A stretch of 64,000 nt of DNA from Lentzea tibetensis (GTDB lineage Bacteria > Actinomycetota > Actinomycetes > Mycobacteriales > Pseudonocardiaceae), in assembly GCF_007845675.1 (NCBI RefSeq), contig NZ_VOBR01000037.1:1-64000 (forward strand), in the 5' to 3' direction. The notes beneath the pieces are model-generated. The model did not search any database and was not told the origin of the DNA. It saw nothing but the letters and a program-made list of their open reading frames with translations. This document shows, one piece after another, positions 1 through 64,000 of the stretch. The translations under genes were made by a program, and so were the position numbers. Positions within the stretch are counted from its first letter, which is position 1, and each line of letters opens with the position of its first letter.

Positions 1-157
1 CTCTCCCGGCCCACCAGCAGGGGCACGATCTTTCGTCAGGACTCAGACGTCCAGGAGGAACGAGTGCTCACCTGCCAGCGGCTACCAGACCCGAGTCTGC
101 CCGACGGGCGACTCACGACTCATTAGGTGGAGCGGTTCATCTTGCAGGGTTAGGGCG
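1..157. other. Window edge, no confident gene
   Basis: A plus-strand frame is open from base 1 to a TAG at 124-126, and a minus-strand GTG near base 33 could begin a gene running off the left edge. Neither is long enough to support a call. Confidence 0.3.
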
Positions 158-1111
158 TTAGTTCACGCCCACCAACTGCGCTTCCGCCTCAGCCATCTGC
201 GCCAGCAACTCCTCACCGTCCTGGCGTTTGCACGTCCAGATGGTGTCGGCGATCCAGCCCCGGTACGTCGGTACGTCCTGCCAGATGCCCACTCCCGGCT
301 TACCGTCCGGCCCCGTGGTGCAGACATTCCTCCGCATTTCCCAGTCGTCGCCGTCCCCTGTGGTTGCGCCAACCAGCCACCAGCTTCCGAACATCCGGCG
401 CACCTGCGGCCCGCCTGAATCCCCGAAGCAGGCCATCCGCGCTTGCCCATCCCTTGATGCAGTGCACAGCTCGTGCTGCGGATCGAAGAACACCTTGCCC
501 GTCGTAGGGTCGACGACGTTGCACGACGCATCAGGCACGAGCGCGGTGTCCAACTCCTGGAGCACCTTCGGTGACTGGCGGCAGGTGGGGTCGTTCACCA
601 GATCACGGTCACAGGTCACGCCCCACCCCATGATGCGCGTGCCGGTGCCAGCTCCACCCGAACGCGGCGCGATCTGAATCGGCTTCTCGCGCACCGCTTG
701 GTCCAGCTCCACCAACGCGATGTCGTAGCCCGGCTTGTTCGGATCGTACTGCGGGTGCACCACAGCTTGCTTGACGCCCACGAAACTGCCGCCCGCGGTG
801 CGGTCCAGTGACCCGATGCGCACCTTGGTTTGGTCGGGCACCACGTAGCCCATGCAGTGCGCTGCCGACACCACCCAGCGCTTGGCGATCAGACTGCCGC
901 CGCAGAAGTGCGAACCATCGGGCCGTTGCAGGCTGGTCATGAAGGAGTAGACCTGCGTGGCGTCGCGCCCACCCACGATGTAGGGCTTCACCGGCCCGTG
1001 TTCGTCACCGGGAGGTGGCGGCGGGACAGCGGCGGCCAGTGGCGTTACCGTGCAGAGCGCCACGGATGCCAGGCACGCAGCCCGCACCGCCCGCATGATA
1101 TTGCTTCTCAA
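158..1111 (-). CDS. Secreted trypsin-like serine protease (S1 family)
   Basis: 317 residues. An N-terminal signal peptide (hydrophobic stretch about 8-28) is followed by a short Pro-rich pro-region. IVGG at 45-48 is the expected site where zymogen cleavage frees the new N-terminus. The catalytic triad is complete: His85 in SAAHC, Asp130 in DIAL and Ser232 in GDSGGP. Paired Cys residues fit an exported chymotrypsin fold. It is the last visible gene of a minus-strand operon on the mobile element, 38 bp after a small membrane protein. Its substrate cannot be inferred; cell-wall remodelling or processing during transfer are possibilities. Family assignment is firm, role unknown. Confidence 0.93.
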   Translation of the reverse strand: MRSNIMRAVRAACLASVALCTVTPLAAAVPPPPPGDEHGPVKPYIVGGRDATQVYSFMTSLQRPDGSHFCGGSLIAKRWVVSAAHCMGYVVPDQTKVRIGSLDRTAGGSFVGVKQAVVHPQYDPNKPGYDIALVELDQAVREKPIQIAPRSGGAGTGTRIMGWGVTCDRDLVNDPTCRQSPKVLQELDTALVPDASCNVVDPTTGKVFFDPQHELCTASRDGQARMACFGDSGGPQVRRMFGSWWLVGATTGDGDDWEMRRNVCTTGPDGKPGVGIWQDVPTYRGWIADTIWTCKRQDGEELLAQMAEAEAQLVGVN

Positions 1112-1149
1112 GATCTTCCTTTCCCTTGGGTATTAACAAAAACCGGGTG

Positions 1150-1452
1150 TCATTCGCCCGGAGTCCTGTGATCGGTAATGCGCGGCAGCACTTCGGTTGG
1201 CTCGGTGATCCACCAGTACGGCCGCACCAGGTTCGGCATCTCCGATTCCTCTGTTGGCCAGAGGTCGAGCGGCTCGGTGGGGTCGTCTGCTTGTGGCAGC
1301 GGAGGCGGTTTCTCGGGCGACACTTGCTGCCTGGCCCACGCGGTTGCTCGTGCACGACGCCTTTGCTTCCGCCAGTCGCCGAGCAGCCACCACCCCACGC
1401 CAAGGGCAATCACCACCAGCACGGCGAACGCCAGCTTGGTTAGCGTGTCCAT
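1150..1452 (-). CDS. Small single-pass membrane protein
   Basis: 100 residues. One N-terminal transmembrane helix (about 7-25) is followed by a basic stretch (RKQRRRAR) and a Pro/Glu-rich tail, which predicts the tail inside by the positive-inside rule. It lies 9 bp after the resolvase-like gene and just before the protease, so it belongs to the same operon. No family recognised; possibly a membrane component or anchor of this operon. Confidence 0.7.
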   Translation of the reverse strand: MDTLTKLAFAVLVVIALGVGWWLLGDWRKQRRRARATAWARQQVSPEKPPPLPQADDPTEPLDLWPTEESEMPNLVRPYWWITEPTEVLPRITDHRTPGE

Positions 1453-1461
1453 GGTGGAGCG

Positions 1462-1839
1462 TTAGGGTTCAGGGGTGGCGGGTTCTTGGTGGCCAGTCAC
1501 AAGCACGGATGGCCTGCCTCGGTTTGCGGCTAGCACCGAACAGCCGAGCACCTTGAACCGGTCGAGCAGTTCAACCCGCTTCAGCGGCCACTGCGACACG
1601 TGCCACGCACTCGGCACGAGCACGCTGTAGGGGTGCAACTCGCGTACAACATCCAGCAGCGTCAGAAAAGCTGGTCGTTCTACCTCTGTCCGTACCTGGT
1701 AGTCGATGAACACCGTGTCGAGCAACAGGCCGTACTCGCCCGCCAGGTCACGCAGCGCGGCGCGCTGCACCTCCACGCGTTCAGGTGAACCGTCACCGAC
1801 GCGGACGTAGCCGTAGGCAAGGCGCAGGCTGCTTATCAC
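1462..1839 (-). CDS. Resolvase-like protein lacking the catalytic serine
   Basis: About 125 residues from a GTG start at 1839, chosen because an AAAGGGA ribosome site precedes it and because GTGA overlaps the stop of the upstream 38-codon gene. The start of the domain resembles the resolvase N-terminal fold (YGYVRVG, then Q-x-x-x-L, G-L-L-L, and ERPAF), but the position of the catalytic Ser (normally YxRxS) is Gly. The usual RLsR motif reads WHVSQ. There is no DNA-binding recombinase domain. It is therefore probably a non-catalytic derivative with a structural or regulatory role. The similarity is recognised by eye and is moderate. Confidence 0.6.
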   Translation of the reverse strand: MISSLRLAYGYVRVGDGSPERVEVQRAALRDLAGEYGLLLDTVFIDYQVRTEVERPAFLTLLDVVRELHPYSVLVPSAWHVSQWPLKRVELLDRFKVLGCSVLAANRGRPSVLVTGHQEPATPEP

Positions 1840-1952
1840 CGTCGTCCCTTTCGCCGCAGCCACGCCGCCCAGACCAAGCCGATAAGTGCGAGGCAGCAGG
1901 TGGCAAAAGCCCAGACCTCTAGCCACCAGGGGTCGGCGGCTTCCAGGTTCAC
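1836..1952 (-). CDS. 38-residue membrane peptide, coupled at both ends
   Basis: A GTG-started frame of 38 codons. It has Trp-rich residues (DPWWLEVW), one transmembrane helix (about 13-31) and a basic tail (RRKGRR). Its GTG overlaps the stop of the DivIVA-domain gene (GTGA at 1949-1952), and its own stop overlaps the next GTG (GTGA at 1836-1839). The two overlaps plus the classic helix and basic tail make a real gene likely despite the size. Function unknown. Confidence 0.6.
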   Translation of the reverse strand: MNLEAADPWWLEVWAFATCCLALIGLVWAAWLRRKGRR

Positions 1953-2524
1953 CGGCTACCACCGGTTGCCCCTCGGCCGTCGGTGACCACTGCATGTTCA
2001 CCAGTGCCGAACTCGCTGCCTTCGAACCGTTCCAGTTCTTCGAGAAACCCAGCGCACACCGAGGTCAGGTTGACCCGCATGACGTGCACGAAGGCCCGCC
2101 AGTAGGCCCGTTCTTCGCCATCGGGCGTTACCGCTCGTGCTGCGGCTTCGGCTTGTTGGTGCGCACTAAGCAGCACCTGGTCGTATTGATCGTGTGCCTG
2201 TCGTTCGATCTGTGCGGCCAAGCGGTGTGCTCGACCCACCAACTGTTCGGCTTCCTGCTGAGCCCGGCTGTGGAGATGCACTTCGGCTGATGTCGGCGCG
2301 CGCACGCCTTGTTCCGGGATGCCGTGTTCCTGCCGCCAGTTCTTAACCCGCTGCACCTCAGCACGTGCAGCGCTGAGTTGGGTGTGCAGCTCGGTCAAGC
2401 TGTCGGCCACCACATCGAGGAAGGCATCGACTTCGTTCTCGCTGTAGCCGCGCTGGCCGAACCGGCTACGGCCAAAGGTCACTGTCTGCACATCGTGGGC
2501 GCGCAGCGCCCGTTTGCGGTTCAC
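1949..2524 (-). CDS. DivIVA-domain protein
   Basis: 191 residues. Residues about 15-40 carry the DivIVA N-terminal signature (FGRSRFGQRGYSENEVDAFLD), and much of the rest is heptad-rich coiled coil (about 40-130). DivIVA/Wag31 proteins bind negatively curved membrane at poles and septa. A copy on a mobile element could place element proteins at the hyphal tip or pole, which is inference. ATGA overlap with the globin gene upstream (2521-2524) and GTGA overlap downstream show tight translational coupling. Confidence 0.82.
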   Translation of the reverse strand: MNRKRALRAHDVQTVTFGRSRFGQRGYSENEVDAFLDVVADSLTELHTQLSAARAEVQRVKNWRQEHGIPEQGVRAPTSAEVHLHSRAQQEAEQLVGRAHRLAAQIERQAHDQYDQVLLSAHQQAEAAARAVTPDGEERAYWRAFVHVMRVNLTSVCAGFLEELERFEGSEFGTGEHAVVTDGRGATGGSR

Positions 2525-2991
2525 GACTGCTCGCTCCTAGCGGAAGAACTTTCTTCTGCGGTGGGGAGTTCGCCGCTGATCTGTTCAACCTCGGCTGCGG
2601 CGTCCTGCATGACGCTGGCCACCAGTTCGTAGGCGGCCTGCCATTGCTGGGCGAGTTCATTTGTCCACAACTCGCCCAAGAAGTAGGCCAAGGTGGCGAT
2701 GAGGCTCTGACCCACGGGGGCGTAGTGCTCCGATGTGGTACCGAACTGCACATGTGTTGCGCCAAGCCGCTGTAGGTACGGCACCAACTCATCGGTCCGG
2801 TCGGCGCTCGACACGATTCGTCCGAGCGCGACCACGAACTTGTCGCGCTGGCCCGCCATGACCACCGGGAACAGCTCACGAATGTCCGGTCGGCTCAAGG
2901 CAAGGTGGGAGTAGAAGAACAGCGGTACTTCGTCGCCGTGCGCCAGTACCGAGGACCAGCTGGCGCGTAGCGCCTCAGCATCAATGCTCAC
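2521..2991 (-). CDS. Globin-domain protein
   Basis: 156 residues from a GTG at 2991. A longer frame to 3066 would overlap the preceding gene, which ends at 2994. The sequence follows the flavohaemoglobin-type globin fold: an F-E-helix region with FFYSHLA and LFP, and a probable proximal His in GATHVQFG followed by HYAPVGQSL. No reductase domain is attached. Haem binding, O2/NO handling or redox sensing are family possibilities; the role on a mobile element is unknown. It overlaps the DivIVA-domain gene by ATGA, so the two are made together. Confidence 0.8.
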   Translation of the reverse strand: MSIDAEALRASWSSVLAHGDEVPLFFYSHLALSRPDIRELFPVVMAGQRDKFVVALGRIVSSADRTDELVPYLQRLGATHVQFGTTSEHYAPVGQSLIATLAYFLGELWTNELAQQWQAAYELVASVMQDAAAEVEQISGELPTAEESSSARSEQS

Positions 2992-2993
2992 GT

Positions 2994-3209
2994 TCAGAAC
3001 ACCTCGATCAGGAAGCAGGCCCGCTTCATCTGGTCGCACGGCCACTCCTCGCCGCAGGCGTTGCACAAGTCGAACTGGCGGTGTGGGGTGTGCAGGAAAA
3101 GGGCGATCACTACGCGGCAGTACAAATCGGCTGGCTCGGGTGGTACCGGCTCCGCAGTCGGTAGTTTTTCCATACGTACCAACGGAAGTACGGGCGCCAA
3201 GCTCACCAT
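2994..3209 (-). CDS. Small Cys-containing hypothetical protein
   Basis: 71 residues, first gene of the minus-strand operon. The C-terminal half has CNACGEEWPC, a possible metal-binding Cys cluster. It ends 2 bp before the globin GTG. No family assigned. Confidence 0.6.
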   Translation of the reverse strand: MVSLAPVLPLVRMEKLPTAEPVPPEPADLYCRVVIALFLHTPHRQFDLCNACGEEWPCDQMKRACFLIEVF

Positions 3210-3476
3210 GACCGCCTAACCCTCAAGCACTCTGTGGTCTGTGGGTGGCACCCAGCGCCGGGGTACGGCCATCGGCGAAACCGTCGGGGAGAACATCGCC
3301 GATGTGCCCTTCCAGGTTTTCCACCCGACGCCGGGTGCCTGGCACCGACAATGACGATCACAAGCAGCTCTTGACAGAGCAGCAATGTTGTGACTTTGGT
3401 GCATGAAATAGGCACTGGTACGGTTGACCAGCGGTAACAGACTCAGTACTTGCCGTCACCGAAGCGGGGGACGCTC
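3210..3476. promoter_or_regulatory. Divergent promoter region between the two left operons
   Basis: About 265 bp between the minus operon (start 3209) and the plus-strand XRE-TPR gene (start 3477). A TTGACA hexamer at 3371-3376 and TTGACC near 3423 are plausible plus-strand -35 elements, but no convincing -10 follows. The adjacent regulator is the natural candidate to act here. Confidence 0.4.
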
Positions 3477-4649
3477 GTGGGCAAACGGATGCGCCTGGCC
3501 AGCGCACGCAAGGCGGCGGGCTACACCCAGGAAGGTCTTGCCGAAGCGCTTCGGGTTGACCGAAGCGCCGTGTTTCGGTGGGAGGCGGGCAAGAGTGAAC
3601 CGCTGCCGTACCAGCAGCCAAAGCTGGCTCGGCTACTGGGAATTAGCACGCGTCAGCTCGACGAGCTGTTGCATGGTGCAACCGAGGTTCCGGCGGATAC
3701 ACGCCAGCCGCATGATCGCGTTGCCCATGCCCTCCAGCACCCTGGCTCGGTTGACCTCACCACCGCTGCGCAGCTGCGCCAAGACGTTCACGGACTCGAT
3801 GAACGCTACGACCGCGCGCCATCAACGTCGCTGCTTGCTGAGACGGGGCAGTGCCTCGGCCAGATTGGATTCCTCCGGACTCACGTCACGGCCAACCGCG
3901 TTCGCCGTGAGCTCTTTGCCGTTGAAGCAGAGTGCGCGACGCTCATGGGCCAACTCGTGTGGGACGCCTCGCAGCGGCGGGACCACTCCACGGCGCGCGG
4001 CTACTTTGATCAGGCTATTCACGCTGCCAAGCAGCTCAACGACCCGGCCGCCGAGGGGTTGGCGCTGCTGCGCAAGAGCTTCGTAGCGCTCTACGGCGAC
4101 AAGGACGCCGAGGCCGGCTTGAGCTTAACGCGCCAAACCGCGGCGACGACCAAGACGACAAGCCACGTTCTCACTGGACTCGCGGTTCTACACGCTGCCG
4201 AAGCCCACGCCATGCTGGGGCAACAGGCCGAGTGCGAGCAGGCGCTTGAAGCTGCTGAACACCACTTTGGGCGCATCAGTGAGGTTGATGCCGCCTTCGA
4301 GTTGTACTCGCCGACCCAGCACGGCCGCTTGGCTGGTTCCTGCTACCTCTTTCTGAACAAGGCCAAGCAAGCCCAACCCATCCTCGAAGCCACCGCCCGT
4401 GAACTGCGCGATCGTTCCAAGTCGCAGGCCATCGTGCTGGGTAACCTCAGCCTTGCCCACCTTCGGCAAGGTGAGCTCGACGGTGCTGCCACGGTGCTGC
4501 ACCAAGCCGTTGATGTCGTCGAACAAACCTGGGGCGGTGGTGGCCTCAACATCGTGTTCGGTGCCTGCCGTGAACTCCAGCCTTGGCGGAACGAAGTGGT
4601 CGTGCAGGATGTGTATGACCGGGTGATGGCCTTGATGGCGGCAACGTAA
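3477..4649 (+). CDS. XRE-family regulator with TPR-like C-terminal domain
   Basis: About 390 residues from a GTG at 3477 with GGGGGAC just upstream; an in-frame ATG at 3450 is the alternative. Residues about 5-65 form a Cro/C1-type helix-turn-helix (GYTQEGLAEAL, RSAVFRWEAGKSEP). The rest is helical and repeat-like, resembling the tetratricopeptide sensor domain of actinobacterial XRE regulators. Such proteins often control integrative elements, sometimes through small molecules or peptides. It is divergent from the globin/DivIVA operon and 9 bp from the next gene, so it may govern both. Target and ligand unknown. Confidence 0.82.
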   Translation: MGKRMRLASARKAAGYTQEGLAEALRVDRSAVFRWEAGKSEPLPYQQPKLARLLGISTRQLDELLHGATEVPADTRQPHDRVAHALQHPGSVDLTTAAQLRQDVHGLDERYDRAPSTSLLAETGQCLGQIGFLRTHVTANRVRRELFAVEAECATLMGQLVWDASQRRDHSTARGYFDQAIHAAKQLNDPAAEGLALLRKSFVALYGDKDAEAGLSLTRQTAATTKTTSHVLTGLAVLHAAEAHAMLGQQAECEQALEAAEHHFGRISEVDAAFELYSPTQHGRLAGSCYLFLNKAKQAQPILEATARELRDRSKSQAIVLGNLSLAHLRQGELDGAATVLHQAVDVVEQTWGGGGLNIVFGACRELQPWRNEVVVQDVYDRVMALMAAT

Positions 4650-4658
4650 GGGGTAGCG

Positions 4659-5381
4659 GTGGCGGATGTTGACCAGGCGAAGCAAGCGGCTCGCGAGCGC
4701 ATGTGGTCACTGCTTGAGCGTGAACACGCTGTGCCGCCTGGGGTTCATGGCCGCATCCCGTCCTTCTTCGGCGCAGAGGACGCTGCTGCCCGGCTGGCTA
4801 AACTGCCGGAGTGGCACGACGCTCGAGTGGTTAAGGCCGTTCCGGACACCCCGCAGGAGCCGGTGCGTGCCCGCGCCCTTCGCGAGGGCAAGCTGGTCTA
4901 CATGGCCGTGCCGAAGTTGGCTGAGGACATGCCGTTCTACTTGCTCGACCCGGCTGAACTGACAGTCACGCCAGAGGAAGCCGCCGCCAGGCGAGTCGCC
5001 GCTCAGGTTGGCCGCAAGGTCGACGTCGACGCCATGCAGCCCGTTGACCTGATCGTCTGCGGCAGCGTGGCCGTGAACCAGCGCGGTGTTCGGCTCGGCA
5101 AGGGTGCTGGTTACTCGGACATCGAGGTGGCGCTGCTGCAAGAAGCTGGCCTCATCGGGCCGGGGACGACCATCGTGACGACGGTGCACTCGTTGCAGGT
5201 GGTCGATGAGGACCTTCCCGAAACTGCGCACGACTTCAGCGTGGACATCATCGTTACGCCGGAGGCGGTCATCAGGTGCGGGGAACCCAGGCGACCGCGT
5301 GGACTGCTCTGGGATGACCTGCCGCCGGAGAAGATCGCGGCGATCCCGGTGTTGGCCGCGAGGCAGAAGGCGCGACGTTGA
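4659..5381 (+). CDS. 5-formyltetrahydrofolate cyclo-ligase family protein
   Basis: 240 residues, GTG start 9 bp after the regulator stop. The C-terminal part carries the family signature (VNQRGVRLGKGAGYSDIEVALL, the G-x-G-x-G-Y-x-D loop), preceded by a shortened N-terminal ATP-binding part (KQAARERMW). The canonical enzyme makes 5,10-methenyl-THF from 5-formyl-THF using ATP. This homologue is co-transcribed with the XRE-TPR regulator, a pairing that hints at a ligand-sensing or regulatory use rather than housekeeping folate metabolism. That last point is inference. Confidence 0.75.
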   Translation: MADVDQAKQAARERMWSLLEREHAVPPGVHGRIPSFFGAEDAAARLAKLPEWHDARVVKAVPDTPQEPVRARALREGKLVYMAVPKLAEDMPFYLLDPAELTVTPEEAAARRVAAQVGRKVDVDAMQPVDLIVCGSVAVNQRGVRLGKGAGYSDIEVALLQEAGLIGPGTTIVTTVHSLQVVDEDLPETAHDFSVDIIVTPEAVIRCGEPRRPRGLLWDDLPPEKIAAIPVLAARQKARR

Positions 5382-5577
5382 CGTGCTACTCACTTGAAGC
5401 ACGGCCTTGGTAGCGCAAGAAGGCCCGTATCTTCGTGGCCGGCGACTTCACCGTTAGTCACCGCTTTCAAGCTGACGAGACAGACGGGTGAACTGCGTCA
5501 GTACCCCTCCCGCTTGCGTCACGCTGCCTCCACCCTGAGCTGATCTACCTGCTCCAGCTTCAGGGGGACCTTTCAGC

Positions 5578-6201
5578 GTGGGCAAGAAAACCGGCTCAGG
5601 CGTGTTGCCGCTGGCCGTCGTTGCTGCGGTCGTTGTCGTTGGTGGACCGCAAGTTATCGATGGCTTCCCGGATCTGCTCGGCCTCGGCGGCCAACCCGCG
5701 ACCGCGTACAGCGTCGCACCCGGCGCGAAGCCCAGGACCGACAAGTGCACCGCGGACCAGCTCCTCAAACAGCGGCAGTGTGACGACCTCAAGGTCGTGC
5801 TCATCGACGCCGCCAAGATGCCCTTCATCGCGCAGAACATCATCGCCGCGTGGGCTGAGGGCAAGCCGTTCATCATGCACAAGGACGCACCTGGCACCGA
5901 TGACGCCAAACGCAGTGTTGTCTGTGGTTCGGGCGTCTTCACGAAGACGTTCCCTGACGGCAGTTGTGACGAGTATGTGTTCGCGTCCACTGTGGAGGGT
6001 GGCCAGTGGGCAAACGTGCGCACCCAAGAGGTGCCGCTGCGCGAGCAGAAGTGCCAGGGCGGCACGCTGCGCCAGGAGTACCGGCGCGCGGGGATCACCG
6101 AGGGCAGCGCCTTCATCGTGGTCATCACGAACCCGGATAAGGTCGCTACCACGCCCTACGCCGGAGTCGACATCGCGAAGGACCAGTCATGCCAGAGCTG
6201 A
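5578..6201 (+). CDS. Membrane-anchored or secreted NucA/NucB-type nuclease
   Basis: 207 residues from a GTG with GGGGGAC upstream. A hydrophobic N-terminus (about 9-23) acts as signal or anchor. Residues 116-142 contain the NucA/NucB-type core: RSVVCGSG, then CDEYVFASTVEGG (130-142), close to the DEYPFAS motif that supplies the catalytic Glu in Bacillus NucA/NucB. Family members are extracytoplasmic DNases. The 3' end overlaps the next gene by 13 bp. Possible roles are DNA processing at the cell surface, or an exported toxin with the neighbour as partner. Fold call good, role open. Confidence 0.72.
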   Translation: MGKKTGSGVLPLAVVAAVVVVGGPQVIDGFPDLLGLGGQPATAYSVAPGAKPRTDKCTADQLLKQRQCDDLKVVLIDAAKMPFIAQNIIAAWAEGKPFIMHKDAPGTDDAKRSVVCGSGVFTKTFPDGSCDEYVFASTVEGGQWANVRTQEVPLREQKCQGGTLRQEYRRAGITEGSAFIVVITNPDKVATTPYAGVDIAKDQSCQS

Positions 6202-6782
6202 ACCAGAAGTACGACTGGGTCAAGCATCTTGACGTGGTGCTTACCTTCGCCGTGGTTTCCGGCCGCAGTGTGGATGATGCAGTCCGCACCTACGGCGGTA
6301 ATCCGGCCGAACCGCAGCTCATGACCACCGTCGAGGCCGAAGACGCGGCGCTTGATGACGAAGGCCATGCCTACGTGCAGGTGTTCGCACACCAGGGCGC
6401 CGTGGTCGCCCTGGAGAACAACAGCTGGAGCGGCACCATCCCTGAGATCGCCCGCCGGGCTTCAGCCGATGGTGGGCACTTTTTCAGCGTGCACTGGAAC
6501 GTCAACGGAGCCTTCCAGGTCGTCGAGGCGGACGGCGGGAAGGTCACCGCCTTCTTCGACCCCATGCGCGTCGGCGCGAATGATCCCGGCGAGGTGCAGC
6601 CGGCCTGGCTCGATGACGTGCACTTCGAGCCGGGCCAGCTCCGCACCGCCTGCCTCACCTTGGTTGAGCGGCAGAGCGGGATCGTGTTCGCGCAGGAGTG
6701 GTTGGTGAAGAAGCTGCCGACTTACCGGATTCCTGATGTGGATGAACTGTTCCGCAGTGTGGAAGGTGCGAGCACGCCTTAA
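6189..6782 (+). CDS. DUF6461-like protein, candidate partner of the nuclease
   Basis: 197 residues. An N-terminal helix (YDWVKHLDVVLTFAVV) and a central ENNSWSGTIPEIARR...FFSVHWNVNGAF region resemble DUF6461, a cytoplasmic actinobacterial family of unknown function. No signal peptide or membrane segment. It starts inside the end of the nuclease gene, which implies coordinated synthesis. An immunity or modulator role is an inference from position only. Confidence 0.55.
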   Translation: MPELNQKYDWVKHLDVVLTFAVVSGRSVDDAVRTYGGNPAEPQLMTTVEAEDAALDDEGHAYVQVFAHQGAVVALENNSWSGTIPEIARRASADGGHFFSVHWNVNGAFQVVEADGGKVTAFFDPMRVGANDPGEVQPAWLDDVHFEPGQLRTACLTLVERQSGIVFAQEWLVKKLPTYRIPDVDELFRSVEGASTP

Positions 6783-6789
6783 CGTGCGA

Positions 6790-7020
6790 TCAGTTGAACG
6801 TCATCGCGAGCTTGTTCTTCGAGTTCCGCGGTCGTGTGCAGCGGTGGCAGTAGCGGAGCAGCAACCCGGCGGCTGCTCCGCACGCCGAGGCGGCCCCGCC
6901 CATCCACCAGCTCGCTTCCTGGATCGCCAGCACCACGTCCACCACCATGACCGCGAGGAACACCACGACCAGCAGCCCGAGCCGACGGCGGTCGAGGTGG
7001 CAGCCTTCACGGTGGCGCAT
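6790..7020 (-). CDS. Small two-helix membrane protein
   Basis: 76 residues from ATG 7020. Helices at about 14-35 and 41-57, with short basic ends (RHREGCHLDRRR; RYCHRCTRPRNSKNK). It is convergent with the DUF6461-like gene and divergent from lsr2. The membrane topology is clear; no family recognised. Confidence 0.5.
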   Translation of the reverse strand: MRHREGCHLDRRRLGLLVVVFLAVMVVDVVLAIQEASWWMGGAASACGAAAGLLLRYCHRCTRPRNSKNKLAMTFN

Positions 7021-7150
7021 GAAGCTGCGTCGTCTCAAGGAACCTTCGTGTTACCGCGGAAAACTCTGTGTCGGTGCGCCAGCAGGCAATACCGATCTTG
7101 CTAAAGTCACCGTTTCAACGCGACGTTCGCGCAACCGAATGGAGTCGCCC

Positions 7151-7501
7151 GTGGCGCAGAAAGTTCTCGTGCAGCTCATTGACGATCTCGATGGCACCGC
7201 CGCTGAAGATGTTGAAGCTGTGAGCTTCGGCTTGGACGGCGTCACCTACGATATCGACCTTAAGCCAGGCAATGCCGCGAAGCTGCGTGACGCCCTGGCC
7301 GACTTCGTTGCCAGCGCTCGCCGCAGCGGGGGCCGCACCAAGAAGGCCACGAGCACCAGGCGCACCGTTGTCGCCGAGTCCCGCACCAAGGAGCAGACGA
7401 AGGCCATCCGTGAGTGGGCACGCAACCAGGGCCACGAGCTCTCGGACCGTGGCCGTATCCCCACCAGCATCATCGAGGAGTTCGAGAAGGCGCATAGGTG
7501 A
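7151..7501 (+). CDS. lsr2: Lsr2-type nucleoid-associated protein
   Basis: 116 residues from GTG 7151 (GGAG six bases upstream); this gives the canonical start AQKVLVQLIDDLDG. The N-terminal oligomerisation domain (about 1-60; FGLDGVTYDIDL) and the C-terminal DNA-binding domain (about 78-116; IREWARNQGHELSDRGRIP) are both present. The loop reads GRI rather than the usual RGR-type AT-hook. Lsr2 bridges AT-rich, often foreign DNA and silences it. Element-borne copies can supplement host silencing to limit fitness cost. Full length and apparently intact. Confidence 0.93.
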   Translation: MAQKVLVQLIDDLDGTAAEDVEAVSFGLDGVTYDIDLKPGNAAKLRDALADFVASARRSGGRTKKATSTRRTVVAESRTKEQTKAIREWARNQGHELSDRGRIPTSIIEEFEKAHR

Positions 7502-7504
7502 GCG

Positions 7505-8260
7505 ATGGATACTAACCAAGGGGACGCGATTGAGCTGCCACCTCACGTTCGATGGGTGCGCATTACTGCCTTTGTCGCCCTCGGAGTGTGCGAAGTATTG
7601 CTGATCTTTTGGCGTCTCGGCGAGCGGGTTGCACAAAATTTGGTGGCAAACTGGGACGTGAGTGACTGGATAGCTCTTTGCGCCGTCATGGTGGCGTTGG
7701 GAGGACTCCGGTTCGCACGACGCGCTGCTGTAGCTGCTGAATCATCGTCCAATAGTGCCAGTAGGGCGTTGGATATAGCGAAGGACTCCGCTGAATCGGC
7801 GGCCATTTCAGCGCGTGCAACTGAAAAGTCGGCTGATGCTGACAGTCGTATGGCGGCCATCGCGGAGGCCAATCAACACGATGCCCTGGCGCCAAAGTGG
7901 TTAATCGAGGTAGGTGAACCAGGTGAGAGAGGAATTCTCCTCAGGCTTCGCTACGAGGAAGGGCCCTATGAAGTCGAGGTAGATGTTACAACGATCTGCG
8001 AGATTTTCGAAATAACAGATCAAAGCGACACGTTCGAGGTTCACCTACACCGCAAGCGCTTCCATCACCCGGTCTTGCATCCGCACGAGATGTGGGAGGT
8101 AAGGATCGACTTTGAAGAGGGATGGAAGATATCGCACGTGGAAGCCATGGTTTCCATCCAAGCAATCGACCTTCACGTTGTTGAGCGAGAGCCGTGGTTC
8201 AGAGTGCAACACTGCTATTCGCCACGTCGGAAGATTGCCAGGGCGCGCTTCATTGAATAG
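7505..8260 (+). CDS. Membrane protein with two helices and a cytoplasmic domain
   Basis: 251 residues, 3 bp after lsr2. Two transmembrane helices (about 17-38 and 53-70) are followed by an Ala/Ser-rich coiled-coil stretch (about 73-125) and a beta-rich C-terminal domain. The base composition is lower in GC than the chromosome. No family recognised. Co-transcription with lsr2 is likely from spacing. Confidence 0.6.
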   Translation: MDTNQGDAIELPPHVRWVRITAFVALGVCEVLLIFWRLGERVAQNLVANWDVSDWIALCAVMVALGGLRFARRAAVAAESSSNSASRALDIAKDSAESAAISARATEKSADADSRMAAIAEANQHDALAPKWLIEVGEPGERGILLRLRYEEGPYEVEVDVTTICEIFEITDQSDTFEVHLHRKRFHHPVLHPHEMWEVRIDFEEGWKISHVEAMVSIQAIDLHVVEREPWFRVQHCYSPRRKIARARFIE

Positions 8261-8366
8261 TTCGCAGGCGGCCATATCCACGACCACCTTAAAACTCCGG
8301 CACATTCATTCCCTGTGTTCAAGATGCAATCAGGCGCGGCATAGATGCCATCTTCTGCGCTTGTCT

Positions 8367-9560
8367 CTAAATCTTCACGCAGGACGTAGAAGCTGAGACC
8401 GTCCGGCGGTCGCTGTTCGTAAAGTACACCTCTACGTACGCGCAACCACTCGCAGTTGTCATCATTGGGCTAAGAGCGTACAGAATAGGGGAGTCGTGGC
8501 GGCCGTTGGGCCCATCCTCTGGCTCGGGAAAATCAAAACTGGTCTTGGTGCTTGGACGATGCGCGATGACGTGGAGTGTCCATCCGTCTGGTATCTTGTA
8601 TGTAGCCGTCTCGTTACGCTCGTTCCACAGCACTCGTGCCCATATGATGGTTTCACACTCCGGTACGGTCGAGCGACGTAGTTCAATAACTGCGACGTCC
8701 TTGCCGTCTGGTCCCATCACAGGCGGTTTGTTCTCTTTGAGATCCTCGCTTGGACGTGCCTTGTCAGCGCATACACTATCGCGCTCAACCTCCTTGCTGC
8801 GAGGATACTTGCCGTAGCCGCGAGGATCCTTACCATCGTAGCGTTGTTCCAGTGCGCGAATATCTTCCGCTTTGGTTTCAGGCCCCTTGGAGCTTGACGG
8901 GCTGCCTATCCGTACCATCCCGGCCCAATCAAGTAATACGATGATAAAACCAATGGCAATGGCTGCTGCGGCTACCGATTTGGCTACCCGGATGGTGAGG
9001 CGACGCCACTTTGCCGTTGGCAGGACCAAGCCAAGTTCAGAATATAGTTTCTTGGCTGCCGCTGGAGTTGCTCGAACATACTGCAAGTAGTGGTAGAGCG
9101 CTTCTGCGGCTGCTTCTGTCCAATGATCCTGCTTGTCGCGCGCCTGACGAATTTTTATCGGCGGGTCTTGGTGCGTTCCTGCAAGCAGCAACCTGACGGG
9201 TTTCCATGCCGTGCGTCTCTCACGATTCTTCAGAGGAAAATCCTCAGTGGCTGGCTCACGCGCAAGAATTTTATCTATATCGTCTTCGGAGTACTGCGTG
9301 AAGCCGAGCAGTTCACCGGCTGAGCGCACATCACGCTTAGCTCTGGCTTCGTGCTTGATGGCCTGGAGCAAAACGTAGTCGAGAACTTTCGGTCGTTGCG
9401 GTTCATCAAGCTCGGGTAGCTCAAGCCAGGCGGCAACGGTGGCGTACAAATCGCCGCATTCTTTGAGGCGTTCGTGTGGCTGGCGGTCATCTCGGCGTTC
9501 TTCTCCCATGACCGTACGGATGTCTCTCACAACCTCTTCTTGCACCCAACCCGCACCCAC
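8367..9560 (-). CDS. Membrane-anchored DUF2690-like protein
   Basis: 397 residues from GTG 9560, chosen because TTGGAGG lies 6 bases upstream. The N-terminal 190 residues are cytoplasmic and helical, then comes one transmembrane helix (about 198-216). The outer C-terminal part (about 260-397) has VCADKAR...VIELRRSTVPECETIIWARV, matching the DUF2690 pattern (paired Cys, ELRxS, C-x-x-x-WAR). Such proteins are usually exported actinobacterial proteins of unknown function. Stands alone between two intergenic regions. Confidence 0.6.
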   Translation of the reverse strand: MGAGWVQEEVVRDIRTVMGEERRDDRQPHERLKECGDLYATVAAWLELPELDEPQRPKVLDYVLLQAIKHEARAKRDVRSAGELLGFTQYSEDDIDKILAREPATEDFPLKNRERRTAWKPVRLLLAGTHQDPPIKIRQARDKQDHWTEAAAEALYHYLQYVRATPAAAKKLYSELGLVLPTAKWRRLTIRVAKSVAAAAIAIGFIIVLLDWAGMVRIGSPSSSKGPETKAEDIRALEQRYDGKDPRGYGKYPRSKEVERDSVCADKARPSEDLKENKPPVMGPDGKDVAVIELRRSTVPECETIIWARVLWNERNETATYKIPDGWTLHVIAHRPSTKTSFDFPEPEDGPNGRHDSPILYALSPMMTTASGCAYVEVYFTNSDRRTVSASTSCVKI

Positions 9561-9874
9561 TCGTGGCCTCCAAGTTCACGTGGTTGAAACACGCTACCAG
9601 CGCTCTGACCTGCTTGCCGAGATCCTGCCGTAAAGGTGCAGATACCTCGCAGAAGTAAATCTCTTCATTAGGCCGGACGGGTGCTCTTAGCTCGCATCAA
9701 GCGCTGCAATCGCGGCGCAGGGGCGCGAAATAAGGGGAATCATGGGCGAGTCTGAGAAGTGACGCAGGGGGATTAAATCAGTCGAGGGCGGCATATTGCC
9801 GCCCTCATCTTTTTAGTCTTCTGTTTCGCCCATTGCATGCGGCCCTCGATTAGGTTTTGCATATTCATTATAGA
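9561..9874. other. Intergenic stretch, only a hairpin seen
   Basis: 314 bp without a supportable gene. The only clear structure is the stem-loop at 9784-9806, listed separately. Confidence 0.5.
9784..9813 (+). terminator. Rho-independent-type hairpin
   Basis: Perfect 10-bp stem (GAGGGCGGCA / TGCCGCCCTC) with a TAT loop, followed on the plus strand by ATCTTTTT. It could also end the minus-strand gene at 9875-10981. Confidence 0.7.
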
Positions 9875-10981
9875 TCAATCGTCAGGCCACTGCCATGCTA
9901 TTCCATGCAGCTTGCGTGTAAGGAGTCCGCCCGTGGGCTCAAAGTGCTTCTGGATATAGATGTGCTCTGTGCAATCGAAAATCTCAAGGTGTTGCCCCAG
10001 AGTCTCGTCGGGTTCGCGTAGCCCTTCGGCACGGGATCGGGAAATAAACCACCAGGCGCGTGCCGGCTTCATCTCTGGAGTGAAGATGAGTTTGAAGTCA
10101 ACTCGCTTAGCGCCAGACCTGGGTGTCCAAAATACGACCGGTGAGCAGCGTGCTGCACTGTTCACGATCACGCGGTAACCTACTGAATACAGTCCGTCTT
10201 GTGGAGTAAGCACGCGGGGAAGCTCGAACGTGACATCTCGTGTTCCATCTTCGAGCTCAAGTGACTCGGACAATCGCCAGCCAAAGGCACTTTCAACTTG
10301 AAGTGCGCCCCTCTGTCGATCGGCGAAATACTCAATCACCCATGAGGAAGTGCGAACGGTTCCGTGGTTCGGTGCGTAAAGTTGCTTCACAACATCGTGT
10401 CGTTGCATCGCCCCGGAAGGTGTGAATCTATAGGTCGATGAGTTCGCGTGTACTCGGGGGAATAGGTTTACCTCGATTTCTTCGGAGTCCTCATCTTGAC
10501 TTAAGGGTTCGTAGGCGGTATTGCTGTATTGCGCGGAGAGTTCGTATGCGGCTAGATGGTTGGCCACGCCTTCTATTGCCTCGTTCTCGCGACGCTCGAA
10601 CTGGCGCAAGCTGTGGATGTGCATGGCGCGTACGGCCGGGTCGGGATGGCTTTTCAAGTAAGCTTGGAAGCTGCTGCGTCGTCTCGTTACTCCCATTGCT
10701 TGAAACTTGGGGTCGAGGCGCATTGCGGCCAGAAGTCCTTCACGTAGAAACGGATCGCCGAGCCGCTTGATCAGTTCGCCCAACTCGGTGACACAGGCTT
10801 CTGTCGTGGCCTCGACTCCGGCACGCTGAACTCGGCGCTCTAAGGCAGCGTAAAGCTCGGGGTACTTCAGAAGCCGCTCAGGGGTACATCCGGCGTCCCG
10901 TCGAAGTTCCCTAAGTGCACTTACGTACATATCACGTACATTCGATGTACTTTGCGCGTCCCTTGTGCCTTCCAAGTTCAT
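9875..10981 (-). CDS. Hypothetical protein, two-part layout
   Basis: 368 residues from ATG 10981 (AAGGAA upstream); a longer frame to 11029 lacks this support. Residues 1-150 are helical and charged (ALRELRRDAG, ELYAALERRVQR), and residues 170-368 look beta-rich. No signal peptide, membrane helix or catalytic motif seen. It lies alone, with AT-richer DNA than the chromosome. Unknown function. Confidence 0.6.
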   Translation of the reverse strand: MNLEGTRDAQSTSNVRDMYVSALRELRRDAGCTPERLLKYPELYAALERRVQRAGVEATTEACVTELGELIKRLGDPFLREGLLAAMRLDPKFQAMGVTRRRSSFQAYLKSHPDPAVRAMHIHSLRQFERRENEAIEGVANHLAAYELSAQYSNTAYEPLSQDEDSEEIEVNLFPRVHANSSTYRFTPSGAMQRHDVVKQLYAPNHGTVRTSSWVIEYFADRQRGALQVESAFGWRLSESLELEDGTRDVTFELPRVLTPQDGLYSVGYRVIVNSAARCSPVVFWTPRSGAKRVDFKLIFTPEMKPARAWWFISRSRAEGLREPDETLGQHLEIFDCTEHIYIQKHFEPTGGLLTRKLHGIAWQWPDD

Positions 10982-11162
10982 TCGACGTTCCTTACGTGCC
11001 GTTGAGCTACACAAGCTGAACGTTTCCACGCGGCCTGGGCTTACTTACTCTCGAATTAGACCGTCATCTCACCTCCCTAGCTTCGCCAACTTACTGGAGC
11101 TAGGGCGATGGCGGTTTGGCTGTTGTAACTCGCCCATTTGGCCTACGCAGGGGAGCAGGAAC

Positions 11163-11480
11163 ATGACAGGGGAACTTCAGCGCCTCTCGTCGCAAGCCGA
11201 GATGCTGCCGATCATGCGGACGCACGGAGGCTTGCTGCCTTCACCTGAGCTGCGGCAACTCCAGACAACCCTTCGGCAGGAAGTTGCCGACGGCGTGGTG
11301 AAGAAGGCGCGCATCCACATCGCCACCGACGTGGCGATGGACGCGATGGACAGTGTGAGGGATGTCGACAGCTACCGCCGTTCGCTGGCGGGCAACGACC
11401 AGACCCTCAACGCGCTGCTGGCCGAGGTCGAGATAACCCACGCCCAGCACGTTGGCCGCATCCAGCGCGGCTCCGTGTAA
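11163..11480 (+). CDS. Small helical protein, first of a tandem paralogous pair
   Basis: 105 residues from ATG 11163 preceded by GGGAGCAGGAAC. Its C-terminal half (SYRRSLAGNDQTLNALLAEVE) resembles that of the next gene (HYGRQLAGDDPALRRLFGGFE), so the two probably arose by duplication. First gene of the long plus-strand transfer operon. No known domain. Confidence 0.65.
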   Translation: MTGELQRLSSQAEMLPIMRTHGGLLPSPELRQLQTTLRQEVADGVVKKARIHIATDVAMDAMDSVRDVDSYRRSLAGNDQTLNALLAEVEITHAQHVGRIQRGSV

Positions 11481-11495
11481 TAGGGCGCCGCGGAC

Positions 11496-11765
11496 ATGGT
11501 GAAGAAGCTGATGTCCAAGGTGACTGCGGCCGTGCGCAGGGACCAGCCGATCAAGGGCACGCTTGTGATCGAGCAGCCGGTGGCCGCGGAGGCACGTGAA
11601 CGTGCCGACATCGAGGACGCGCTCAGCGCATTGGTGAACGTCGACCACTACGGCCGACAGCTTGCTGGTGATGACCCAGCTCTTCGCCGCCTCTTCGGTG
11701 GCTTTGAGCTGACGTTGGCACGGCAGCTCGGCCAGCAGGTTCGGCGTGCTCCCAAGGATCGGTAG
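11496..11765 (+). CDS. Small helical protein, second of the paralogous pair
   Basis: 89 residues with a basic N-terminus (MVKKLMSKVTAAVRR). It shares the Y-x-R-x-LAGxD and Q-x-G-x-x-x-R patterns with the preceding gene. It abuts the next start directly (stop TAG 11763-11765, ATG 11766). Function unknown. Confidence 0.65.
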   Translation: MVKKLMSKVTAAVRRDQPIKGTLVIEQPVAAEARERADIEDALSALVNVDHYGRQLAGDDPALRRLFGGFELTLARQLGQQVRRAPKDR

Positions 11766-12065
11766 ATGAGCACGCCTTCCGACTGCGTGACGGCCCCTGT
11801 TACGGCGGCCGTCTCCGCTTCCACGGTCTTCTACTTCATCGACGGAAACTTAGGGCCGCTCATGTTCTGGTTGGTGCTGCTGGGTATCGAGGTGGTGGTG
11901 CTCGGAGTCTGGTTGTACTTCTGCCACCCCGGTGTGCGGGCCACGAGGGCCATGCGCGCCTCGGTGAAGCAGGGCAACCAGCAGCGCGAGGAGATTTGCC
12001 GGGCCACCGACGCCACCAAGGCCGAGATGGACCGAATCGCGCGCGACTGGGAAGACCGCTGGTGA
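11766..12065 (+). CDS. Membrane protein of the transfer operon
   Basis: 99 residues. One strong transmembrane helix (about 31-53), perhaps with a weaker one before it, then a charged helical tail (QREEICRATDATKAEMDRIARDWEDRW). Its stop overlaps the next GTG (GTGA). Position before a VirD4-like ATPase suggests a membrane partner, by inference. Confidence 0.65.
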   Translation: MSTPSDCVTAPVTAAVSASTVFYFIDGNLGPLMFWLVLLGIEVVVLGVWLYFCHPGVRATRAMRASVKQGNQQREEICRATDATKAEMDRIARDWEDRW

Positions 12066-12223
12066 TCAGGCGGCTTCGGGCGTGGTTGGTGACTGCCCTT
12101 CTGCTGGCAGTCACCGTCCGTGTGCTCTGGTGGTTGGTCGAGCCGATGGTGCCCTACCTCATCACCGGCTTGGTGCTCGTCACCATCCTCGGCTTCATGT
12201 GGTACCGCGCCACCAAGTGGTGA
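12062..12223 (+). CDS. 53-residue two-helix membrane protein
   Basis: GTG start inside the previous stop (GTGA 12062-12065). Two hydrophobic helices (about 7-25 and 29-45), basic start (IRRLRAW). Its stop in turn overlaps the next GTG. Real gene supported by coupling and topology. Confidence 0.6.
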   Translation: MIRRLRAWLVTALLLAVTVRVLWWLVEPMVPYLITGLVLVTILGFMWYRATKW

Positions 12224-12315
12224 CGGTCTTCTTCTTGTTCTTCTTGCCGAAGCTCGTGATGAACGTGTTGAACTTCGGCATCTCGAACACCTTGGGAGTC
12301 TTCCCGTGTTCCTGA
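12220..12315 (+). CDS. 31-residue hydrophobic peptide
   Basis: GTG start in GTGA overlap with the previous gene; Phe/Leu-rich first half (VFFLFFLPKLV). The end overlaps the next GTG at 12306 by 10 bp. Too short for family assignment; supported only by the coupled arrangement. Confidence 0.45.
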   Translation: MTVFFLFFLPKLVMNVLNFGISNTLGVFPCS

Positions 12316-12524
12316 TCAGGCTGTGGTTGAAGCTCTTGGCTGTTCTCTGGGCTACCACCTTCAAGGCCACCAAGGACTACCGACTGGGCCTGCCCGAGTG
12401 GGTGAGCCGCACCAGCGTGTACACGGCGCTTGCCCCGTACCTGCCGCTGGTTCGGCGGGTTCTTCTTGGTGGCTTCTGCCTGCTGTTCGTCGTGCTGCTG
12501 CTCGCATCGAACTGGAGCAGGTGA
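12306..12524 (+). CDS. 72-residue membrane protein
   Basis: GTG 12306 start. Hydrophobic helices at about 2-15 and 52-67 flank a polar segment (KATKDYRLGLPEW). The stop overlaps the ATPase GTG (GTGA at 12521-12524), so it is coupled directly to the ATPase. Confidence 0.6.
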   Translation: MFLIRLWLKLLAVLWATTFKATKDYRLGLPEWVSRTSVYTALAPYLPLVRRVLLGGFCLLFVVLLLASNWSR

Positions 12525-14692
12525 TCGAGGTGGGCGCGAGTAGCCCGTACAAGTGTTACCAGTTGACCTTCCCAGCCGACTTGGATGCCGGGCGGGTCAT
12601 GGCGTGGCTGCACACGGTGGTTGGCACGCTTCTTGCGGGCAGCGCTGGGCTCTTTACTCTGCCGACCATCGTTCTCGAGGTCATCGCCGATGATCGAGGC
12701 CTTCAACACCAGTTGCGGGTGCCGCCGGGGTGGGCCGACGATTTCGTGAGGCCGCTGCGCGCCTTGGTGCCAGGCATCACCGTCACGCCGAGCTCCACGT
12801 TGGTTGACCGCTCCTGGGGAGAGGCGGTTGAACTCGGCGCCCGCTCTCCTGCAGGACGCTTGAACGCGTTGTCCTCGGAGCATCTGACGGCGGGCCTGCT
12901 GAGCAGCCTTCAAGGCCTCGGCCGCGGCGAGGTAGTTGTGCTCCAGTGGGTGCTCGCGCCGGCGAGGGGCCAGAACCCGCCGATCAAGGGCAACGTTGGC
13001 GTCCCTGAAGCGTTCGGCTTCCACGCGAGCGGCAAGGGCGCGAAGGCCGATCGCAGCGCCAAGCCGGAGGCGCCGAACCTTCTTGGTGTTCTCCGGGTGG
13101 CTACCGAAGCCGAATCAGCCTCGCGGGCTCGGCAACTTCTCGGCCAGGTGCGGGCGGCGTTGGGCAGCGCCATCAACATGGGCACCCGCATCACGAAGCG
13201 GCCCAGTCTCTCGAAGAGCGCGCTCCGGCGACGCGTGGTCGAGGGCAGCGGGCTGTTGTTGTTCCCTGCGCGCATCTTGGTGCCTGAGTTGGTGGGTCTC
13301 ATCGGCTGGCCGATCGGGTCCCCACATGTTGCTGGACTCCAACAAGGACGGACGCGCCAACTTGCTGCCCCTGCTTCAGTTCCGCGCGCGGGGCGGGTGA
13401 TTGGCACCTCCAACTTCCCAGGCGCCGAGCGGCCGGTTGCCCTGTCCTACAAGGAAGCGGTGAAGCACCTCCACGTGCTGGGCCCGACTGGGGTAGGGAA
13501 GACGACGTTGCTCGCCAACATGGCCGCCCAGGACATGGAGCAGGGATACGGCGTCATGGTGCTGGAGAGCAAGGGCGACTTGTTCAACGCCGTGCTCGAC
13601 CGCGTACCGCGGAACCGAATCAACGACGTAATCGTGCTCGATGTAAACGACACCGGCATGCCGGTGGGCTTTAACATCTTGAACTCCGGTTCCTCGGCCT
13701 CGGCCATCGACGAGTTGAGCTCGCTCATCACCGGCATGTACGGCGAGAACGGCGTGTACGCGCCGATGCTCATGTACTTCGGCTTGCACGCGCTCGCGGC
13801 CACGCCTGGTAGCACGTTCATCGACTTGCCGACGATGCTCACGCCGCAAAGCCCAGAAGAGTCCGCCTGGCGCGAGGACGTGGTGAGGCGGGTGAAGAAC
13901 CCCAACGTGCGCCAGTTCTGGCAGCGGTACTTGAACGACAGCCGCAAGGATCAGGACCGCATGACGGCTCCTGTTCATAACCGCATCTGGCAGCTCGCCG
14001 TGCGGCCAGAGATTCGCAACATCATCGGGCAGAGCACGAGCAGCTTCACGTTCGAGGAAGTGTTGCGGGATAACAAGATACTGCTCATCAACCTCACGGG
14101 TGTGCGTGTGGGCGAGCAAACGGCGGGCCTCGTCGGCACGCTCCTGATGAACGCGCTCTACTCGGCGGCGCGCACCGTGAAGAAGAAGCGACCGTCCTTC
14201 TTGTACCTCGACGAGTTCCAGGACTTCATCAACTTGCCTGTGCCCGCGGCCGACATGTTGGCGAAGCTGCGCAGCTTCGGGCTCGGCCTGGTGCTTGCCC
14301 ACCAGGACCTCGATCAGCTCGCCAAGGTGCGTGGGCTTGAGCAAGCCGTTCTCGCCAACGCCCGCAGCAAGGTGGTGTTCCAAACCAGCGCCCGCGACGC
14401 CCGCGCCATGCAACGCGAGTTCGGCCGCCTGGTGAGTGAAGACGACTTCATCAACTTGGGCGCGTTCGAGGCCATTGCGCGCATCGCCACCGACGCCGGG
14501 GTGAGTCCACCGATCACCATCGCCACAGCGCCGCCCTCGAAGACCACCGGCATCGGCCGCGCCGCCAAGGCTGCCAGTCGTGCCAAGTACGGCCGCCCTG
14601 TTGCAGAGGTGGAAGCGGAGATCGACGCCCGCCGTCGCGTCGCGGTGAAGAAGCCCACCAAGCCCAACCTCGGCACGCAGAAGTGGGGCTGA
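12521..14692 (+). CDS. VirD4/TraG-like conjugation ATPase (module A)
   Basis: 723 residues from GTG 12521. The first 300 residues form an N-terminal domain without clear membrane helices. The P-loop is HVLGPTGVGKTTLLANM at about 325, followed by VLESKGDLFNAVLDRVP, and the Walker B is FLYLDEFQDF at about 560. AHQDLDQL and ANARSKVVFQ fit the C-terminal part of type IV secretion coupling ATPases. It probably moves DNA or recruits the transfer complex, and the small membrane proteins encoded upstream could supply its membrane anchor. A diverged paralogue lies at 30001-32223. Family call strong; exact class (VirD4 or VirB4-like) less so. Confidence 0.85.
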   Translation: MIEVGASSPYKCYQLTFPADLDAGRVMAWLHTVVGTLLAGSAGLFTLPTIVLEVIADDRGLQHQLRVPPGWADDFVRPLRALVPGITVTPSSTLVDRSWGEAVELGARSPAGRLNALSSEHLTAGLLSSLQGLGRGEVVVLQWVLAPARGQNPPIKGNVGVPEAFGFHASGKGAKADRSAKPEAPNLLGVLRVATEAESASRARQLLGQVRAALGSAINMGTRITKRPSLSKSALRRRVVEGSGLLLFPARILVPELVGLIGWPIGSPHVAGLQQGRTRQLAAPASVPRAGRVIGTSNFPGAERPVALSYKEAVKHLHVLGPTGVGKTTLLANMAAQDMEQGYGVMVLESKGDLFNAVLDRVPRNRINDVIVLDVNDTGMPVGFNILNSGSSASAIDELSSLITGMYGENGVYAPMLMYFGLHALAATPGSTFIDLPTMLTPQSPEESAWREDVVRRVKNPNVRQFWQRYLNDSRKDQDRMTAPVHNRIWQLAVRPEIRNIIGQSTSSFTFEEVLRDNKILLINLTGVRVGEQTAGLVGTLLMNALYSAARTVKKKRPSFLYLDEFQDFINLPVPAADMLAKLRSFGLGLVLAHQDLDQLAKVRGLEQAVLANARSKVVFQTSARDARAMQREFGRLVSEDDFINLGAFEAIARIATDAGVSPPITIATAPPSKTTGIGRAAKAASRAKYGRPVAEVEAEIDARRRVAVKKPTKPNLGTQKWG

Positions 14693-14693
14693 C

Positions 14694-14948
14694 ATGTCAC
14701 ATCTTGCTCGTGAGTTGCACCGGCAGCTCTGGTTTATCGAACGGCAGGCCAAGGACCTGATGCAGTCCGTTCAAAGCCTCTTGAGCGATGGCAACCTCCT
14801 AATGAGCGGCACCGACGGCTGGGATGAGGCGCAAGCCGGGGCCATCCGTACGGAGATTCACGACCACGCAGACGAGTGCGACCGGCGCATCTCGCAGGCC
14901 CAGGCCGAGGTTGATGAGTTCCGCCAGCGACTCGCGGGCAGCGGCTAA
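14694..14948 (+). CDS. Small helical protein between ATPase and replication-relaxation gene
   Basis: 84 residues, all-helical and charged (LHRQLWFIERQAKDLMQSVQ; EVDEFRQRLAG). Starts 1 bp after the ATPase stop, and its TAA overlaps the next ATG (TAATG). A 40-residue gene holds the same place in module B, though no sequence similarity is obvious. Confidence 0.6.
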   Translation: MSHLARELHRQLWFIERQAKDLMQSVQSLLSDGNLLMSGTDGWDEAQAGAIRTEIHDHADECDRRISQAQAEVDEFRQRLAGSG

Positions 14949-15691
14949 TGAACACCTTGAGTGGGAAGCAGCAGCTTTCAGCCCGTGACCGCAAGGTCAT
15001 CGACTACGTCGGCCAGTTCCGCCAGCTCACCGCCGGGCAGCTCCGTATGTTCGTCTTCGGGGAGCTGGCTTCGCCAACACCGTGCGACCGCACGCTGAGG
15101 CGCTTGGTGGACGGCAAGTACCTGATGCGACTGCATCGGCTCGTTGGTGGCACGCAGGGTGGTTCGGCGCAGTATGTGTACCAACTCGGCCGCCTTGGAT
15201 GGCGACTTCTAGAGCGAGCTGGCGAGTACTGGGCACCACGCGCCGTGAACCTCCATGCTCTCGCAGTCGCCGACTGCCTGGTGAAGCTGAAGACCGCGGA
15301 GAGGGCTGGTGCCCTTGAGGTGGCCTCGTTCATCACCGAGCCGGCGTGCCATGTGAAAGTGGCTGGCCTTCTGCTGACGCCGGACGCCTTCGTTGAGCTC
15401 AAGTTCGGCGGCAGTGGTGAGCGGTTGATCTCGTGGCTTGAGGTCGACCGCGGTACCGAGCATCTCAGCACCATCCAGGAGAAGTGCGAGCGGTACTGGA
15501 AGGCCTCGATCTCCGGCCAGTGGGACGGCTTCTTCCCGTTCGTGTTGTTCGTGGTGCCTGACGAGCAGCGGCAGCGCGCTATCGAGCGGGTAATCCGCAG
15601 CGGCCCATCAGCCGCGCATCAGTTATTCAGCGTGTGCCCTGTGAGCGAGTTTCCACAGATTCGGGATGGTGGTGACTCATGCGAAGCCTGA
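14948..15691 (+). CDS. Replication-relaxation family protein (module A)
   Basis: 247 residues. An N-terminal winged-helix-like region (KVIDYVGQFRQLTAGQLRMFVFG, then CDRTLRRLVDGKYLMRL) precedes a PD-(D/E)XK-like C-terminal part (LTPDAFVELKFG...LEVDRGTEHLSTIQEKCERYW), as in the Replic_Relax family found next to conjugation ATPases on actinobacterial plasmids and ICEs. The exact biochemical role is not settled; DNA binding at the transfer or replication origin is likely. Overlaps the next gene by 13 bp. Confidence 0.8.
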   Translation: MNTLSGKQQLSARDRKVIDYVGQFRQLTAGQLRMFVFGELASPTPCDRTLRRLVDGKYLMRLHRLVGGTQGGSAQYVYQLGRLGWRLLERAGEYWAPRAVNLHALAVADCLVKLKTAERAGALEVASFITEPACHVKVAGLLLTPDAFVELKFGGSGERLISWLEVDRGTEHLSTIQEKCERYWKASISGQWDGFFPFVLFVVPDEQRQRAIERVIRSGPSAAHQLFSVCPVSEFPQIRDGGDSCEA

Positions 15692-16287
15692 CGGATCTTC
15701 GGATCGATGTGCAGCTTGCTATCGCCACCGTCCGCATGATCTACCCAATCCTTCTCGCCCTCTTGCGTGTCTCGATCGGTCTGGCCTTCTTCATCTGGGG
15801 GAGGGTGCCGACCTCCAACTTTTGGTTTTTGGCCCTCCTCCTGGCTGGCGGCTCTGCTCTTTTTGATGGCCGCCTTCGGCGATGCTTGTTGCGAAGTGGG
15901 GCGGTCGGTGGAGTCATGGACACTATCGGCGACAAAGTGTTTGTGGCTTGTGTGTTCGTGAAACTTGGTTTGAGCTTTGAACCTGCGAGCTGGGTATGCG
16001 TTGTGCTGCTTGTGAAATATGTGGCAATACTAGGCGCATGCGCGGTGCACGTTGGCCGAATGCACTACTTTCCCGTCCCTGATGTGCCAGCGCACATCGC
16101 GTCTGCAACGGGGATCGTTGCGGCAATCTATTCAGCGGTCAGTCCGGACGGCTCTCATGCCGCTCTATGTATCTGGATGTTTCTTGGTGCAAGCCTGGTT
16201 CACGTCACTGCGGCATGGGCGTGTGCGTTTTCCCCGATACCGCCTAAGTTGCCGACTCGTGTAGTGCAAGAGGAGTTGAGAAAATGA
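15679..16287 (+). CDS. CDP-alcohol phosphatidyltransferase-like, degenerate active site
   Basis: 202 residues with several transmembrane helices. The family motif D-x2-D-G-x2-A-R-x8-G-x3-D-x3-D is only partly kept. Around 58-88 the sequence reads ALFDGRLRR...GGVMDTIGD: the first Asp is Ala and the Ala before Arg is Arg, while DG, Arg, Gly and the last two Asp remain. Catalysis is therefore doubtful. The gene overlaps the intact homologue by ATGA, so the two may form a heterodimer with one regulatory subunit, which is inference. Confidence 0.7.
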   Translation: MRSLTDLRIDVQLAIATVRMIYPILLALLRVSIGLAFFIWGRVPTSNFWFLALLLAGGSALFDGRLRRCLLRSGAVGGVMDTIGDKVFVACVFVKLGLSFEPASWVCVVLLVKYVAILGACAVHVGRMHYFPVPDVPAHIASATGIVAAIYSAVSPDGSHAALCIWMFLGASLVHVTAAWACAFSPIPPKLPTRVVQEELRK

Positions 16288-16847
16288 CCCGCACCTTAAA
16301 GTTCTTGCTCCCTAACCTCCTCGCTGGTTATCGACTCTTGGCAGGGCCGATCTACCTTGTGTGGGGTACAGCGCCTGCGCCTACTTGGCAGCTCGCGGTG
16401 CTGGTGCTTGCGGCCGGGAGCGATCTCATTGATGGCCGTATCGCGAGGGCGTGGGAGGTAACTTCAACCTTTGGCAGGTTTCTTGATGCCTCAGCGGATC
16501 GCCTGCTGATTCTCTGTGTGCTGCTAAAGCTTGCCTTCGCTGAGATCATCCCTGGTTGGGTTGCCGCTGCTCTTGTTGCCCAGCATCTGTTGTTGGCTGT
16601 AGTGTTCCTGGTGCACACCGCTAGGGTTGGCACGCCGCCTAAGCCTGACTTCTGGGCAAAGTTGGGCGCTGGCATCGCCGCCGTTGCGGGCATCGTGGGT
16701 CTCTCCAGTGGTGCCGCCCTGCCGACGGTGGTTCTCCTGTTGCTCTTCATGGCAGCGAACTTTATGTACCTGGTTGTCGTGGGCATGTGCACATTTCGTT
16801 CTGGCCGTGAGCCGGTTGGTACCGGAAACTCTCAGATTGAGCTATAA
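16284..16847 (+). CDS. CDP-alcohol phosphatidyltransferase family enzyme
   Basis: 187 residues, polytopic. The complete family motif is present: S-D-L-I-D-G-R-I-A-R, eight residues, then G-R-F-L-D-A-S-A-D, which binds two divalent metals and the CDP moiety. Members transfer a phosphatidyl group from CDP-diacylglycerol to an alcohol (glycerol-3-phosphate, inositol phosphate, serine) in the membrane. The substrate here cannot be told. It sits in the transfer operon, after a degenerate homologue and 9 bp before a PLD-like gene, which suggests lipid modification linked to transfer. Confidence 0.83.
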   Translation: MTRTLKFLLPNLLAGYRLLAGPIYLVWGTAPAPTWQLAVLVLAAGSDLIDGRIARAWEVTSTFGRFLDASADRLLILCVLLKLAFAEIIPGWVAAALVAQHLLLAVVFLVHTARVGTPPKPDFWAKLGAGIAAVAGIVGLSSGAALPTVVLLLLFMAANFMYLVVVGMCTFRSGREPVGTGNSQIEL

Positions 16848-16856
16848 TAGATTCAG

Positions 16857-17857
16857 ATGAATCATGTAGTTCAGACGATTAGTAGCTCGATCGCTTCCGG
16901 CAGTGCAAACCGCTCGGTTGTCACTTCGAAGCGCTATATCGACTCGATGATTGCGGATATAGCAAAGGCGAAGGAGCGGGTTGTAGTTCTGGCCCTGCTT
17001 GTTAGTTGCGATGGAGAGACGGGCGGACTGTTCTCCGCGTTAGAGAGTGCGCTCGCTCGAGGTGTTGAAGTTCGGATAACCGTCGACGAGTACTACCTGC
17101 GCCTATATTTCGCTGGTAGAGCAAGTCGCCTGAGGGAACCCAGGAAAAGCTGGCGCAGCTTCGCTCTTGTGGTGCGAGTGTCACGCGGCTCAAGTCGGCC
17201 TCGCTGCATCCGTTCAAAGGACGGTGCCACAGCAAGATCACTATTATTGACGATGTTGTGTACAGCTTTGGCGGCACGAATATTGCTGACAAGGCCGTGC
17301 GCAACAACGACTTCATGATTCGAATGTGCAACCGGAATGTTGCTAGGAGGCTGTATCAGCTCTGCCTTGTGATCGAAGCTGGCAAAGCTCACGAGGACTT
17401 TCAGTTCCCTCTGGATGAGGGCAGCGTGGTGCTCGTTGATGGAGGGAAGCCGGGCAACTCGATTATCTACAGCAAGGCGTGTGAGCTGGCCGCTCGATCG
17501 CGTCGCGCCTACTACGTCTCCCAGTTCTGTCCTACCGGCCCGCTTGCTCGGCTGCTTCGTTCTACGGATACGAAATTCTACTTCAATCGCTCTGTCGCGA
17601 GCGCACCGCACATCGGCGCTATGCTCACTATCGACAAGGCGATTGGGCGGATAAGAACCGCGTACCGTGGTTCCAGTTATCTCCATGCGAAGCTTATGCT
17701 CGCGGAACTGGACGATGGTTCACGCGTCTTGCTGAGCGGGTCGCACAACTTCAAGAACCAAGGTGTTAAGTACGGGACGCAAGAGATAGCGCTGTATTCA
17801 AGTGATCCTGCTCTTTGGGATGAGCTTTACGCTTATGTTTCTAGAGATGTGGGTTGA
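16857..17857 (+). pseudogene. Phospholipase D-like gene split by a frameshift
   Basis: The first part (16857 to about 17110) and second part (from about 17125) are in different frames; joining them requires stepping back one base, as if one base were lost near 17110-17150. The joined product would be about 330 residues with two HKD motifs: HSKITIIDD near 17230 (in the second frame) and LHAKLMLAELDDG near 17683. PLD-fold enzymes include phospholipases, cardiolipin and phosphatidylserine synthases, and nucleases. Location behind the CDP-alcohol transferases favours a lipid enzyme. No canonical slippery heptamer was found, so decay or a sequencing error are the likely explanations. Confidence 0.72.
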
Positions 17858-18015
17858 TCGGGGATAATCCGATTCTCGAAGGAGGTTGAGCGGTTCCATA
17901 TTGAGCCGTTCCGCGATGCGTTCAACAGCAACATGCGTGAGATTCCGCTCGCCGCGCTCCAGGCCGCCCATGTAGGTGCGGTGGTAGCCGAGCTGCTCCG
18001 CGAACGCGCTCGCTC
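17798..18015 (-). pseudogene. XRE regulator fragment
   Basis: Minus-strand frame with the core of an XRE helix-turn-helix: AFAEQLGYHRTYMGGLERG, ERNLTHVAVERIAERL. The first helix region expected before AFAEQ is missing and no start or ribosome site is present at about 18015. The 3' end runs into the PLD-like gene. A 5'-truncated remnant left by rearrangement. Confidence 0.6.
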
Positions 18016-18743
18016 TACGCCTGCGAGACGAGCAGCTGGCACGTGACCTCTACACCGATGTACGCGACCAAGTGATCAACGCACCCGAACGCTGGCACGA
18101 CGTGAAGATCGCCGTCACCTTGGCGCCGTGGGCGAACGGTCCAACCACCGGCAGGGCTCCATGTTCGTCGCCACCATCCGCTGGGAGTACAAGGTCAAGA
18201 CCGCCATGAGCACCATGCGCTTCGCCTGTGTCGCCGATGCCAGCGAGTACCGCGAACTGTTGCGCGACCCGAGCGTCACCTCCGTCTGGCACTTCGACTC
18301 CTCGGGCGGCATCGACCCTGCCAGTCCCGAGGTGTTCGAGCTGACCGCGTTCGCCGTGGACGGCAAGGAGCGGAAAATCCGCCGCACCAACCGACCTGGT
18401 GCCCAGGTCTACTCCGCCAGCCTCGGCGTGGAAGTTGGAACTGACCAAGAGGTCACCGTCGCCTACACCTATCGCGTCCTCGCGCAGTGCAACAGCCACC
18501 TGCTGTACCTCGACCTTCCACGCCCCACCAAGGGGCTACATGTGCAGCTCGACTACCACCAGGCCGGCATCAGGCGGATGAACACCGTGGACTACTTCGC
18601 CAGCAGCCAAGCTTCACGGGTGGAGCAGCCGCGCCATGCCGACGACGCCAAGACCGTGAACATCCAGCTTCGACGGGTGGACGCTGCCGCGGGCTGGAGT
18701 GGCGTTCGTGTGGGTGCTCGAGGAGGAGCTCGCGAAGCCGTAG
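18016..18743 (+). pseudogene. Decayed conserved actinobacterial gene
   Basis: Three partial frames join into one protein. The first, from about 18016, reads LARDLYTDVRDQVINAPERW and is interrupted near 18130. The middle part reads SMFVATIRWEYKV, SVTSVWHFDSSGGIDP and LLYLDLPRPTKGLHVQLDY. The last part shifts near 18690 to GVAFVWVLEEELAKP and a stop at 18743. At least two frameshifts and no start codon are present. The intact family is a hypothetical actinobacterial protein, and the function is unknown. Confidence 0.6.
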
Positions 18744-18797
18744 AACCCTCCGTCTTCTGGTAGCGCAACCAGGGGGCCTAGGTCGACGCGATCAAAC

Positions 18798-18855
18798 TTA
18801 CTCACAGTAAGGTTGAAGTATCGGTTGCAACCGATATCCGCTGGTGTACCCTGTG
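18798..18855 (+). promoter_or_regulatory. Operator-like palindromes and promoter
   Basis: TTACT-CAC-AGTAA at 18798-18810, then a perfect 18-bp palindrome TATCGGTTGCAACCGATA at 18819-18836. TTGCAA inside it (18826-18831) can act as a -35 with TACCCT about 17 bp downstream, so a repressor bound here would block the promoter leading to the 58-residue gene at 19019. Confidence 0.6.
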
Positions 18856-18865
18856 TCTTAGAAGC

Positions 18866-18905
18866 CAAAGACCCCGCTCTCGGGGTCTGGCTCCGAGACG
18901 GGGTC
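18866..18905. terminator. GC-rich stem-loop in the leader
   Basis: AGACCCCG-CTCT-CGGGGTCT followed by a second copy of GACGGGGTCTT downstream. It could act as a terminator or attenuator between the operator and the 19019 gene. No T-tract follows, so the role is uncertain. Confidence 0.35.
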
Positions 18906-19018
18906 TTGAGTGCGATGGCACGCTCTTGTGACTCTACTGGACGAGGCTCGACCGGGCGTTTGGTCGATGCACTTTCGTGACTCGGGGCTGTGCAGCTTCG
19001 GGAAGGAGGTGCATGGCT

Positions 19019-19195
19019 ATGGCTGGAAAGGCTGTTCGGCCGGGTACGCCCGCGCCGACCTCTGGTCAGTACCGCCCGAAGGGTGGTGGCAACGAGGTGA
19101 CGGTCCCGAAGGGGCACCGTCTCCCGCCCACCCCGAAGCCGGGGCAGACCTGGGTGAACGTCGACCCGACCAAGAACAAGAGCGGTCGGGGCTGA
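19019..19195 (+). CDS. 58-residue YjzC-like small protein
   Basis: ATG 19019 chosen because GGAAGGAGG ends 9 bases upstream (an ATG two codons earlier is the alternative). The sequence TSGQYRPKGGGNEVTVPKGHRLPP and PGQTWVNVDPT resembles YjzC-type small proteins (SGQY..., G-x-x-x-PP, W). Preceded by the 18-bp palindrome and followed by a hairpin, it is a monocistronic, probably regulated gene. Function unknown. Confidence 0.65.
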   Translation: MAGKAVRPGTPAPTSGQYRPKGGGNEVTVPKGHRLPPTPKPGQTWVNVDPTKNKSGRG

Positions 19196-19204
19196 TGATC
19201 CGGG

Positions 19205-19230
19205 GCTGGAATCCACGCCCGGATTCCAGC
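19205..19230 (+). terminator. Hairpin after the 58-residue gene
   Basis: Perfect 10-bp stem GCTGGAATCC / GGATTCCAGC with a 6-base loop; no T-tract. Confidence 0.6.
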
Positions 19231-19290
19231 TCTCGGGCTTGCTGTGGCGAGCTGGCTACTACTTCGGCGTGCAAGGGGAAGATGCACGGC

Positions 19291-19301
19291 TTGTAGTACA
19301 A
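19291..19301. promoter_or_regulatory. Candidate antitoxin operator
   Basis: Perfect palindrome TTGTA-G-TACAA about 33 bp before the toxin ATG, a position typical for autoregulation by the HigA-type antitoxin. Inference from symmetry and place only. Confidence 0.35.
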
Positions 19302-19333
19302 CCATCCCCGGTTGGAAGGCGAACGGAGCCTCT

Positions 19334-19753
19334 ATGGTCAGCGGTGCCCGGCAGGCATCTGGAGATGAAAATAACCAGCCGAAGTCTGCCCAAGCCGCCC
19401 GTCGAAAGTGGCGATGGTACCGGACTGAGTCGGGACGTCTGATTGCGCGAGAAGAGTTTGATGCATTGCCCGAAAGGGCTCGGGCTGGCTTGTCGAACGC
19501 GATTGAACGCTACCTGACAGGGCAATCCCGCCGTAACGATATCGACTCTCTCGGCCGCGGGATCTATGAGATCAGGCACCGGTACTCCAACAACCACCAT
19601 CGCGTGCTCTTCACGCATTGGGGTCAGTACTGTGTGGCGTTGACGGCGTTCTACAAGAACCAGCCGAAGACGCCGAAAACTGACCTCAACCGGGCTATTG
19701 ATCGGGCGCGCTGGTGGCGAGATGCTAACGGCGATGAGCCGGGAGGCGGCTAG
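19334..19753 (+). CDS. HigB/RelE-type toxin of a TAC operon
   Basis: 139 residues from ATG 19334 (GGAG upstream). The C-terminal part has the HigB/RelE-like signature: LGRGIYEIRHRYSNNHHRVLF, then ALTAFYKNQPKTPKTDLNRA. Homologues are ribosome-dependent or ribosome-independent mRNA interferases that stop translation. Toxin-first order followed by an XRE antitoxin is typical of HigBA. The N-terminal 45 residues (polar, basic) are longer than usual. Confidence 0.83.
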   Translation: MVSGARQASGDENNQPKSAQAARRKWRWYRTESGRLIAREEFDALPERARAGLSNAIERYLTGQSRRNDIDSLGRGIYEIRHRYSNNHHRVLFTHWGQYCVALTAFYKNQPKTPKTDLNRAIDRARWWRDANGDEPGGG

Positions 19754-19817
19754 GCCGCTAAGATCCCCCTCCTGACCGTAGACCGACGCTGGGGTCAAGC
19801 TGACGTGGGAGCTTCAT

Positions 19818-20279
19818 ATGAGCGCAAACGACGAGCAGAAGTTCGTTGTGGACGAATTCGAAGACGAGTTCGGCGCATACCTGGAAGAGGCGAAGCAGAG
19901 CCCTGTCTTCCGCGCTGAGTACGAGGACGCTGACGATCGTCAGCACCTGATCGATGCTCTCGTGATGCTGCGGCAGGCGCTCGGCCTCTCTCAGAAGGAG
20001 GTGGCCAAGCGCATGGGAATCGGCCAGCCGACGGTTTCGGGCTTCGAGAAGGAGTCGAGCGATCCGAAGCTGTCGACTCTCCAGCGATACGCGCGGGCGG
20101 TTGAAGCGCGGCTGCAGGTCAAGGTTGACCTGCCCGCCGTCTGTGACTGGGTTCCCACCGGGTTTACCGCCTATGGGAAGTGGGAGCGGGTGGCACCGAA
20201 GAGGCCGGAGATGCACTCGAGTGGCCTTGCACGTGACTGGGCTGCAAACTCGCAGCGCGACTACGAGCAGGTGGCATGA
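19818..20279 (+). CDS. HigA-type antitoxin with C-terminal extension
   Basis: 153 residues. The helix-turn-helix lies at about 52-90 (LGLSQKEVAKRMGIGQPTVSGFE). An acidic N-terminal arm precedes it and an extra C-terminal segment (about 105-153, CDWVPTGFTAYGKWER) follows. In chaperone-dependent HigBA systems such a tail (chaperone-addiction region) makes the antitoxin unstable unless a SecB-like chaperone binds. The next gene is that chaperone, overlapping by ATGA at 20276-20279. Confidence 0.83.
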   Translation: MSANDEQKFVVDEFEDEFGAYLEEAKQSPVFRAEYEDADDRQHLIDALVMLRQALGLSQKEVAKRMGIGQPTVSGFEKESSDPKLSTLQRYARAVEARLQVKVDLPAVCDWVPTGFTAYGKWERVAPKRPEMHSSGLARDWAANSQRDYEQVA

Positions 20280-20779
20280 CGAGCCTTAATCTTCAGGAAG
20301 CGCGTCATTTTGCAGCGCGTATCGCCGCGCGCGCTGATATCCGCGAAGTTCGCCTCCTGGAGAGTAACTTCAAGCTGAACCGGATGCCGGTCAATGACCA
20401 TCTGGTGTACAAGCTTGAGAAGGATCCGCAGGTTGAGTACAGCGAGGGTGACGGGTTTTTCGTTATCACGTCACGTTACTCACTGCTGATCGCTGAAGTT
20501 GAGCACGAGTCCGCAAACGTACCTAACCAGACTGAAGAGGGCGAAGAAGACGTCATCGCGATGGTCGACTTCAAACTGGCTGGCCTCTTCGAGTTGAACA
20601 TGCGGGAAGACGACGATGCTCCTCGCATCGACGAGCTGATGGCCTACGCGTGGAGCATGGGCAACTTCGCGTTGCATCCTTACGCCCGTGAGTACATCTC
20701 TAACGTCACAAGCCGCTTGGGTCTTCCGCCGCTGACGATCAACGTGCTTCAGCTCGACTACGACCCCGACAAGGGGTGA
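20276..20779 (+). CDS. SecB-like chaperone of the TAC operon
   Basis: 167 residues. Beta-rich with the SecB-type end: ALHPYAREYISNVTSRLGLPPL, corresponding to the PYARE-x-I...PP-x-x-L motif. Actinobacteria rarely have general SecB export; the known solitary examples stabilise antitoxins, as Rv1957 does for HigA1 in Mycobacterium tuberculosis. Gene order toxin-antitoxin-chaperone is the same. It should protect the antitoxin tail so that loss of the element, or chaperone titration, frees the toxin. Confidence 0.78.
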   Translation: MTSLNLQEARHFAARIAARADIREVRLLESNFKLNRMPVNDHLVYKLEKDPQVEYSEGDGFFVITSRYSLLIAEVEHESANVPNQTEEGEEDVIAMVDFKLAGLFELNMREDDDAPRIDELMAYAWSMGNFALHPYAREYISNVTSRLGLPPLTINVLQLDYDPDKG

Positions 20780-20812
20780 GTAGGTTCCGCAGCTAGCGGG
20801 TCCGCATGGGAA

Positions 20813-20845
20813 ACGCCCGTTGCGCGCAGTTGGCGCAACGGGCGT
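20813..20845. terminator. Strong bidirectional hairpin between convergent genes
   Basis: Perfect 13-bp stem (ACGCCCGTTGCGC / GCGCAACGGGCGT) with a 7-base loop, placed between the end of the TAC operon and the end of the minus-strand DUF3846 gene. Confidence 0.85.
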
Positions 20846-20850
20846 GAAGG

Positions 20851-21687
20851 TCAGTACTCCAACCGCAAGCACTGCTCCTTGGTGGCTGCGAGCAGCCGAG
20901 CGATGAGCGAGTCGAACTCTCCGTGCTCGATGATCGGCATGAACGAGATGGTCTCGAACGCCACGCCGTGCCGGATCGTCAGCCACTCATCTGCCCCGTC
21001 AACGTGGCAGATGAAGCACAAGTCCTTGTAGTAGAAGGATGTGCCGAGCGCCCAGCTGCCGTGCTCGAACCGCTCGCGCAGCTCCCGCAGGCTGAAGCAG
21101 CCGGTGAAGCTGTCGGGCGTGAACTCGGGGTCTACCGCGTCGTGCAGCGGTGGTGTGGAGCGGCCGATCTTGTACCAGACGTCGCGCAACTCCTGCGGCA
21201 GCTCTGGGACAACCCGAACCTCCGTCACCGCCGGCCAGCGGATGGCGAGGCCAACCACCAGGCGGTAGGCGTCGCTCCAGGTCTCGAGCACCTGCGTGCC
21301 CGTGAACCACCCAGGGTGGCCGTCCATCTTGAGCTGTGTGAGGTACCGCTTGGTGTTGAACAGGAGCTCCACTAGCTCGGCCGGTGCGTCCTGGTCGTCA
21401 CCGTTGGCATCGGGTGGCCCCACGATGAGGCCGGGACCAACGATGACGTCCTCAAGGCGGAAGTCGGTGTTATGCGCCCAAAGGAGCGTGGAGAGGCGTG
21501 GGTTGACCGGAAGGTCCTCGAGCTTGCCCTCGGCGTTGAAGTAGATCGCGCCGCGGGGCTCCATGAGCTCGACCGCTTCCAAGTTGCCGCCAACGATGCG
21601 GCGGTACGCATCGAGGTCGGCGTGGTCCAGCTGCTCCAGCCGCACTGGTTTGTCGATGTTGGTAGGTACGACGATGGCTTGCACCAT
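20851..21687 (-). CDS. DUF3846-domain protein, full-length copy
   Basis: 278 residues from ATG 21687 (an ATG seven codons earlier is possible). The N-terminal DUF3846 part (IVVPTNIDKPVRLEQLDHADLDAY, then RIVGGNLEAVEL and LLWAHNTDFR) is followed by a second domain with WFTGTQVLETW and YYKDLCFICHVDG. DUF3846 proteins are common on actinobacterial plasmids and phages, function unknown. A shortened second copy is at 23496-23846, with a matching upstream region. Confidence 0.7.
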   Translation of the reverse strand: MVQAIVVPTNIDKPVRLEQLDHADLDAYRRIVGGNLEAVELMEPRGAIYFNAEGKLEDLPVNPRLSTLLWAHNTDFRLEDVIVGPGLIVGPPDANGDDQDAPAELVELLFNTKRYLTQLKMDGHPGWFTGTQVLETWSDAYRLVVGLAIRWPAVTEVRVVPELPQELRDVWYKIGRSTPPLHDAVDPEFTPDSFTGCFSLRELRERFEHGSWALGTSFYYKDLCFICHVDGADEWLTIRHGVAFETISFMPIIEHGEFDSLIARLLAATKEQCLRLEY

Positions 21688-21806
21688 GACTGCCCACTTA
21701 GGAACCACATGACCGTTGCCTGATGGGCGGGTTCATATCCACACCAGGCCGCTGCGCCATACGCGTCGGGCTATGCGGCCTCGTGTTGATCGGTGGTCCT
21801 GTCTCC

Positions 21807-21839
21807 ATTTAGGCACAGCGGAAGATCGCTGCATATGGT
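21807..21839 (-). promoter_or_regulatory. Shared element motif, copy 1
   Basis: ATTTAG (21807-21812) and TGCATATGGT (21830-21839) separated by exactly 17 bp, as in copies 2 and 3. On the minus strand this reads ACCATATGCA, 17 bp, CTAAAT: promoter spacing with CTAAAT as a possible -10. It lies about 120 bp before the DUF3846 gene. Confidence 0.6.
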
Positions 21840-22013
21840 GGAAAAGTTCGGTGCTGTGACGCAGGCGCTGTGCGTGGCGTGTTCCAGCCGTTTCCTGATT
21901 TCCGTCGGCTATGATTGCCGGATGGCAGATGCACATGTACCCGTGTTCCACGGGCAGCGGCTACCGTCTCGTGGCTGATGCCGAGACAAGTGTTTGGCCT
22001 ACGCGGCTCAGGG

Positions 22014-22946
22014 TCACCGAACTCTCACCGACGTAGAACCAATATCCTTGCAGCCGTCTGGCATCGACTTGGTGAACGTGTCGACTCCGCTCAGAACCCT
22101 CGCGCAGTTTTCGTCTGCTTGGAAGGCGATGTACCTGATGTTCGAGTTGACGTCGGAAGCGTCGCCTACCTCTTTATCTTCGAACGACCACGAACCATCT
22201 TCATACATGTGGGCGGCATTCTGAATCATGTAGAAACCCTCGCCAGCGTCTGGGCGGGTCAGAATCCATAGCGTGTGCCCATTGAGGCCACTGACGCTGC
22301 CCGAAACTCGAACGTTAGTTCCATGGGTGATTGTCGGCGGATTACTCGGCGATGGTTCGAAGAACACGGCCTTCGCCGCCGTGGCGGGCGGCGATGGTGG
22401 CGGGGTCGTCGGCTTCGGAGGCTGAGCTGGGGTGGTAGTTGTTGTCGCTGGGATCTCGGGTGGCGATGACGTGCTGGCGCTCGAAGTCGGTGAGTTGGAC
22501 GGGGGAACCGACGAGTTTGCCACCGCCGACGAGCTGGTAGGCCCCGGAGGCGGGGGCGAGGCCAGTGATGCACCCTCCGCGACGGCCCTGAACACCAAGA
22601 TGACCGCGAGCGCTGTAAAGGCAAGCGCAGCAAAAGCGGAGGAGAGGGCCAAGATGAGGTCGCGCCTGGTGCGCCTTCCACCGGGCGCCTGCAGCTCACG
22701 AACCCGCCAGAAGTAGACCGCAATACCTACCGCAATGCCCGCCCCGACCATGACGACACTAGCGCCAAGACTGCTGCCCTTCTTGGTGGCAGCGAAGTCG
22801 ACCAACTGCGCGATGGCGGCGGCAAGGCTCACAAGCGCCGCGATGTCCCAGAAGCCGATCTTCAACGCCCATGTACGGACAGTCGGTGGATCCTGCTTGG
22901 TCGCGGTAGTGCTGTCTTCGACCTCGTCTGTGTTCAACGTAAGCAT
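22014..22946 (-). CDS. Membrane protein with Pro/Ser/Thr-rich stalk and outer domain
   Basis: 310 residues from ATG 22946. Three transmembrane helices (about 33-55, 63-85 and 100-125) are followed by a long low-complexity stalk rich in Pro, Ser and Thr. The C-terminal domain (about 210-310; RVSGSVSGLNGHTLWILTRP, GSWSFEDKEVGD, NIRYIAFQA) is beta-rich. The layout is that of a surface-displayed protein. The C-terminal domain recurs in actinobacterial proteins of unknown function, as far as can be recalled. Confidence 0.62.
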   Translation of the reverse strand: MLTLNTDEVEDSTTATKQDPPTVRTWALKIGFWDIAALVSLAAAIAQLVDFAATKKGSSLGASVVMVGAGIAVGIAVYFWRVRELQAPGGRRTRRDLILALSSAFAALAFTALAVILVFRAVAEGASLASPPPPGPTSSSAVANSSVPPSNSPTSSASTSSPPEIPATTTTTPAQPPKPTTPPPSPPATAAKAVFFEPSPSNPPTITHGTNVRVSGSVSGLNGHTLWILTRPDAGEGFYMIQNAAHMYEDGSWSFEDKEVGDASDVNSNIRYIAFQADENCARVLSGVDTFTKSMPDGCKDIGSTSVRVR

Positions 22947-23186
22947 CCTCGCTGATGTGGCGGTGGTGTCTTTCCATCGGCCGCTCAGCGAACGGGCGTT
23001 ACGAGCGAGCCGCACATTCGTGATTGGATGGAATTGCCGCTGCCTGTGTAACGAAGTGAGACATTGTGCCGATATGACGTGCCGCGGAATGTGGGATGGC
23101 GAGTAGTCTCGCTAGAGACATCTGCTTCTATTTCAATTCTTCTTACGATGAACCTTAACCACCATCGCTGCGCGCGTGACGGGTGA

Positions 23187-23208
23187 ACACGCGGAGCGCT
23201 CCGCGTGT
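23187..23208. promoter_or_regulatory. 22-bp perfect palindrome before the collagen-like gene
   Basis: Half-sites ACACGCGGAGC and GCTCCGCGTGT. It ends 38 bp before ATG 23247, with TATGCT at about 23231-23236 as a plausible -10, so it would overlap the -35 region: a likely repressor operator. Confidence 0.55.
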
Positions 23209-23246
23209 CCCATGCTCAGCCGGGGGCACTTCGCTATGCTTCGAGG

Positions 23247-23546
23247 ATGACTGAGTACATCTACAGGGCCTTCGGTGAAGCAGCGGGTTTCGTTAACGGG
23301 CGCTTCATCCATGACATGGATGGTCGCCCCATCGGCAAATTGAACGGCACGCACGTGCACCAACTGTCAGGGGACTACGTCGGTGAGCTGCACGAGCAAA
23401 TGGTTGTGGACATGCATCTTGGCAGTTTTGGCAGTATTGGTAGTTCCGGTAATCCTGGCAATGTTGGACGCCCAGGAAATCCAGGTGGTCGCGGCTCAAT
23501 TGGGCTTAGCTACAACGACATGTTTGACCGATTGCTGCGAGACTAG
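23247..23546 (+). CDS. Small protein with collagen-like Gly-X-Y tract
   Basis: 99 residues from ATG 23247. Residues 1-55 are a repetitive beta unit (YIYRAFGEAAGFVNGRFIHDMDG, IGKLNGTHVHQL, YVGELHEQMVVD) resembling proteins annotated as 4-fold beta flap. About ten consecutive Gly-X-X triplets follow (GSFGSIGSSGNPGNVGRPG...), then a short charged end. Gly-X-Y runs can form collagen-like triple helices, so trimerisation is plausible. No export signal seen. Its 3' end overlaps the opposing truncated DUF3846 gene by 51 bp. Confidence 0.62.
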   Translation: MTEYIYRAFGEAAGFVNGRFIHDMDGRPIGKLNGTHVHQLSGDYVGELHEQMVVDMHLGSFGSIGSSGNPGNVGRPGNPGGRGSIGLSYNDMFDRLLRD

Positions 23547-23846
23547 CGTTAAGCAAGTTGGGCTCTGTCTATTCTCGCCCACGATGAAGCCCGGTCTCAT
23601 GATGGCGTCCTCGTTGAGGAACAAGCTGTTGTGTATCCACAGCAGCGTGGTCAGACGCAGGTTCAGCGGCAGCTTAAGAAGCTTGCCTTCATCGTGGAAG
23701 TACACCGCGGCGGCTGGCTCGATGAAGTTCACTGCAGCCAGGTTCCCACCAACGATCTGGCGGTAGGCGTTGAGATCGTGTGGATCCAGTTCCTGGAGCC
23801 GGATCGGTTCAAGTAGGTGCGTAGGGATAACAATGGCTTTCACCAT
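23496..23846 (-). pseudogene. Truncated DUF3846 copy
   Basis: About 116 residues. AIVIPTHLLEPIRLQELDPHDLNAY, QIVGGNLAAVNF and LLWIHNSLF align with the full-length copy at 20851-21687, but similarity stops after GFIVG. The last ~25 residues are unrelated and the second domain is missing. The upstream 70 bp are also alike between copies. It may still make the short domain; called a degraded duplicate. Confidence 0.6.
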
Positions 23847-23959
23847 GACATGCTCACTTACGAACCACATGACCCTATGCCTGGCAGGAGGGTTCACATC
23901 CACACCAGGCGGCACCCTAGGAACTGTGTCTGGCGTTAATGGAACTTGCTCTTAGTTCC

Positions 23960-23992
23960 ATTTAGATACGGCTGTGTTCGCCTGCATATGGT
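23960..23992 (-). promoter_or_regulatory. Shared element motif, copy 2
   Basis: ATTTAG (23960-23965) and TGCATATGGT (23983-23992), 17 bp apart, about 115 bp before the truncated DUF3846 copy. Same orientation as copy 1. Confidence 0.6.
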
Positions 23993-24229
23993 AAAAGAAA
24001 TCGTCTGTGAGTGCCCGGCATTGGTCGTGATAGTGAACCATGGTGAGTGGAGAGCGGTGGAGGGGGTAAGAATCAACTGAAACTGCAATACTAGGATGTC
24101 CTGCCGGCCGTCGTATCCCGGAAGATTCCTTACGGCGTGTACTGAAGGTTCGGCATCGATTCTAGGCAAACAATTTTGATCTTGCCCCGCTCTCGGGGTG
24201 GTTGTGCTGCAGGGCTAGGATCTCGGACT

Positions 24230-25084
24230 ATGCCTAACGTAACCCTCGCCGTATCGTCGGAAGATCTTGAACCGAAGCTTCTGGGCAGAGAAGAGATTGG
24301 CCAGGCGCTACTTGATCTGCCCCGCACCACACAAAGTGAGATCGAAACGTTCAAGCAGCAGTACTTCGAGTGGGATGATTTCAATGTCGCGCTTTTAGAG
24401 GCGTCATTCAAATCCAGCGGTTGGATGACAACAACGCCTGTCAGTGACTACCGCAGTGTCGGCGCCCAGATCATTGATATCAGGCTGACCAAAGCTGTTC
24501 CAGGTATCCCCGCCGACAGGATCGATGCCGTCTTGAACGACATCCGGGCGAAGTGTGGTGTGTTGCGGTCGATTGCGAATCGACTAGAGGTCTATCCGCG
24601 CGACGATAGCGATGGGCAGTCTGAAAGCTTGGCGTCGTCTGGCAGTGCAATCTTCATTGTTCACGGGCACGCACTGCTGCTACGCGAAAACGTACGGCGT
24701 TTTCTGGAGCGGGTCACCGAACGGCAAGTCATTGTGCTCGAAGATGAAGCTAATCAAGGACATGACGTCCTGGAGAAGCTACTAAAGAGCGCAGAACAGG
24801 CAGCGTACGCAGTCGTTCTTCTCACTGGCGATGATGAAGGCCGCAAGCTAGGCGATGGTGAGTGGCGACCCCGCGCACGCCAGAACGTTGTTCTGGAACT
24901 GGGTCTCTTCCTCGGCATGCTCGGACGATCGAAGGTTGCTGCCCTATACGAGGGAGGCGTCGAAATTCCGAGTGACTTCGCCGGGGTCGTGTACATCAGC
25001 CTGGACAGCGAAGGCTGGAAGATGAAGCTTGCTACCGAACTCAAGAACGCTGGTATCGAGGTTGATCTGAATAAGGCGATCTAA
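24230..25084 (+). CDS. TIR-domain nucleotide-binding effector (Cap12/Pycsar-type)
   Basis: 284 residues from ATG 24230. Residues 1-130 are a charged helical N-terminal domain of unknown family. From about 140 the sequence follows the TIR-like predicted nucleotide-binding family: AIFIVHGHALLLRENVRRFL, VIVLEDEANQG, YAVVLLTGDDEG, RARQNVVLELGLFLGMLGR and PSDFAGVVYI. Relatives are NAD-cleaving effectors in phage defence. Here no cyclase or other sensor gene is adjacent, so the N-terminal domain may be the sensor. TAGGAT at 24215-24220 is a possible -10 giving an almost leaderless mRNA. Confidence 0.8.
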   Translation: MPNVTLAVSSEDLEPKLLGREEIGQALLDLPRTTQSEIETFKQQYFEWDDFNVALLEASFKSSGWMTTTPVSDYRSVGAQIIDIRLTKAVPGIPADRIDAVLNDIRAKCGVLRSIANRLEVYPRDDSDGQSESLASSGSAIFIVHGHALLLRENVRRFLERVTERQVIVLEDEANQGHDVLEKLLKSAEQAAYAVVLLTGDDEGRKLGDGEWRPRARQNVVLELGLFLGMLGRSKVAALYEGGVEIPSDFAGVVYISLDSEGWKMKLATELKNAGIEVDLNKAI

Positions 25085-25107
25085 TGGACACCAAGTGGAG
25101 ATGCGAG

Positions 25108-25136
25108 TTGACAAGTCTTCGCCCTTCGTGCATAAA
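25108..25136 (+). promoter_or_regulatory. Promoter, near-leaderless
   Basis: TTGACA (25108-25113), 17 bp, CATAAA (25131-25136), only 9 bp before ATG 25146, so the transcript would have almost no leader. Confidence 0.6.
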
Positions 25137-25145
25137 TAGTTGGGT

Positions 25146-25442
25146 ATGACCAAACTTAAACCCCTTAAACTGCACGAGATCATCGGCACCTCCACCGAGT
25201 GGACTGATGAGCTGTGGGATGAGGCGCTGCGCTACCTGCTCGAACGGACCGGCACGTTCCAGGTGCTCTTTATGGTGCAGGTACTTCCGAATTACGAGGC
25301 GCTTCCGGACTACCTGCACAAGTTCGATTTCCTGCGCGAGTTTCGAAACTATCCCCCAACGCTCCTACTAGGCGCATTCGACTTGATGCGTGCGCGCTGG
25401 CCGGGCAGACGCCGAAGTGATGCGATATTGACAAATTTGTAG
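25146..25442 (+). CDS. Small hypothetical protein
   Basis: 98 residues (LHEIIGTSTEWTDELWDEAL, VLPNYEALPDYLHKFDFLREF). Predicted helical and soluble. Supported by its promoter and lower-GC element context. Unknown function; follows the TIR gene by about 60 bp but has its own promoter. Confidence 0.5.
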   Translation: MTKLKPLKLHEIIGTSTEWTDELWDEALRYLLERTGTFQVLFMVQVLPNYEALPDYLHKFDFLREFRNYPPTLLLGAFDLMRARWPGRRRSDAILTNL

Positions 25443-25630
25443 CCTCGTTCATAATGAATAACGTACCTGCGGGGCTTGCCCTAGAACCGGCCACGGTGAC
25501 TCACCTGAGTTGGAAGTAGGTACCATGAATTTATCTCGTGACAGAAACGGTGCTGCGCGTAGTGCTGGTGTAATGAACGCGGTGTAGCTAGCGACTCATG
25601 ACGGCCAATTGGCAGGCGTCCAGTGAGCTC
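25443..25630. other. Intergenic, nothing clear
   Basis: No supportable gene. A 20-codon ATG frame at about 25525 is too short to call. Confidence 0.4.
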
Positions 25631-25659
25631 TTGATCATTTGCACTGCTTGGCGCATACT
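25631..25659 (+). promoter_or_regulatory. Promoter, near-leaderless
   Basis: TTGATC (25631-25636), 17 bp, CATACT (25654-25659), 8 bp before ATG 25668. Confidence 0.55.
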
Positions 25660-25667
25660 AGAAATAT

Positions 25668-25955
25668 ATGGACGATACACGACTATTGGAAGATTTGAAG
25701 CAACTCATGCAGGCTGAGCTGTCTGCATCGGAAAAGCGAACCGAGAAACGTACAGCGGATCTGATCGCCGCATCTGAGAAACGCCTGAAGGAATCACTGG
25801 CGAGCAAGGCCAATCTCGAAGTGCTAGAGAAGCATATTGACGAGAAGTTCGACTCCGTCCTCAATGCTGTTGGTGAGCGCCTTAACGATACTGAGTCTGT
25901 TGTCGAAGACCATGGCCAGCGCATCGGTCGCTTGGAACGGCTGCTTGCGGACTGA
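25668..25955 (+). CDS. Small coiled-coil protein
   Basis: 95 residues, almost entirely heptad-rich helix (LKQLMQAELSASEKRTEKR; IDEKFDSVLNAVGERL; QRIGRLERLLA). No membrane segment. Followed after 3 bp by a winged-helix-like gene, so probably a two-gene operon; could be an oligomerising partner. Confidence 0.6.
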   Translation: MDDTRLLEDLKQLMQAELSASEKRTEKRTADLIAASEKRLKESLASKANLEVLEKHIDEKFDSVLNAVGERLNDTESVVEDHGQRIGRLERLLAD

Positions 25956-25958
25956 GCT

Positions 25959-26375
25959 ATGCCTCAAGTGTCTCTTTCAGCTGCGGTTGGTGTGCTAGAA
26001 CGGATCTTCGCTGATCCTGCCAAGGAAGTACTTGCGGTTGATGAAGTGCTCGCCAACGCCGGTCGTGATGCTCGATGGGTGCAACAGAACAAGAGATGGC
26101 TAAGTAACCGTCTAACGTCACTCGTTGCTCACGATCTGGTTGAATCGGTACACGGTAAAAGTCGTAGACTCGAAGGTGTCCGTCTCACACCTGCCGGCAA
26201 GACTGCCTTGCTCGCAGGTGCGGAGTCTTACAGAAGCCGCGGGAAAATCACCCTTGAAGACATTGCAATCCAGATCCGCATCTTTGAATCCCAGAACCCT
26301 AGTATCAAGGTCAATTTTGCAGTCGTGTCGAAGGACGTGGAAACTTCACGCCCCAATCGCCCTGGCGGGGTCTAG
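25959..26375 (+). CDS. Winged-helix-like protein
   Basis: 138 residues. WLSNRLTSLVAHDLVESVHG followed by RRLEGVRLTPAGKTALL resembles the recognition helix and wing of a winged-helix DNA-binding domain. The C-terminal part (KITLEDIAIQIRIFESQNPS) is of unknown type. Tail overlaps the opposing gene by 4 bp. Moderate confidence in the fold. Confidence 0.55.
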   Translation: MPQVSLSAAVGVLERIFADPAKEVLAVDEVLANAGRDARWVQQNKRWLSNRLTSLVAHDLVESVHGKSRRLEGVRLTPAGKTALLAGAESYRSRGKITLEDIAIQIRIFESQNPSIKVNFAVVSKDVETSRPNRPGGV

Positions 26376-26686
26376 TGTTCGTCGTCGACGTTCCTTGTGC
26401 CGGTGCTGGCTGTCGGCCGGTCGCTACCCTCCTCTTCTGTGCGAATATGGCTTCGCCAGTCAGTTCCCTCTACGGCATCCATCAGCATGTCGAGCAGGAT
26501 CTTAGAGACTGCAGGTGTGAGCTCTGGTGGTTCGTCAGGCAGGATCACCTTCAGCGGTGATTGCTTGTTGCCTTGCGTTGACCGCGAACGGCCGGCGTCA
26601 CGGTTTGGGCTGGAGTCCTCATTGGAATTCGACACAGGAGCAGTATGTAGGTGGGGGTGCGATCCTGCATTCTGAAACTTTGGCAC
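26372..26686 (-). CDS. Hypothetical polar protein
   Basis: 104 residues, largely disordered-looking and polar with a short helical core (LTPAVSKILLDMLMDAVEG). Convergent with the winged-helix gene. The coding call rests only on the open frame and spacing. Confidence 0.35.
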   Translation of the reverse strand: MPKFQNAGSHPHLHTAPVSNSNEDSSPNRDAGRSRSTQGNKQSPLKVILPDEPPELTPAVSKILLDMLMDAVEGTDWRSHIRTEEEGSDRPTASTGTRNVDDEH

Positions 26687-26977
26687 AGTCCACTATGGCT
26701 GAGGTGCTAGTACTTTGAACTTTTCCTGAATAGCCGCTGTCTGCACGAGGTTCCGGACGTCCTAATGCTACGCTACGTGTCGAACTCAATACAGGTTGAG
26801 CTGCGCCGTTCGGCGGTTGAAAGTTTTCTCCTGCCCGCTATGCTACGCGTAGCGCTCCGGCGCGCAGGTTTCGGCACCTGGCAGGTTCAACTCCTTGCAC
26901 TCCTGGGCGTTGTGCTTTTTGCAAGTGCACGGCAGTGGGTCATGACGCAAGTACAACTGAATAGTGAAGGAGGCTCC

Positions 26978-27103
26978 ATGAACGATGGTCGTGGAGGTTG
27001 GGTCGTCTCTTGGGCGGCGCAGGTGTTCGAGTTCGTCTGGAACGGAGCCTCGGGAGCTGTGGTAGCAGGTGCCGCACTCGTTAAAACCGCCCGCGCGAGT
27101 TGA
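26978..27103 (+). CDS. 41-residue hydrophobic peptide
   Basis: ATG 26978 with a strong GAAGGAGG site 6 bases upstream. The peptide (SWAAQVFEFVWNGASGAVVAG) is amphipathic/hydrophobic and ends inside a strong terminator. A longer frame from 26765 lacks a ribosome site. Small toxin-like or membrane peptide possible; unknown. Confidence 0.5.
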   Translation: MNDGRGGWVVSWAAQVFEFVWNGASGAVVAGAALVKTARAS

Positions 27104-27117
27104 CCGCGGGCGGTTTT
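27083..27117 (+). terminator. Rho-independent terminator
   Basis: 13-bp perfect stem (AAAACCGCCCGCG / CGCGGGCGGTTTT), 9-base loop, T-rich end. Confidence 0.88.
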
Positions 27118-27311
27118 CTTTGTCGTTGACACGGCAGCTGCTGGTGACTCCTCGCCAGGTGCTGACGCTGCTTATATCGAGAGCTTCGCGGGCGACAAGT
27201 GGCCCAAGCGATAAGTAGTTTGTGCGTCGGATCTCGCGCAGTCTACTGGCGCTCGTGTCTACGCATTTCCCTCACCTGTGCGTTTCGTTCCGTATCGGCA
27301 GAGGCGCACGT

Positions 27312-28727
27312 CTAGCGCCTTTTGACGGCAACGCTGACGGCAACCGCACCCAACATCCACTGCCTCGTAACTCGTTTGGTCACCAACTTTACCTCGGTGG
27401 AACGGTCGAAAACCGTGTCTCCAGTCGACCTCATAAGCCTAAGGTCACTGGTTCGATCCCAGTCGCTGCTACCAGATAGAAATGATGTAATCCGATCAAC
27501 GATTTTGCTGTTTGACGGCAGTAGTTGACGGCAACGACCCGCACTGTGACGGCCGCGCTCTTTTGCGCGGTCGTCTGTTTGTTGGCTGAGGAGAGCGACT
27601 CCTACTTTGGTGAGGACGTCTCGTTGCGCTTCGGCGGTGCCGTGGGTGTAGATCTGCAGTGTGGTTGAGACGTTGGAGTGTCCCAGGATGATCTGGGCAT
27701 CCTTCACCGAAGCGCCAAAGTCCTTAAGGAGCGTTCCGGTGAAGTGCTTGGTGTGGTGCAGCTTGGTTCGGCGGATGCCGTGTCGGGCGCAGATGCGTTG
27801 GAACGAGCGAGCGACGTTCCGCGGTTCGATGGGGTTGCCAGTGCGCGTGGTGAACACCAGTTCGTGTGCGTCGTCGGTTCCCTGCCAAGCCTCACCCGCT
27901 TCACGCCGAGCTTCAAGCTGCTTGGCACGGCACTTCAGCAGTTCGTCACGGGCAGCCGGAAGCAACGGGAAGTCTCGTTCACCGGCCTGGGTTTTCACTG
28001 GGCCAACACGCAGTGCGCCTGCGACGCGTTGTATTTGCTGGCGGGTTTGGAAGATTAGGCGGTCAAGGTTGATGTCGGACCAGCGGAGGCCGACTGATTC
28101 TCCAACGCGCAGCCCGTAAACCAGGAGCAGGATGAATAATGGATAGAGGGAGTCGCCTGTGGCGGCCTGCAGGAACTGCCTGGCTTCACCGACGGTCCAC
28201 GGTGTGATGGCGCCCTTACGGTATCCCGGTAGCTCAACTAGTTCGGCGACATTACGGCCGACAAGTTCCTCCCGCTTGGCGCGGTTGAGAGCGGCTCGCA
28301 GTACAGCGCGCATGACTTGCGCTGTTCGTATGGAGCAGCCGGCCTCGATCTGCTGGTTCACGAAGAACTGAACAACCTGCACCGAGAGCTTCCGTAGCGA
28401 GTAATTGCCGAGCCCCGGCTTGAGGTGTATACGGACTACGCCTTCGTAGCGGACATAGGTCGTTGGCCGTCGGCTCGGCTGTACGACTGTTTCGAGCCAG
28501 TGGTCGAGGTACTCGCCAAGCTTCCACGTACGTTCCGCTGTTGGAATTCCTTGTATGAGATCGACCTTGGCTTCGGCTAGCTTCTCTGCAACTTCCACGC
28601 GACGCTTGCCGTAGATGCGGAAGCGCTTCCGCTTTCCGCTTGGCGTGAAGACATAGAGTGCGGCCTCGTACCGCCCGTCTTTGCGGCGGTAGATCGACCC
28701 CTCGCCGTTAGCGCGGCGAGCCATCAC
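27312..28727 (-). CDS. int: Tyrosine site-specific integrase
   Basis: 471 residues. Arm-binding N-terminus (about 5-60), SAM-like core-binding domain (about 65-165) and catalytic domain (about 175-385). Catalytic residues: Arg207 (GLRVGE), Lys245, His324, His350 (LGH) and Tyr360 (IYTH). The second Arg of the H-x-x-R box is Lys327 (HHTKH), an unusual change from one AGG-to-AAG base. The C-terminal ~80 residues are an extension that reads through the tRNA-Met attachment site (SGSSDWDRTSDLRLM). GTGA overlap with the excisionase gene. Confidence 0.9.
   Translation of the reverse strand: MMARRANGEGSIYRRKDGRYEAALYVFTPSGKRKRFRIYGKRRVEVAEKLAEAKVDLIQGIPTAERTWKLGEYLDHWLETVVQPSRRPTTYVRYEGVVRIHLKPGLGNYSLRKLSVQVVQFFVNQQIEAGCSIRTAQVMRAVLRAALNRAKREELVGRNVAELVELPGYRKGAITPWTVGEARQFLQAATGDSLYPLFILLLVYGLRVGESVGLRWSDINLDRLIFQTRQQIQRVAGALRVGPVKTQAGERDFPLLPAARDELLKCRAKQLEARREAGEAWQGTDDAHELVFTTRTGNPIEPRNVARSFQRICARHGIRRTKLHHTKHFTGTLLKDFGASVKDAQIILGHSNVSTTLQIYTHGTAEAQRDVLTKVGVALLSQQTDDRAKERGRHSAGRCRQLLPSNSKIVDRITSFLSGSSDWDRTSDLRLMRSTGDTVFDRSTEVKLVTKRVTRQWMLGAVAVSVAVKRR
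27428..27474 (+). repeat. tRNA-Met 3'-end fragment, attachment-site core
   Basis: From the anticodon loop (CTCATAA) through a perfect T-arm (ACTGG-TTCGATC-CCAGT) to the acceptor 3' strand CGCTGCT-A-CCA. No tRNA 5' half lies upstream. It overlaps the 3' end of the integrase gene, as expected of attP, with element DNA on both sides. Confidence 0.78.
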
Positions 28728-28981
28728 TCAATGTCCTCCGCAAGTCTTCGGCGGACATAGGCGTCAATGCTCGCCTGCGGGATACGGCGGCTTCGGCCAA
28801 TCTTTATCGTCTCTATCGCTCGTGAGCGTATGAGGTCGTATAGCGTCCAGCGGCTAATCCGCAACGCCTCGCAGGCCTCGCGTACGGTCAACAAGGCCGG
28901 GCTTAGCTTCTTGAACGCGCGCGCTTCCCGCTCGGACTGCGGGTGGTCGTTGCTAGGTTTCGGCGGTATTTTGAGTGACAT
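28724..28981 (-). CDS. xis: Excisionase / helix-turn-helix protein
   Basis: 85 residues from ATG 28981, 7 bases after GGAGG; an ATG two codons earlier is too close to the site. MerR-like winged helix typical of Xis: LLTVREACEALRISRWTLYDLI, then KIGRSRRIPQASIDAYVRR. It binds attachment-site arms and biases the integrase to excision. Overlaps int by GTGA. Confidence 0.85.
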   Translation of the reverse strand: MSLKIPPKPSNDHPQSEREARAFKKLSPALLTVREACEALRISRWTLYDLIRSRAIETIKIGRSRRIPQASIDAYVRRRLAEDIE

Positions 28982-29030
28982 GTTCATCCTCCTTCATTCT
29001 ATATCTATGTGCTTACTATGTGAATCCTGA

Positions 29031-29882
29031 TCAGCCGCCATCCGGAGGTGCCCGCCCGTTTGCCTGCTCAACGGCCTCTTCGGGTGGGGTCGCAAGAAGA
29101 CCGGGACCATCCCGGGCCAGCGCGACGGTGAAGAGCTCGGCCCCTTTGAGAGCGAGCTTGCCGATCGCGCGCTGGATGTTGGTCAGCCGATGCTCATCTG
29201 GCACCAACCACACGACCATCGGGAAGACGCCGGTGCGCTGTTGCTCAACCCCGGTGTTCCAGTAGGCGATGAACCGCAGGCACTTGCGCTCAATCGTTGG
29301 CACGCTCTCGGTGGCGAGGTCGACCTCAACGAAGACGTGGCGCTCGAACTGCTGGACGCCGAGGCGCACGTAGGCGTCGGGCTTGAGGACGATGAGCTCC
29401 CCGCCACTGCCAGTGAAGTGCCGCCAGCACGCAGGTTCGCCGTCGAAGGCCACAAGGTCAACCTGTCCTTGCTGCTCGAGCTCGCGTAGGCGCACGTACA
29501 ACTCGGCCACGGCGAGCATGTGGTCTTGGAAGTACGGCTTGGTCTCCCAGACCCGGCGACGCCGACCACCGGTCGGTCCACCGACCTCAAGGGCGGCTTG
29601 GCCCAAGGCGGAGAGGCCGTACACGAACCCGGAGGAACCTGCGCGGACACCGCCGATGACGCGGGAGAACCGCACCACGAGCCCGAGCGTCTGCAGGCGC
29701 TTCAACAGGTACTGGGCGCGGCGGATGCGGGACTGATGTGGCCCTTCAACGAGGTGGAGTCGTTGTACCTGGGCCGTGGTGAGCAGCCGGAAGCTATGCA
29801 GCGAGCCGAGCACCGCAAGGGGGAGAGCACCAACTTGCTCACGAAGTCGTGCGGCTCGGCCGCGTTCCTGCCGATCCGTCAT
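29031..29882 (-). CDS. Replication-relaxation family protein (module B)
   Basis: 283 residues from ATG 29882 (AGGAG 8 bases upstream; ATGA overlap with the 40-codon gene before it). Same plan as the module A protein: LGSLHSFRLLTTAQVQRLHL, YLLKRLQTLGLVVRFSRVIGG, then LKPDAYVRLG...FVEVDLATESVPTIERKCLRFIAYW. Differences are extensive, so the two modules diverged long ago or were acquired separately. Lies 49 bp before xis. Confidence 0.8.
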   Translation of the reverse strand: MTDRQERGRAARLREQVGALPLAVLGSLHSFRLLTTAQVQRLHLVEGPHQSRIRRAQYLLKRLQTLGLVVRFSRVIGGVRAGSSGFVYGLSALGQAALEVGGPTGGRRRRVWETKPYFQDHMLAVAELYVRLRELEQQGQVDLVAFDGEPACWRHFTGSGGELIVLKPDAYVRLGVQQFERHVFVEVDLATESVPTIERKCLRFIAYWNTGVEQQRTGVFPMVVWLVPDEHRLTNIQRAIGKLALKGAELFTVALARDGPGLLATPPEEAVEQANGRAPPDGG

Positions 29883-30001
29883 AGCGCAGCTCCTGGCGGA
29901 GAGACAGTCGTTGGCACTTCCGCTCGATCTACAGAGAAGACGAACCACCATGACGCCACGCGATGCGTGAACCGATGCGAACCAAGTCGGAGCAGGCTCA
30001 T
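29879..30001 (-). CDS. 40-residue linker gene of module B
   Basis: ATG shares a base with the ATPase stop (TGATG) and its TGA overlaps the next ATG (ATGA). Peptide has a short hydrophobic part (VASWWFVFSV). It takes the same place as the 84-residue gene of module A. Supported by coupling only. Confidence 0.5.
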   Translation of the reverse strand: MSLLRLGSHRFTHRVASWWFVFSVDRAEVPTTVSPPGAAL

Positions 30002-32223
30002 CACGTAGCCCTCCGCGTAATGCCAATGGGTCCGTCTGGCTGTGATGAGGAGCTGTGCCACCGTGCGGCGAGCACGGTGTCGAGGTCGCGCCCGTTCACG
30101 CCGTAGCGCTGCTGACTGGCAGCTCGAAGTTCGGCGACGTTGGACACGCTGGGACCGAGGGGACGAGTGCGCACGGTGAACGGTTCGGTCATGGCGCCGC
30201 CGAGTACCAAGCGGCAGCAGGCTTCGAAGCGGCCAAGGCCTTCAAGCTGGGCGGCTGTGACACCAGGGCCGAGGACCTCGGCGAGAGCGCGGGCGTCTTC
30301 GGAGCTGGGGTGAAAGACCATCCGAGAGCGGGCGTTGGCGAAGAAGGCGGCCTTCAAGTTGGGGGTAAGTTGGCCGAGATGCTGGTGCGCGGCCGTGAGC
30401 GAGACGCCAAGAGCGCGTGCCTGGGCCAACATGTCGCCGACATCAACCGGCAGCTTCAGGTAGTCCTGTACTTCGTCGACGACCACCATCACGGGGTGCC
30501 GTTCATCGGGCGGCAGTGCCACGCGGCGCAGAGTGGCCTGCCAGAGCTGAGTCAGGAGAAGGGCGCCGATCAAGGAGGCCGTCTCCGCCCCGAGACGGCC
30601 GGTGTTCAGGTTCACCAGGACGATGCGGCGCTTGGTGAACAGCTCCTCGAGCTCGAACCGCGGCGTCGCTTGCCCGAGCAGTCGACGGATGGCCGAGCGG
30701 CTCAAGAAGGTGCGCGTCTTGTTGAGGACTGGGGCGATTACCTGGGTGCGTTCGGCGCTTGAAAGCCCGTCGTACCAGGCGAAGAACGGTGCCAGCACCA
30801 AGGGATCGGTGACCTCCGCCAGCTCGCGGCGGCGGAAGGTGCTGTTGGTCAGCAGCATTGGCAGGTCTGCGAGTGTTCCTTCAGGGCTACGAGCCAGCGC
30901 CGTAAGAGCGTGAAGCAGAACGTCATTGCTTCTTGGGCCGATGCTGCTGTGGCCGAAGACCTCGCGGAACAGGTGCAGCACCTGGTCGGCGCGACGTTCG
31001 GCATCTTCCAGATCGCCGGCCAGTGGGTTGATCCCAACGACCTCTTGCCCGACCCCTGGTTCGATGACGACAACGTCTTCGCGGCGGGAAGGCGGAACGC
31101 CGGCCAACACGTCGTTTACGAGGTCACCGCGGGGCTCGATGAGGAGCACGCTTCTCCCGGCCGCCATGTCGGCGCGGATGAACGAGGCGAGCTGGGTCGA
31201 CTTGCCTGAGCCGGTAACCCCGGTGACGTGCACGTGGTGCAGCGAAGTTTCCACAGGGAGCGCAACGAGTTGTTGTCCATCGCTTGGATGAAGGCCTTGG
31301 CCAAGGAGTCGGAGGCCGCGTTCGCGAGGGGCGCGATCAAGCGGTACCAGGAGTTGACCTGGCGCGGGACGAGCAGTAGTGCCGGAGTCGAGCATGCCCT
31401 CGAAGGGCCACCCAAGCAGTGCCGCCAACTCGGCTGCGTTGACGATGCCGGACCAGCGTTGGCGGTCGGAGGGTTCCATCATCGCCTGCGCGCCGCGCCG
31501 CGACGCCTGGGAACTGCGCAGCTCGCTGTAGCTGGCGCTGGCTAGCGATTCGGCCTGCGCCAGCATGTGCAGCACAGCCTCGGTTCTGTTGACGTGCGTG
31601 GTGCGAGCCCCAATTCGGCCACGAACAGCGAACAGTGGTTCGGCTGTCTTGCGGCGCCAGTGCTGCAACTCGTCGGGACGGGGCTGTGATGGTTGGCCGA
31701 ACCCGAGCAACTGCGGCAGGCTCCTCGTCTCTGGTTTCGTGCGACGTTGTTGCGCCGGACCAACGGCCCACTGCACGATCGCAGACTCGCCAGACTTGAG
31801 AAGCTTGAGCACCTGGTGGAGGCCGGCGCTGATGCTCGAGGCCATATCAACGCGCAGTGGCTCCGACACCCCGGTGATGCGGAGATCCTTCACAAGCGTC
31901 GGTTTGGCTCGTGCAGGTTGCGGTTGAGGGATAAGAACAAGGTTGGGAAGCTGGGCTCGCAGCTGGTTAGGGAGTTGACCGCTCAGTTGAGCATCGATGC
32001 CCAGAAGCCACTGCAGCTGGCCCGCGTGGGACCAGAGCTCGAACACCACCAGAGGTGTACGCCTGGTCAGACCGCGTCGAGGACGGTGTGCAAGTGGCCG
32101 AATAAGCTGGGTGATGGAGGCGACGTCGAGACTTGCAGGAAAGAAGATCCTGAACCAGTGCAGGCCGGTGTTTCTAGGTATCGGCGAGTTACGCGATGCT
32201 GGCGTTGGTGGCAGTATGTTCAT
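30001..32223 (-). CDS. VirD4/TraG-like conjugation ATPase (module B)
   Basis: 740 residues from ATG 32223 with AAAGGAGGAGG just upstream. N-terminal ~320 residues are a distinct domain (LHWFRIFFPASLDV). P-loop VTGVTGSGKSTQLASFI near 335, IEPRGDLVNDVL after it, Walker B VMVVVDEVQDYL near 580, then AHQHLGQL and FANARSRMVF. The same landmarks occur in module A with different sequence. Transcribed away from the serine recombinase and towards int, so transfer and excision genes form one unit. Confidence 0.85.
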   Translation of the reverse strand: MNILPPTPASRNSPIPRNTGLHWFRIFFPASLDVASITQLIRPLAHRPRRGLTRRTPLVVFELWSHAGQLQWLLGIDAQLSGQLPNQLRAQLPNLVLIPQPQPARAKPTLVKDLRITGVSEPLRVDMASSISAGLHQVLKLLKSGESAIVQWAVGPAQQRRTKPETRSLPQLLGFGQPSQPRPDELQHWRRKTAEPLFAVRGRIGARTTHVNRTEAVLHMLAQAESLASASYSELRSSQASRRGAQAMMEPSDRQRWSGIVNAAELAALLGWPFEGMLDSGTTARPAPGQLLVPLDRAPRERGLRLLGQGLHPSDGQQLVALPVETSLHHVHVTGVTGSGKSTQLASFIRADMAAGRSVLLIEPRGDLVNDVLAGVPPSRREDVVVIEPGVGQEVVGINPLAGDLEDAERRADQVLHLFREVFGHSSIGPRSNDVLLHALTALARSPEGTLADLPMLLTNSTFRRRELAEVTDPLVLAPFFAWYDGLSSAERTQVIAPVLNKTRTFLSRSAIRRLLGQATPRFELEELFTKRRIVLVNLNTGRLGAETASLIGALLLTQLWQATLRRVALPPDERHPVMVVVDEVQDYLKLPVDVGDMLAQARALGVSLTAAHQHLGQLTPNLKAAFFANARSRMVFHPSSEDARALAEVLGPGVTAAQLEGLGRFEACCRLVLGGAMTEPFTVRTRPLGPSVSNVAELRAASQQRYGVNGRDLDTVLAARWHSSSSQPDGPIGITRRAT

Positions 32224-32334
32224 GCCTCCTCCTTTCACGTTATTTCACGGCGCCCTCCCTTGGCAAGCCAAAAATAGGGTCTAGTTAATCCTGATTTCAT
32301 ATTCTTGCTAGGAAAGCAAGCTGCTGTTGAAGTA

Positions 32335-32372
32335 CCCGCCTTGGCTTGCCTGGTGTGGCAAGTCAAGGCGGG
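32335..32372 (-). terminator. Long hairpin
   Basis: 16-bp stem (CCCGCCTTGGCTTGCC / GGCAAGTCAAGGCGGG, one G-T wobble), 6-base loop, between the 104-residue gene and the ATPase of module B. A smaller hairpin CCATCTT-G-AAGATGG lies at 32387-32401. Confidence 0.75.
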
Positions 32373-32405
32373 GTTGTGGATGCACCATCTTGAAGATGGG
32401 TTCAG

Positions 32406-32720
32406 CTACGCGCCGTTGCGGGAACCAGGCAGACGCCCGCGAGTTCCCCTGGCAGCCCTCAGTACGGCGTCCATGTCCGGCGAGGCCTTGTTGAAGTCGC
32501 TGAGCCGAACGTAGATGTCGCGCGTGCTCGTGTCCGGCATACGCACTTCGAGAACCACCAGGTCGCCGATGTCCTTGAAGACGTCGAGCTCGGATACCAA
32601 GACGTCGAGTGCCTTGGGTTGGTCGAGCTTTGGGTGCTGCCGTACCACCACCTGTGCGAAGTCGATGTCGGTTCCTTCCTGTCCGGAAAGATCCGAAACC
32701 TTTCGACTGACGATAGCCAT
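32406..32720 (-). CDS. Small hypothetical protein under the shared motif
   Basis: 104 residues from ATG 32720 (GTGGAG upstream). AIVSRKVSDLSGQEGTDIDFAQ begins a mixed alpha/beta fold; the end is basic (ARGTRGRLPGSRNG), suggesting DNA contact. It is faintly reminiscent of Lsr2-type N-termini and C-terminal basic tails, not enough to assign. Controlled by motif copy 3, which lies 55 bp upstream. Confidence 0.55.
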   Translation of the reverse strand: MAIVSRKVSDLSGQEGTDIDFAQVVVRQHPKLDQPKALDVLVSELDVFKDIGDLVVLEVRMPDTSTRDIYVRLSDFNKASPDMDAVLRAARGTRGRLPGSRNGA

Positions 32721-32775
32721 GCTGTGCTCCACTTGGTTGTAAAGGTTGCCTCGGCGAGTCGCCTTGGCTACTTCT

Positions 32776-32808
32776 ATTTAGACACTTGGCTTTCTGCTTG
32801 CATATGGT
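32776..32808 (-). promoter_or_regulatory. Shared element motif, copy 3
   Basis: ATTTAG (32776-32781) and TGCATATGGT (32799-32808), 17 bp apart, same orientation as copies 1 and 2; 55 bp before ATG 32720. Confidence 0.62.
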
Positions 32809-32872
32809 AGAAAAATATGGTGTTGGTGGTTGGCTGGCGTACGCTGAGTGCTTTGGTTATATGCTCAGGGTG

Positions 32873-32900
32873 CTTGATTGGCGAGAAAAGGTGATATAAT
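32873..32900 (+). promoter_or_regulatory. Promoter with perfect -10
   Basis: TATAAT at 32895-32900, with TTGATT about 15 bp upstream (short spacer; GCTTGA gives 17). It is divergent from motif copy 3 and drives the 72-residue gene. Confidence 0.55.
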
Positions 32901-32927
32901 GAATACATAATAAACAGGTAGAATGTC

Positions 32928-33146
32928 ATGAGAGTGAAGGCGCATGTAAAAAAGACAACGCTCCGCGACGGAAAGCCGCGAAGCGTTGCGCGTGATGTTC
33001 AGACTAAAGCCCGTTTGAAGGATTCAACCAAGCATGCTGCTGCTGATACTTGGATAGTGTCGCAGCTTCAAAAAGCGCCTACGCTGAGCGCAAAGCGGTG
33101 GAACCGGATTGCGGCGCTTCTTGGCGGAAGACGACCTTTAACCTAG
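32928..33146 (+). CDS. Small basic protein convergent with the serine recombinase
   Basis: 72 residues, very rich in Lys/Arg (VKAHVKKTTLRDGKPRSVAR; LSAKRWNRIAALLGGRRPL). The last third resembles a helix used for DNA binding. Own TATAAT promoter; overlaps the recombinase 3' end tail-to-tail by 68 bp. A recombination directionality factor is one possibility, by position only. Confidence 0.5.
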   Translation: MRVKAHVKKTTLRDGKPRSVARDVQTKARLKDSTKHAAADTWIVSQLQKAPTLSAKRWNRIAALLGGRRPLT

Positions 33147-34668
33147 TAGGCTCGAAACGGTTGCTTGGTCGGCTTGCTGGATCGAGAACGATCACCTCAA
33201 CCAGCTCGTCAACGATGGCTCGGCGCTCGTCGGTGTCCAGGTGTTCCCATGAGTCGGCTACGTTGGTCACCTTCGGGCCGGTCTGTTGGCGGTTGAACAA
33301 GGACTGTTCTTTGGTGAGCGCAGTAATCTCCTTTTCAAGTTCGCGGATCTGTGGCCAGATGTACGTACCCATGTCGGTGTTCTGCTTGAACTGCTCAAGC
33401 AGGTCGGTACGCTTCCGATGAGCATCTTCAAGTTCCTGGCTCCTAGGCCATGGCTTGACTGCCTGTGTCACCGTACGGTTAGCAAGGTACGCAAGAATGA
33501 GCTTGGTAACCAAGTCGTCGATTGCGATGCCAGCACCGCAAACTTGGCCACAGCCGCCATCAACACTCGGCGGCTTGCAGGCGTAAACGTGACGCCCGTT
33601 TGGTTGGGCTCCTCCTAGACACTTTCGACCGCAGTTGCCACAGCGGATCTTGCCCGAGCACAGGTAGCGCTTTTTGCCGGTGTAAGCATGACCTTCTGGG
33701 CGGCCGGGGCCAACCAGAACGGCAACGACTTTGTTGTACGTCTTCTCATCCATGATGGGCTCGTGCTGCGCTTTCACCGGTTTACCGAACTCGTCGACGG
33801 CGTATCGCTCATGAAGCGGCTTAGTAGTTGGCCCATACACCCGACGGCCAACCATGCGCGGGTTGGTCATCATCAAGACGAAGTTGCGCCGCTTCCACGG
33901 ATTGCCCATCGGGGTTAGAACACCGGCTTCAGTCCAGCGCTTGCAGATGGTGTACGCCGGTAGGCCATTGAACAAATCTTCAATGGCCTTGTTGATGTGC
34001 ACCACTTCTTCAGCAAAGAGTGTGCGCCGATCGGCCCACCAGCCGAAGGGGCGGTTGCCGCCACCGGTGGGAATTCCCGCGTGGGCACGTGCACGGTGGC
34101 TAGCGCGAAGGCGGCGTGAGGTTGCGACGGACTGCTTGCCAGCCATCGTCACGAGAACGCGCGCCATGTCACGCCCGTTCTCGGTGAGGAGGTCGAGCGA
34201 GCCGGTTATATCTATGATCGGCCGTTGGAAGAACTCCACCACTTCGATGGCGTCTTCCATGTTGCGCTGGTCGCGCGTGAGGCGGTCGATGTCATAAACG
34301 ATGATGCCGTCAAGCTTGCTGCCGTTGGGGGCAATGCCGCGCTTTAGGTCGGAGAGAGCGCCCTCGAACACTGGCCGAATAACACGGTACTTGTATGTGC
34401 CATCTGGTTGCTTGACCCGCTTCTTCTTCCAGGCGGAAGTATCGGGTTCATCGTATGTGTAGACGTAACTACCGCCACGGCTGGTGACATGCTGACGGCA
34501 GAGTTTCACTTGCTCGTCGCGGTTATTAATATCTGCGCCGCTACGTGGTGCGTGCGCGTTCTCGTAATCCGTATCTGTCTCAAAGGACAGTCGCACCAAC
34601 CCGGCCAGGTTCAGACCGCTTAAATCGCCTCTGTGAGCGCGTTCAATGCTGTTGAGTTGGGCTTGCAT
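33079..34668 (-). CDS. Large serine recombinase (integrase)
   Basis: 529 residues. Resolvase domain about 22-190 with catalytic Ser28 in VRLSFETD, DEQ motif and IVYDIDRLTRD. Recombinase domain about 200-310 (GNRPFGW, ICKRWTEAGVLTPMGNPW). Zinc ribbon about 340-385 (CSGKIRCGNCGRKC...YACKPP). A coiled coil lies at about 410-460. All parts of an active phage- or ICE-type integrase are present. It lies next to the element-chromosome junction inside an ABC ATPase gene, so it is the probable agent of this insertion. Confidence 0.93.
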   Translation of the reverse strand: MQAQLNSIERAHRGDLSGLNLAGLVRLSFETDTDYENAHAPRSGADINNRDEQVKLCRQHVTSRGGSYVYTYDEPDTSAWKKKRVKQPDGTYKYRVIRPVFEGALSDLKRGIAPNGSKLDGIIVYDIDRLTRDQRNMEDAIEVVEFFQRPIIDITGSLDLLTENGRDMARVLVTMAGKQSVATSRRLRASHRARAHAGIPTGGGNRPFGWWADRRTLFAEEVVHINKAIEDLFNGLPAYTICKRWTEAGVLTPMGNPWKRRNFVLMMTNPRMVGRRVYGPTTKPLHERYAVDEFGKPVKAQHEPIMDEKTYNKVVAVLVGPGRPEGHAYTGKKRYLCSGKIRCGNCGRKCLGGAQPNGRHVYACKPPSVDGGCGQVCGAGIAIDDLVTKLILAYLANRTVTQAVKPWPRSQELEDAHRKRTDLLEQFKQNTDMGTYIWPQIRELEKEITALTKEQSLFNRQQTGPKVTNVADSWEHLDTDERRAIVDELVEVIVLDPASRPSNRFEPTRLKVVFRQEAPQSGSTALRSA

Positions 34669-34725
34669 AGGGTAGTGCTCCTGTTACTCATTGTAACATT
34701 TTGCACTTCCTATGTGAACCGTCTG
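34669..34725. other. Element-chromosome junction (att site)
   Basis: The ABC ATPase frame is normal up to GVVFGQ (CAG at 34723-34725) and then runs into element DNA, ending in TVHIGSAKCYNE. A short hairpin GTTAC-TCATT-GTAAC is at 34683-34697. The recombination core must lie at about 34718-34726. Confidence 0.75.
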
Positions 34726-35007
34726 CCCGAACACGACACCGATCCGCCGCGTGAGCTCCTTGCGTTGCCGCGCGGGATCGACACCGCTGACCCGCACGTG
34801 CCCGGACGTGGGCACGAGGATGCCGGTCAGCATCTTGATCGTGGTCGACTTGCCCGCGCCGTTCGGGCCGACGTAGCCGACGGCCTCGCCCTCGGCGACG
34901 TCGAAGCTCACGTCGTCCACGGCCACGACGTCCCGGTACTCGCGGCGCAACCCGCGTTTCTTCACCGGCACCCGGAACTCGCGCCGCAGGTCCCTGACTT
35001 CGATCAT
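34684..35007 (-). pseudogene. ABC-2 exporter ATPase, cut by the element
   Basis: Only the first ~95 residues remain: MIEVRDLRREFRVPVKKRG, Walker A GPNGAGKSTT, and RIGVVFGQ, where the family continues R-T/S-Q-L-W-W-D. The signature motif, Walker B and the C-terminal half (about 220 residues) are missing. ATGA overlap with the permease gene shows it was the last gene of the operon. The exporter is probably inactive unless the element excises. Confidence 0.88.
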
Positions 35008-35801
35008 GATCCAGTCCCCCGGTAGTGCCTGACCGCGAACCGCCACAGCACCCCGGCGACCGCCGCCGAGGCCACCGCGACGAGCGGAGAGATCCAACTG
35101 ACCCAGCCCGGCGCGCCCAGCGGGTCGGGTCGCCCGAGCAACGCGAGGCTCGGGTAGTACGCGACGAACGCGCCGGGCACGACGAACGCGAACAACCGCC
35201 GCAACCAGCCGCTGAACACCGTGATCGGGTACGACGTGAACGCACTGCCGCCGTAGGTGACCGAGTTGGCCAGCTCGCGGCTGTCGACCAGCCAGAAGCT
35301 CACCGTGGCCGCCACGACCCAGATCGCTCCGAAGATCACCGCGCCGACGAGGGGAGCGGTGACGGCGAGCAGGACGGTCCACGGCGTCCAGTGCACACCC
35401 GCGGTCGCGAGGGCGTAGCCGTACACGACGAGCGCGGCGAGCACCCGGCCCAACCGGCGCAGCCGGATGTCGGACACCATCAGCTGTGGCAGGGAACCCA
35501 AGGGGCGCAGCAGGATCGCGTCGAACGTGCCGGACCGGACGTAGTTGGGCAGGTCGTCCAGCTGGCCCGCCGTGAGATCCGCGAACCCGAACGCGACGCC
35601 CGCGATCGCGTACATCACCAGCACCTCGCGCACCGAGAACCCGCCGAGCGCGTCGACCCGGCTGAACAGCACCAGGATCACGACCAGCTCGAGGCTCTGC
35701 GCGATCACCTGCGCGACCAGGTCCAGCGCGAACGACAGGCGGTAGCTCGCCTGGCCGCGCAGCCGTGCCGCGACGAGCGCGGGGTAGATCCGTTCAGCCA
35801 C
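35004..35801 (-). CDS. ABC-2 family permease (second)
   Basis: 265 residues, about six transmembrane helices. Resembles the ABC-2 permeases that pair with a daunorubicin-type ATPase (YRLSFALDLVAQVIAQSLELVV; NYVRSGTFDAILLRPLGSLPQL). Overlaps the ATPase start by 4 bp and the upstream permease by 8 bp. Substrate unknown. Confidence 0.85.
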   Translation of the reverse strand: MAERIYPALVAARLRGQASYRLSFALDLVAQVIAQSLELVVILVLFSRVDALGGFSVREVLVMYAIAGVAFGFADLTAGQLDDLPNYVRSGTFDAILLRPLGSLPQLMVSDIRLRRLGRVLAALVVYGYALATAGVHWTPWTVLLAVTAPLVGAVIFGAIWVVAATVSFWLVDSRELANSVTYGGSAFTSYPITVFSGWLRRLFAFVVPGAFVAYYPSLALLGRPDPLGAPGWVSWISPLVAVASAAVAGVLWRFAVRHYRGTGS

Positions 35802-36603
35802 CCTGGATCACCACCTTGCGCACGGCTCGGCGCAACACGAGGTGCCCGATCGCGTACAGCGCCACTGCCCAGAACGCCTGGTGCGCCAAGGTGAGCCAGG
35901 CGTCGCCGTGCCCGAGGAACACGTCGATGGGGCCCTGCAGGACGGCGGGGAACGGCGTCCACCAGAGCGCCGCGACCGCCCAGTCCGGGTAGAAGCGCAG
36001 CGGTACCACCAGCCCGGCGAGCATCCCGGACACGACGCCGTAGAGCGCGATGACGCCCCGGTTGTCGAGCAGCCAGAACGTGCTCAGGTTGAGCAGGAAC
36101 CGCATCCCGAAGCTCGTGACCAGCGCCAGCGCGGTGCTGAGCAGGAACAGCGGCCACCTCCGCGGTTCGGTCCACTGGAACGGGAACAGGATCGCGCCGA
36201 ACACGACCGGCGGCAGGAACCGGGTGAGCAGCGAATACCCCGCGCGCCCGACGTCTTCGGCGAGCTGCGCGGCGTGGAGGTCCCACGGCCGGTAGAGGTC
36301 GACGACCACGTCACCGGTGCGGATGCGGTTCGCGAGGTCGAACTGGCCCCACAGGCCGACCAGGCCGAGCAGGCCCTGGCCGAGCCACACGTAGCTGTTG
36401 GCGGCAGCGAGGTCGTAGTCCGCGATCGTCCCGTTCGCGGCCTTGAGGGCGGCGGTCAGAATGGCGATCCGGAGCAGGCCGAAGACGATGTTCGTGGTCG
36501 CTCCGGCCAGCATCGCTTGGCGGTAGGTCGAGTAACGGCGGAATCCGGCAATGATCAAGTCGGCGTGAACACGCACGTCCGCTGACGTTACGACCGGTGG
36601 CAA
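35794..36603 (-). CDS. ABC-2 family permease (first)
   Basis: 269 residues, about six transmembrane helices, same family as the next gene (GDVVVDLYRPWDLHAAQLAEDVGR; YGVVSGMLAGLVVPLRFYP). First gene of a three-gene exporter operon. The two permeases form the membrane pore with the now-truncated ATPase. Ends 9 bp from the kinase gene stop side. Confidence 0.85.
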   Translation of the reverse strand: MPPVVTSADVRVHADLIIAGFRRYSTYRQAMLAGATTNIVFGLLRIAILTAALKAANGTIADYDLAAANSYVWLGQGLLGLVGLWGQFDLANRIRTGDVVVDLYRPWDLHAAQLAEDVGRAGYSLLTRFLPPVVFGAILFPFQWTEPRRWPLFLLSTALALVTSFGMRFLLNLSTFWLLDNRGVIALYGVVSGMLAGLVVPLRFYPDWAVAALWWTPFPAVLQGPIDVFLGHGDAWLTLAHQAFWAVALYAIGHLVLRRAVRKVVIQGG

Positions 36604-36612
36604 GCGGGTTTT

Positions 36613-38046
36613 TCAGGACCCGAACGCGCTGGTCGTGAACTCGCCGCCCTCCTCGGGCGCACCGAGGCAGTGGAAGTAGTTGCGCTTGCCGTCGGCGAAC
36701 CCGATCGCGGCGATCTCCCACGTCGAGGTGTCCACGGTCGGCCGGGTCGCGGACCCCATCACGGCCTTCGTGCAGACGTTCTTGACCTCGGGCGCGGTCA
36801 CCAGCTCGTCGCTGCCGACCTTCGGGATCTCGCCGGAGAACCAGCCGCCGCTGAACGCCTCCCAGTAGTGCTCGACCGAGCAGTCACCGGCCCGCCGGGC
36901 GGTCGCCACCTGCCCGCCGATCTCCGTGATGCCGTGGTAGCAGGTGGGTTCGGTCATGCAGTACGTGCCGGTCCCGCAGTCCTTGAGGAACGGCGGCGTG
37001 CTCTCGAGCGCGACGTTGCTCTCGCCACCGTTGCCGGGGTTGGTCTGGCCGGGCTTGTCGCGGTTCGCCCACAGCACGATGCCGACGACCACGACGACCA
37101 CCAGTGCGGTCGCGCCCAGGACGGCCAGGACGTTCTTGTTCTTCGGCGCGGGCGCGGGTCCCGTGTGGCGCTGGGGCACCGAGTGCTGCTGGGGGATCGG
37201 CTGGTGCTGCTGGTGCTGGGGGACCGAGTGGTGCATCGGTTGCGCCGCACGGAGCTCGTCGCGCAACTGGACGGCACTCGCGGTCCGCATGCTCGACTCG
37301 GGGTGCAGTCCCCGCGCGAGCACGTCGTGCAGCGCCTGCGGCACACCGGCGACCGGCGGCACGGGCGACCGGAGCACCTCACCGAGGTGGTCGAACGACT
37401 CGATCGGCCACGGCACCGGCCGCGGCGGCTTGCCCGCCAGCAGGTCGTAGAGCGTCGCGGCGAGCGAGTACACGTCGGCCTGCGGCGTCGGCTGGGCCAT
37501 CGCGAACGCCTCGGGCGGCGCGTAGCTGGGGCTGAGCGCGTCGCGCGTGACCGTGCTGCTGCCCTGCGCGTCGAGCAGCGCCGCGAGCCCGAAGTCGGCG
37601 AGCTTCGCCGTGCCGTACCGGTCGACGAGGATGTTGCCCGGCTTGATGTCCCGGTGCAGCACACCGTCCGCGTGCGCCGCGGCCAGCGCGTCCGCGAGCT
37701 GGATGCCCAGCTGCCGCACCTCTTCCGCGGGCATCGGCCCGCGCTGCCGGATCCGGTCGGCGAGCGACCCGTTGTCGCACAGCTCCATGACGAGGTAGGG
37801 CGTGCCCTGCGGCGTGATGTTCGCGTCGAACACGCCGACCACGTTGGGGTGCCCCGAGAGCTTGGCCGCGGCGTGCCCTTCGCGCAGGAACCGCCTGCGG
37901 TCGCGCTCGCTGCCCAGCACCCGGTTGTCGATCTTCACCGCGACGTCGCGTCCGAGCTGGGCCTGGTGCGCTCGGTAGACGGTCGCGAAACCGCCCTCAC
38001 CGAGCGGTCTCAGGTTCGTCAGTCCAGGGATGACCGGTGCGTTCAC
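36613..38046 (-). CDS. Transmembrane Ser/Thr protein kinase (PknB-like)
   Basis: 477 residues. Kinase domain about 10-270: glycine loop LGEGGFATVY, Lys38 in VAVK, HRDIKPGNIL with Asp133, DFG 151-153 and SPSYAPPEAF. Then a Gln/His/Pro-rich linker, one transmembrane helix (about 313-333) and an extracellular Cys-containing domain (about 345-477) without PASTA repeats. It should sense an outside signal and phosphorylate cytoplasmic proteins. The extracellular domain is of unknown ligand. Confidence 0.92.
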   Translation of the reverse strand: MNAPVIPGLTNLRPLGEGGFATVYRAHQAQLGRDVAVKIDNRVLGSERDRRRFLREGHAAAKLSGHPNVVGVFDANITPQGTPYLVMELCDNGSLADRIRQRGPMPAEEVRQLGIQLADALAAAHADGVLHRDIKPGNILVDRYGTAKLADFGLAALLDAQGSSTVTRDALSPSYAPPEAFAMAQPTPQADVYSLAATLYDLLAGKPPRPVPWPIESFDHLGEVLRSPVPPVAGVPQALHDVLARGLHPESSMRTASAVQLRDELRAAQPMHHSVPQHQQHQPIPQQHSVPQRHTGPAPAPKNKNVLAVLGATALVVVVVVGIVLWANRDKPGQTNPGNGGESNVALESTPPFLKDCGTGTYCMTEPTCYHGITEIGGQVATARRAGDCSVEHYWEAFSGGWFSGEIPKVGSDELVTAPEVKNVCTKAVMGSATRPTVDTSTWEIAAIGFADGKRNYFHCLGAPEEGGEFTTSAFGS

Positions 38047-38089
38047 GCGCGCACTTTAACCGCGCGACGCTCGTCGTTTTGTCGGTGCT

Positions 38090-38450
38090 CGTAGATGCGG
38101 TCCCCGGTGTGGTGTTCCGCAGCAGGCGCCTCCAGCTGTGTCGAGCTGGCGAGCCAGCAGCTCGCGACGCGGAGTGGGGCCGGCGCGCCGGCCGATGTCG
38201 TGAGCCGTCTCGCTCAGCACGGGTTCGTTCCCCTCGCCGACTCCGAGTCGGTCGGGTCGCTGGCTGACCTCACCGAGTCGTCGGTTGTCGTCGTTCGGTG
38301 TCTACGTGGTCCACTTCCCGCGCCTGGGCGTGTACAAGATCGGCATCACGCACGTTCGCAACGAGGACCGAGTCCGGGCACATGAGCGCCGAGGCGGGGT
38401 GCTGCGGCACGACGTGCGGGTGGACCGAGGTGTGGAGTGACGCCGGGCCG
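38090..38450 (+). pseudogene. Remnant of a GIY-YIG-like gene
   Basis: Two frames that together look like one decayed protein: DVVSRLAQHGFVPLADSESV (about 38195-38255), then after a shift VYVVHFPRLGVYKIGITHVRNEDRV and a stop near 38440. The Y-V...YKIGITH pattern resembles the GIY-YIG type N-terminal strand. No intact start or full domain. Low-confidence family call, but the decay is clear. Confidence 0.4.
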
Positions 38451-38494
38451 ATTCCCGAGCTGGCCGCGATCGTCGACCAGCTCGGTGGCGGGGG

Positions 38495-39064
38495 CTAGGT
38501 GTTCTTGGCGGCTGCCTTCGCGGCCTTCTTGAAGTCTCGAACCTCGAGCAGCGACTGCTTGTCCGTGACGTCGGCGACCGACCGCCGCGACCCTTCGTCG
38601 CCGTAGTGCCCGGCCGCCGCCCGCCAGCCGTCCGGCTGGATCCCGAACTGCTTGCCGATCAGCGCCAGGAAGATCTTGGCCTTCTGCTCGCCGTATCCGG
38701 GCAACGCCTTGAGCCGCTTGAGCACCGCGGCGCCGTCGCCGTCGGCCCAGATGGCCTCGACCTTGCCGTCGTACTGCTCGATCACGGCCTGCGCGAGCGC
38801 CTGCACGCGCTTGGCCATCGAGCCGGGGAAGCGGTGCACGGCGGGCACGGTCGCCATCATCGCGGCGAACTCCTCGGGGTCCGCCTCGGCGACGCGGTGC
38901 ACGTCGAGACCGCCCATGCGGTCGGCGATGACCTTGGGGCCGGAGAACGCCTTCTCCATCGGGATCTGCTGATCCAGCAGCATTCCGGTCAGCAGCGCGA
39001 ACATGTCCGACGCGAGGAGTGCGTCCGCGTCGGGGTTCTGGGCCAGGCACAGCTTGCGGGTCAT
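38495..39064 (-). CDS. HhH-GPD-type DNA glycosylase-like protein
   Basis: 189 residues from ATG 39064. Helix-hairpin-helix region LKRLKALPGYGEQKAKIFLALIG (about 120-145) followed by VADVTDKQSL; N-terminal DMFALLTGMLLDQQIPMEKAF matches the family. Actinobacterial HhH-GPD proteins of this size are linked to base excision repair. The expected catalytic Asp region is degenerate in this branch, so activity is not certain. No Fe-S Cys cluster seen. Confidence 0.82.
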   Translation of the reverse strand: MTRKLCLAQNPDADALLASDMFALLTGMLLDQQIPMEKAFSGPKVIADRMGGLDVHRVAEADPEEFAAMMATVPAVHRFPGSMAKRVQALAQAVIEQYDGKVEAIWADGDGAAVLKRLKALPGYGEQKAKIFLALIGKQFGIQPDGWRAAAGHYGDEGSRRSVADVTDKQSLLEVRDFKKAAKAAAKNT

Positions 39065-39217
39065 GGCGGCAATCGTGGCACGACCCGCCGCGGATTGCCG
39101 CGAGGCGGGCGTTTGGACCCATTGCAGCCGGTCGGCGCCTTGTCCGGCCAGAACACCCGCTGTTACGTTCGGAGCCGGGCCTGACGACCCGGCGTAGCGG
39201 ATAAGGGGTGGTTCGCC

Positions 39218-40318
39218 GTGCCGACGGACCACAACAAACACCGGCCGTGGAAACGAATGCGCTGGTTTCCCCAACCGCGATTCCGGTACGTGTTGCTGAC
39301 ACTTCTCGGACTGCTGGGCGTGTCGCTGTTGCTGCTCAGCCTCGCGAGAAGACTGTCGGACTACCCGGAGAACATCGCGATCAATCTCGGCGCGGACCTG
39401 ATCGGCGCGATAGTCACGATTTTCGTCATCGGCCCGCTGATCAACCGCGCGGACGACGGTCGCGTCAGGGAACATCCGCGGCTCGACTACCCGTGGTACG
39501 TCGACCGGGTCGCGGGCGCGACCTCGGTGGTGCGGGTGCTCGACACGTTCTCGAACCTGCTGGACGGGCCGCACACGCCGCGATTCTTCGAGGCCGCGGA
39601 ACGGGCGTTGCGGCGTGAAGCGATCGTGCAGGTGTTGTTGCTCGACCCGGATTCTCCGGCGGCGGCGCAGCGGGCGCAGGAACTCGGTGACGCCGAGCTG
39701 CGCCGGGAGATCATGCGCAATCTGCGGGTGCTGTGGGAATTTCGCTCCACGGTGCTCCCCGAACGGCTGAGGCGCGGTTTCGAGGTGCGCGTCTACTCGG
39801 CGTCGCCGTCGATTGCCCTCTACCGGTGGGACGACAAAGCGCTCGTGTCGTTCTTTCCGCTCGGCAGGCTGTCCGGGCAGGGCGCGCAGTTGGAGGTGAC
39901 GGTCAGTTCGCCGCTCGGCGAGTTCGTCAACGAGCGGTTCAACGCGATCTGGGCCGCGGGCCGGGACATCGACGAGTTCATGCTGATGCCGATCACCGTG
40001 CGGGGTGCGCAGCCGGTGCGGGATTTCGAGGTCGAGTACGTCGAGGTGGACGGGCTGCTCTACATCGCGGACAGCCGGATGGTCGCCGAGATGGCGCGGC
40101 GGCGTGCGGAGCCGGTGATCGCGCATTGCCAGCAGGGCAGGCCGTTGCTGGCCGAGTTGATGATGGTCGACGACCGCGACGCCAAGCTGACGGGCGCGCT
40201 GATGGACCGATTCCAAGAGAAGTACGGGCAGCACCACGACGTCTTCATCTGTCTGCAGCCCGTTGGTGACGGCGCGGGTCCGCGCGTTGCGGAGATCGGC
40301 GAGTCCGTTGAGCGGTAG
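39218..40318 (+). CDS. Membrane protein with PLD-like domain
   Basis: 366 residues from GTG 39218 (AAGGGGTGG upstream). Two transmembrane helices (about 23-42 and 55-75) and a cytoplasmic domain (about 90-300) with IVQVLLLDPDSPAAAQRAQEL and YRWDDKALVSFFPLGRL, recalling a degenerate PLD fold without HKD residues. Possibly a ligand-sensing or signalling protein. Function unknown. Confidence 0.55.
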   Translation: MPTDHNKHRPWKRMRWFPQPRFRYVLLTLLGLLGVSLLLLSLARRLSDYPENIAINLGADLIGAIVTIFVIGPLINRADDGRVREHPRLDYPWYVDRVAGATSVVRVLDTFSNLLDGPHTPRFFEAAERALRREAIVQVLLLDPDSPAAAQRAQELGDAELRREIMRNLRVLWEFRSTVLPERLRRGFEVRVYSASPSIALYRWDDKALVSFFPLGRLSGQGAQLEVTVSSPLGEFVNERFNAIWAAGRDIDEFMLMPITVRGAQPVRDFEVEYVEVDGLLYIADSRMVAEMARRRAEPVIAHCQQGRPLLAELMMVDDRDAKLTGALMDRFQEKYGQHHDVFICLQPVGDGAGPRVAEIGESVER

Positions 40319-40371
40319 GCTGCGGAAGCGCAGTCAGCGCGCGCCGTCTGAGGTCGGAGTGAGTAGCGGAA

Positions 40372-41643
40372 GTGGCCCGGTATCGCGCGTACACGGCGCA
40401 CCATCTGGAAAAGCTCACCGCGCGCACCCGGTTCTCCGCTGACGAGCGTTTGGCGATGCGGGCGGTCGCGGCCGTGCTGCCCTTTCGCAGCAACGAGTAC
40501 GTCGTCGACGAGCTGATCGACTGGCTGGCCGTTCCCGACGACCCGATCTTCCGGTTGACGTTTCCGCAGCCGGACATGTTGCCGCAGGCCGATCTCGACC
40601 GGATGGTCGATCTGCTGCGCCGCGAGGCGAGCGGGAACGAACTGCGAACCGCCGCCAACGAGATTCGGCTGAGCCTCAGTCCGCACCCCGGCGGCCAGCT
40701 CGACCTGAACACGCCGGAACTGCGCGGCGAGCACCTTTCCGGAATGCAGCACAAGTACCGGGAAACGCTGCTGTTCTTCCCCCGCCAGGGGCAGACCTGT
40801 CACGCCTACTGCACCTACTGCTTCCGGTGGCCGCAGTTCGTCGGCGAACCGTCGATGAAGATGGCGACCGACGACGTGGACGCGTTGTGCGCGTATCTGC
40901 TGGAGCACCCCGAAATCACCAGTGTGCTGATCACCGGTGGTGATCCGCTGGTGATGAGTGCCGATGTGCTCGCGCGTTATCTGGAACCGTTGCTGGACCC
41001 GCGTTTCGAGTCGCTGGAATCCATCCGGATCGGCACGAAGGCGTTGTCCTACTGGCCGTACCGGTTCCTGACCGACCCGGACGCCGACGACCTGCTGCGG
41101 CTGTTCGAACGGGTCGTCGCGTCCGGCAGGCACCTGGCGCTGATGGCGCACTTCTCGCACCCCAACGAGCTGTCGCCGCCGGTCGCGCGCGAGGCGTTGC
41201 GCAAGGTGCGCGAGACGGGCGCCGTCGTGCGCTGCCAGGCGCCGCTCATCCGCGGCGTCAACGACGACCCCGCGGTCTGGTCGGCCCTCTGGCGGCAGCT
41301 CACCGTGCTCGGTGCCGTGCCGTACTACATGTTCGTCGAGCGGGACACCGGGCCGAAGGACTACTTCGCCGTGCCGCTGGCCCGCGCGTCCGAGATCTTC
41401 TGCGACGCCTACCGCGGCGTGTCCGGCCTCGCGCGCACCGTGCGCGGCCCGATCATGTCGGCCACACCGGGCAAGGTGATGGTGGACGGCGTCGCGGACG
41501 TCGCGGGCGAGCGGGTCTTCGTACTGCACTTCGTCCAGGCGCGCGACCCGGAGCTGGTCAACCGCCCGTTCTTCGCGAAGTTCGATCCGGCCGCGACCTG
41601 GCTCTCCGACCTCGAGCCCGCGTTCGGGCCGTTCCCGTTCTGA
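40372..41643 (+). CDS. KamA-type lysine 2,3-aminomutase (radical SAM)
   Basis: 423 residues from GTG 40372. Radical SAM cluster C143-x3-C147-x2-C150 (CHAYCTYC), ITGGDPL, and C-terminal GPIMSATPGKVMVDG. Family enzymes use PLP and SAM to move the alpha-amino group of lysine to the beta position. The next gene is a GNAT acetyltransferase sharing one base (TGATG), the same layout as ablA-ablB, which make N-acetyl-beta-lysine, an osmolyte. Substrate not proven; antibiotic beta-amino acid precursors are an alternative. Confidence 0.83.
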   Translation: MARYRAYTAHHLEKLTARTRFSADERLAMRAVAAVLPFRSNEYVVDELIDWLAVPDDPIFRLTFPQPDMLPQADLDRMVDLLRREASGNELRTAANEIRLSLSPHPGGQLDLNTPELRGEHLSGMQHKYRETLLFFPRQGQTCHAYCTYCFRWPQFVGEPSMKMATDDVDALCAYLLEHPEITSVLITGGDPLVMSADVLARYLEPLLDPRFESLESIRIGTKALSYWPYRFLTDPDADDLLRLFERVVASGRHLALMAHFSHPNELSPPVAREALRKVRETGAVVRCQAPLIRGVNDDPAVWSALWRQLTVLGAVPYYMFVERDTGPKDYFAVPLARASEIFCDAYRGVSGLARTVRGPIMSATPGKVMVDGVADVAGERVFVLHFVQARDPELVNRPFFAKFDPAATWLSDLEPAFGPFPF

Positions 41644-42077
41644 TGCGCCTCACCCGCGCCGAGGCCCGGCACGCCGACGAGCTCACCGAACTGGTGCTGA
41701 GCTCGAAGGCGTACGAGGGCGACTACGCGTCGATCCTCGACGGCTACCGCGTCACCGCCGGCTACGTGGAGCGCAACGTCGTGTTCCTGGCCGAGCGGAA
41801 CGGCGAGGTGCTCGGCTTCTACGGCCTCGTCGTCGACTCGGCCGAGCTGGACATCATGTTCGTGGCCAACGAGGCGCAGGGCCTTGGCGTTGGGGCATTG
41901 CTGGTCGAGCACATGCTCGACCAGGCGAGGCAACGTGGGATCAGCGCGGTCCGGGTCGTGTCGCACCCGCCGGCGGCCGGCTTCTACGAACGGATGGGCG
42001 CCCGCCGGATCGGCGTGATCCCGGCGCGTCCGCCCGAGGTCAGGTGGGAACGGCCGGAGCTGGTCTTCGACGTCTGA
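41643..42077 (+). CDS. GNAT-family N-acetyltransferase
   Basis: 144 residues. Acetyl-CoA loop NEAQGLGVGALLVEHML (Q-x-x-G-x-G) and AAGFYERMGARRIG at the end are typical GNAT features. Its ATG overlaps the aminomutase stop, so it is translationally coupled and may acetylate the aminomutase product. It is shorter than classical AblB proteins, so the match is functional inference only. Confidence 0.85.
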   Translation: MRLTRAEARHADELTELVLSSKAYEGDYASILDGYRVTAGYVERNVVFLAERNGEVLGFYGLVVDSAELDIMFVANEAQGLGVGALLVEHMLDQARQRGISAVRVVSHPPAAGFYERMGARRIGVIPARPPEVRWERPELVFDV

Positions 42078-42119
42078 CCGCCCCTATGCTCGAACGTTCG
42101 AGCATCCTTGGGGGACAAC

Positions 42120-42578
42120 ATGACTCGAGCAGCCCACGTCCTCGCCGCGGCCACCCTCCTCGCCGCCGCGCTGACCGCCGCCCTCACCGGAACCGCCAAC
42201 GCCTGCAGCTGCTTCCCGTCGACCGAGGCGGAGCGGTTCCAGCGCGCGGACCACGTGTTCGTGGCGAAGATCGAGAGCAAGACGGTGGAGCCGGGTGACC
42301 CGTCGACGCCGTACGACGACAAGAACCGTTTCACCGCGAAGGTGCGCAAGCAGCACAAGGGAAGCGTCCCGCACCGGGTGGACGTCGTGACGCTGGTGCA
42401 GGGTTCGTTGTGCGGCCTGCACCTGAACGTCGGCGAGGCCTACCTGGTGTTCGCGTTCGGCGACTCGGCCGACAAGCGGGTCGACACGAATCTGTGCAGC
42501 GGCACGCGCCTCGCCTCGCAGGGCCCGCCGACCACCACGCCCTGCACCACCCCGACGACATCACCGCCGTCGACCTAG
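42120..42578 (+). CDS. Secreted TIMP-like protein
   Basis: 152 residues from ATG 42120 (GGGGGAC upstream). Signal peptide about 1-27; the mature protein begins at or next to CSCFPS. It continues DHVFVAKIESK, KVRKQHKGSVPHRVDVVT and GLHLNVGEAYLVFAF, the NTR/TIMP-type OB fold of bacterial tissue-inhibitor-of-metalloproteinase homologues. In TIMPs the N-terminal Cys chelates the protease zinc. A Thr/Pro-rich tail replaces the membrane anchor seen in many relatives. Confidence 0.68.
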   Translation: MTRAAHVLAAATLLAAALTAALTGTANACSCFPSTEAERFQRADHVFVAKIESKTVEPGDPSTPYDDKNRFTAKVRKQHKGSVPHRVDVVTLVQGSLCGLHLNVGEAYLVFAFGDSADKRVDTNLCSGTRLASQGPPTTTPCTTPTTSPPST

Positions 42579-42645
42579 ACATGGCGACCTGGACGCGGCG
42601 GCCCGGACGTGGCGACCTGGGCGCCGGCGACCCGGACGCGGCGAC

Positions 42646-43764
42646 TCACGCGCCGGCGACCCGGACCTCGGAGACGACCTGGCGCACCAGGACGCGCAGC
42701 GCCTCGCGGTCGACGGTGCTCGCGTCCTCGGCCAGCCATTCGCCGATCTCCTGCACGAACTGCTCGGGTGTCATCGGCGGCGCGTCGACGTCGAGGTACT
42801 GGTCAGCGGTGACCTCGCCGGACCGGTTGGGGTAGATGACCAGCGCGCCGCGCACGTCGAGCCACGGCAGCAGCTCGCGGAACGCCTCGACGCCCTCCGG
42901 CAGCTGCATGCCGCCGCCGCGGAACGGGTGGCCGTTGCGCCACAGCGTGCCGTCGGTGTCCGCGCTGTAGTGGCCGGGCAGCCACGCCTTCGACTCGATC
43001 AGCACGAGCCGCTGTCCGCACAGGACGGCGTGGTCGACGTCGGCGAACACCGAGCCGGGCCACGCGAGGCCGTGGAAGATCCGCGCGCCGGGCAGATGCG
43101 TCAGGTATTCGGTGAGCAGCTGTGCCGTCAACCGTTCGCGTCGGTGTTCACCCGGACGGCCGAAAACCGTATTCCCGTCGTACTCAGAAGCGAACGCCCG
43201 TTCGGCCCTGAACGCGGCCACGTAGCGGCGCGCCAACCGGAACGCGCCGTAACCGGAAGCGCCGACCAGCGGCAGCCAGACGGTCAGCAGCAGCGGCGAC
43301 AACGGCATCGTCAACGGCAGCAGGAGCACGAACCAGCTGCTCAGCGCGAGCGCCGCGGGGGCGTGCCCGAGGCTCACCGACGGCACGAAACGCACCCGCA
43401 CCGCCTGGTCGACGTCGTGCCACCAGTCCAGGTCGTCGAGGTCGACGCGCGGGCGCGGCGGCACGAAAGTCGGGTCGTCGCCGAAGTCGCGCAACCTGCC
43501 CGTACGGCCTGTTCTCCGAGGTCGCGGGCGTGCTGCCGGACGTGTCCGCACGACCGTCGGCCGGTCGTAGTCGGCGCGCCGCACCGGGTCCTTCAGCGTC
43601 TCGTAAGCCTCTTGGAGCATGCGGAAACCGCCGGACGTCCCACCCGCGTCGGGGTGCATGACCTTGGCGAGGTTCCGGTACGCCGACTTGATCTCCGCCG
43701 CTGACGCGCTCCGGCTTACTCCGAGCAACTCGTAGTAATCGACCCCGCGCACGACACCGCCCAT
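42646..43764 (-). CDS. DnaJ-NERD fusion membrane protein
   Basis: 372 residues. N-terminal J domain (about 8-68) with the HPD triad at 37-39, a Pro/Arg-rich linker, two transmembrane helices (about 139-160 and 163-182), and a C-terminal NERD nuclease-related domain (about 205-310; [23 protein letters not shown]). The J domain should recruit Hsp70 and NERD proteins are predicted nucleases. The fusion with a membrane anchor is unusual but known in actinobacteria as far as recalled. Confidence 0.85.
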
Positions 43765-43858
43765 CTTCCGCGTTGTGCGGCAAACCTTATTGGGTCACAC
43801 ACTTTCGCAGGGCATACGGTCGCGTTACCACGAGCTAGGGTGATCAGAGGAGTAGTTG

Positions 43859-43928
43859 GGGCCTGTAGCGCAGTGGTCGACGCGCCCTCCTCGGAGGGAA
43901 CACGCCGGTTCGAATCCGGCCGGTCCCG
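43859..43928 (+). pseudogene. tRNA-like sequence with collapsed anticodon arm
   Basis: Acceptor strands GGGCCTG / CGGTCCC pair with one mismatch and one wobble; TA at 8-9; D-arm GCGC...GCGC perfect; T-arm GCCGG-TTCGAAT-CCGGC perfect. Only 18 bases lie between D and T stems (normally 22-23), forming CCTCC-TC-GGAGG, so no 7-base anticodon loop is possible. Probably a decayed tRNA or a tRNA-like RNA. Confidence 0.45.
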
Positions 43929-44019
43929 CTCATCAACCGGGACGACCATTGACTCAGTGGTCTAGTCCACTTAACTTGAGTGTTGCGCCGCCGCGCCGTC
44001 ATCCCATCGAGGAGACCGT

Positions 44020-45249
<1,230 letters not shown>

Positions 45250-45280
45250 TGACCAGGAGCGCCAGGCGCAGGATCTGCAC

Positions 45281-45688
45281 ATGGATCCGCTCGAGAACCT
45301 GCGCCGCCTGTGCCTGGCGCTTCCGGAGACCACCGAACGGCTCTCGCACGGCGAGCCGACCTGGTTCGTCCGCGAGAAGAAGACGTTCGTGACCTACGCG
45401 GACCACCACCACGACAGCGAACACCTCGCGTTCTGGTGCGCGGCACCGCCGGGCGTGCAGGAGGCGCTGGTCGCCACCGACCCGTCGCACTACTTCCGCC
45501 CGCCCTACGTCGGGCACCGCGGCTGGCTCGGCGTGTACCTCGACGTGCCGCTGGACTGGGACGCCGTCGCCGAGGTCGTCGAGGACGCCTATCGGGTGGT
45601 CGCGCCGAAGAAGCTGGTCGCTGAGCTGGATGCTTCGAGTTGCCGGTCGTCGCGACCTGGCGCACCCTCCCCGCATGGCGACCTGTGA
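45281..45688 (+). CDS. MmcQ/YjbR-family protein
   Basis: 135 residues. LRRLCLALPETTERLSHGEPTWFVREKKTFVTY, HYFRPPYVGHRGWLGVYLD and VEDAYRVVAPKKLVAEL are the standard family blocks (DNA-binding-like, CyaY fold). Role unknown across the family. The end overlaps the next gene by 14 bp. Confidence 0.88.
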   Translation: MDPLENLRRLCLALPETTERLSHGEPTWFVREKKTFVTYADHHHDSEHLAFWCAAPPGVQEALVATDPSHYFRPPYVGHRGWLGVYLDVPLDWDAVAEVVEDAYRVVAPKKLVAELDASSCRSSRPGAPSPHGDL

Positions 45689-45935
45689 CGTTTGCGGCAA
45701 CGACTACTGGCTGGCCTTCGAGGTGCGCACCGTCGGTGGCGGCGTGTACCACTTCGACAGCTTCGAGTGCGCGATCCAGAAGCTGGCCCCGCGCTGCGAG
45801 CACTGCGACTGCCGGATCCTCGGCCACGGTGTCGAGGTGTCCGGGCAGTTCTTCTGCTGCGCGCACTGCGCGCGCTCGGGGGCTTCCGGGCTCGGTGCGG
45901 AGATCCGCGACACCGTCGGCGCGCATCCGGGCTGA
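45675..45935 (+). CDS. Small zinc-ribbon protein
   Basis: 86 residues from ATG 45675. Four Cys pairs in the pattern CDVC, FECAIQ, CEHCDC and CCAHC with conserved HFDSFECAIQKLAP, typical of short actinobacterial zinc-ribbon proteins. Function unknown; likely structural zinc. Confidence 0.75.
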   Translation: MATCDVCGNDYWLAFEVRTVGGGVYHFDSFECAIQKLAPRCEHCDCRILGHGVEVSGQFFCCAHCARSGASGLGAEIRDTVGAHPG

Positions 45936-45973
45936 TTCTGCGTCTGATTCTGCGCCTGATTCTGCCTGCGGCC

Positions 45974-45998
45974 AGGCGTGAGCGGGCTGCTCACGCCT
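45974..45998. terminator. Hairpin between convergent genes
   Basis: Perfect 10-bp stem AGGCGTGAGC / GCTCACGCCT with a 5-base loop. Just upstream are three imperfect CTGATTCTGCG repeats (45932-45966). Confidence 0.7.
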
Positions 45999-46003
45999 CC
46001 GCC

Positions 46004-46030
46004 TGTGGACAACTCGCGTCCTGTGGACAA
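46004..46030. other. Pair of DnaA-box-like sites
   Basis: TGTGGACAA at 46004-46012 and 46022-46030, same orientation, starts 18 bp apart; each is the reverse complement of the actinobacterial DnaA box TTGTCCACA. No replication genes nearby, so a DnaA-titration site or chance are both possible. Confidence 0.35.
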
Positions 46031-46217
46031 CTCGTGGTGCGGCGACCCTCGCGCACCCGGAACTGTCGGTGTCAGCTGGAAGAATCAAATCAAGGGCTCC
46101 CCTTGGGCGGGGGACCCCTGTGTCAACGTGTCCGGCGAACTCACGGCACGTGGACCGCGCCGCCCAAGCGCCGTCGGAGCCCTTCGACAGGCGCCTTCAC
46201 CGAGCCGAGCGGCCCGG

Positions 46218-47162
46218 TCAGGGGGCCTCGAACAGCGTCGACACGGACTCACCGACGTTGATCCGGCGCATGGCCTCGGCGAGCGCCGGAGCGACGGACA
46301 GCACCCGCAGCTTGGGCACGCGCTTCTCGTCGGGGATGGGCACGCTGTTCGTCGTCACGATCTCCAGCACGTCGTCCTCGGCCTGCAGCCGGTCGAGCGC
46401 CCCGGCCGAGAACAGCCCGTGCGTGCAGGCGACCCGGAACGGCCCCGCGCCGCGTTCGCGCAGCTTGCCGAGCAGCTCGAACACCGTGCTGCCCTTGGCG
46501 ATCTCGTCGTCGAGGATGATCACGTCCTTGCCGGACACCTCACCGATGACGGTCGAGATCTGCACCTTGTCGTCCGCGAACCGCTGTTTGGCGCCCGCCG
46601 CGACGGGCGCGCCGAGGATGCGCGCGAAGTGCGCGGCCTCCTTGGCGTTGCCCAGATCGGGTGACACGACGACGGTGTTGGACAGGTCCAGCCGGGAGAA
46701 GTGCGCGGCCAGCTCGCGCAGTGCGTGCAGGTGGTCGACGGGCACGCTGAAGAACCCGTGCACCTGCGGCGAGTGCAGGGTCAGCGCGAGCACGCGCGAC
46801 GCGCCCGAGGCGACCAGCAGGTCCGCGACCAGGCGTCCGCCGATGGAGATGCGCGGCGCGTCCTTCTTGTCGGAGCGCGCGTACGCGTAGTGCGGCAGCA
46901 CGACGGTCGTGCGCGCGGCGGAAGCACCGCGCGCGGCGTCGAGCATCAGGCACAACTCGACCAGGTTCTCCTGCACCGGCGGCACGAGCGGCTGGATCAG
47001 GAACACGTCGCGTTCGCGGCAGTTGTCCTGGAGCTGCACCTCGAGGCAGTCGTTGGCGAACCGGGTCACACGCGTGGGTGACAGCGGCGTCCCGAGGTGC
47101 GCGCAGATCTCCGAAGCGAGCGAAGGATGGGCACTACCACTGAAAACAACGATGTCACGCAC
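46218..47162 (-). CDS. Ribose-phosphate pyrophosphokinase homologue
   Basis: 314 residues, normal length for Prs. PRPP-binding loop DVIILDDEIAKGSTVFELL (about 213-231) and VVSPDLGNAKEAAHFA; N-terminal IVVFSGSAHPSLASEICAHLG; LPHYAYARSDKKDAPR matches the catalytic flexible region. Makes PRPP from ribose-5-phosphate and ATP for nucleotide, His and Trp synthesis. The Asn in SPDLGN and changes near the loop suggest a second, diverged paralogue rather than the main enzyme. Confidence 0.88.
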   Translation of the reverse strand: MRDIVVFSGSAHPSLASEICAHLGTPLSPTRVTRFANDCLEVQLQDNCRERDVFLIQPLVPPVQENLVELCLMLDAARGASAARTTVVLPHYAYARSDKKDAPRISIGGRLVADLLVASGASRVLALTLHSPQVHGFFSVPVDHLHALRELAAHFSRLDLSNTVVVSPDLGNAKEAAHFARILGAPVAAGAKQRFADDKVQISTVIGEVSGKDVIILDDEIAKGSTVFELLGKLRERGAGPFRVACTHGLFSAGALDRLQAEDDVLEIVTTNSVPIPDEKRVPKLRVLSVAPALAEAMRRINVGESVSTLFEAP

Positions 47163-47171
47163 GCGGCGAGC

Positions 47172-47642
47172 CTAGTCAACGAACAGGATCAACTTTCCGT
47201 CCTTGAAGAACGGCTGGAGGTTCCCGCGCGTGTCGACCGCCGTGATCCCCGCCGGGAGCACCTGCTCGATCGCGCTGAACGCCAGGATGTCCGACACGCC
47301 GTGCCTGCCGCGCAGCGAGCGCTGGCCGGGGAACCGCAGCGCCCTGCCCTCTCTGCGCTGCTTGTGCGCCGAGACCGCCTCCGCGGCGCCCAGCCGCAGC
47401 GTCTCGGGGCCCGCCACGTAGCCGGCCGACGACGCCACGCCGAAACCCTGCGCGACGAGCGTGGCCATCACGGCCTCGGACGGGCCGATCGGCAGCATGA
47501 ACGACATCGCGTGGTGGTCGTTGACCTCGTGCACGCACACCGTCCGCGCGGTCGGCAGCACGGTGTCGTGCAGCTCGATCGCGATCTTCTCTGCTTCCCA
47601 GCGGTTGTGGTGGCCCGCGTCAGCACCTACCCAGACGCTCAA
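47172..47642 (-). CDS. Hypothetical protein coupled to the PHP gene
   Basis: 156 residues from a TTG at 47642 that overlaps the upstream stop (TTGA). VWVGADAGHHNRWEAEKIAIELHDTVLP, HEVNDHHAMSFMLPIGPSEAVMA and SDILAFSAIEQVLPAGI show a compact alpha/beta protein, family not recognised. Between a Tat-exported phosphoesterase and prs-like gene. Confidence 0.6.
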   Translation of the reverse strand: MSVWVGADAGHHNRWEAEKIAIELHDTVLPTARTVCVHEVNDHHAMSFMLPIGPSEAVMATLVAQGFGVASSAGYVAGPETLRLGAAEAVSAHKQRREGRALRFPGQRSLRGRHGVSDILAFSAIEQVLPAGITAVDTRGNLQPFFKDGKLILFVD

Positions 47643-49171
47643 CGGACCTCCACGAAGATCGGATTGCTGTAACACCAGAGGTCCTCCCACGGGTTTGCGG
47701 CGCCAGGCACGTCCGCCTGCGGCTCGAAGCCTCGATTCCCGTCGGTACCACGCAGACGCAGGTAAAACGGTTCACGGACGTTCCGGAAAGTGTGCGTGAA
47801 GACGGAGTAGTGCCACCGCGGCTCGAACGACTCCTCCACCGAAACACGGGGGCTGACCATAGCCGCACGGTCGTGAGAAGGCCCGGTGACCGCGCCGCGG
47901 ATCAGGTCGATTCTGCGCAACTTCGGAATCAGGCCCGCACTGTTCGGACGCGTCGCCCGCCGCACCTTGACCACCACGGTCACGTCGCTGCCGCGCCGCA
48001 CCCGCAGGCGCTCACCCAGCGTCGCGCCGCCACCGGAGCCGTAGACGCTGAACCGCAGGTCCTCGACGAGCCCGCCGTGCGTCACCCACACCCGGCCCGC
48101 GCGCAGGCCCTCCATGACAGCGCCGCGAGTCCGCCTGCGCGCGCCGACGACGGTGCGGCTGAACTCGCACGGGAAGAAGTCGACGTACGGCGGCAGCACC
48201 TGCGGCGGCCCGGCGTCGATCGGGTCGAGGTGCTTGCCGAACAGGTCGAACTGGTTGCCAGGCTCGGTCACGCGGACGATCGTGTCGCGCGAGTTGAAGT
48301 GCGAGTCCGAGTTGCTGGTGATCCACCAGCCGCGGCCCTCGGCGAGCAGCGCGTCCCACATGCCGCCGACCTTCGCCGTCATCCAGTCGAACCCGCCGTA
48401 CGTGCGGTACGCCTCCGCCGGGTAGGCGGGCCACGAGTTGCCGCCGGGGCTGTTCGCGTACCCGCCGCGGTGGCCGCCCGGACCGCGCAACGGGTCGCCG
48501 TCGCCCTGCGCACCGGGCGAGCCCTCCATGCCGACAACGATGTCAGGTGCCAGGTCCCGCATGTTCCGCAGCTCGTGCGGCGCGACGCGGCCGTTGCGCA
48601 TCGGGTGGTTCACGAACACCAGCGCCGACTTCATGGTGCCGTTGCGGATCTTGGTCTGCAGCCAGCGGACCGCGTCGAGCGCCTTGGCCTCGTTGGCCGG
48701 GTTCGACGCCTCCTGGCCGTTCAGCCGCCAGTCGAACTGCCGCTCGAAGTCGCGCAGCACGCCGGCCTCGTCCCGGCAGTCCTCGAAGAACACCGTGCCG
48801 TGCTCGGCGCCGGGCACGTTCCACTCCATCCCGTGCCACAGCAACAGGTGCGGGAACTTCCGCGCCGCGCGCGCGACGTCCGCGGCGGTCGCCTCGACGG
48901 AGTTCTTCTCGTGCGACTGGTGGCCGTGATCGGTGATCACGAGCCAGTCCGTGCCGTGCCGCAGCGCGCCCCGCAGCTGCTGCTCGATCGTGTACATGCC
49001 GTCGTACGAATACTGCGTGTGCACGTGGTGGTCGCCGGAAAGCCATTGGTAAGAAGACGTCGCCGACGCGCTACCGGTGCCGAGTGCTCCCGCGACCCCC
49101 ACTGCGCCCGCTCCCTGAAGGAAACGTCTACGGGCAAGTTCGTGCACTCGTGCCTCCCCGGCAAATGACAT
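47639..49171 (-). CDS. Tat-exported PHP-type phosphoesterase
   Basis: 510 residues. Twin-Arg signal ARRRFLQGAGAVGV at about 13-30. PHP-type metal sites: GDHHVHTQYSYDG, VITDHGH, LLWHGMEWN, VNHPMRNGR and SNSDSHFNS supply His/Asp/Glu ligands of a trinuclear centre. The C-terminal ~150 residues are a beta domain. Probably hydrolyses an extracellular phosphoester; substrate unknown. The last 4 bp overlap the next gene. Confidence 0.85.
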   Translation of the reverse strand: MSFAGEARVHELARRRFLQGAGAVGVAGALGTGSASATSSYQWLSGDHHVHTQYSYDGMYTIEQQLRGALRHGTDWLVITDHGHQSHEKNSVEATAADVARAARKFPHLLLWHGMEWNVPGAEHGTVFFEDCRDEAGVLRDFERQFDWRLNGQEASNPANEAKALDAVRWLQTKIRNGTMKSALVFVNHPMRNGRVAPHELRNMRDLAPDIVVGMEGSPGAQGDGDPLRGPGGHRGGYANSPGGNSWPAYPAEAYRTYGGFDWMTAKVGGMWDALLAEGRGWWITSNSDSHFNSRDTIVRVTEPGNQFDLFGKHLDPIDAGPPQVLPPYVDFFPCEFSRTVVGARRRTRGAVMEGLRAGRVWVTHGGLVEDLRFSVYGSGGGATLGERLRVRRGSDVTVVVKVRRATRPNSAGLIPKLRRIDLIRGAVTGPSHDRAAMVSPRVSVEESFEPRWHYSVFTHTFRNVREPFYLRLRGTDGNRGFEPQADVPGAANPWEDLWCYSNPIFVEVR

Positions 49172-49262
49172 AGCGGTGCGTGGAGGCTAGTCCGATCGGG
49201 GGAGGTTGAGGTATCCGACGAATGGCTGGAGAGCGAATTCTTCAGGAGTTCGTAGCAAACGA

Positions 49263-50069
49263 CTAGATGGGCAGAAGATCGAATCCGTCGAGGAACGGCA
49301 ACGCGCCGATCTGCTGCAACGCCGCCAGTCCCAGCCACACCGACAGCAGCGTGACGACCGGCGCCACGATCGCCATCTCGACCACGCCACCGGTCTTCAT
49401 CCGCATGATCTTCGGCGGCGCGACCGGGAACCACGTCTTGCCGCCGATCGGGATCGGCCACAGGATCGGGCAGCCCTGCTCGGTGATCGCGTCACCGACG
49501 TAGTGCGCGAAGCAGCCGACACCGACGGCGATGCCGCAGGCCGCCGCGCTCGCGGACGTCTGCGCGGTCCAGGCGATCATCGCCCAGGTGATGAGCCCGG
49601 ACGTCACGGTGATCCACAAGGCGTCCTGCTTGGGGCACCAGTCGTTCATGATCCCGCGCACCGCCAGCCCGGCGAACAGGAACATCATCACGGGCAGCGC
49701 CCACTTCTGGCTGGTCTGCACGACCGTCGTCGTCAGCACCGCCGCGACCACCGCGAACACCAGCGTGTGGGTGAGCCCGCGGTGCCCGCCGTCGCGCTTC
49801 GAGTCGCGTTTCGTGCGCGTGATCCGGTAGACGACGCTGCTCAGCGCGTTGATGCCCGCCGAGGCGCCCGAACTCAGCGCGCCGAACGTCCGGGAGATCG
49901 TCGAACCGGGGTGGTCGAGGTCGGGCAGCAGCGCCGCGCCGGTCGCGAGCACCGCGCCGACGGCCCAGCTCTGCGGGCTCAGCTGGCCGATCGGGTGGCT
50001 GGCCGCCAGCGCGGTCACCGCCGACCACGCCAGCAGTCCGCTCATCGCATGCGTTGGCCCCGTTGACAC
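49263..50069 (-). CDS. YdjM-type membrane metal-dependent hydrolase
   Basis: 268 residues, about seven transmembrane helices. N-terminal THAMSGLLAWSAV and GAALLPDLDHPGSTISR carry the His and DxDH residues of the LexA-regulated, membrane-bound YdjM family (DUF457). HRGLTHTL is the second metal-binding segment. Biological role not defined. Confidence 0.85.
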   Translation of the reverse strand: MSTGPTHAMSGLLAWSAVTALAASHPIGQLSPQSWAVGAVLATGAALLPDLDHPGSTISRTFGALSSGASAGINALSSVVYRITRTKRDSKRDGGHRGLTHTLVFAVVAAVLTTTVVQTSQKWALPVMMFLFAGLAVRGIMNDWCPKQDALWITVTSGLITWAMIAWTAQTSASAAACGIAVGVGCFAHYVGDAITEQGCPILWPIPIGGKTWFPVAPPKIMRMKTGGVVEMAIVAPVVTLLSVWLGLAALQQIGALPFLDGFDLLPI

Positions 50070-50232
50070 CCGTGCGCCTCCTGTTGATCACCCGAACGTG
50101 CGCACAGTAGCCGCGCACTCCGACAGTCATCACGCAAACGCGGGAGAAGTGGCTCACCGTTGAGACGCGAGTGAGACGCCACCACCTCCGTTCGGGAGCA
50201 AAAGGGGAGCGGAGGGTGATGACGTCCGGGCC

Positions 50233-51072
50233 ATGTCGAAGGTGTGGCTCATCACGGGAAGTTCGCGCGGTCTGGGCAGGGCGATCGCCCAGGCGGCGCT
50301 CGCCGCGGGTGACCGGGTCGTCGCGACCGCGCGGAACCCGCGGGACGTCGCGGACCTCGTCGAGGCGCACGGTGACCGGGTGTGCCCGGCCGCGCTCGAC
50401 GTGCGGGACGCGGACCAGGCGCGCAAGGCCGTCGCCGCCGGCGTCGAGGCGTTCGGGCGGCTGGACGTCGTGGTCAACAACGCGGGCCGCGGCCTCGTCA
50501 CGTCCATCGAGGACTGCACCGACGAGGAGTTCCGCGACCAGCTGGACACGAACCTGTGGGGGGCGATCGCGGTGACCCGCGCCGCGCTGCCGGTGCTGCG
50601 CGCGCAACGGTCGGGGCACTTCGTGCAGATGGGGTCGATCACCGGGCGCACCGCGGGCGGGTCGAGCGGCTTCGCCACCTACGTCACCGCCAAGCACGGC
50701 CTCGCCGGGTTCTCCGAGGCGCTGGCCAACGAGGTCGCGCCGTTCGGCGTGAAGGTGACGCTGGTCGAGGCGGGCGGCTTCACCACCGACTGGGCGGCGG
50801 GCTCGCTCACGTTCGCCGAGGTCCGCGAGGACTACGCGGGCACCGTCGGCTACTACACCGAGCTGATTCGCGCCGCCGCCGGGCGGATGCCCGGCGATCC
50901 GGCCAGACTGGCCGCGGTGCTGATGGACGTCGTGGCGATGGACGACCCGCCGTCACGGCTCCTGCTCGGCACCGACGCGCTGCGCACGGCCCGTGCCACC
51001 GCGCAGGCGCGTGCCGAGACGGACGACCGGTGGGAACACCTGAGCCGGAGGACGGACCACGAGATCGTGTGA
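50233..51072 (+). CDS. Short-chain dehydrogenase/reductase
   Basis: 279 residues. Cofactor loop TGSSRGLG (about 8-15), NNAG, catalytic Ser in QMGSITGR and Y-x-x-x-K in TYVTAKHG. The loop and Arg at about 39 (ATARNP) favour NADPH. Classical SDR of the oxidoreductase type common in actinomycetes; substrate unknown. Confidence 0.9.
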   Translation: MSKVWLITGSSRGLGRAIAQAALAAGDRVVATARNPRDVADLVEAHGDRVCPAALDVRDADQARKAVAAGVEAFGRLDVVVNNAGRGLVTSIEDCTDEEFRDQLDTNLWGAIAVTRAALPVLRAQRSGHFVQMGSITGRTAGGSSGFATYVTAKHGLAGFSEALANEVAPFGVKVTLVEAGGFTTDWAAGSLTFAEVREDYAGTVGYYTELIRAAAGRMPGDPARLAAVLMDVVAMDDPPSRLLLGTDALRTARATAQARAETDDRWEHLSRRTDHEIV

Positions 51073-51158
51073 CAGGGTGAGCAGGGTCGCAGACGGGCGC
51101 CACCGGTTTACCAGTACGCTTGTCTTGCTTGCATCGTCGCGAGAGGAGCGCCCGGGTT

Positions 51159-52382
51159 ATGGGCAAGATCAAGGTTCAGGGCACCGTCGTCGAGCTCGAC
51201 GGCGACGAGATGACCCGGATCATCTGGCAGTTCATCAAGGACAAGCTGATCCACCCGTACCTGGACGTCACCCTTGAGTACTACGACCTGGGCATCGAGC
51301 ACCGGGACGCGACCGACGACCAGGTCACCATCGACGCCGCCAACGCCATCAAGAAGCACGGCGTCGGCGTGAAGTGCGCCACCATCACCCCGGACGAGGC
51401 GCGCGTCGAGGAGTTCGGCCTGAAGAAGATGTGGGTCTCGCCGAACGGCTCGATCCGCAACATCCTCGGCGGCGTGGTGTTCCGCGAGCCGATCATCATC
51501 TCGAACATCCCCCGGCTCGTCCCCGGCTGGACCAAGCCGATCATCATCGGCCGTCACGCCCACGGTGACCAGTACAAGGCGACCAACTTCAAGGTCCCCG
51601 GCGCCGGCAAGCTGACGATCACGTTCCAGCCCGCCGACGGTTCCGAGCCGATCGAGCACGTCGTGACCGAGTACCCGGCCGAGGGTGGTGTCGCGATGGG
51701 CATGTACAACTACAACAAGTCCATCGAGGACTTCGCGCGCGCCTCGTTCTCCTACGGCCTGCAGCGCAACTACCCGGTCTACATGTCGACCAAGAACACG
51801 ATCCTCAAGGCGTACGACGGTGCGTTCAAGGACATCTTCCAGAAGGTGTTCGACGAGGAGTTCAAGGCCGAGTTCGACGCCAAGGGCCTCACCTACGAGC
51901 ACCGCCTCATCGACGACATGGTCGCAGCGGCCATGAAGTGGGAGGGCGGTTACGTCTGGGCGTGCAAGAACTACGACGGTGACGTGCAGTCCGACACGGT
52001 CGCGCAGGGCTTCGGCTCGCTGGGCCTCATGACGTCGGTCCTGATGACGCCGGACGGCAAGACGGTCGAGGCCGAGGCCGCGCACGGCACGGTCACCCGC
52101 CACTACCGCCAGCACCAGCAGGGCAAGCCGACCTCCACGAACCCGATCGCCTCGATCTTCGCGTGGACCCGCGGCCTCATGCACCGCGGCAAGCTGGACA
52201 ACACCCCCGAGGTGATCCGTTTCGCCGAGGCGCTGGAGTCCACCGTCATCGAGACCGTCGAGAGCGGCCGGATGACCAAGGACCTGGCGCTGCTGGTCGG
52301 TCCCGATCAGGAGTGGCAGACCACCGAGGACTTCCTCGCCACGCTGGACGAGAACCTGCAGAAGAAGATGGCTTCCTTCTGA
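51159..52382 (+). CDS. icd: NADP-dependent isocitrate dehydrogenase
   Basis: 407 residues from ATG 51159 (GAGAGGAG upstream). Closely follows the eukaryote-like dimeric class: [45 protein letters not shown] and [16 protein letters not shown]. Converts isocitrate to 2-oxoglutarate with NADPH in the TCA cycle. Single gene with its own terminator. Confidence 0.96.
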
Positions 52383-52401
52383 TTCGAGTTCTTGATGTGA
52401 C

Positions 52402-52438
52402 AGGGCCGCTCCCCAGGTGGGGGCGGCCCTTTCGCTTT
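52402..52438 (+). terminator. icd terminator
   Basis: 12-bp stem AGGGCCGCTCCC / GGGGGCGGCCCT (one T-G wobble) then TTCGCTTT, 20 bp after the icd stop. Confidence 0.85.
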
Positions 52439-52449
52439 ACCCTGCCCTG

Positions 52450-53625
52450 ATGCGCGGATACCGGGCCGACCGGGCCTTCGACGGCGAACGGGTGGTGCAC
52501 GGCGGTGCACTGGTCCTCGTGGAGGACGGCAGGATCGCGGGCGTCGAGCCGGGTGACGCGGCCGTCGGCTGCCCGGTGACCCACCTGCCGGGAACCACCC
52601 TGCTGCCCGGCCTGATCGACACGCACGTCCACCTGTGCGCGGACAGCCGGCCGTTCGCGCTGGACCGCATCCCCGAGATGAGCGCCGACGAGCTCGACGC
52701 GGTCGTCCGGAAGTCCTTGCGGGACCAGCTGATGGTCGGCGTCACGGCGGTGCGGGACCTCGGCGACCACCACTTCGCGGTCGTCGACCGGCACCTCGGC
52801 GGCGACGGCCCGACGGTCGTCGCGGCCGGTCCGCCGATCACGTCCGCCGGTGGCCACTGCTGGTCGATGGGCGGCGAGGTGGACGGCGACGACGAGGCCC
52901 GCCGGGCCGTGCGGGAACGCGCCGAGCGCGGCGCGCAGGTGATCAAGGTGATGGCCAGCGGCGGCGTGATGACCGTGACGACCGACGTGCTCGTCCCGCA
53001 GTTCAGCGACGACCGCCTGCGGCTGGTCGTCGACGAGGCGCACGCGCTGGGCCTGCCGGTGGTCGCGCACGCGCACCCGGTCGCGGCGATCGAGCAGTGC
53101 CTGGACGCGGGCGTCGACGGCATCGAGCACTGCACGTGCATCGGTCCCACCGGGATCAGCACACCTCCCGGCCTGGCGGAACGCATCGCCGCGTCCGGTG
53201 TCGTCGTGGGCCCGACGCTCGGCCACGTGCCCGGAATGGAACCGCCGCCGCAGGTGCAGGCGGTCATGAAGCGCACCGGCATGACGCTCGAGGCCCGCCT
53301 CGCGCAGGTGGGTGAGCTGCACCGCGCGGGCGTGCCGATGATCGGCGGCGCGGACTCGGGCATCGGGCCGGGCAAGCCGCACGGCATCCTGCCGCACGCC
53401 GTGGCGCACATGGTCGGGATCGGGATGTCCTGCGCCGAGGCGCTGGCGTCGGTGACCGGTGCCGCCGCGAAGGCGTGCGGACTGGGTGACCGGACCGGAC
53501 GGCTGCGCGCCGGCCTGGACGCGGATCTGCTGGTGGTGGCAGGCGACCCGCTCACCGACATCGCCGCGCTGCAGCAGGTCCGGCTGGTCGTGTCCCGCGG
53601 CGTCGAGGTTGATCTGAACGGGTGA
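52450..53625 (+). CDS. Amidohydrolase family protein
   Basis: 391 residues from ATG 52450. LPGLIDTHVHL (H-x-H metal site), VIKVMASGGVM with the probable bridging Lys, VVAHAHPV, GIEHCTCIG and IGGADSGIG (catalytic Asp) are in the expected order. C-terminal GRLRAGLDADLLVVAGDPL is the standard small beta domain. Similar to Xaa-Pro dipeptidase/imidazolonepropionase-type enzymes; substrate unknown. Confidence 0.9.
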   Translation: MRGYRADRAFDGERVVHGGALVLVEDGRIAGVEPGDAAVGCPVTHLPGTTLLPGLIDTHVHLCADSRPFALDRIPEMSADELDAVVRKSLRDQLMVGVTAVRDLGDHHFAVVDRHLGGDGPTVVAAGPPITSAGGHCWSMGGEVDGDDEARRAVRERAERGAQVIKVMASGGVMTVTTDVLVPQFSDDRLRLVVDEAHALGLPVVAHAHPVAAIEQCLDAGVDGIEHCTCIGPTGISTPPGLAERIAASGVVVGPTLGHVPGMEPPPQVQAVMKRTGMTLEARLAQVGELHRAGVPMIGGADSGIGPGKPHGILPHAVAHMVGIGMSCAEALASVTGAAAKACGLGDRTGRLRAGLDADLLVVAGDPLTDIAALQQVRLVVSRGVEVDLNG

Positions 53626-53647
53626 GGAGGGTAGCGCTGACGGCCTG

Positions 53648-56596
53648 TTGACCGACGATGTCAGCGTGAACCTCGATCAGCTCAACAAGATCGCCGACCT
53701 CGGCTGGGGGTGGGCGGTCGTCGGCGTCGTGCTGCTGCTGTTGCTGTGGGAGGGCGCCAAGAAGTGGGTGCCCGCGCTGGTCGAGAAGCTGGTCAAGGGA
53801 CTCGGCAACGTGCTGGCGGGCACCCGGTTCGTGCGCCGCTTCTCGTTGCGCGCCTACCGCGAGCAGGTCGAGCTGACCTGGTCGAAGCTGCCGATCCTCT
53901 TCGCCGACGTCGAGCTGGACGTCAGCACGATCTACGTGCCGCTGCAGGCCGTCGGCGGCACCGGCGCGGACGACGCGCACCGGCAGATCCGCGAGACCGA
54001 CCACGTCGTCGTCCTCGGCCCGCCGGGAGCCGGGAAGTCCATGTTGCTGCGGCACTCCATGCTCACCTGGGCGCGCGGCGACGGTCGCGGGCGGGTGCCG
54101 TTGCTGCTGGAACTGCACCGCTGCAACGGGAACACGACGAAGCTCGAGGACCTGATCGTCGAGCAGTTCGACCGCAACGGCTTCCGCAAGGCCGGGCGGT
54201 TCGTCGACCGCGCGCTGCGCACCGGCGGGCTGGCCGTGCTGTTCGATGGACTCGACGAGGTCAACGCCGTCGAGCGCGACCGGGTCGTCGGACTGCTGAA
54301 GGACTTCACGACCAGCTACGTCGGCTGCCAGATCGTCGTCACCTGCCGCACCGCCGTGTACGACGAGCAGCTGCGGTCCGAGATCCCGGCGACGTTCCAC
54401 GTGCAGGACTTCGACGAACGCCTGGTGCGCCGCTTCCTGCGGCAGTGGCCGGGATTCGACGCGGTCGAGCAGCTGATGAGCACGCTGCGGGACAGCCCGC
54501 GGATCATGCAGCTCGCGCGGAACCCGTTGCTGCTCACCATGATCGCGTACCTGTACGACCGGGGCGGCACGCTGCCGCACTCCCGCGCGGACTTCTACCG
54601 CGACGCGATACTCGAGCTGCTGCGGATCAAGAAGAACAACCGCTACCCGAGCCAAGCGAAGAAGGCGCTGCTCAAACACCTCGCGCTGGTGGCGCAGGAC
54701 GTGCCGGCGCACGAGGTGGACCGGCGGACGCTGCCCTACGAGCGGGTGCTCGACGAGATCGCGAAGAAGCTGCCGAGCGTGTCCGTGCCCGCGGACCAGG
54801 CGGCGGACGTGCTGAAGGAGATCGTGGAGCGCAACGGGTTGCTGCTGGCGGTCGACGGCGGCGAGCGGTACCAGTTCGCGCACCTGAGCCTCCAGGAGTT
54901 CCTCGCGGCCGAGGCGATGGAGCAGGACCGCGACGGGCTGCTGGAGCGCTACCGGCACGCGCCGGCCGACTGGCGGGAGACGGTCAAGCTGTGGTGCGGG
55001 CTCGCCAGCTCCGACTGCGCGCCGATGATCGAGGCGGTGTTCGCCGACGACCCGCTGCTCGCGTTCGAGTGCCTCGCGGACGCGCAGGTGGTGAACGAGG
55101 CGGCGGCCAACCGGATCACCGCGCACTTCCAGTCGCGGCTGGGGGAGAAGTCGGACGCCGTCATCGCGGCCTTCGGTGCCGTCGCCTCGGATCCGCGCGT
55201 GCGCGGCAAGCGCATCTACCGGTTCCTCACCGAGGCCGCCCGCGGCGGTGACGAGAAGCAGCGGACCGCCGCACGCCGGGCGCTCGCCGCGACGAAGCTG
55301 CCTCAGGCGGCTGCCGTGCTGCTCGAGCTCGGCGCGCACAAGGAGCTGCCCGGTATGGGTGACGCCGCCGTGCCCGCACTGGCCGAGGCGGTGCGCGCGC
55401 GTCCGGTCAACCGCGAGCACGTGCTGGACCTCTGCCGGATCGGTACGCCTGCCGCCGCCCAGGTGCTCGCGACCCTGTTGTGGGAGAGCGACTCCACGAG
55501 CCGCCTGGCCGCCTGGTACCTGGCCCACCTCATCTCCGACCCCGACGTGGAGGCCGTGCTCGCTGAGACCGAGGTGGGGCAGGGACGCGTGCTGGACTGG
55601 GTGTGGGCTCCGTTCGACGACCCGGCCCGGCCCGCGCTGCGCCACGTCGTCGGCCGGATCGCGTTCCTCGTCGAGTCCTCCCGCGGCTCGCTCCTGCCGC
55701 GCAAGCGCGGCGTCGACCCCAGGCTGGCGCTGCCGCTGTGCGCGTTCCCGCTGAGCCGAGCCATGAGAGCCAGTCCGCAGCACGTGGATCGGGTGCGGGG
55801 CTGGGTGCAGTCCGAGATCACCGGTGACCGCATCTCGGGCGGCCGGGTCGACGTGGAAGCCTTCGAACGCGAGTTCCTGGAGCTGCAGGAGCAGTTGCTG
55901 CACGAGTCGCCCGCGCACCGCACCATGTTCAGCGGACTGGCGCCCAGCGTGCGGACCGGGCTCGTCATGCGGCTGGCGGAGAAGGACGTCGAGCTGCGCG
56001 AACAGGACTGGGCCGAGGTCCGCCGCGAGGACGACCCCTTCCAGCTCCACCGCAGCTGGCCGCACTACCTCGGCTGGGTCGCGATCGCGCTCGTCTGCCT
56101 GCCCACGATCGTGCTGGGCTTCGTGGCCAGCTGGTCCGGCTGGCCGCTCGGCCCGTCGTGGGTCGGCTGGGTGTGGACCGGGTTCGTGCTGATCAGCGTC
56201 GTGATGATCGGCTCGGCCAGCTTCTCGAACACCGACGCCGATCCGGGGCCGCTCTACCCGTTGCTGCTCCCGACCAAGCTGGGCATGGAGTTCAGGAGCG
56301 TCGACTGGCGGGACATCTCGGACATCCTGCTGTTCGTGATGGTCCTCCTCTTCGCCAGCTGGGCGCCGATCGCCGTCGGGCTCGCGTTCGTGGTGGGCGC
56401 GCACGAGTACGGCTGGGGCTGGGTCGCACTGGTGACCGGCGTCGCGACGGTGGTGACCGTCGTGTCGTTCACCTACGGGGCCCGGCGGGAGCGCAAGGCG
56501 CGCAATCCGCTGCGGGGGTTGCTGGAGCTCGACGCGAGCGCCGCCCGCACGCGCACCTCCGTAATCGCCAGCGGGGCGTCGTCACCCGTTAGGTGA
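53648..56596 (+). CDS. Large NACHT ATPase with N- and C-terminal membrane segments
   Basis: 982 residues. TTG 53648 or GTG 53666 are both possible starts. N-terminal helix about 22-34; NACHT NTPase about 115-400 with Walker A GPPGAGKS (124-131), Walker B AVLFDGLDEV (196-205) and CRTAVYDEQL; winged-helix end AHLSLQEFLAAEAM at about 420. Residues 450-750 are helical, repeat-like and HEAT-type; about four transmembrane helices follow (800-950). Bacterial NACHT proteins act in phage defence, with repeats sensing and the other end as effector. Here both ends are membrane, so a membrane-damaging effector is plausible. Confidence 0.85.
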   Translation: MTDDVSVNLDQLNKIADLGWGWAVVGVVLLLLLWEGAKKWVPALVEKLVKGLGNVLAGTRFVRRFSLRAYREQVELTWSKLPILFADVELDVSTIYVPLQAVGGTGADDAHRQIRETDHVVVLGPPGAGKSMLLRHSMLTWARGDGRGRVPLLLELHRCNGNTTKLEDLIVEQFDRNGFRKAGRFVDRALRTGGLAVLFDGLDEVNAVERDRVVGLLKDFTTSYVGCQIVVTCRTAVYDEQLRSEIPATFHVQDFDERLVRRFLRQWPGFDAVEQLMSTLRDSPRIMQLARNPLLLTMIAYLYDRGGTLPHSRADFYRDAILELLRIKKNNRYPSQAKKALLKHLALVAQDVPAHEVDRRTLPYERVLDEIAKKLPSVSVPADQAADVLKEIVERNGLLLAVDGGERYQFAHLSLQEFLAAEAMEQDRDGLLERYRHAPADWRETVKLWCGLASSDCAPMIEAVFADDPLLAFECLADAQVVNEAAANRITAHFQSRLGEKSDAVIAAFGAVASDPRVRGKRIYRFLTEAARGGDEKQRTAARRALAATKLPQAAAVLLELGAHKELPGMGDAAVPALAEAVRARPVNREHVLDLCRIGTPAAAQVLATLLWESDSTSRLAAWYLAHLISDPDVEAVLAETEVGQGRVLDWVWAPFDDPARPALRHVVGRIAFLVESSRGSLLPRKRGVDPRLALPLCAFPLSRAMRASPQHVDRVRGWVQSEITGDRISGGRVDVEAFEREFLELQEQLLHESPAHRTMFSGLAPSVRTGLVMRLAEKDVELREQDWAEVRREDDPFQLHRSWPHYLGWVAIALVCLPTIVLGFVASWSGWPLGPSWVGWVWTGFVLISVVMIGSASFSNTDADPGPLYPLLLPTKLGMEFRSVDWRDISDILLFVMVLLFASWAPIAVGLAFVVGAHEYGWGWVALVTGVATVVTVVSFTYGARRERKARNPLRGLLELDASAARTRTSVIASGASSPVR

Positions 56597-56682
56597 GACT
56601 CGTGGGTGGTTCGGGCGACGAGCCCGCCGATCACCCCGTTCAGGCGCTATATCTGCACCTCAGAGCGGATGCAGGAGGCGTC

Positions 56683-56994
56683 ATGTTGGGGATCCCGGTT
56701 CGAGGGATGATCGTGATCGGTGTCCTCGGCGTGGCCGGGGTCATGTACCTCGCGAACGGCGGCAAGCCGATGGGTGGCGACACCCAGCCGAAGATCTGCA
56801 AGATCACGGTGACGGCGGACATCCTCAACGTCCGGTCCGGGCCCGGCGACATGCAGCCCATCGTGTCGACGATGCCGCGCGACGCCGTCGCCCCCGCCGA
56901 GGCGCGGGTGGAGAACGGCTACCGCATGCTGAGCGACCGGCGGTGGGTGAGCCAGCAGTTCGTGGCACTCACCTCGGACAGCACCTGCACCTGA
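56683..56994 (+). CDS. Exported SH3-like protein
   Basis: 103 residues from ATG 56683, 7 bases after GCAGGAGG. Signal or anchor helix about 8-25; SH3b core VTADILNVRSGPGDMQPIVSTM and RRWVSQQFVAL. Two Cys flank the fold. SH3b domains bind peptidoglycan or metal. Confidence 0.78.
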   Translation: MLGIPVRGMIVIGVLGVAGVMYLANGGKPMGGDTQPKICKITVTADILNVRSGPGDMQPIVSTMPRDAVAPAEARVENGYRMLSDRRWVSQQFVALTSDSTCT

Positions 56995-57092
56995 CCATCC
57001 AGTTGAGACGATCTGGTGGCAGTGGCGTGACCAAAGTCCACATTGTCCATTGTGGATCAACAACCTCCCAGCACAGGCCCTAACTTCCGACC

Positions 57093-58475
57093 ATGGACCA
57101 CATCCCCCCGACGGTCTCCGGAGCGAGGCCGGTCATCGGTCACGGCGCTGAGTTCTTCTCCGCACCCGAGCGGCTGATCTGGCGCGGGTACACCGAGCAC
57201 GGCGGGCTCTTCTCGCTGTCGCTGCCCGGCGTCCGCTCGGTCGTGCTGCTCGGCGCCGAGCGCAACAGGTTCTTCTACTCCGAGACGGACAAGGCGCTGT
57301 CGATCCGGGCCGCGTACCCGTTCTTCAAGCGCATGTTCTCGCCGGAGTTCTACGTCTTCGCCGGCGTCGAGGAGTACCACCGGCAGCGCGAGATCGTGGT
57401 GCCGCGGTTCCAGGGCCGCCAGCTGGAGAGCTACGTCGCCGCGATGGAACGCGAGACCGAGAGGTTCATCGACGGGCTGGGCACCGAGGGCGAGTTCGAC
57501 CTCGTCGACGAGCTCGGCCCGCTCGTCATGCGGATCGCCGCCCGCTGCTTCCTCGGCGCGGACTTCGCGTCTCGCATGGACAGGGACTTCTTCGAGGAGT
57601 TCCGGAGGTTCTCCGGCGGCATGGGGTTCCTCCTCCCCGGCTGGCTCCCGCTGCCGAGGCTCGTCCGCAGCAGGCGCTCGCGCGACCGGCTGCGCGCCGT
57701 GCTCGGCGACATGATCAGGGAACGGCGCCGCAACCCGGTGCGGCCGGTCGACTTCCTGCAGACGCTCGCCGAGTCGCGCTACTCCGACGGCGAACCGGTG
57801 CCGGACCTCGTGCTGGTCAACCTGGTCCTGCTGCTCACCTGGGCAGGCCACGAGACGACCGCGGGGCACATCTCGTGGGCGGTCGCGGACCTGCTCGGCA
57901 GCCCGGACGACCTGCTGCGCGTCCGCGCGGAGAGCGAGCTGGCCGTCGCGGGCGGGTCGATCGAGCTGGCGGACACGAAGGTGCTGGCGCACCTGGACAA
58001 CTGCCTGCACGAGAGCGAACGCCTGCACCCCGTCGCGTACATCCAGGCGCGCAAGGCCGCCGAGGACTTCGAGATGGACGGCTACCGCGTGCCGAAGGGG
58101 ACGCTGGTGTTCTCGTGCCCCGCGGTGTCGCACCGGCTCCCGGACGAGCACGCGCGCCCGGACTCCTACTGGCCGGACCGGTACGCCCGTGGCAGGGAGG
58201 GCAAGCAGGAGCGGCAGTCGCTGATCGGGTTCGGCGGCGGCGTCCACCGGTGCACCGGCGTTCACTTCGCGTACCTCGAGATGAAGGTCATCCTCGCCCG
58301 GCTGTTCACCCGGTTCGACTTCGACCTGCTCGACGGTGCGCCGAAACCCGTGCGCGGCATGAAGACCAAGTGGCCGGAATCACCCTGCCGCGTGCGGTAC
58401 CGAGCCAGGTCCCGGTCCGGGAAAGCCCTTTCCAGCACTGACCTCCCCCCGATAGGGTTGGGCCAGCTGGCCTAG
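57093..58475 (+). CDS. Cytochrome P450
   Basis: 460 residues. I-helix AGHETTAGH, K-helix ESERLHP (E-x-x-R), and haem loop FGGGVHRCTG with Cys387. RQREIVVPRFQ and PEFYVFAG resemble the CYP51-like/CYP120 group rather than classic actinobacterial CYP105. No ferredoxin gene adjacent. Substrate unknown; could be a sterol-, retinoid- or fatty-acid-like lipid. Confidence 0.92.
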   Translation: MDHIPPTVSGARPVIGHGAEFFSAPERLIWRGYTEHGGLFSLSLPGVRSVVLLGAERNRFFYSETDKALSIRAAYPFFKRMFSPEFYVFAGVEEYHRQREIVVPRFQGRQLESYVAAMERETERFIDGLGTEGEFDLVDELGPLVMRIAARCFLGADFASRMDRDFFEEFRRFSGGMGFLLPGWLPLPRLVRSRRSRDRLRAVLGDMIRERRRNPVRPVDFLQTLAESRYSDGEPVPDLVLVNLVLLLTWAGHETTAGHISWAVADLLGSPDDLLRVRAESELAVAGGSIELADTKVLAHLDNCLHESERLHPVAYIQARKAAEDFEMDGYRVPKGTLVFSCPAVSHRLPDEHARPDSYWPDRYARGREGKQERQSLIGFGGGVHRCTGVHFAYLEMKVILARLFTRFDFDLLDGAPKPVRGMKTKWPESPCRVRYRARSRSGKALSSTDLPPIGLGQLA

Positions 58476-58534
58476 AAAGGTCACGCGAACGCACCGCCGC
58501 GTGTTCGTCAGTTCGCAGCTGGAGAGGACACCGG

Positions 58535-61162
58535 GTGGCGGTAGCTGATCAGGTTGCCCTGGATCGCAAACCGGAGCTGAGCGCCGTGCGCGCCGTGCTG
58601 ACCGAGGCGGCCGACGGCGTCCCCGCGGTCCTGTCCGTCGAGGGACGCGTCGGGATCGGCAAGACAGCACTGCTCGGTGAGATGACCAGGATCGCGAAGG
58701 ACCTCGGCTTCCGGGTGTTCCGGGCCCAGTGCTCGGCGTCGGAGGCCGAGTTCCGCTTCGGCGTGGCGAGCCAGCTGTTCGACGCCGAGGCCGACGACAT
58801 CGTCGAGCTGCCGGACCAGGCCGTGCTGCACCGGCTGCACCGGCACGTGCAGCAGCTCGCCGCGCAGGGGCCGGTGCTGCTGGCCGTCGACGACCTGGAG
58901 CACGCCGACCGGTCGTCCCTGCAGTTCCTCACCTACCTGCGAAGACGGTTGGGTGAGCTGCCCGTGCTGCTCGTCGTCACCAGGGGGCTCGCGTCCGACG
59001 GCGCAGACCCGGTGCTGCTGCGCGAGATCGTCGGCGACGCCCGCCGGATCCGGCTCGCCGGGCTCGACCAGCACGCCTGCACCCGCCTGCTCCGCGCGTA
59101 CTTCCGCATCGGTGTCACCGAGGAGCTCGTCACCGCCTGGCGGTTCGAGACCGGTGGCAACCCGTACCTGCTGGCGCTGCGCCGCCGCGAACCGGCCGAC
59201 CGCGCCGCCGAACTGACCGCGCGGCTCCGCCAGCACGGCGAGCCCGTGCTCGCGCTGGCCCGTGCTCGCGCCGTGCTCGGGGACGTCGACCTCCCGCTCG
59301 CCGCCGCGGCCGCCGACATCGACCCGCCGTCCGCCGCGGTCGCGTCCCGCGCACTCGTCGCGCTGGGCTTCGCCGAGGTGCCGATGGTGTCCGCGACGCT
59401 GCTCGCGAGCATGACCGAGCTGGAGCAGGCCGAGGTCCACCGGCGGGCGGCGTTGTTCCGCCACCGCGACCAGGCGCCGATCGCCGACGTCGCGGACCAG
59501 CTGCTCGCCGCGGCCACGATCGGCGAGGACTGGGTGTGCGACGTGCTGCGCCGCGCCGCACGCCACGCGACGCCGGACAAGGCGATCAAGTACCTCAACC
59601 GGTTGCTGCGCGAGCCGCTGGCCGAGGACGTGCGCGGACAGGTGCTGGTCGAGCTGGGTGAGGCGCAGTCCCACGTGGACCCGACCGCCGCGCGCGCGTC
59701 GCTGACCGAGGCGGCCGGGCAGCACATGGACGCCTCCGCCGAGGGGCGGATGGCGTTGCTGCTCGCCTACGAGCTGGCCGGCAGGCGGCTCTACCCCGAC
59801 GCCGTGGCGACGCTCGACGGCGTGATCACCCGTGTGTCCACAGTGGATCCGGACCTGGCGCAGCGGCTCGACATGTACGCGCTGGCGCTCGGCCTGGAGG
59901 ACTCGCACTTCTCACCCGAGGTCGAGGTGCGCATCGCGCGACTGCTCGGCGGCCGCATGACGTCCGTGCAGAACGAGCGGTTCCTCAACACGCTGCTCGC
60001 GTACCGAGGTGGCATGATCGGCGCGAACGCGCGCGAGACGCAGCAACGGGTGGGCGCGGCGCTGCCGTTCCGCTTCGGCAGGGACCTGGTCGACCAGTGG
60101 TCGTTCGCGCACCTCGTCGTCGCGCTGGTCGCGCTGGACGACTACGAGGTCGCCGCGGCGCAGTGCGAGGACGTGCTGAAGACCGCGCGATCACTCGACC
60201 TGGCGCTGTCCGCGGCGCTGGTGCAGGGCGTCCAGAGCCACGTGCTGCGGCGGCTCGGCCAGCTGCGCGAGGCCGAGTCGCTCGGCGCGGCGTCACTGGA
60301 GCAGCTCGACTCGCTGGGCGTCACCAGGGACACCAGCCTCGTGGTCACCATCGCCGCTCTCGTCGCCGTGCGGGTGGACGGGGGCAACGCGCGGGCGGCG
60401 CTGCACCTGTTGCGGGACAGGGATCTCGAGGGCGAGCTGCCGGACTTCGCGCACTACCACGCGGTGCTGTTCCAGCGCGGACGGCTGCGCGCCGCGCTCG
60501 GGGACCAGGCGGGCGCGCTGCGCGACCACCTGGAGTGCGGGCGGCGGATGGAGCGCAGGGGAGCGCGCAACCCGGCGGCTCAGCCGTGGCGCTCGCACGC
60601 CGCGCTCGCGCACCTCGCGCTCGGCGACCGGGACAGCGCCACCGAGCTGGCCGAGCAGGAGCTCGCGCTGGCACGGGAGTGGGGAAGGCCGATCCCGATC
60701 GGCATCGCGTTGCGCGCACTCGGCCTGGTGACCGGCTCGGTCGACCTGCTCGCCGAGTCCGTTGCGGCACTGCGGTCGACGCCCGCGAGCCTGGAGCTGG
60801 CGCGGTCGCTGGTCGACTGGGGCACGTGCCTGCGGGAGGGCGGTCGCGTCACCGAGGCGCAGGCGGCGCTGCGGCAGGGACACGACCTGGCGAAGCGGTG
60901 CGGCGCGGTCCCGCTGATGGGCATCGCGGCACGCGAGCTGCGGGCGTCCGGCGGCAGGCCGTCGCGGACCGTCAACGCCGACCCGAACGCGCTCACCGCG
61001 CAGGAGGAGCACATCGTCCGCCGGGCGATGCTCGGCCTGACGAACAAGCAGATCGCGGACGAGCTGTTCGTCACTCCGCGCGCCGTCGAGCTGCATCTCA
61101 CCCGTGCGTACCGCAAATTGGGAATCAGCGGCAGAAGAAATCTAGCAGATGTACTGAAATAG
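58535..61162 (+). CDS. Large ATP-binding LuxR-type regulator (LAL)
   Basis: 875 residues from GTG 58535 (GGAGAGGA upstream). AAA/STAND domain with Walker A GRVGIGKTALL (37-47) and VLLAVDDLEHAD (about 110-121). A TPR-like middle is followed by a C-terminal LuxR helix-turn-helix (LTAQEEHIVRRAMLGLTNKQ, then ADELFVTPRAVELHLTRAYRKLG). LALs often activate secondary-metabolite clusters. It lies 60 bp after the P450 gene, which may be its target, by inference. Confidence 0.92.
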   Translation: MAVADQVALDRKPELSAVRAVLTEAADGVPAVLSVEGRVGIGKTALLGEMTRIAKDLGFRVFRAQCSASEAEFRFGVASQLFDAEADDIVELPDQAVLHRLHRHVQQLAAQGPVLLAVDDLEHADRSSLQFLTYLRRRLGELPVLLVVTRGLASDGADPVLLREIVGDARRIRLAGLDQHACTRLLRAYFRIGVTEELVTAWRFETGGNPYLLALRRREPADRAAELTARLRQHGEPVLALARARAVLGDVDLPLAAAAADIDPPSAAVASRALVALGFAEVPMVSATLLASMTELEQAEVHRRAALFRHRDQAPIADVADQLLAAATIGEDWVCDVLRRAARHATPDKAIKYLNRLLREPLAEDVRGQVLVELGEAQSHVDPTAARASLTEAAGQHMDASAEGRMALLLAYELAGRRLYPDAVATLDGVITRVSTVDPDLAQRLDMYALALGLEDSHFSPEVEVRIARLLGGRMTSVQNERFLNTLLAYRGGMIGANARETQQRVGAALPFRFGRDLVDQWSFAHLVVALVALDDYEVAAAQCEDVLKTARSLDLALSAALVQGVQSHVLRRLGQLREAESLGAASLEQLDSLGVTRDTSLVVTIAALVAVRVDGGNARAALHLLRDRDLEGELPDFAHYHAVLFQRGRLRAALGDQAGALRDHLECGRRMERRGARNPAAQPWRSHAALAHLALGDRDSATELAEQELALAREWGRPIPIGIALRALGLVTGSVDLLAESVAALRSTPASLELARSLVDWGTCLREGGRVTEAQAALRQGHDLAKRCGAVPLMGIAARELRASGGRPSRTVNADPNALTAQEEHIVRRAMLGLTNKQIADELFVTPRAVELHLTRAYRKLGISGRRNLADVLK

Positions 61163-61187
61163 GGGACCGGGATGGTCCCGGCCCCCT
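61163..61187 (+). terminator. Hairpin after the LuxR gene
   Basis: GGGACCGGGA-TGG-TCCCGGCCCC stem with one mismatch, then CTATTTG. Confidence 0.7.
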
Positions 61188-61204
61188 ATTTGTGGTTCAG
61201 TGCG

Positions 61205-61519
61205 TCACTTGATGACGACGATGCCCGACGCGAGGATCTTCTTCTCGACCTTCTTGCCGTTGACGTTGACGGTCACGCCGACCTTCACCTCACCGGAGAT
61301 GATGGTCTTGGCGTCGAGGTCGACGTCCACGGTGGTGCTGGCGTCCACCTTCACCTTGATGGTCTTCTTGCCCACGATCGCGACGACCTCGCCGGTCACG
61401 CTGGCCGAGGCGTCAGCGGACGTCGACGTCGTCGGAGCGGGAGCGGCGATCGCCTGAGCGCCGGTGAGGAAAATGCCGGCAGCGGCCATACCGACGAGAA
61501 CACCCTTGATCGCGTTCAT
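61205..61519 (-). CDS. Small secreted beta-rich protein
   Basis: 104 residues from ATG 61519 with AAGGAG upstream. Signal peptide about 1-27, then Thr/Ser-rich segment and a beta domain (GEVVAIVGKKTIKVKVDAST, TVDVDLDAKTIISGE) resembling DUF5666-type folds. Function unknown. Confidence 0.75.
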   Translation of the reverse strand: MNAIKGVLVGMAAAGIFLTGAQAIAAPAPTTSTSADASASVTGEVVAIVGKKTIKVKVDASTTVDVDLDAKTIISGEVKVGVTVNVNGKKVEKKILASGIVVIK

Positions 61520-61684
61520 TTTCTTTCTCCTTGTTCGCGCTGTGGGGGGAAAGATCTTGGGCCCACAAACAACTTCGCGTATTCCGGGTGGGGTCGACAA
61601 GGGTGTTGGCCAAACAATTCGTGGTCGCCGAAGCGCGCGATCCCGTTCGCAAACGCCTTCGGTGGCGTATGGCAAAATGTCGGG
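61520..61684. other. Divergent promoter region
   Basis: 165 bp between the secreted protein and the zinc protein; no motif stands out. Confidence 0.3.
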
Positions 61685-61906
61685 ATGCTGTTCAACGCGT
61701 TTCGGTGGGGCCGCAAGGGCGTGACCACCTGTGCCTGCTCGCCGGAGTGGCCGGGCCTCGTCACCGAGCTCGACGGAGAGCGCCTGCCCGGCGTCCCGAA
61801 CCCCGACGGCGACGCGACGCTGGTCACCTACCTCGGCCTGAAGGCGCACTGCACCGGCTGCGGCGCCCGCTACCCGCACGGCTGGGCGGTCCAGGGCCGC
61901 GACTAG
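61685..61906 (+). CDS. Small Cys-rich protein
   Basis: 73 residues: CACSPEWP and HCTGCGARYPHGW suggest a zinc site. Followed after 11 bp by exonuclease III, so the two may be co-transcribed. No family known. Confidence 0.55.
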   Translation: MLFNAFRWGRKGVTTCACSPEWPGLVTELDGERLPGVPNPDGDATLVTYLGLKAHCTGCGARYPHGWAVQGRD

Positions 61907-61917
61907 GGTTCCGGCTC

Positions 61918-62712
61918 GTGCTCACCGTCTCCACCGTCAACGTCAACGGTCTTCGTGCTGCCGCCCGCAAGGGCTATCTCGAGTGGCTTTCCGCGACGCA
62001 GGCCGACGTGGTGTGCCTCCAGGAGGTGCGCGCCGAGCCTGCTGAGCTTCCCGCTGACGTCCGCACGCCTTCGGGTTGGCACTCGTACTACGCGCACAGC
62101 GACATCAAGGGCCGCAGCGGCGTGGCCGTGCTGTCGCGCGTCGAGCCCTCCGCCGTGCGCGTCGGTTTCGGTGAGCGCGAGTTCGACGCTTCGGGCCGCT
62201 ACGTGGAGATCGAGCTGCCGGACGTCGTGGTGGCGTCGCTGTACCTGCCGAGCGGTGACGTCGGCACGCCCAAGCAGGACGAGAAGGAGCGGTTCATGGC
62301 CGCGTTCCTGCCCTACCTCGTCGAACTGCGGGACAAGGCTCTGGTCAGCGGCCGTGAGGTCGTCGTGTGCGGGGACTGGAACATCGCGCACACCGCCGCG
62401 GACCTGAAGGCGTGGAAGACCAACCAGAAGTCGTCCGGGTTCCTGCCTTCCGAGCGGGCGTGGATGGACTCCGTGTTCGCGTCCGGGTACACCGACGTGA
62501 TGCGTGCCCTGCACCCCGATGTGGCCGGGCCCTACTCGTGGTGGTCCTACCGGGGCAAGGCGTTCGACAACGACTCCGGATGGCGGATCGACTACCAGAT
62601 GGCGACGGAGGGGCTCGCTGGATCGGCCCAGTCGGCGGTGGTGGAACGCGCCCCGTCGTATGCGGAGCGTTGGTCCGACCACGCTCCGGTTACCGTCGTC
62701 TACAGCGACTGA
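61918..62712 (+). CDS. xthA: Exodeoxyribonuclease III (AP endonuclease)
   Basis: 264 residues from GTG 61918. Endonuclease/exonuclease/phosphatase fold with VSTVNVNGLRAA, CLQEVR (metal Glu), VVVCGDWNIAHT (catalytic Asp/Asn), GWRIDYQM and WSDHAPV (catalytic Asp-His). Removes 3' blocks and cuts AP sites in base excision repair. The closest pattern is the XthA/ExoA group. Confidence 0.94.
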   Translation: MLTVSTVNVNGLRAAARKGYLEWLSATQADVVCLQEVRAEPAELPADVRTPSGWHSYYAHSDIKGRSGVAVLSRVEPSAVRVGFGEREFDASGRYVEIELPDVVVASLYLPSGDVGTPKQDEKERFMAAFLPYLVELRDKALVSGREVVVCGDWNIAHTAADLKAWKTNQKSSGFLPSERAWMDSVFASGYTDVMRALHPDVAGPYSWWSYRGKAFDNDSGWRIDYQMATEGLAGSAQSAVVERAPSYAERWSDHAPVTVVYSD

Positions 62713-63039
62713 GCACAGCCTCGCGTCCCGAACCTGCTCGCTCTTGTCGAGTACGCCGTCTGGTTGACGTCTTCGTCGGCCGATGTGAAAGCCGGTAACC
62801 TGAAAGCAGTCGTCCGGGCCACACAATCCCGGGCGATTGGCTTGGGCGGGTGTCGGCAGCATCCGTCGAAGTCGCGCGCTTGGGAGGCCGAACCCAGGCG
62901 TGGCGCCGGGATGCGGGGACGGGGAACGGAAGTACGACAAGATCCACCCTGCCGAGGCGGACCTTGGTTCACCAGTGGAAGCTGGTTGAGCTGAGGCGCG
63001 CCTGCAGCTCGACCGGCCGGACCTGAAAGGCAGCGGGCC
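62713..63039. other. Intergenic, possible long leader, no feature confirmed
   Basis: 327 bp without a supportable gene. GC-rich and able to fold, but no known riboswitch consensus was recognised. Confidence 0.4.
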
Positions 63040-63267
63040 GTGGTCGAGCAGATCATCGTCGCAGTCGTAGCGGTCTCCTCCGCGTCTGTTGCGCTCTTCC
63101 GGTACCTCACCGTGCGCCAGTTCGTGAAAGCGGCGAACAAGAAGGATCTGCCGGCCATCGCGAACGCGGTCTTCCCGCGGTTCCAGGTCGGGTCGCGCCG
63201 GCCGGATCTCGACGCCGAACAGGGCGACCCGCGGCGCACCGGTGAAGGTGCCTCCGACGACCCTTAG
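63040..63267 (+). CDS. Small membrane-anchored protein
   Basis: 75 residues from GTG 63040 (AAAGGCAGC upstream). One N-terminal helix (EQIIVAVVAVSSASVALFRYL), then a polar basic tail. No family. Confidence 0.5.
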   Translation: MVEQIIVAVVAVSSASVALFRYLTVRQFVKAANKKDLPAIANAVFPRFQVGSRRPDLDAEQGDPRRTGEGASDDP

Positions 63268-63358
63268 CTACCGCCGAGTAGCCCGTCTGACGGATCGACT
63301 TCACCTGCCCTTTCCTGAAACCTGAAACCGTCTCATCAACGGCGATGGGAGACGGCGA

Positions 63359-64000
63359 ATGGTGAAGGGGTTCAACCGGCGTCAGTTCCTCCAGGCGATC
63401 GGTGTCGGCATCTCAGGAGTCCCGCTGCTCGGGGCGGGGAGCACTACCGGCACCACGCTCGACAGAGCGGCCACCCCGATCGGGGCAACCGGCTACCGGC
63501 GGCTCACCGCCGGACCGGGATGGCCGCTCGTGCTCCGCGAAGACCTCGCGACCGCCAAACCGGGCAGGGAGAACCGGCGCACCGCGCTGGCGTGCTTCGT
63601 CCAGTTCTCCGACATGCACATCTGCGACGCGCAGAGCCCGATGCGGTTCGAGTACGTCCACCCGGTGATCGGGTCGGGCGCGCACCGTCCACAGGAGACG
63701 CTGACGGCGATCGGGTCGACGGCGTTGGTGCGCAAGGTGAACAGCCTCGAGAAGGGGCCGTACACCGGGCGGAAGTTCGACTTCGTCATGACCACCGGTG
63801 ACAACACCGACAACCACGAAACCGTTGAGCTGGAATGGTTCCTGCAGGTGCTCAACGGCGGCACGATCACCCCGAACACCGGCGACCTCGCCCGGTTCGA
63901 GGGCGTGCAGAACGCGAACCTCCAGCAGTACTGGCAACCGCACACCTCCGCGAGCGACGACTACAAGGTCAAGGGGTTCCCGGCGATCCCCGGCCTGCTC
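63359..64000 (+). CDS. Tat-exported metallophosphoesterase, partial
   Basis: The first 214 codons of a gene running off the right edge, from ATG 63359 (GGGAGACGG upstream). Twin-Arg signal NRRQFLQAIGVGI at about 6-18. QFSDMHICDAQSP (D-x-H metal site) and FVMTTGDNTDNHE (GDNxDN, second metal site) mark the calcineurin-like phosphoesterase fold, and FLQVLNGGTITP fits the actinobacterial TIGR03767-type family. Usual length about 500-600 residues, so more than half is missing. Confidence 0.85.
   Translation, partial: MVKGFNRRQFLQAIGVGISGVPLLGAGSTTGTTLDRAATPIGATGYRRLTAGPGWPLVLREDLATAKPGRENRRTALACFVQFSDMHICDAQSPMRFEYVHPVIGSGAHRPQETLTAIGSTALVRKVNSLEKGPYTGRKFDFVMTTGDNTDNHETVELEWFLQVLNGGTITPNTGDLARFEGVQNANLQQYWQPHTSASDDYKVKGFPAIPGLL

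What the first reader, a model, noticed from the sequence alone, without database searches (positions are those of the whole stretch)
19334..20779. Toxin-antitoxin-SecB-like chaperone (TAC) operon on the mobile element
HigB-type toxin, HigA-type antitoxin with an extra C-terminal segment, and a SecB-like protein with the PYARE-like C-terminal block, in the same order as the M. tuberculosis TAC system and with ATGA coupling. A chaperone-dependent addiction module could stabilise the element or sense proteotoxic or phage stress.
Basis: partly seen in the sequence, partly recalled or inferred. Interest (0 to 1): 0.7.

Follow-up and report, generated by a model that had tools for sequence, protein, structure and literature searches.

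The report
Chaperone-guarded toxin-antitoxin operon on island
A soil actinomycete carries, on a mobile DNA island, a toxin whose antidote probably works only when a dedicated helper protein keeps it folded, preceded by a tiny, unusually conserved fourth gene of unknown purpose that looks like part of the same operon.

Summary
At 19334-20779 lie a HigB/Gp49-type toxin, a HigA-type antitoxin with a C-terminal tail like the chaperone-addiction (ChAD) tail, and a SecB-fold chaperone. Closest solved relatives of toxin and chaperone are those of the M. tuberculosis TAC system. Of 11 chaperone residues known to matter for tail binding, 10 are identical; the tail keeps the key Trp and Tyr. The operon lies on an island interrupting an ABC-transporter gene: in 24 of 24 other genomes of the genus searched, the main match starts at base 34723.

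A 58-aa YjzC-like gene (19019-19195) precedes the toxin in 5 of 6 complete loci of this type and is 79-98% identical where the TAC proteins are 35-86%. A palindrome of the published HigA1-motif form precedes it in 5 of 5. The M. tuberculosis operon also begins with a YjzC-like gene of unknown function (PMC3912914, passages).

Verdict: a new member of a known kind, the Rv1954A-Rv1957-type TAC. Most worth pursuing is the co-inherited fourth gene. Toxicity, chaperone dependence and element stabilisation are inferred, not shown.

The parts
18819..18836 (.). 18-bp perfect palindrome, candidate HigA operator
   Evidence: Form of the published HigA1 motif ATATAGG-N6-CCTATAT (PMC8669151, passage); best-matching place in each of 5 records scanned, 3 mismatches of 14 here; once in the 9.36 Mb genome with up to 2 mismatches, control 0.
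18825..18852 (+). possible promoter TTGCAA-N16-TACCCT overlapping the operator
   Evidence: Read by eye and aligned across loci; the formal sigma-70 scan found none.
18868..18907 (+). leader hairpin
   Evidence: Stem also present in 4 of 5 loci with different arm letters; folding z -3.2, -2.6, -4.4 and 0.18 against single-base shuffles; no Rfam match.
19019..19195 (+). YjzC-like 58-aa gene, candidate fourth component
   Evidence: Conserved upstream of the toxin in 5 of 6 complete loci; 79-98% identity; Pfam YjzC 19.0 bits, under its cut-off of 25; small beta model, pLDDT 78.6, pTM 0.56, from 3 sequences.
19205..19230 (.). inverted repeat just after the yjzC stop
   Evidence: 10-bp arms, 6-base loop; a repeat at the same place in 4 of 5 loci.
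19334..19753 (+). HigB/Gp49-type toxin
   Evidence: Pfam Gp49 1.2e-13; PDB HigB1 5.2e-30; 7 of 9 listed active-site residues identical (alignment, PMC9098466 passages).
19818..20279 (+). HigA-type antitoxin
   Evidence: HTH_3 1.9e-12 at residues 51-94; conserved in 6 loci.
20130..20276 (+). antitoxin tail, residues 105-153, ChAD-like
   Evidence: W111, Y119, W141; aligned first W in 5 of 6, Y in 6 of 6, second W in 4 of 6 loci.
20276..20779 (+). SecB-like TAC chaperone
   Evidence: Rv1957 6.6e-26; AlphaFold pLDDT 80; Foldseek top hit 5mtw.
33079..34668 (-). serine recombinase at the island's right end
   Evidence: Pfam Recombinase 3.1e-11, Resolvase 1.4e-8; chromosome of 24 of 24 other genus members aligns from 34723.

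Best explanation
This is a toxin-antitoxin-chaperone operon of the M. tuberculosis Rv1954A-Rv1957 type, carried by a mobile island in an actinomycete of the genus Lentzea. Inferred mechanism: the toxin enters the ribosomal A site and cuts mRNA; the antitoxin neutralises it but, because of its exposed tail, is unstable unless the operon's own SecB-like tetramer binds the tail at its Trp and Tyr anchors. When the chaperone is occupied by other unfolded proteins, or is no longer made, the antitoxin is degraded and growth stops. The antitoxin also represses its own operon at the palindrome upstream of the YjzC-like gene, so all four genes rise when antitoxin falls. On the island this would act as a chaperone-dependent addiction module. 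Shown here: genes, chaperone fold, conserved binding and catalytic residues, conserved palindrome, position on the island. Inferred: toxicity, chaperone dependence, autorepression, stabilisation. My odds: TAC mechanism 0.9; autorepression at the palindrome 0.85; yjzC functionally part of the module 0.6; main selected role element maintenance 0.45, defence or stress response 0.35.
For: Toxin and chaperone: best PDB matches are the M. tuberculosis TAC proteins; chaperone fold. Pocket: 10 of 11 chaperone residues needed for toxin control (PMC6377645 sections 8, 9) identical on the alignment, E24 for D27; binomial P 3.5e-4 at 37% identity. Tail Trp/Tyr/Trp. Toxin pocket 7 of 9 identical. Operon with ATGA overlap in window, L. 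indica, Amycolatopsis and Rhodococcus. Palindrome in 5 of 5 loci carrying yjzC, once in the own genome. Island edge.
Against: No function was tested. Toxin residues K58 and Q98 of the published enzyme are D71 and P111 here, and K58A abolished toxicity there. ChAD Arg110 has no clear counterpart and Trp-Tyr spacing is 8 instead of 6. The palindrome has 3 of 14 mismatches to the published motif in Lentzea. No formal sigma-70 promoter and no DNA-damage promoter (motif recalled) were found. G134 has no ATGA overlap (8-base gap) and no second Trp.
Confidence: 0.87

Rival explanations
1. Anti-phage abortive-infection module: the same TAC chain, but the chaperone's trigger is a phage protein, as in CmdTAC, and the selected role is defence rather than element stability.
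For: CmdC senses newly made capsid protein and releases the antitoxin for ClpP degradation (PMC11618068, abstract and passages). The chaperone matches PADLOC model PD-T4-9_C at 2.5e-5 (that this is CmdC is recalled). The island also carries a CAP12/Pycsar-type TIR gene.
Against: The toxin matches no Cmd model; the PADLOC chaperone match may only reflect shared SecB ancestry. No relative in phage records or viral contigs. No infection data.
Confidence: 0.3
2. The YjzC-like gene is a neighbour, not a component: a common plasmid gene that was caught next to the toxin once and is inherited with it.
For: YjzC-like genes occur on many plasmids (31 records). Of 10 such plasmid neighbourhoods opened none has a HigB profile hit, though two hold other TA genes (VapC; DUF1778 plus GNAT). 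C. glaucum's TAC and 0 of 6 distant SecB-like loci have it.
Against: It is the most conserved protein of the operon (79-98% against 35-86%), changes mostly at synonymous sites against Rhodococcus (pS 0.60, pN 0.07), and lies behind the candidate antitoxin operator in 5 of 5.
Confidence: 0.4
3. An ordinary two-gene HigBA whose SecB-like neighbour works only in general folding or export.
For: The chaperone is SecB-like; export SecBs share the fold. Dependence was not tested.
Against: Tail anchors and chaperone pocket are both kept; Tyr45 is at the place that is Y49 in the TAC chaperone and V40 in E. coli SecB (PMC6377645 section 9); overlap of the two genes.
Confidence: 0.07

Closest known systems
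M. tuberculosis TAC operon Rv1954A-Rv1955(HigB1)-Rv1956(HigA1)-Rv1957(SecB-TA)
   Same: Same families in the same order, best PDB matches for toxin and chaperone, a YjzC-like first gene (PMC3912914, passages), an operator of the same form upstream (PMC8669151, passage), conserved tail-binding pocket.
   Different: On an island in Lentzea; Trp-Tyr spacing 8 against 6; toxin K58 and Q98 replaced; no DNA-damage promoter motif found before the toxin (motif recalled). I did not compare the Rv1954A sequence itself.
CmdTAC anti-phage system (PMC11618068)
   Same: SecB-like chaperone protecting an antitoxin from degradation.
   Different: Its toxin is an mRNA ADP-ribosyltransferase; here the toxin is of HigB/Gp49 type.
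Two-gene HigBA systems
   Same: Gp49-type toxin before HTH antitoxin.
   Different: Here a ChAD-like tail and a SecB-like chaperone gene are added.
YjzC family (PF14168)
   Same: The fourth gene's sequence resembles it (19.0 bits).
   Different: Below the family cut-off; TAC-linked copies score 128-132 bits against 66.8 or less for the 14 other family hits with a model of the TAC-linked copies, a model that favours them by construction.

Membership tests
TAC (toxin-antitoxin-chaperone) | Type II toxin gene followed by antitoxin gene | tested here: met
   Gp49/HigB and HTH antitoxin.
TAC (toxin-antitoxin-chaperone) | SecB-fold chaperone in the same operon | tested here: met
   4-base overlap with the antitoxin gene. 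Co-transcription not tested.
TAC (toxin-antitoxin-chaperone) | C-terminal ChAD extension with aromatic and basic SecB-binding motifs | tested here: met
   49-residue tail with W111, Y119, W141; Arg110 counterpart unclear.
TAC (toxin-antitoxin-chaperone) | ChAD-binding surface on the chaperone | tested here: met
   10 of 11 residues identical.
TAC (toxin-antitoxin-chaperone) | Toxin inhibition requires the chaperone | not testable with these tools
   Needs expression tests.
Rv1954A-Rv1957-type four-gene TAC | YjzC-like gene as first gene | tested here: met
   19019-19195; Pfam score below the cut-off.
Rv1954A-Rv1957-type four-gene TAC | HigA operator of form ATATAGG-N6-CCTATAT before the first gene | tested here: met
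   3 of 14 mismatches here, perfect palindrome, best place in the window. Binding not tested.
Rv1954A-Rv1957-type four-gene TAC | DNA-damage promoter directly before the toxin | tested here: inconclusive
   Recalled motif has no match at 19196-19333 with up to 3 mismatches.
CmdTAC | ADP-ribosyltransferase toxin | tested here: not met
   Toxin is Gp49/HigB; no Cmd toxin match in PADLOC.

The most novel reading that the evidence does not exclude
The actinobacterial HigB-TAC is really a four-protein system. A dedicated subfamily of YjzC-like proteins, co-inherited with the TAC genes and made from the antitoxin-repressed promoter, acts in the module. Because it stays 79-88% identical outside Lentzea while toxin, antitoxin and chaperone fall to 35-52%, its partner is probably a conserved host component (for example ribosome, polymerase or protease) rather than the other three proteins; it may set when the toxin acts or protect cells while the promoter is open.
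Probability: 0.5. Interest if true: 0.7.

Novelty: new member of a known kind. Interest (0 to 1): 0.47.

Why it matters
The detailed TAC mechanism (structure, tail binding, ribosome complex) in the papers seen here comes from one pathogen's operon. A soil-actinomycete member with the same four-gene layout, operator form and chaperone pocket gives a safe model. Comparison shows what is kept between the two Lentzea copies (operator, leader, YjzC-like gene, DNA-binding half of the antitoxin) and what drifts (toxin, addiction tail, chaperone). It makes a neglected question testable: what does the first gene of this operon do? It also places this TAC type on or beside mobile elements in several genomes, which fits an addiction or defence role.

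Tried and rejected
Chaperone search in viral contigs (4 pattern matches, 0 relatives) and phage records (none): no phage-borne relatives found. The genome-contig scan gave 3 confirmed loci of 108 candidate stretches; two (L. indica, Amycolatopsis) are the same loci as G013 and G648 and are counted once; L047 repeats G134. I first thought the YjzC-like gene might be a general partner of HigB modules: not borne out, 0 of 14 weaker family loci (L033-L046) and 0 of 12 other loci (L013-L024) have a HigB profile hit, with only 1.5-3 kb of flank; two of ten plasmid neighbourhoods do hold other TA genes. I asked whether yjzC belongs to every TAC: no (C. glaucum and 0 of 6 distant SecB-like loci; of those six, 5 have a HigA and 3 a HigB profile hit, two of the three weak). 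A general DNA-level constraint on yjzC: rejected (pS 0.50-0.60 outside Lentzea); its 97.7% nucleotide identity between the two Lentzea loci (pS 0.05) then suggests recent exchange. DNA-damage promoter: not found. Formal promoter scan: none. Rfam: none. PDB sequence search for the YjzC-like protein: nothing better than E=1.4. Its model came late; two attempts to search its fold failed because the machine was busy, so its fold family is unknown. The island's left end is not in the window.

Full report
OBSERVATION. Antitoxin and chaperone overlap by ATGA; toxin and antitoxin are 64 bases apart. The toxin hits Pfam Gp49 (1.2e-13) and, in the PDB at E up to 1, only M. tuberculosis HigB1 (7awk 5.2e-30, 7nbu 2.9e-29). 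The chaperone's best PDB sequence match is Rv1957 (5mtw, 6.6e-26), far ahead of SecB of 1fx3 (0.05). Its AlphaFold model (pLDDT 80, pTM 0.72, 4 sequences) has four 5mtw chains as first hits and then H. influenzae SecB. The antitoxin has an HTH at 51-94 and a tail of about 49 residues.

TAIL AND POCKET. PMC6377645 (passages and sections 8 and 9) gives the ChAD peptide, its anchors W108, R110 and Y114, a second motif at W137, and the chaperone residues whose alanine change most impaired toxin control or was found important: D27, R29, L47, Y49, F67, I77, L108, L154, P155, P156, L157. PMC5105189 section 5 shows that W108 and W137 together are needed for chaperone binding. Mapped by hand on the alignment, 10 of the 11 residues are identical in the window (E24 for D27); at 37% overall identity that has binomial P 3.5e-4. 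The window tail has W111, Y119 and W141. In the six-locus alignment the first W is present in 5 of 6 (not C. glaucum), the Y in 6 of 6, the second W in 4 of 6 (not G134, not C. glaucum). R110 has no clear counterpart.

TOXIN POCKET. Of nine residues discussed around the mRNA in PMC9098466 (passages), seven are identical on the alignment (E66, R68, N73, R77, F93, K95, K99). K58 is D71 and Q98 is P111; in that paper K58A abolished toxicity and Q98A was mild.

A FOURTH GENE. Upstream of the toxin lies a 58-codon gene (19019-19195), YjzC-like at Pfam E=0.0018, 19.0 bits against a cut-off of 25. It precedes the toxin in 5 of 6 complete HigB-HigA-SecB loci of this type: the window, Lentzea indica PSKA42 (G013, L006), G134 (unnamed, same order), Amycolatopsis sp. 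NBRC 101858 (G648, L007), and Rhodococcus sp. NBC_00294 plasmid NZ_CP108045, where PLSDB's table lists no gene for it. The sixth, Corynebacterium glaucum, lacks it, although its chaperone is no further from the window's (35%) than the Rhodococcus one. Identities to the window, in the order L. indica, G134, Amycolatopsis, Rhodococcus: YjzC-like 98, 79, 83, 88%; toxin 82, 36, 49, 47%; antitoxin 86, 38, 52, 40%; chaperone 76, 40, 45, 35%. With a model of these five copies, 17 of 388 family genomes have any match; three score 128-132 bits and are the three TAC genomes (3 of 391); the other 14 score at most 66.8. The two calls drew nearly the same genomes, each scored only some first-look candidates, and the model favours TAC-linked copies by construction. 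With the window copy alone, 5 of 150 relatives match, three of them the three TAC genomes. Homologues elsewhere are common on plasmids: 31 records, ten of whose neighbourhoods I opened; none has a HigB profile hit, two have other TA genes. Distant SecB-like loci of the order lack it (0 of 6). PMC3912914 (passages) says Rv1954A, first gene of the M. tuberculosis operon, is YjzC-like with unknown function; PMC2897130 (passages) named it and reports that it is made as a protein. Its model here is a small beta fold (pLDDT 78.6, pTM 0.56, three sequences); a fold search could not be run.

OPERATOR AND LEADER. PMC8669151 (passage) gives the HigA1 motif ATATAGG-N6-CCTATAT. In all five loci that carry yjzC, a site of this form lies 182, 182, 177, 180 and 78 bases before it, with 3, 3, 1, 2 and 1 mismatches of 14, and it is the single best place in each record scanned (10 to 64 kb). 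In Lentzea it is a perfect 18-bp palindrome, found once in the 9.36 Mb genome with up to 2 mismatches, control 0. TTGCAA inside it and TACCCT 16 bases on look like a promoter; the formal scan does not call one. A leader hairpin follows in 4 of 5 loci with different arm letters (z -3.2, -2.6, -4.4, 0.18 against single-base shuffles; four sequences, two near-identical, so covariation is not claimed). An inverted repeat follows the yjzC stop in 4 of 5. No Rfam match.

MOSAIC. Between the two Lentzea loci nucleotide identity is 90-91% over operator region, leader and yjzC-toxin gap, 97.7% in yjzC and 93.6% over antitoxin codons 1-104, but 80% in the toxin, 75% in the addiction tail, 78% in the chaperone and 58-75% in the flanks. 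yjzC pS is 0.05 against 0.53 and 0.55 for toxin and chaperone. Recent exchange of the operon head is the simplest reading; selection is the alternative.

ISLAND. Bases 1-34722 have G+C 60.3% against 69.5% beyond and carry coupling-protein and replication-relaxation genes in two sets, a tyrosine integrase and a serine recombinase. In 24 of 24 other genomes of the genus searched the main match to 34000-38000 starts at 34723; three (G012, G013, G014) have a separate hit in the recombinase part elsewhere. In the four genomes looked at further, 12 kb on the other side of the site matches nothing in the window. The interrupted gene encodes an ABC ATPase (motifs read by eye); its other half ends contig C52, 360 bases before that contig stops, and both junctions share CTGCCCG. 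So the left junction is off the window and the TAC lies 13.9 kb inside the right edge. Elsewhere: G134's TAC is beside an integrase, with a primase and coupling protein near; the Amycolatopsis TAC is within 10 kb of a primase-polymerase gene; the Rhodococcus TAC is on a plasmid. The L. indica neighbours were not searched against families. Host genus: G013 is 'same genus' as the window and its contig equals the L. indica record in length and position.

RARITY. The chaperone is found in 3 of 150 relatives, 3 of 391 family genomes, 2 of 396 phylum genomes, one weak and partial, and 9 of 397 order genomes, seven of them weak; each count includes the window's own genome.

VERDICT. TAC membership is met on each structural feature tested; function is inferred. 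The kind is known. The less-studied part is the co-inherited fourth gene with its operator. In the paper searches made (open-licence PMC texts; listings, abstracts, passages and the sections named) I saw no report that the YjzC-like gene and operator are conserved in TAC loci outside M. tuberculosis; subscription papers and supplements were not checked.

Noticed in passing
window 24176-25084: Gene with a CAP12/Pycsar-type TIR domain (Pfam 4.8e-33), a likely defence effector on the same island; no partner searched for.
   Followed up: no
window 34722/34723 and G000:C52 near 37790: Insertion site of the island inside an ABC ATPase gene; both junctions share CTGCCCG.
   Followed up: partly
window 12323-15691 and 27312-32238: Two separate sets of coupling-protein plus replication-relaxation genes, the second with a tyrosine integrase: possibly two elements nested or fused.
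   Followed up: no
window 20851-21708 and 23496-23915: Two DUF3846 genes on the - strand, the second shorter; a related gene also lies near the TAC in L. indica.
   Followed up: partly
window 16857-17857: Two overlapping frames, the second with a weak PLD-like match; looks like a frame-shifted gene.
   Followed up: no
L055 (G551), L056 (G1080), L057 (G145), L058 (G902), L059 (G1063): Distant SecB-like genes beside HigA-like genes (HigB-like also in L055, weakly in L056 and L057), without the YjzC-like gene: other TAC-like loci in the order.
   Followed up: partly
plasmid records: YjzC-like genes are scattered on plasmids of actinobacteria, alphaproteobacteria, cyanobacteria and enterobacteria, often annotated only as hypothetical; function unknown.
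   Followed up: partly
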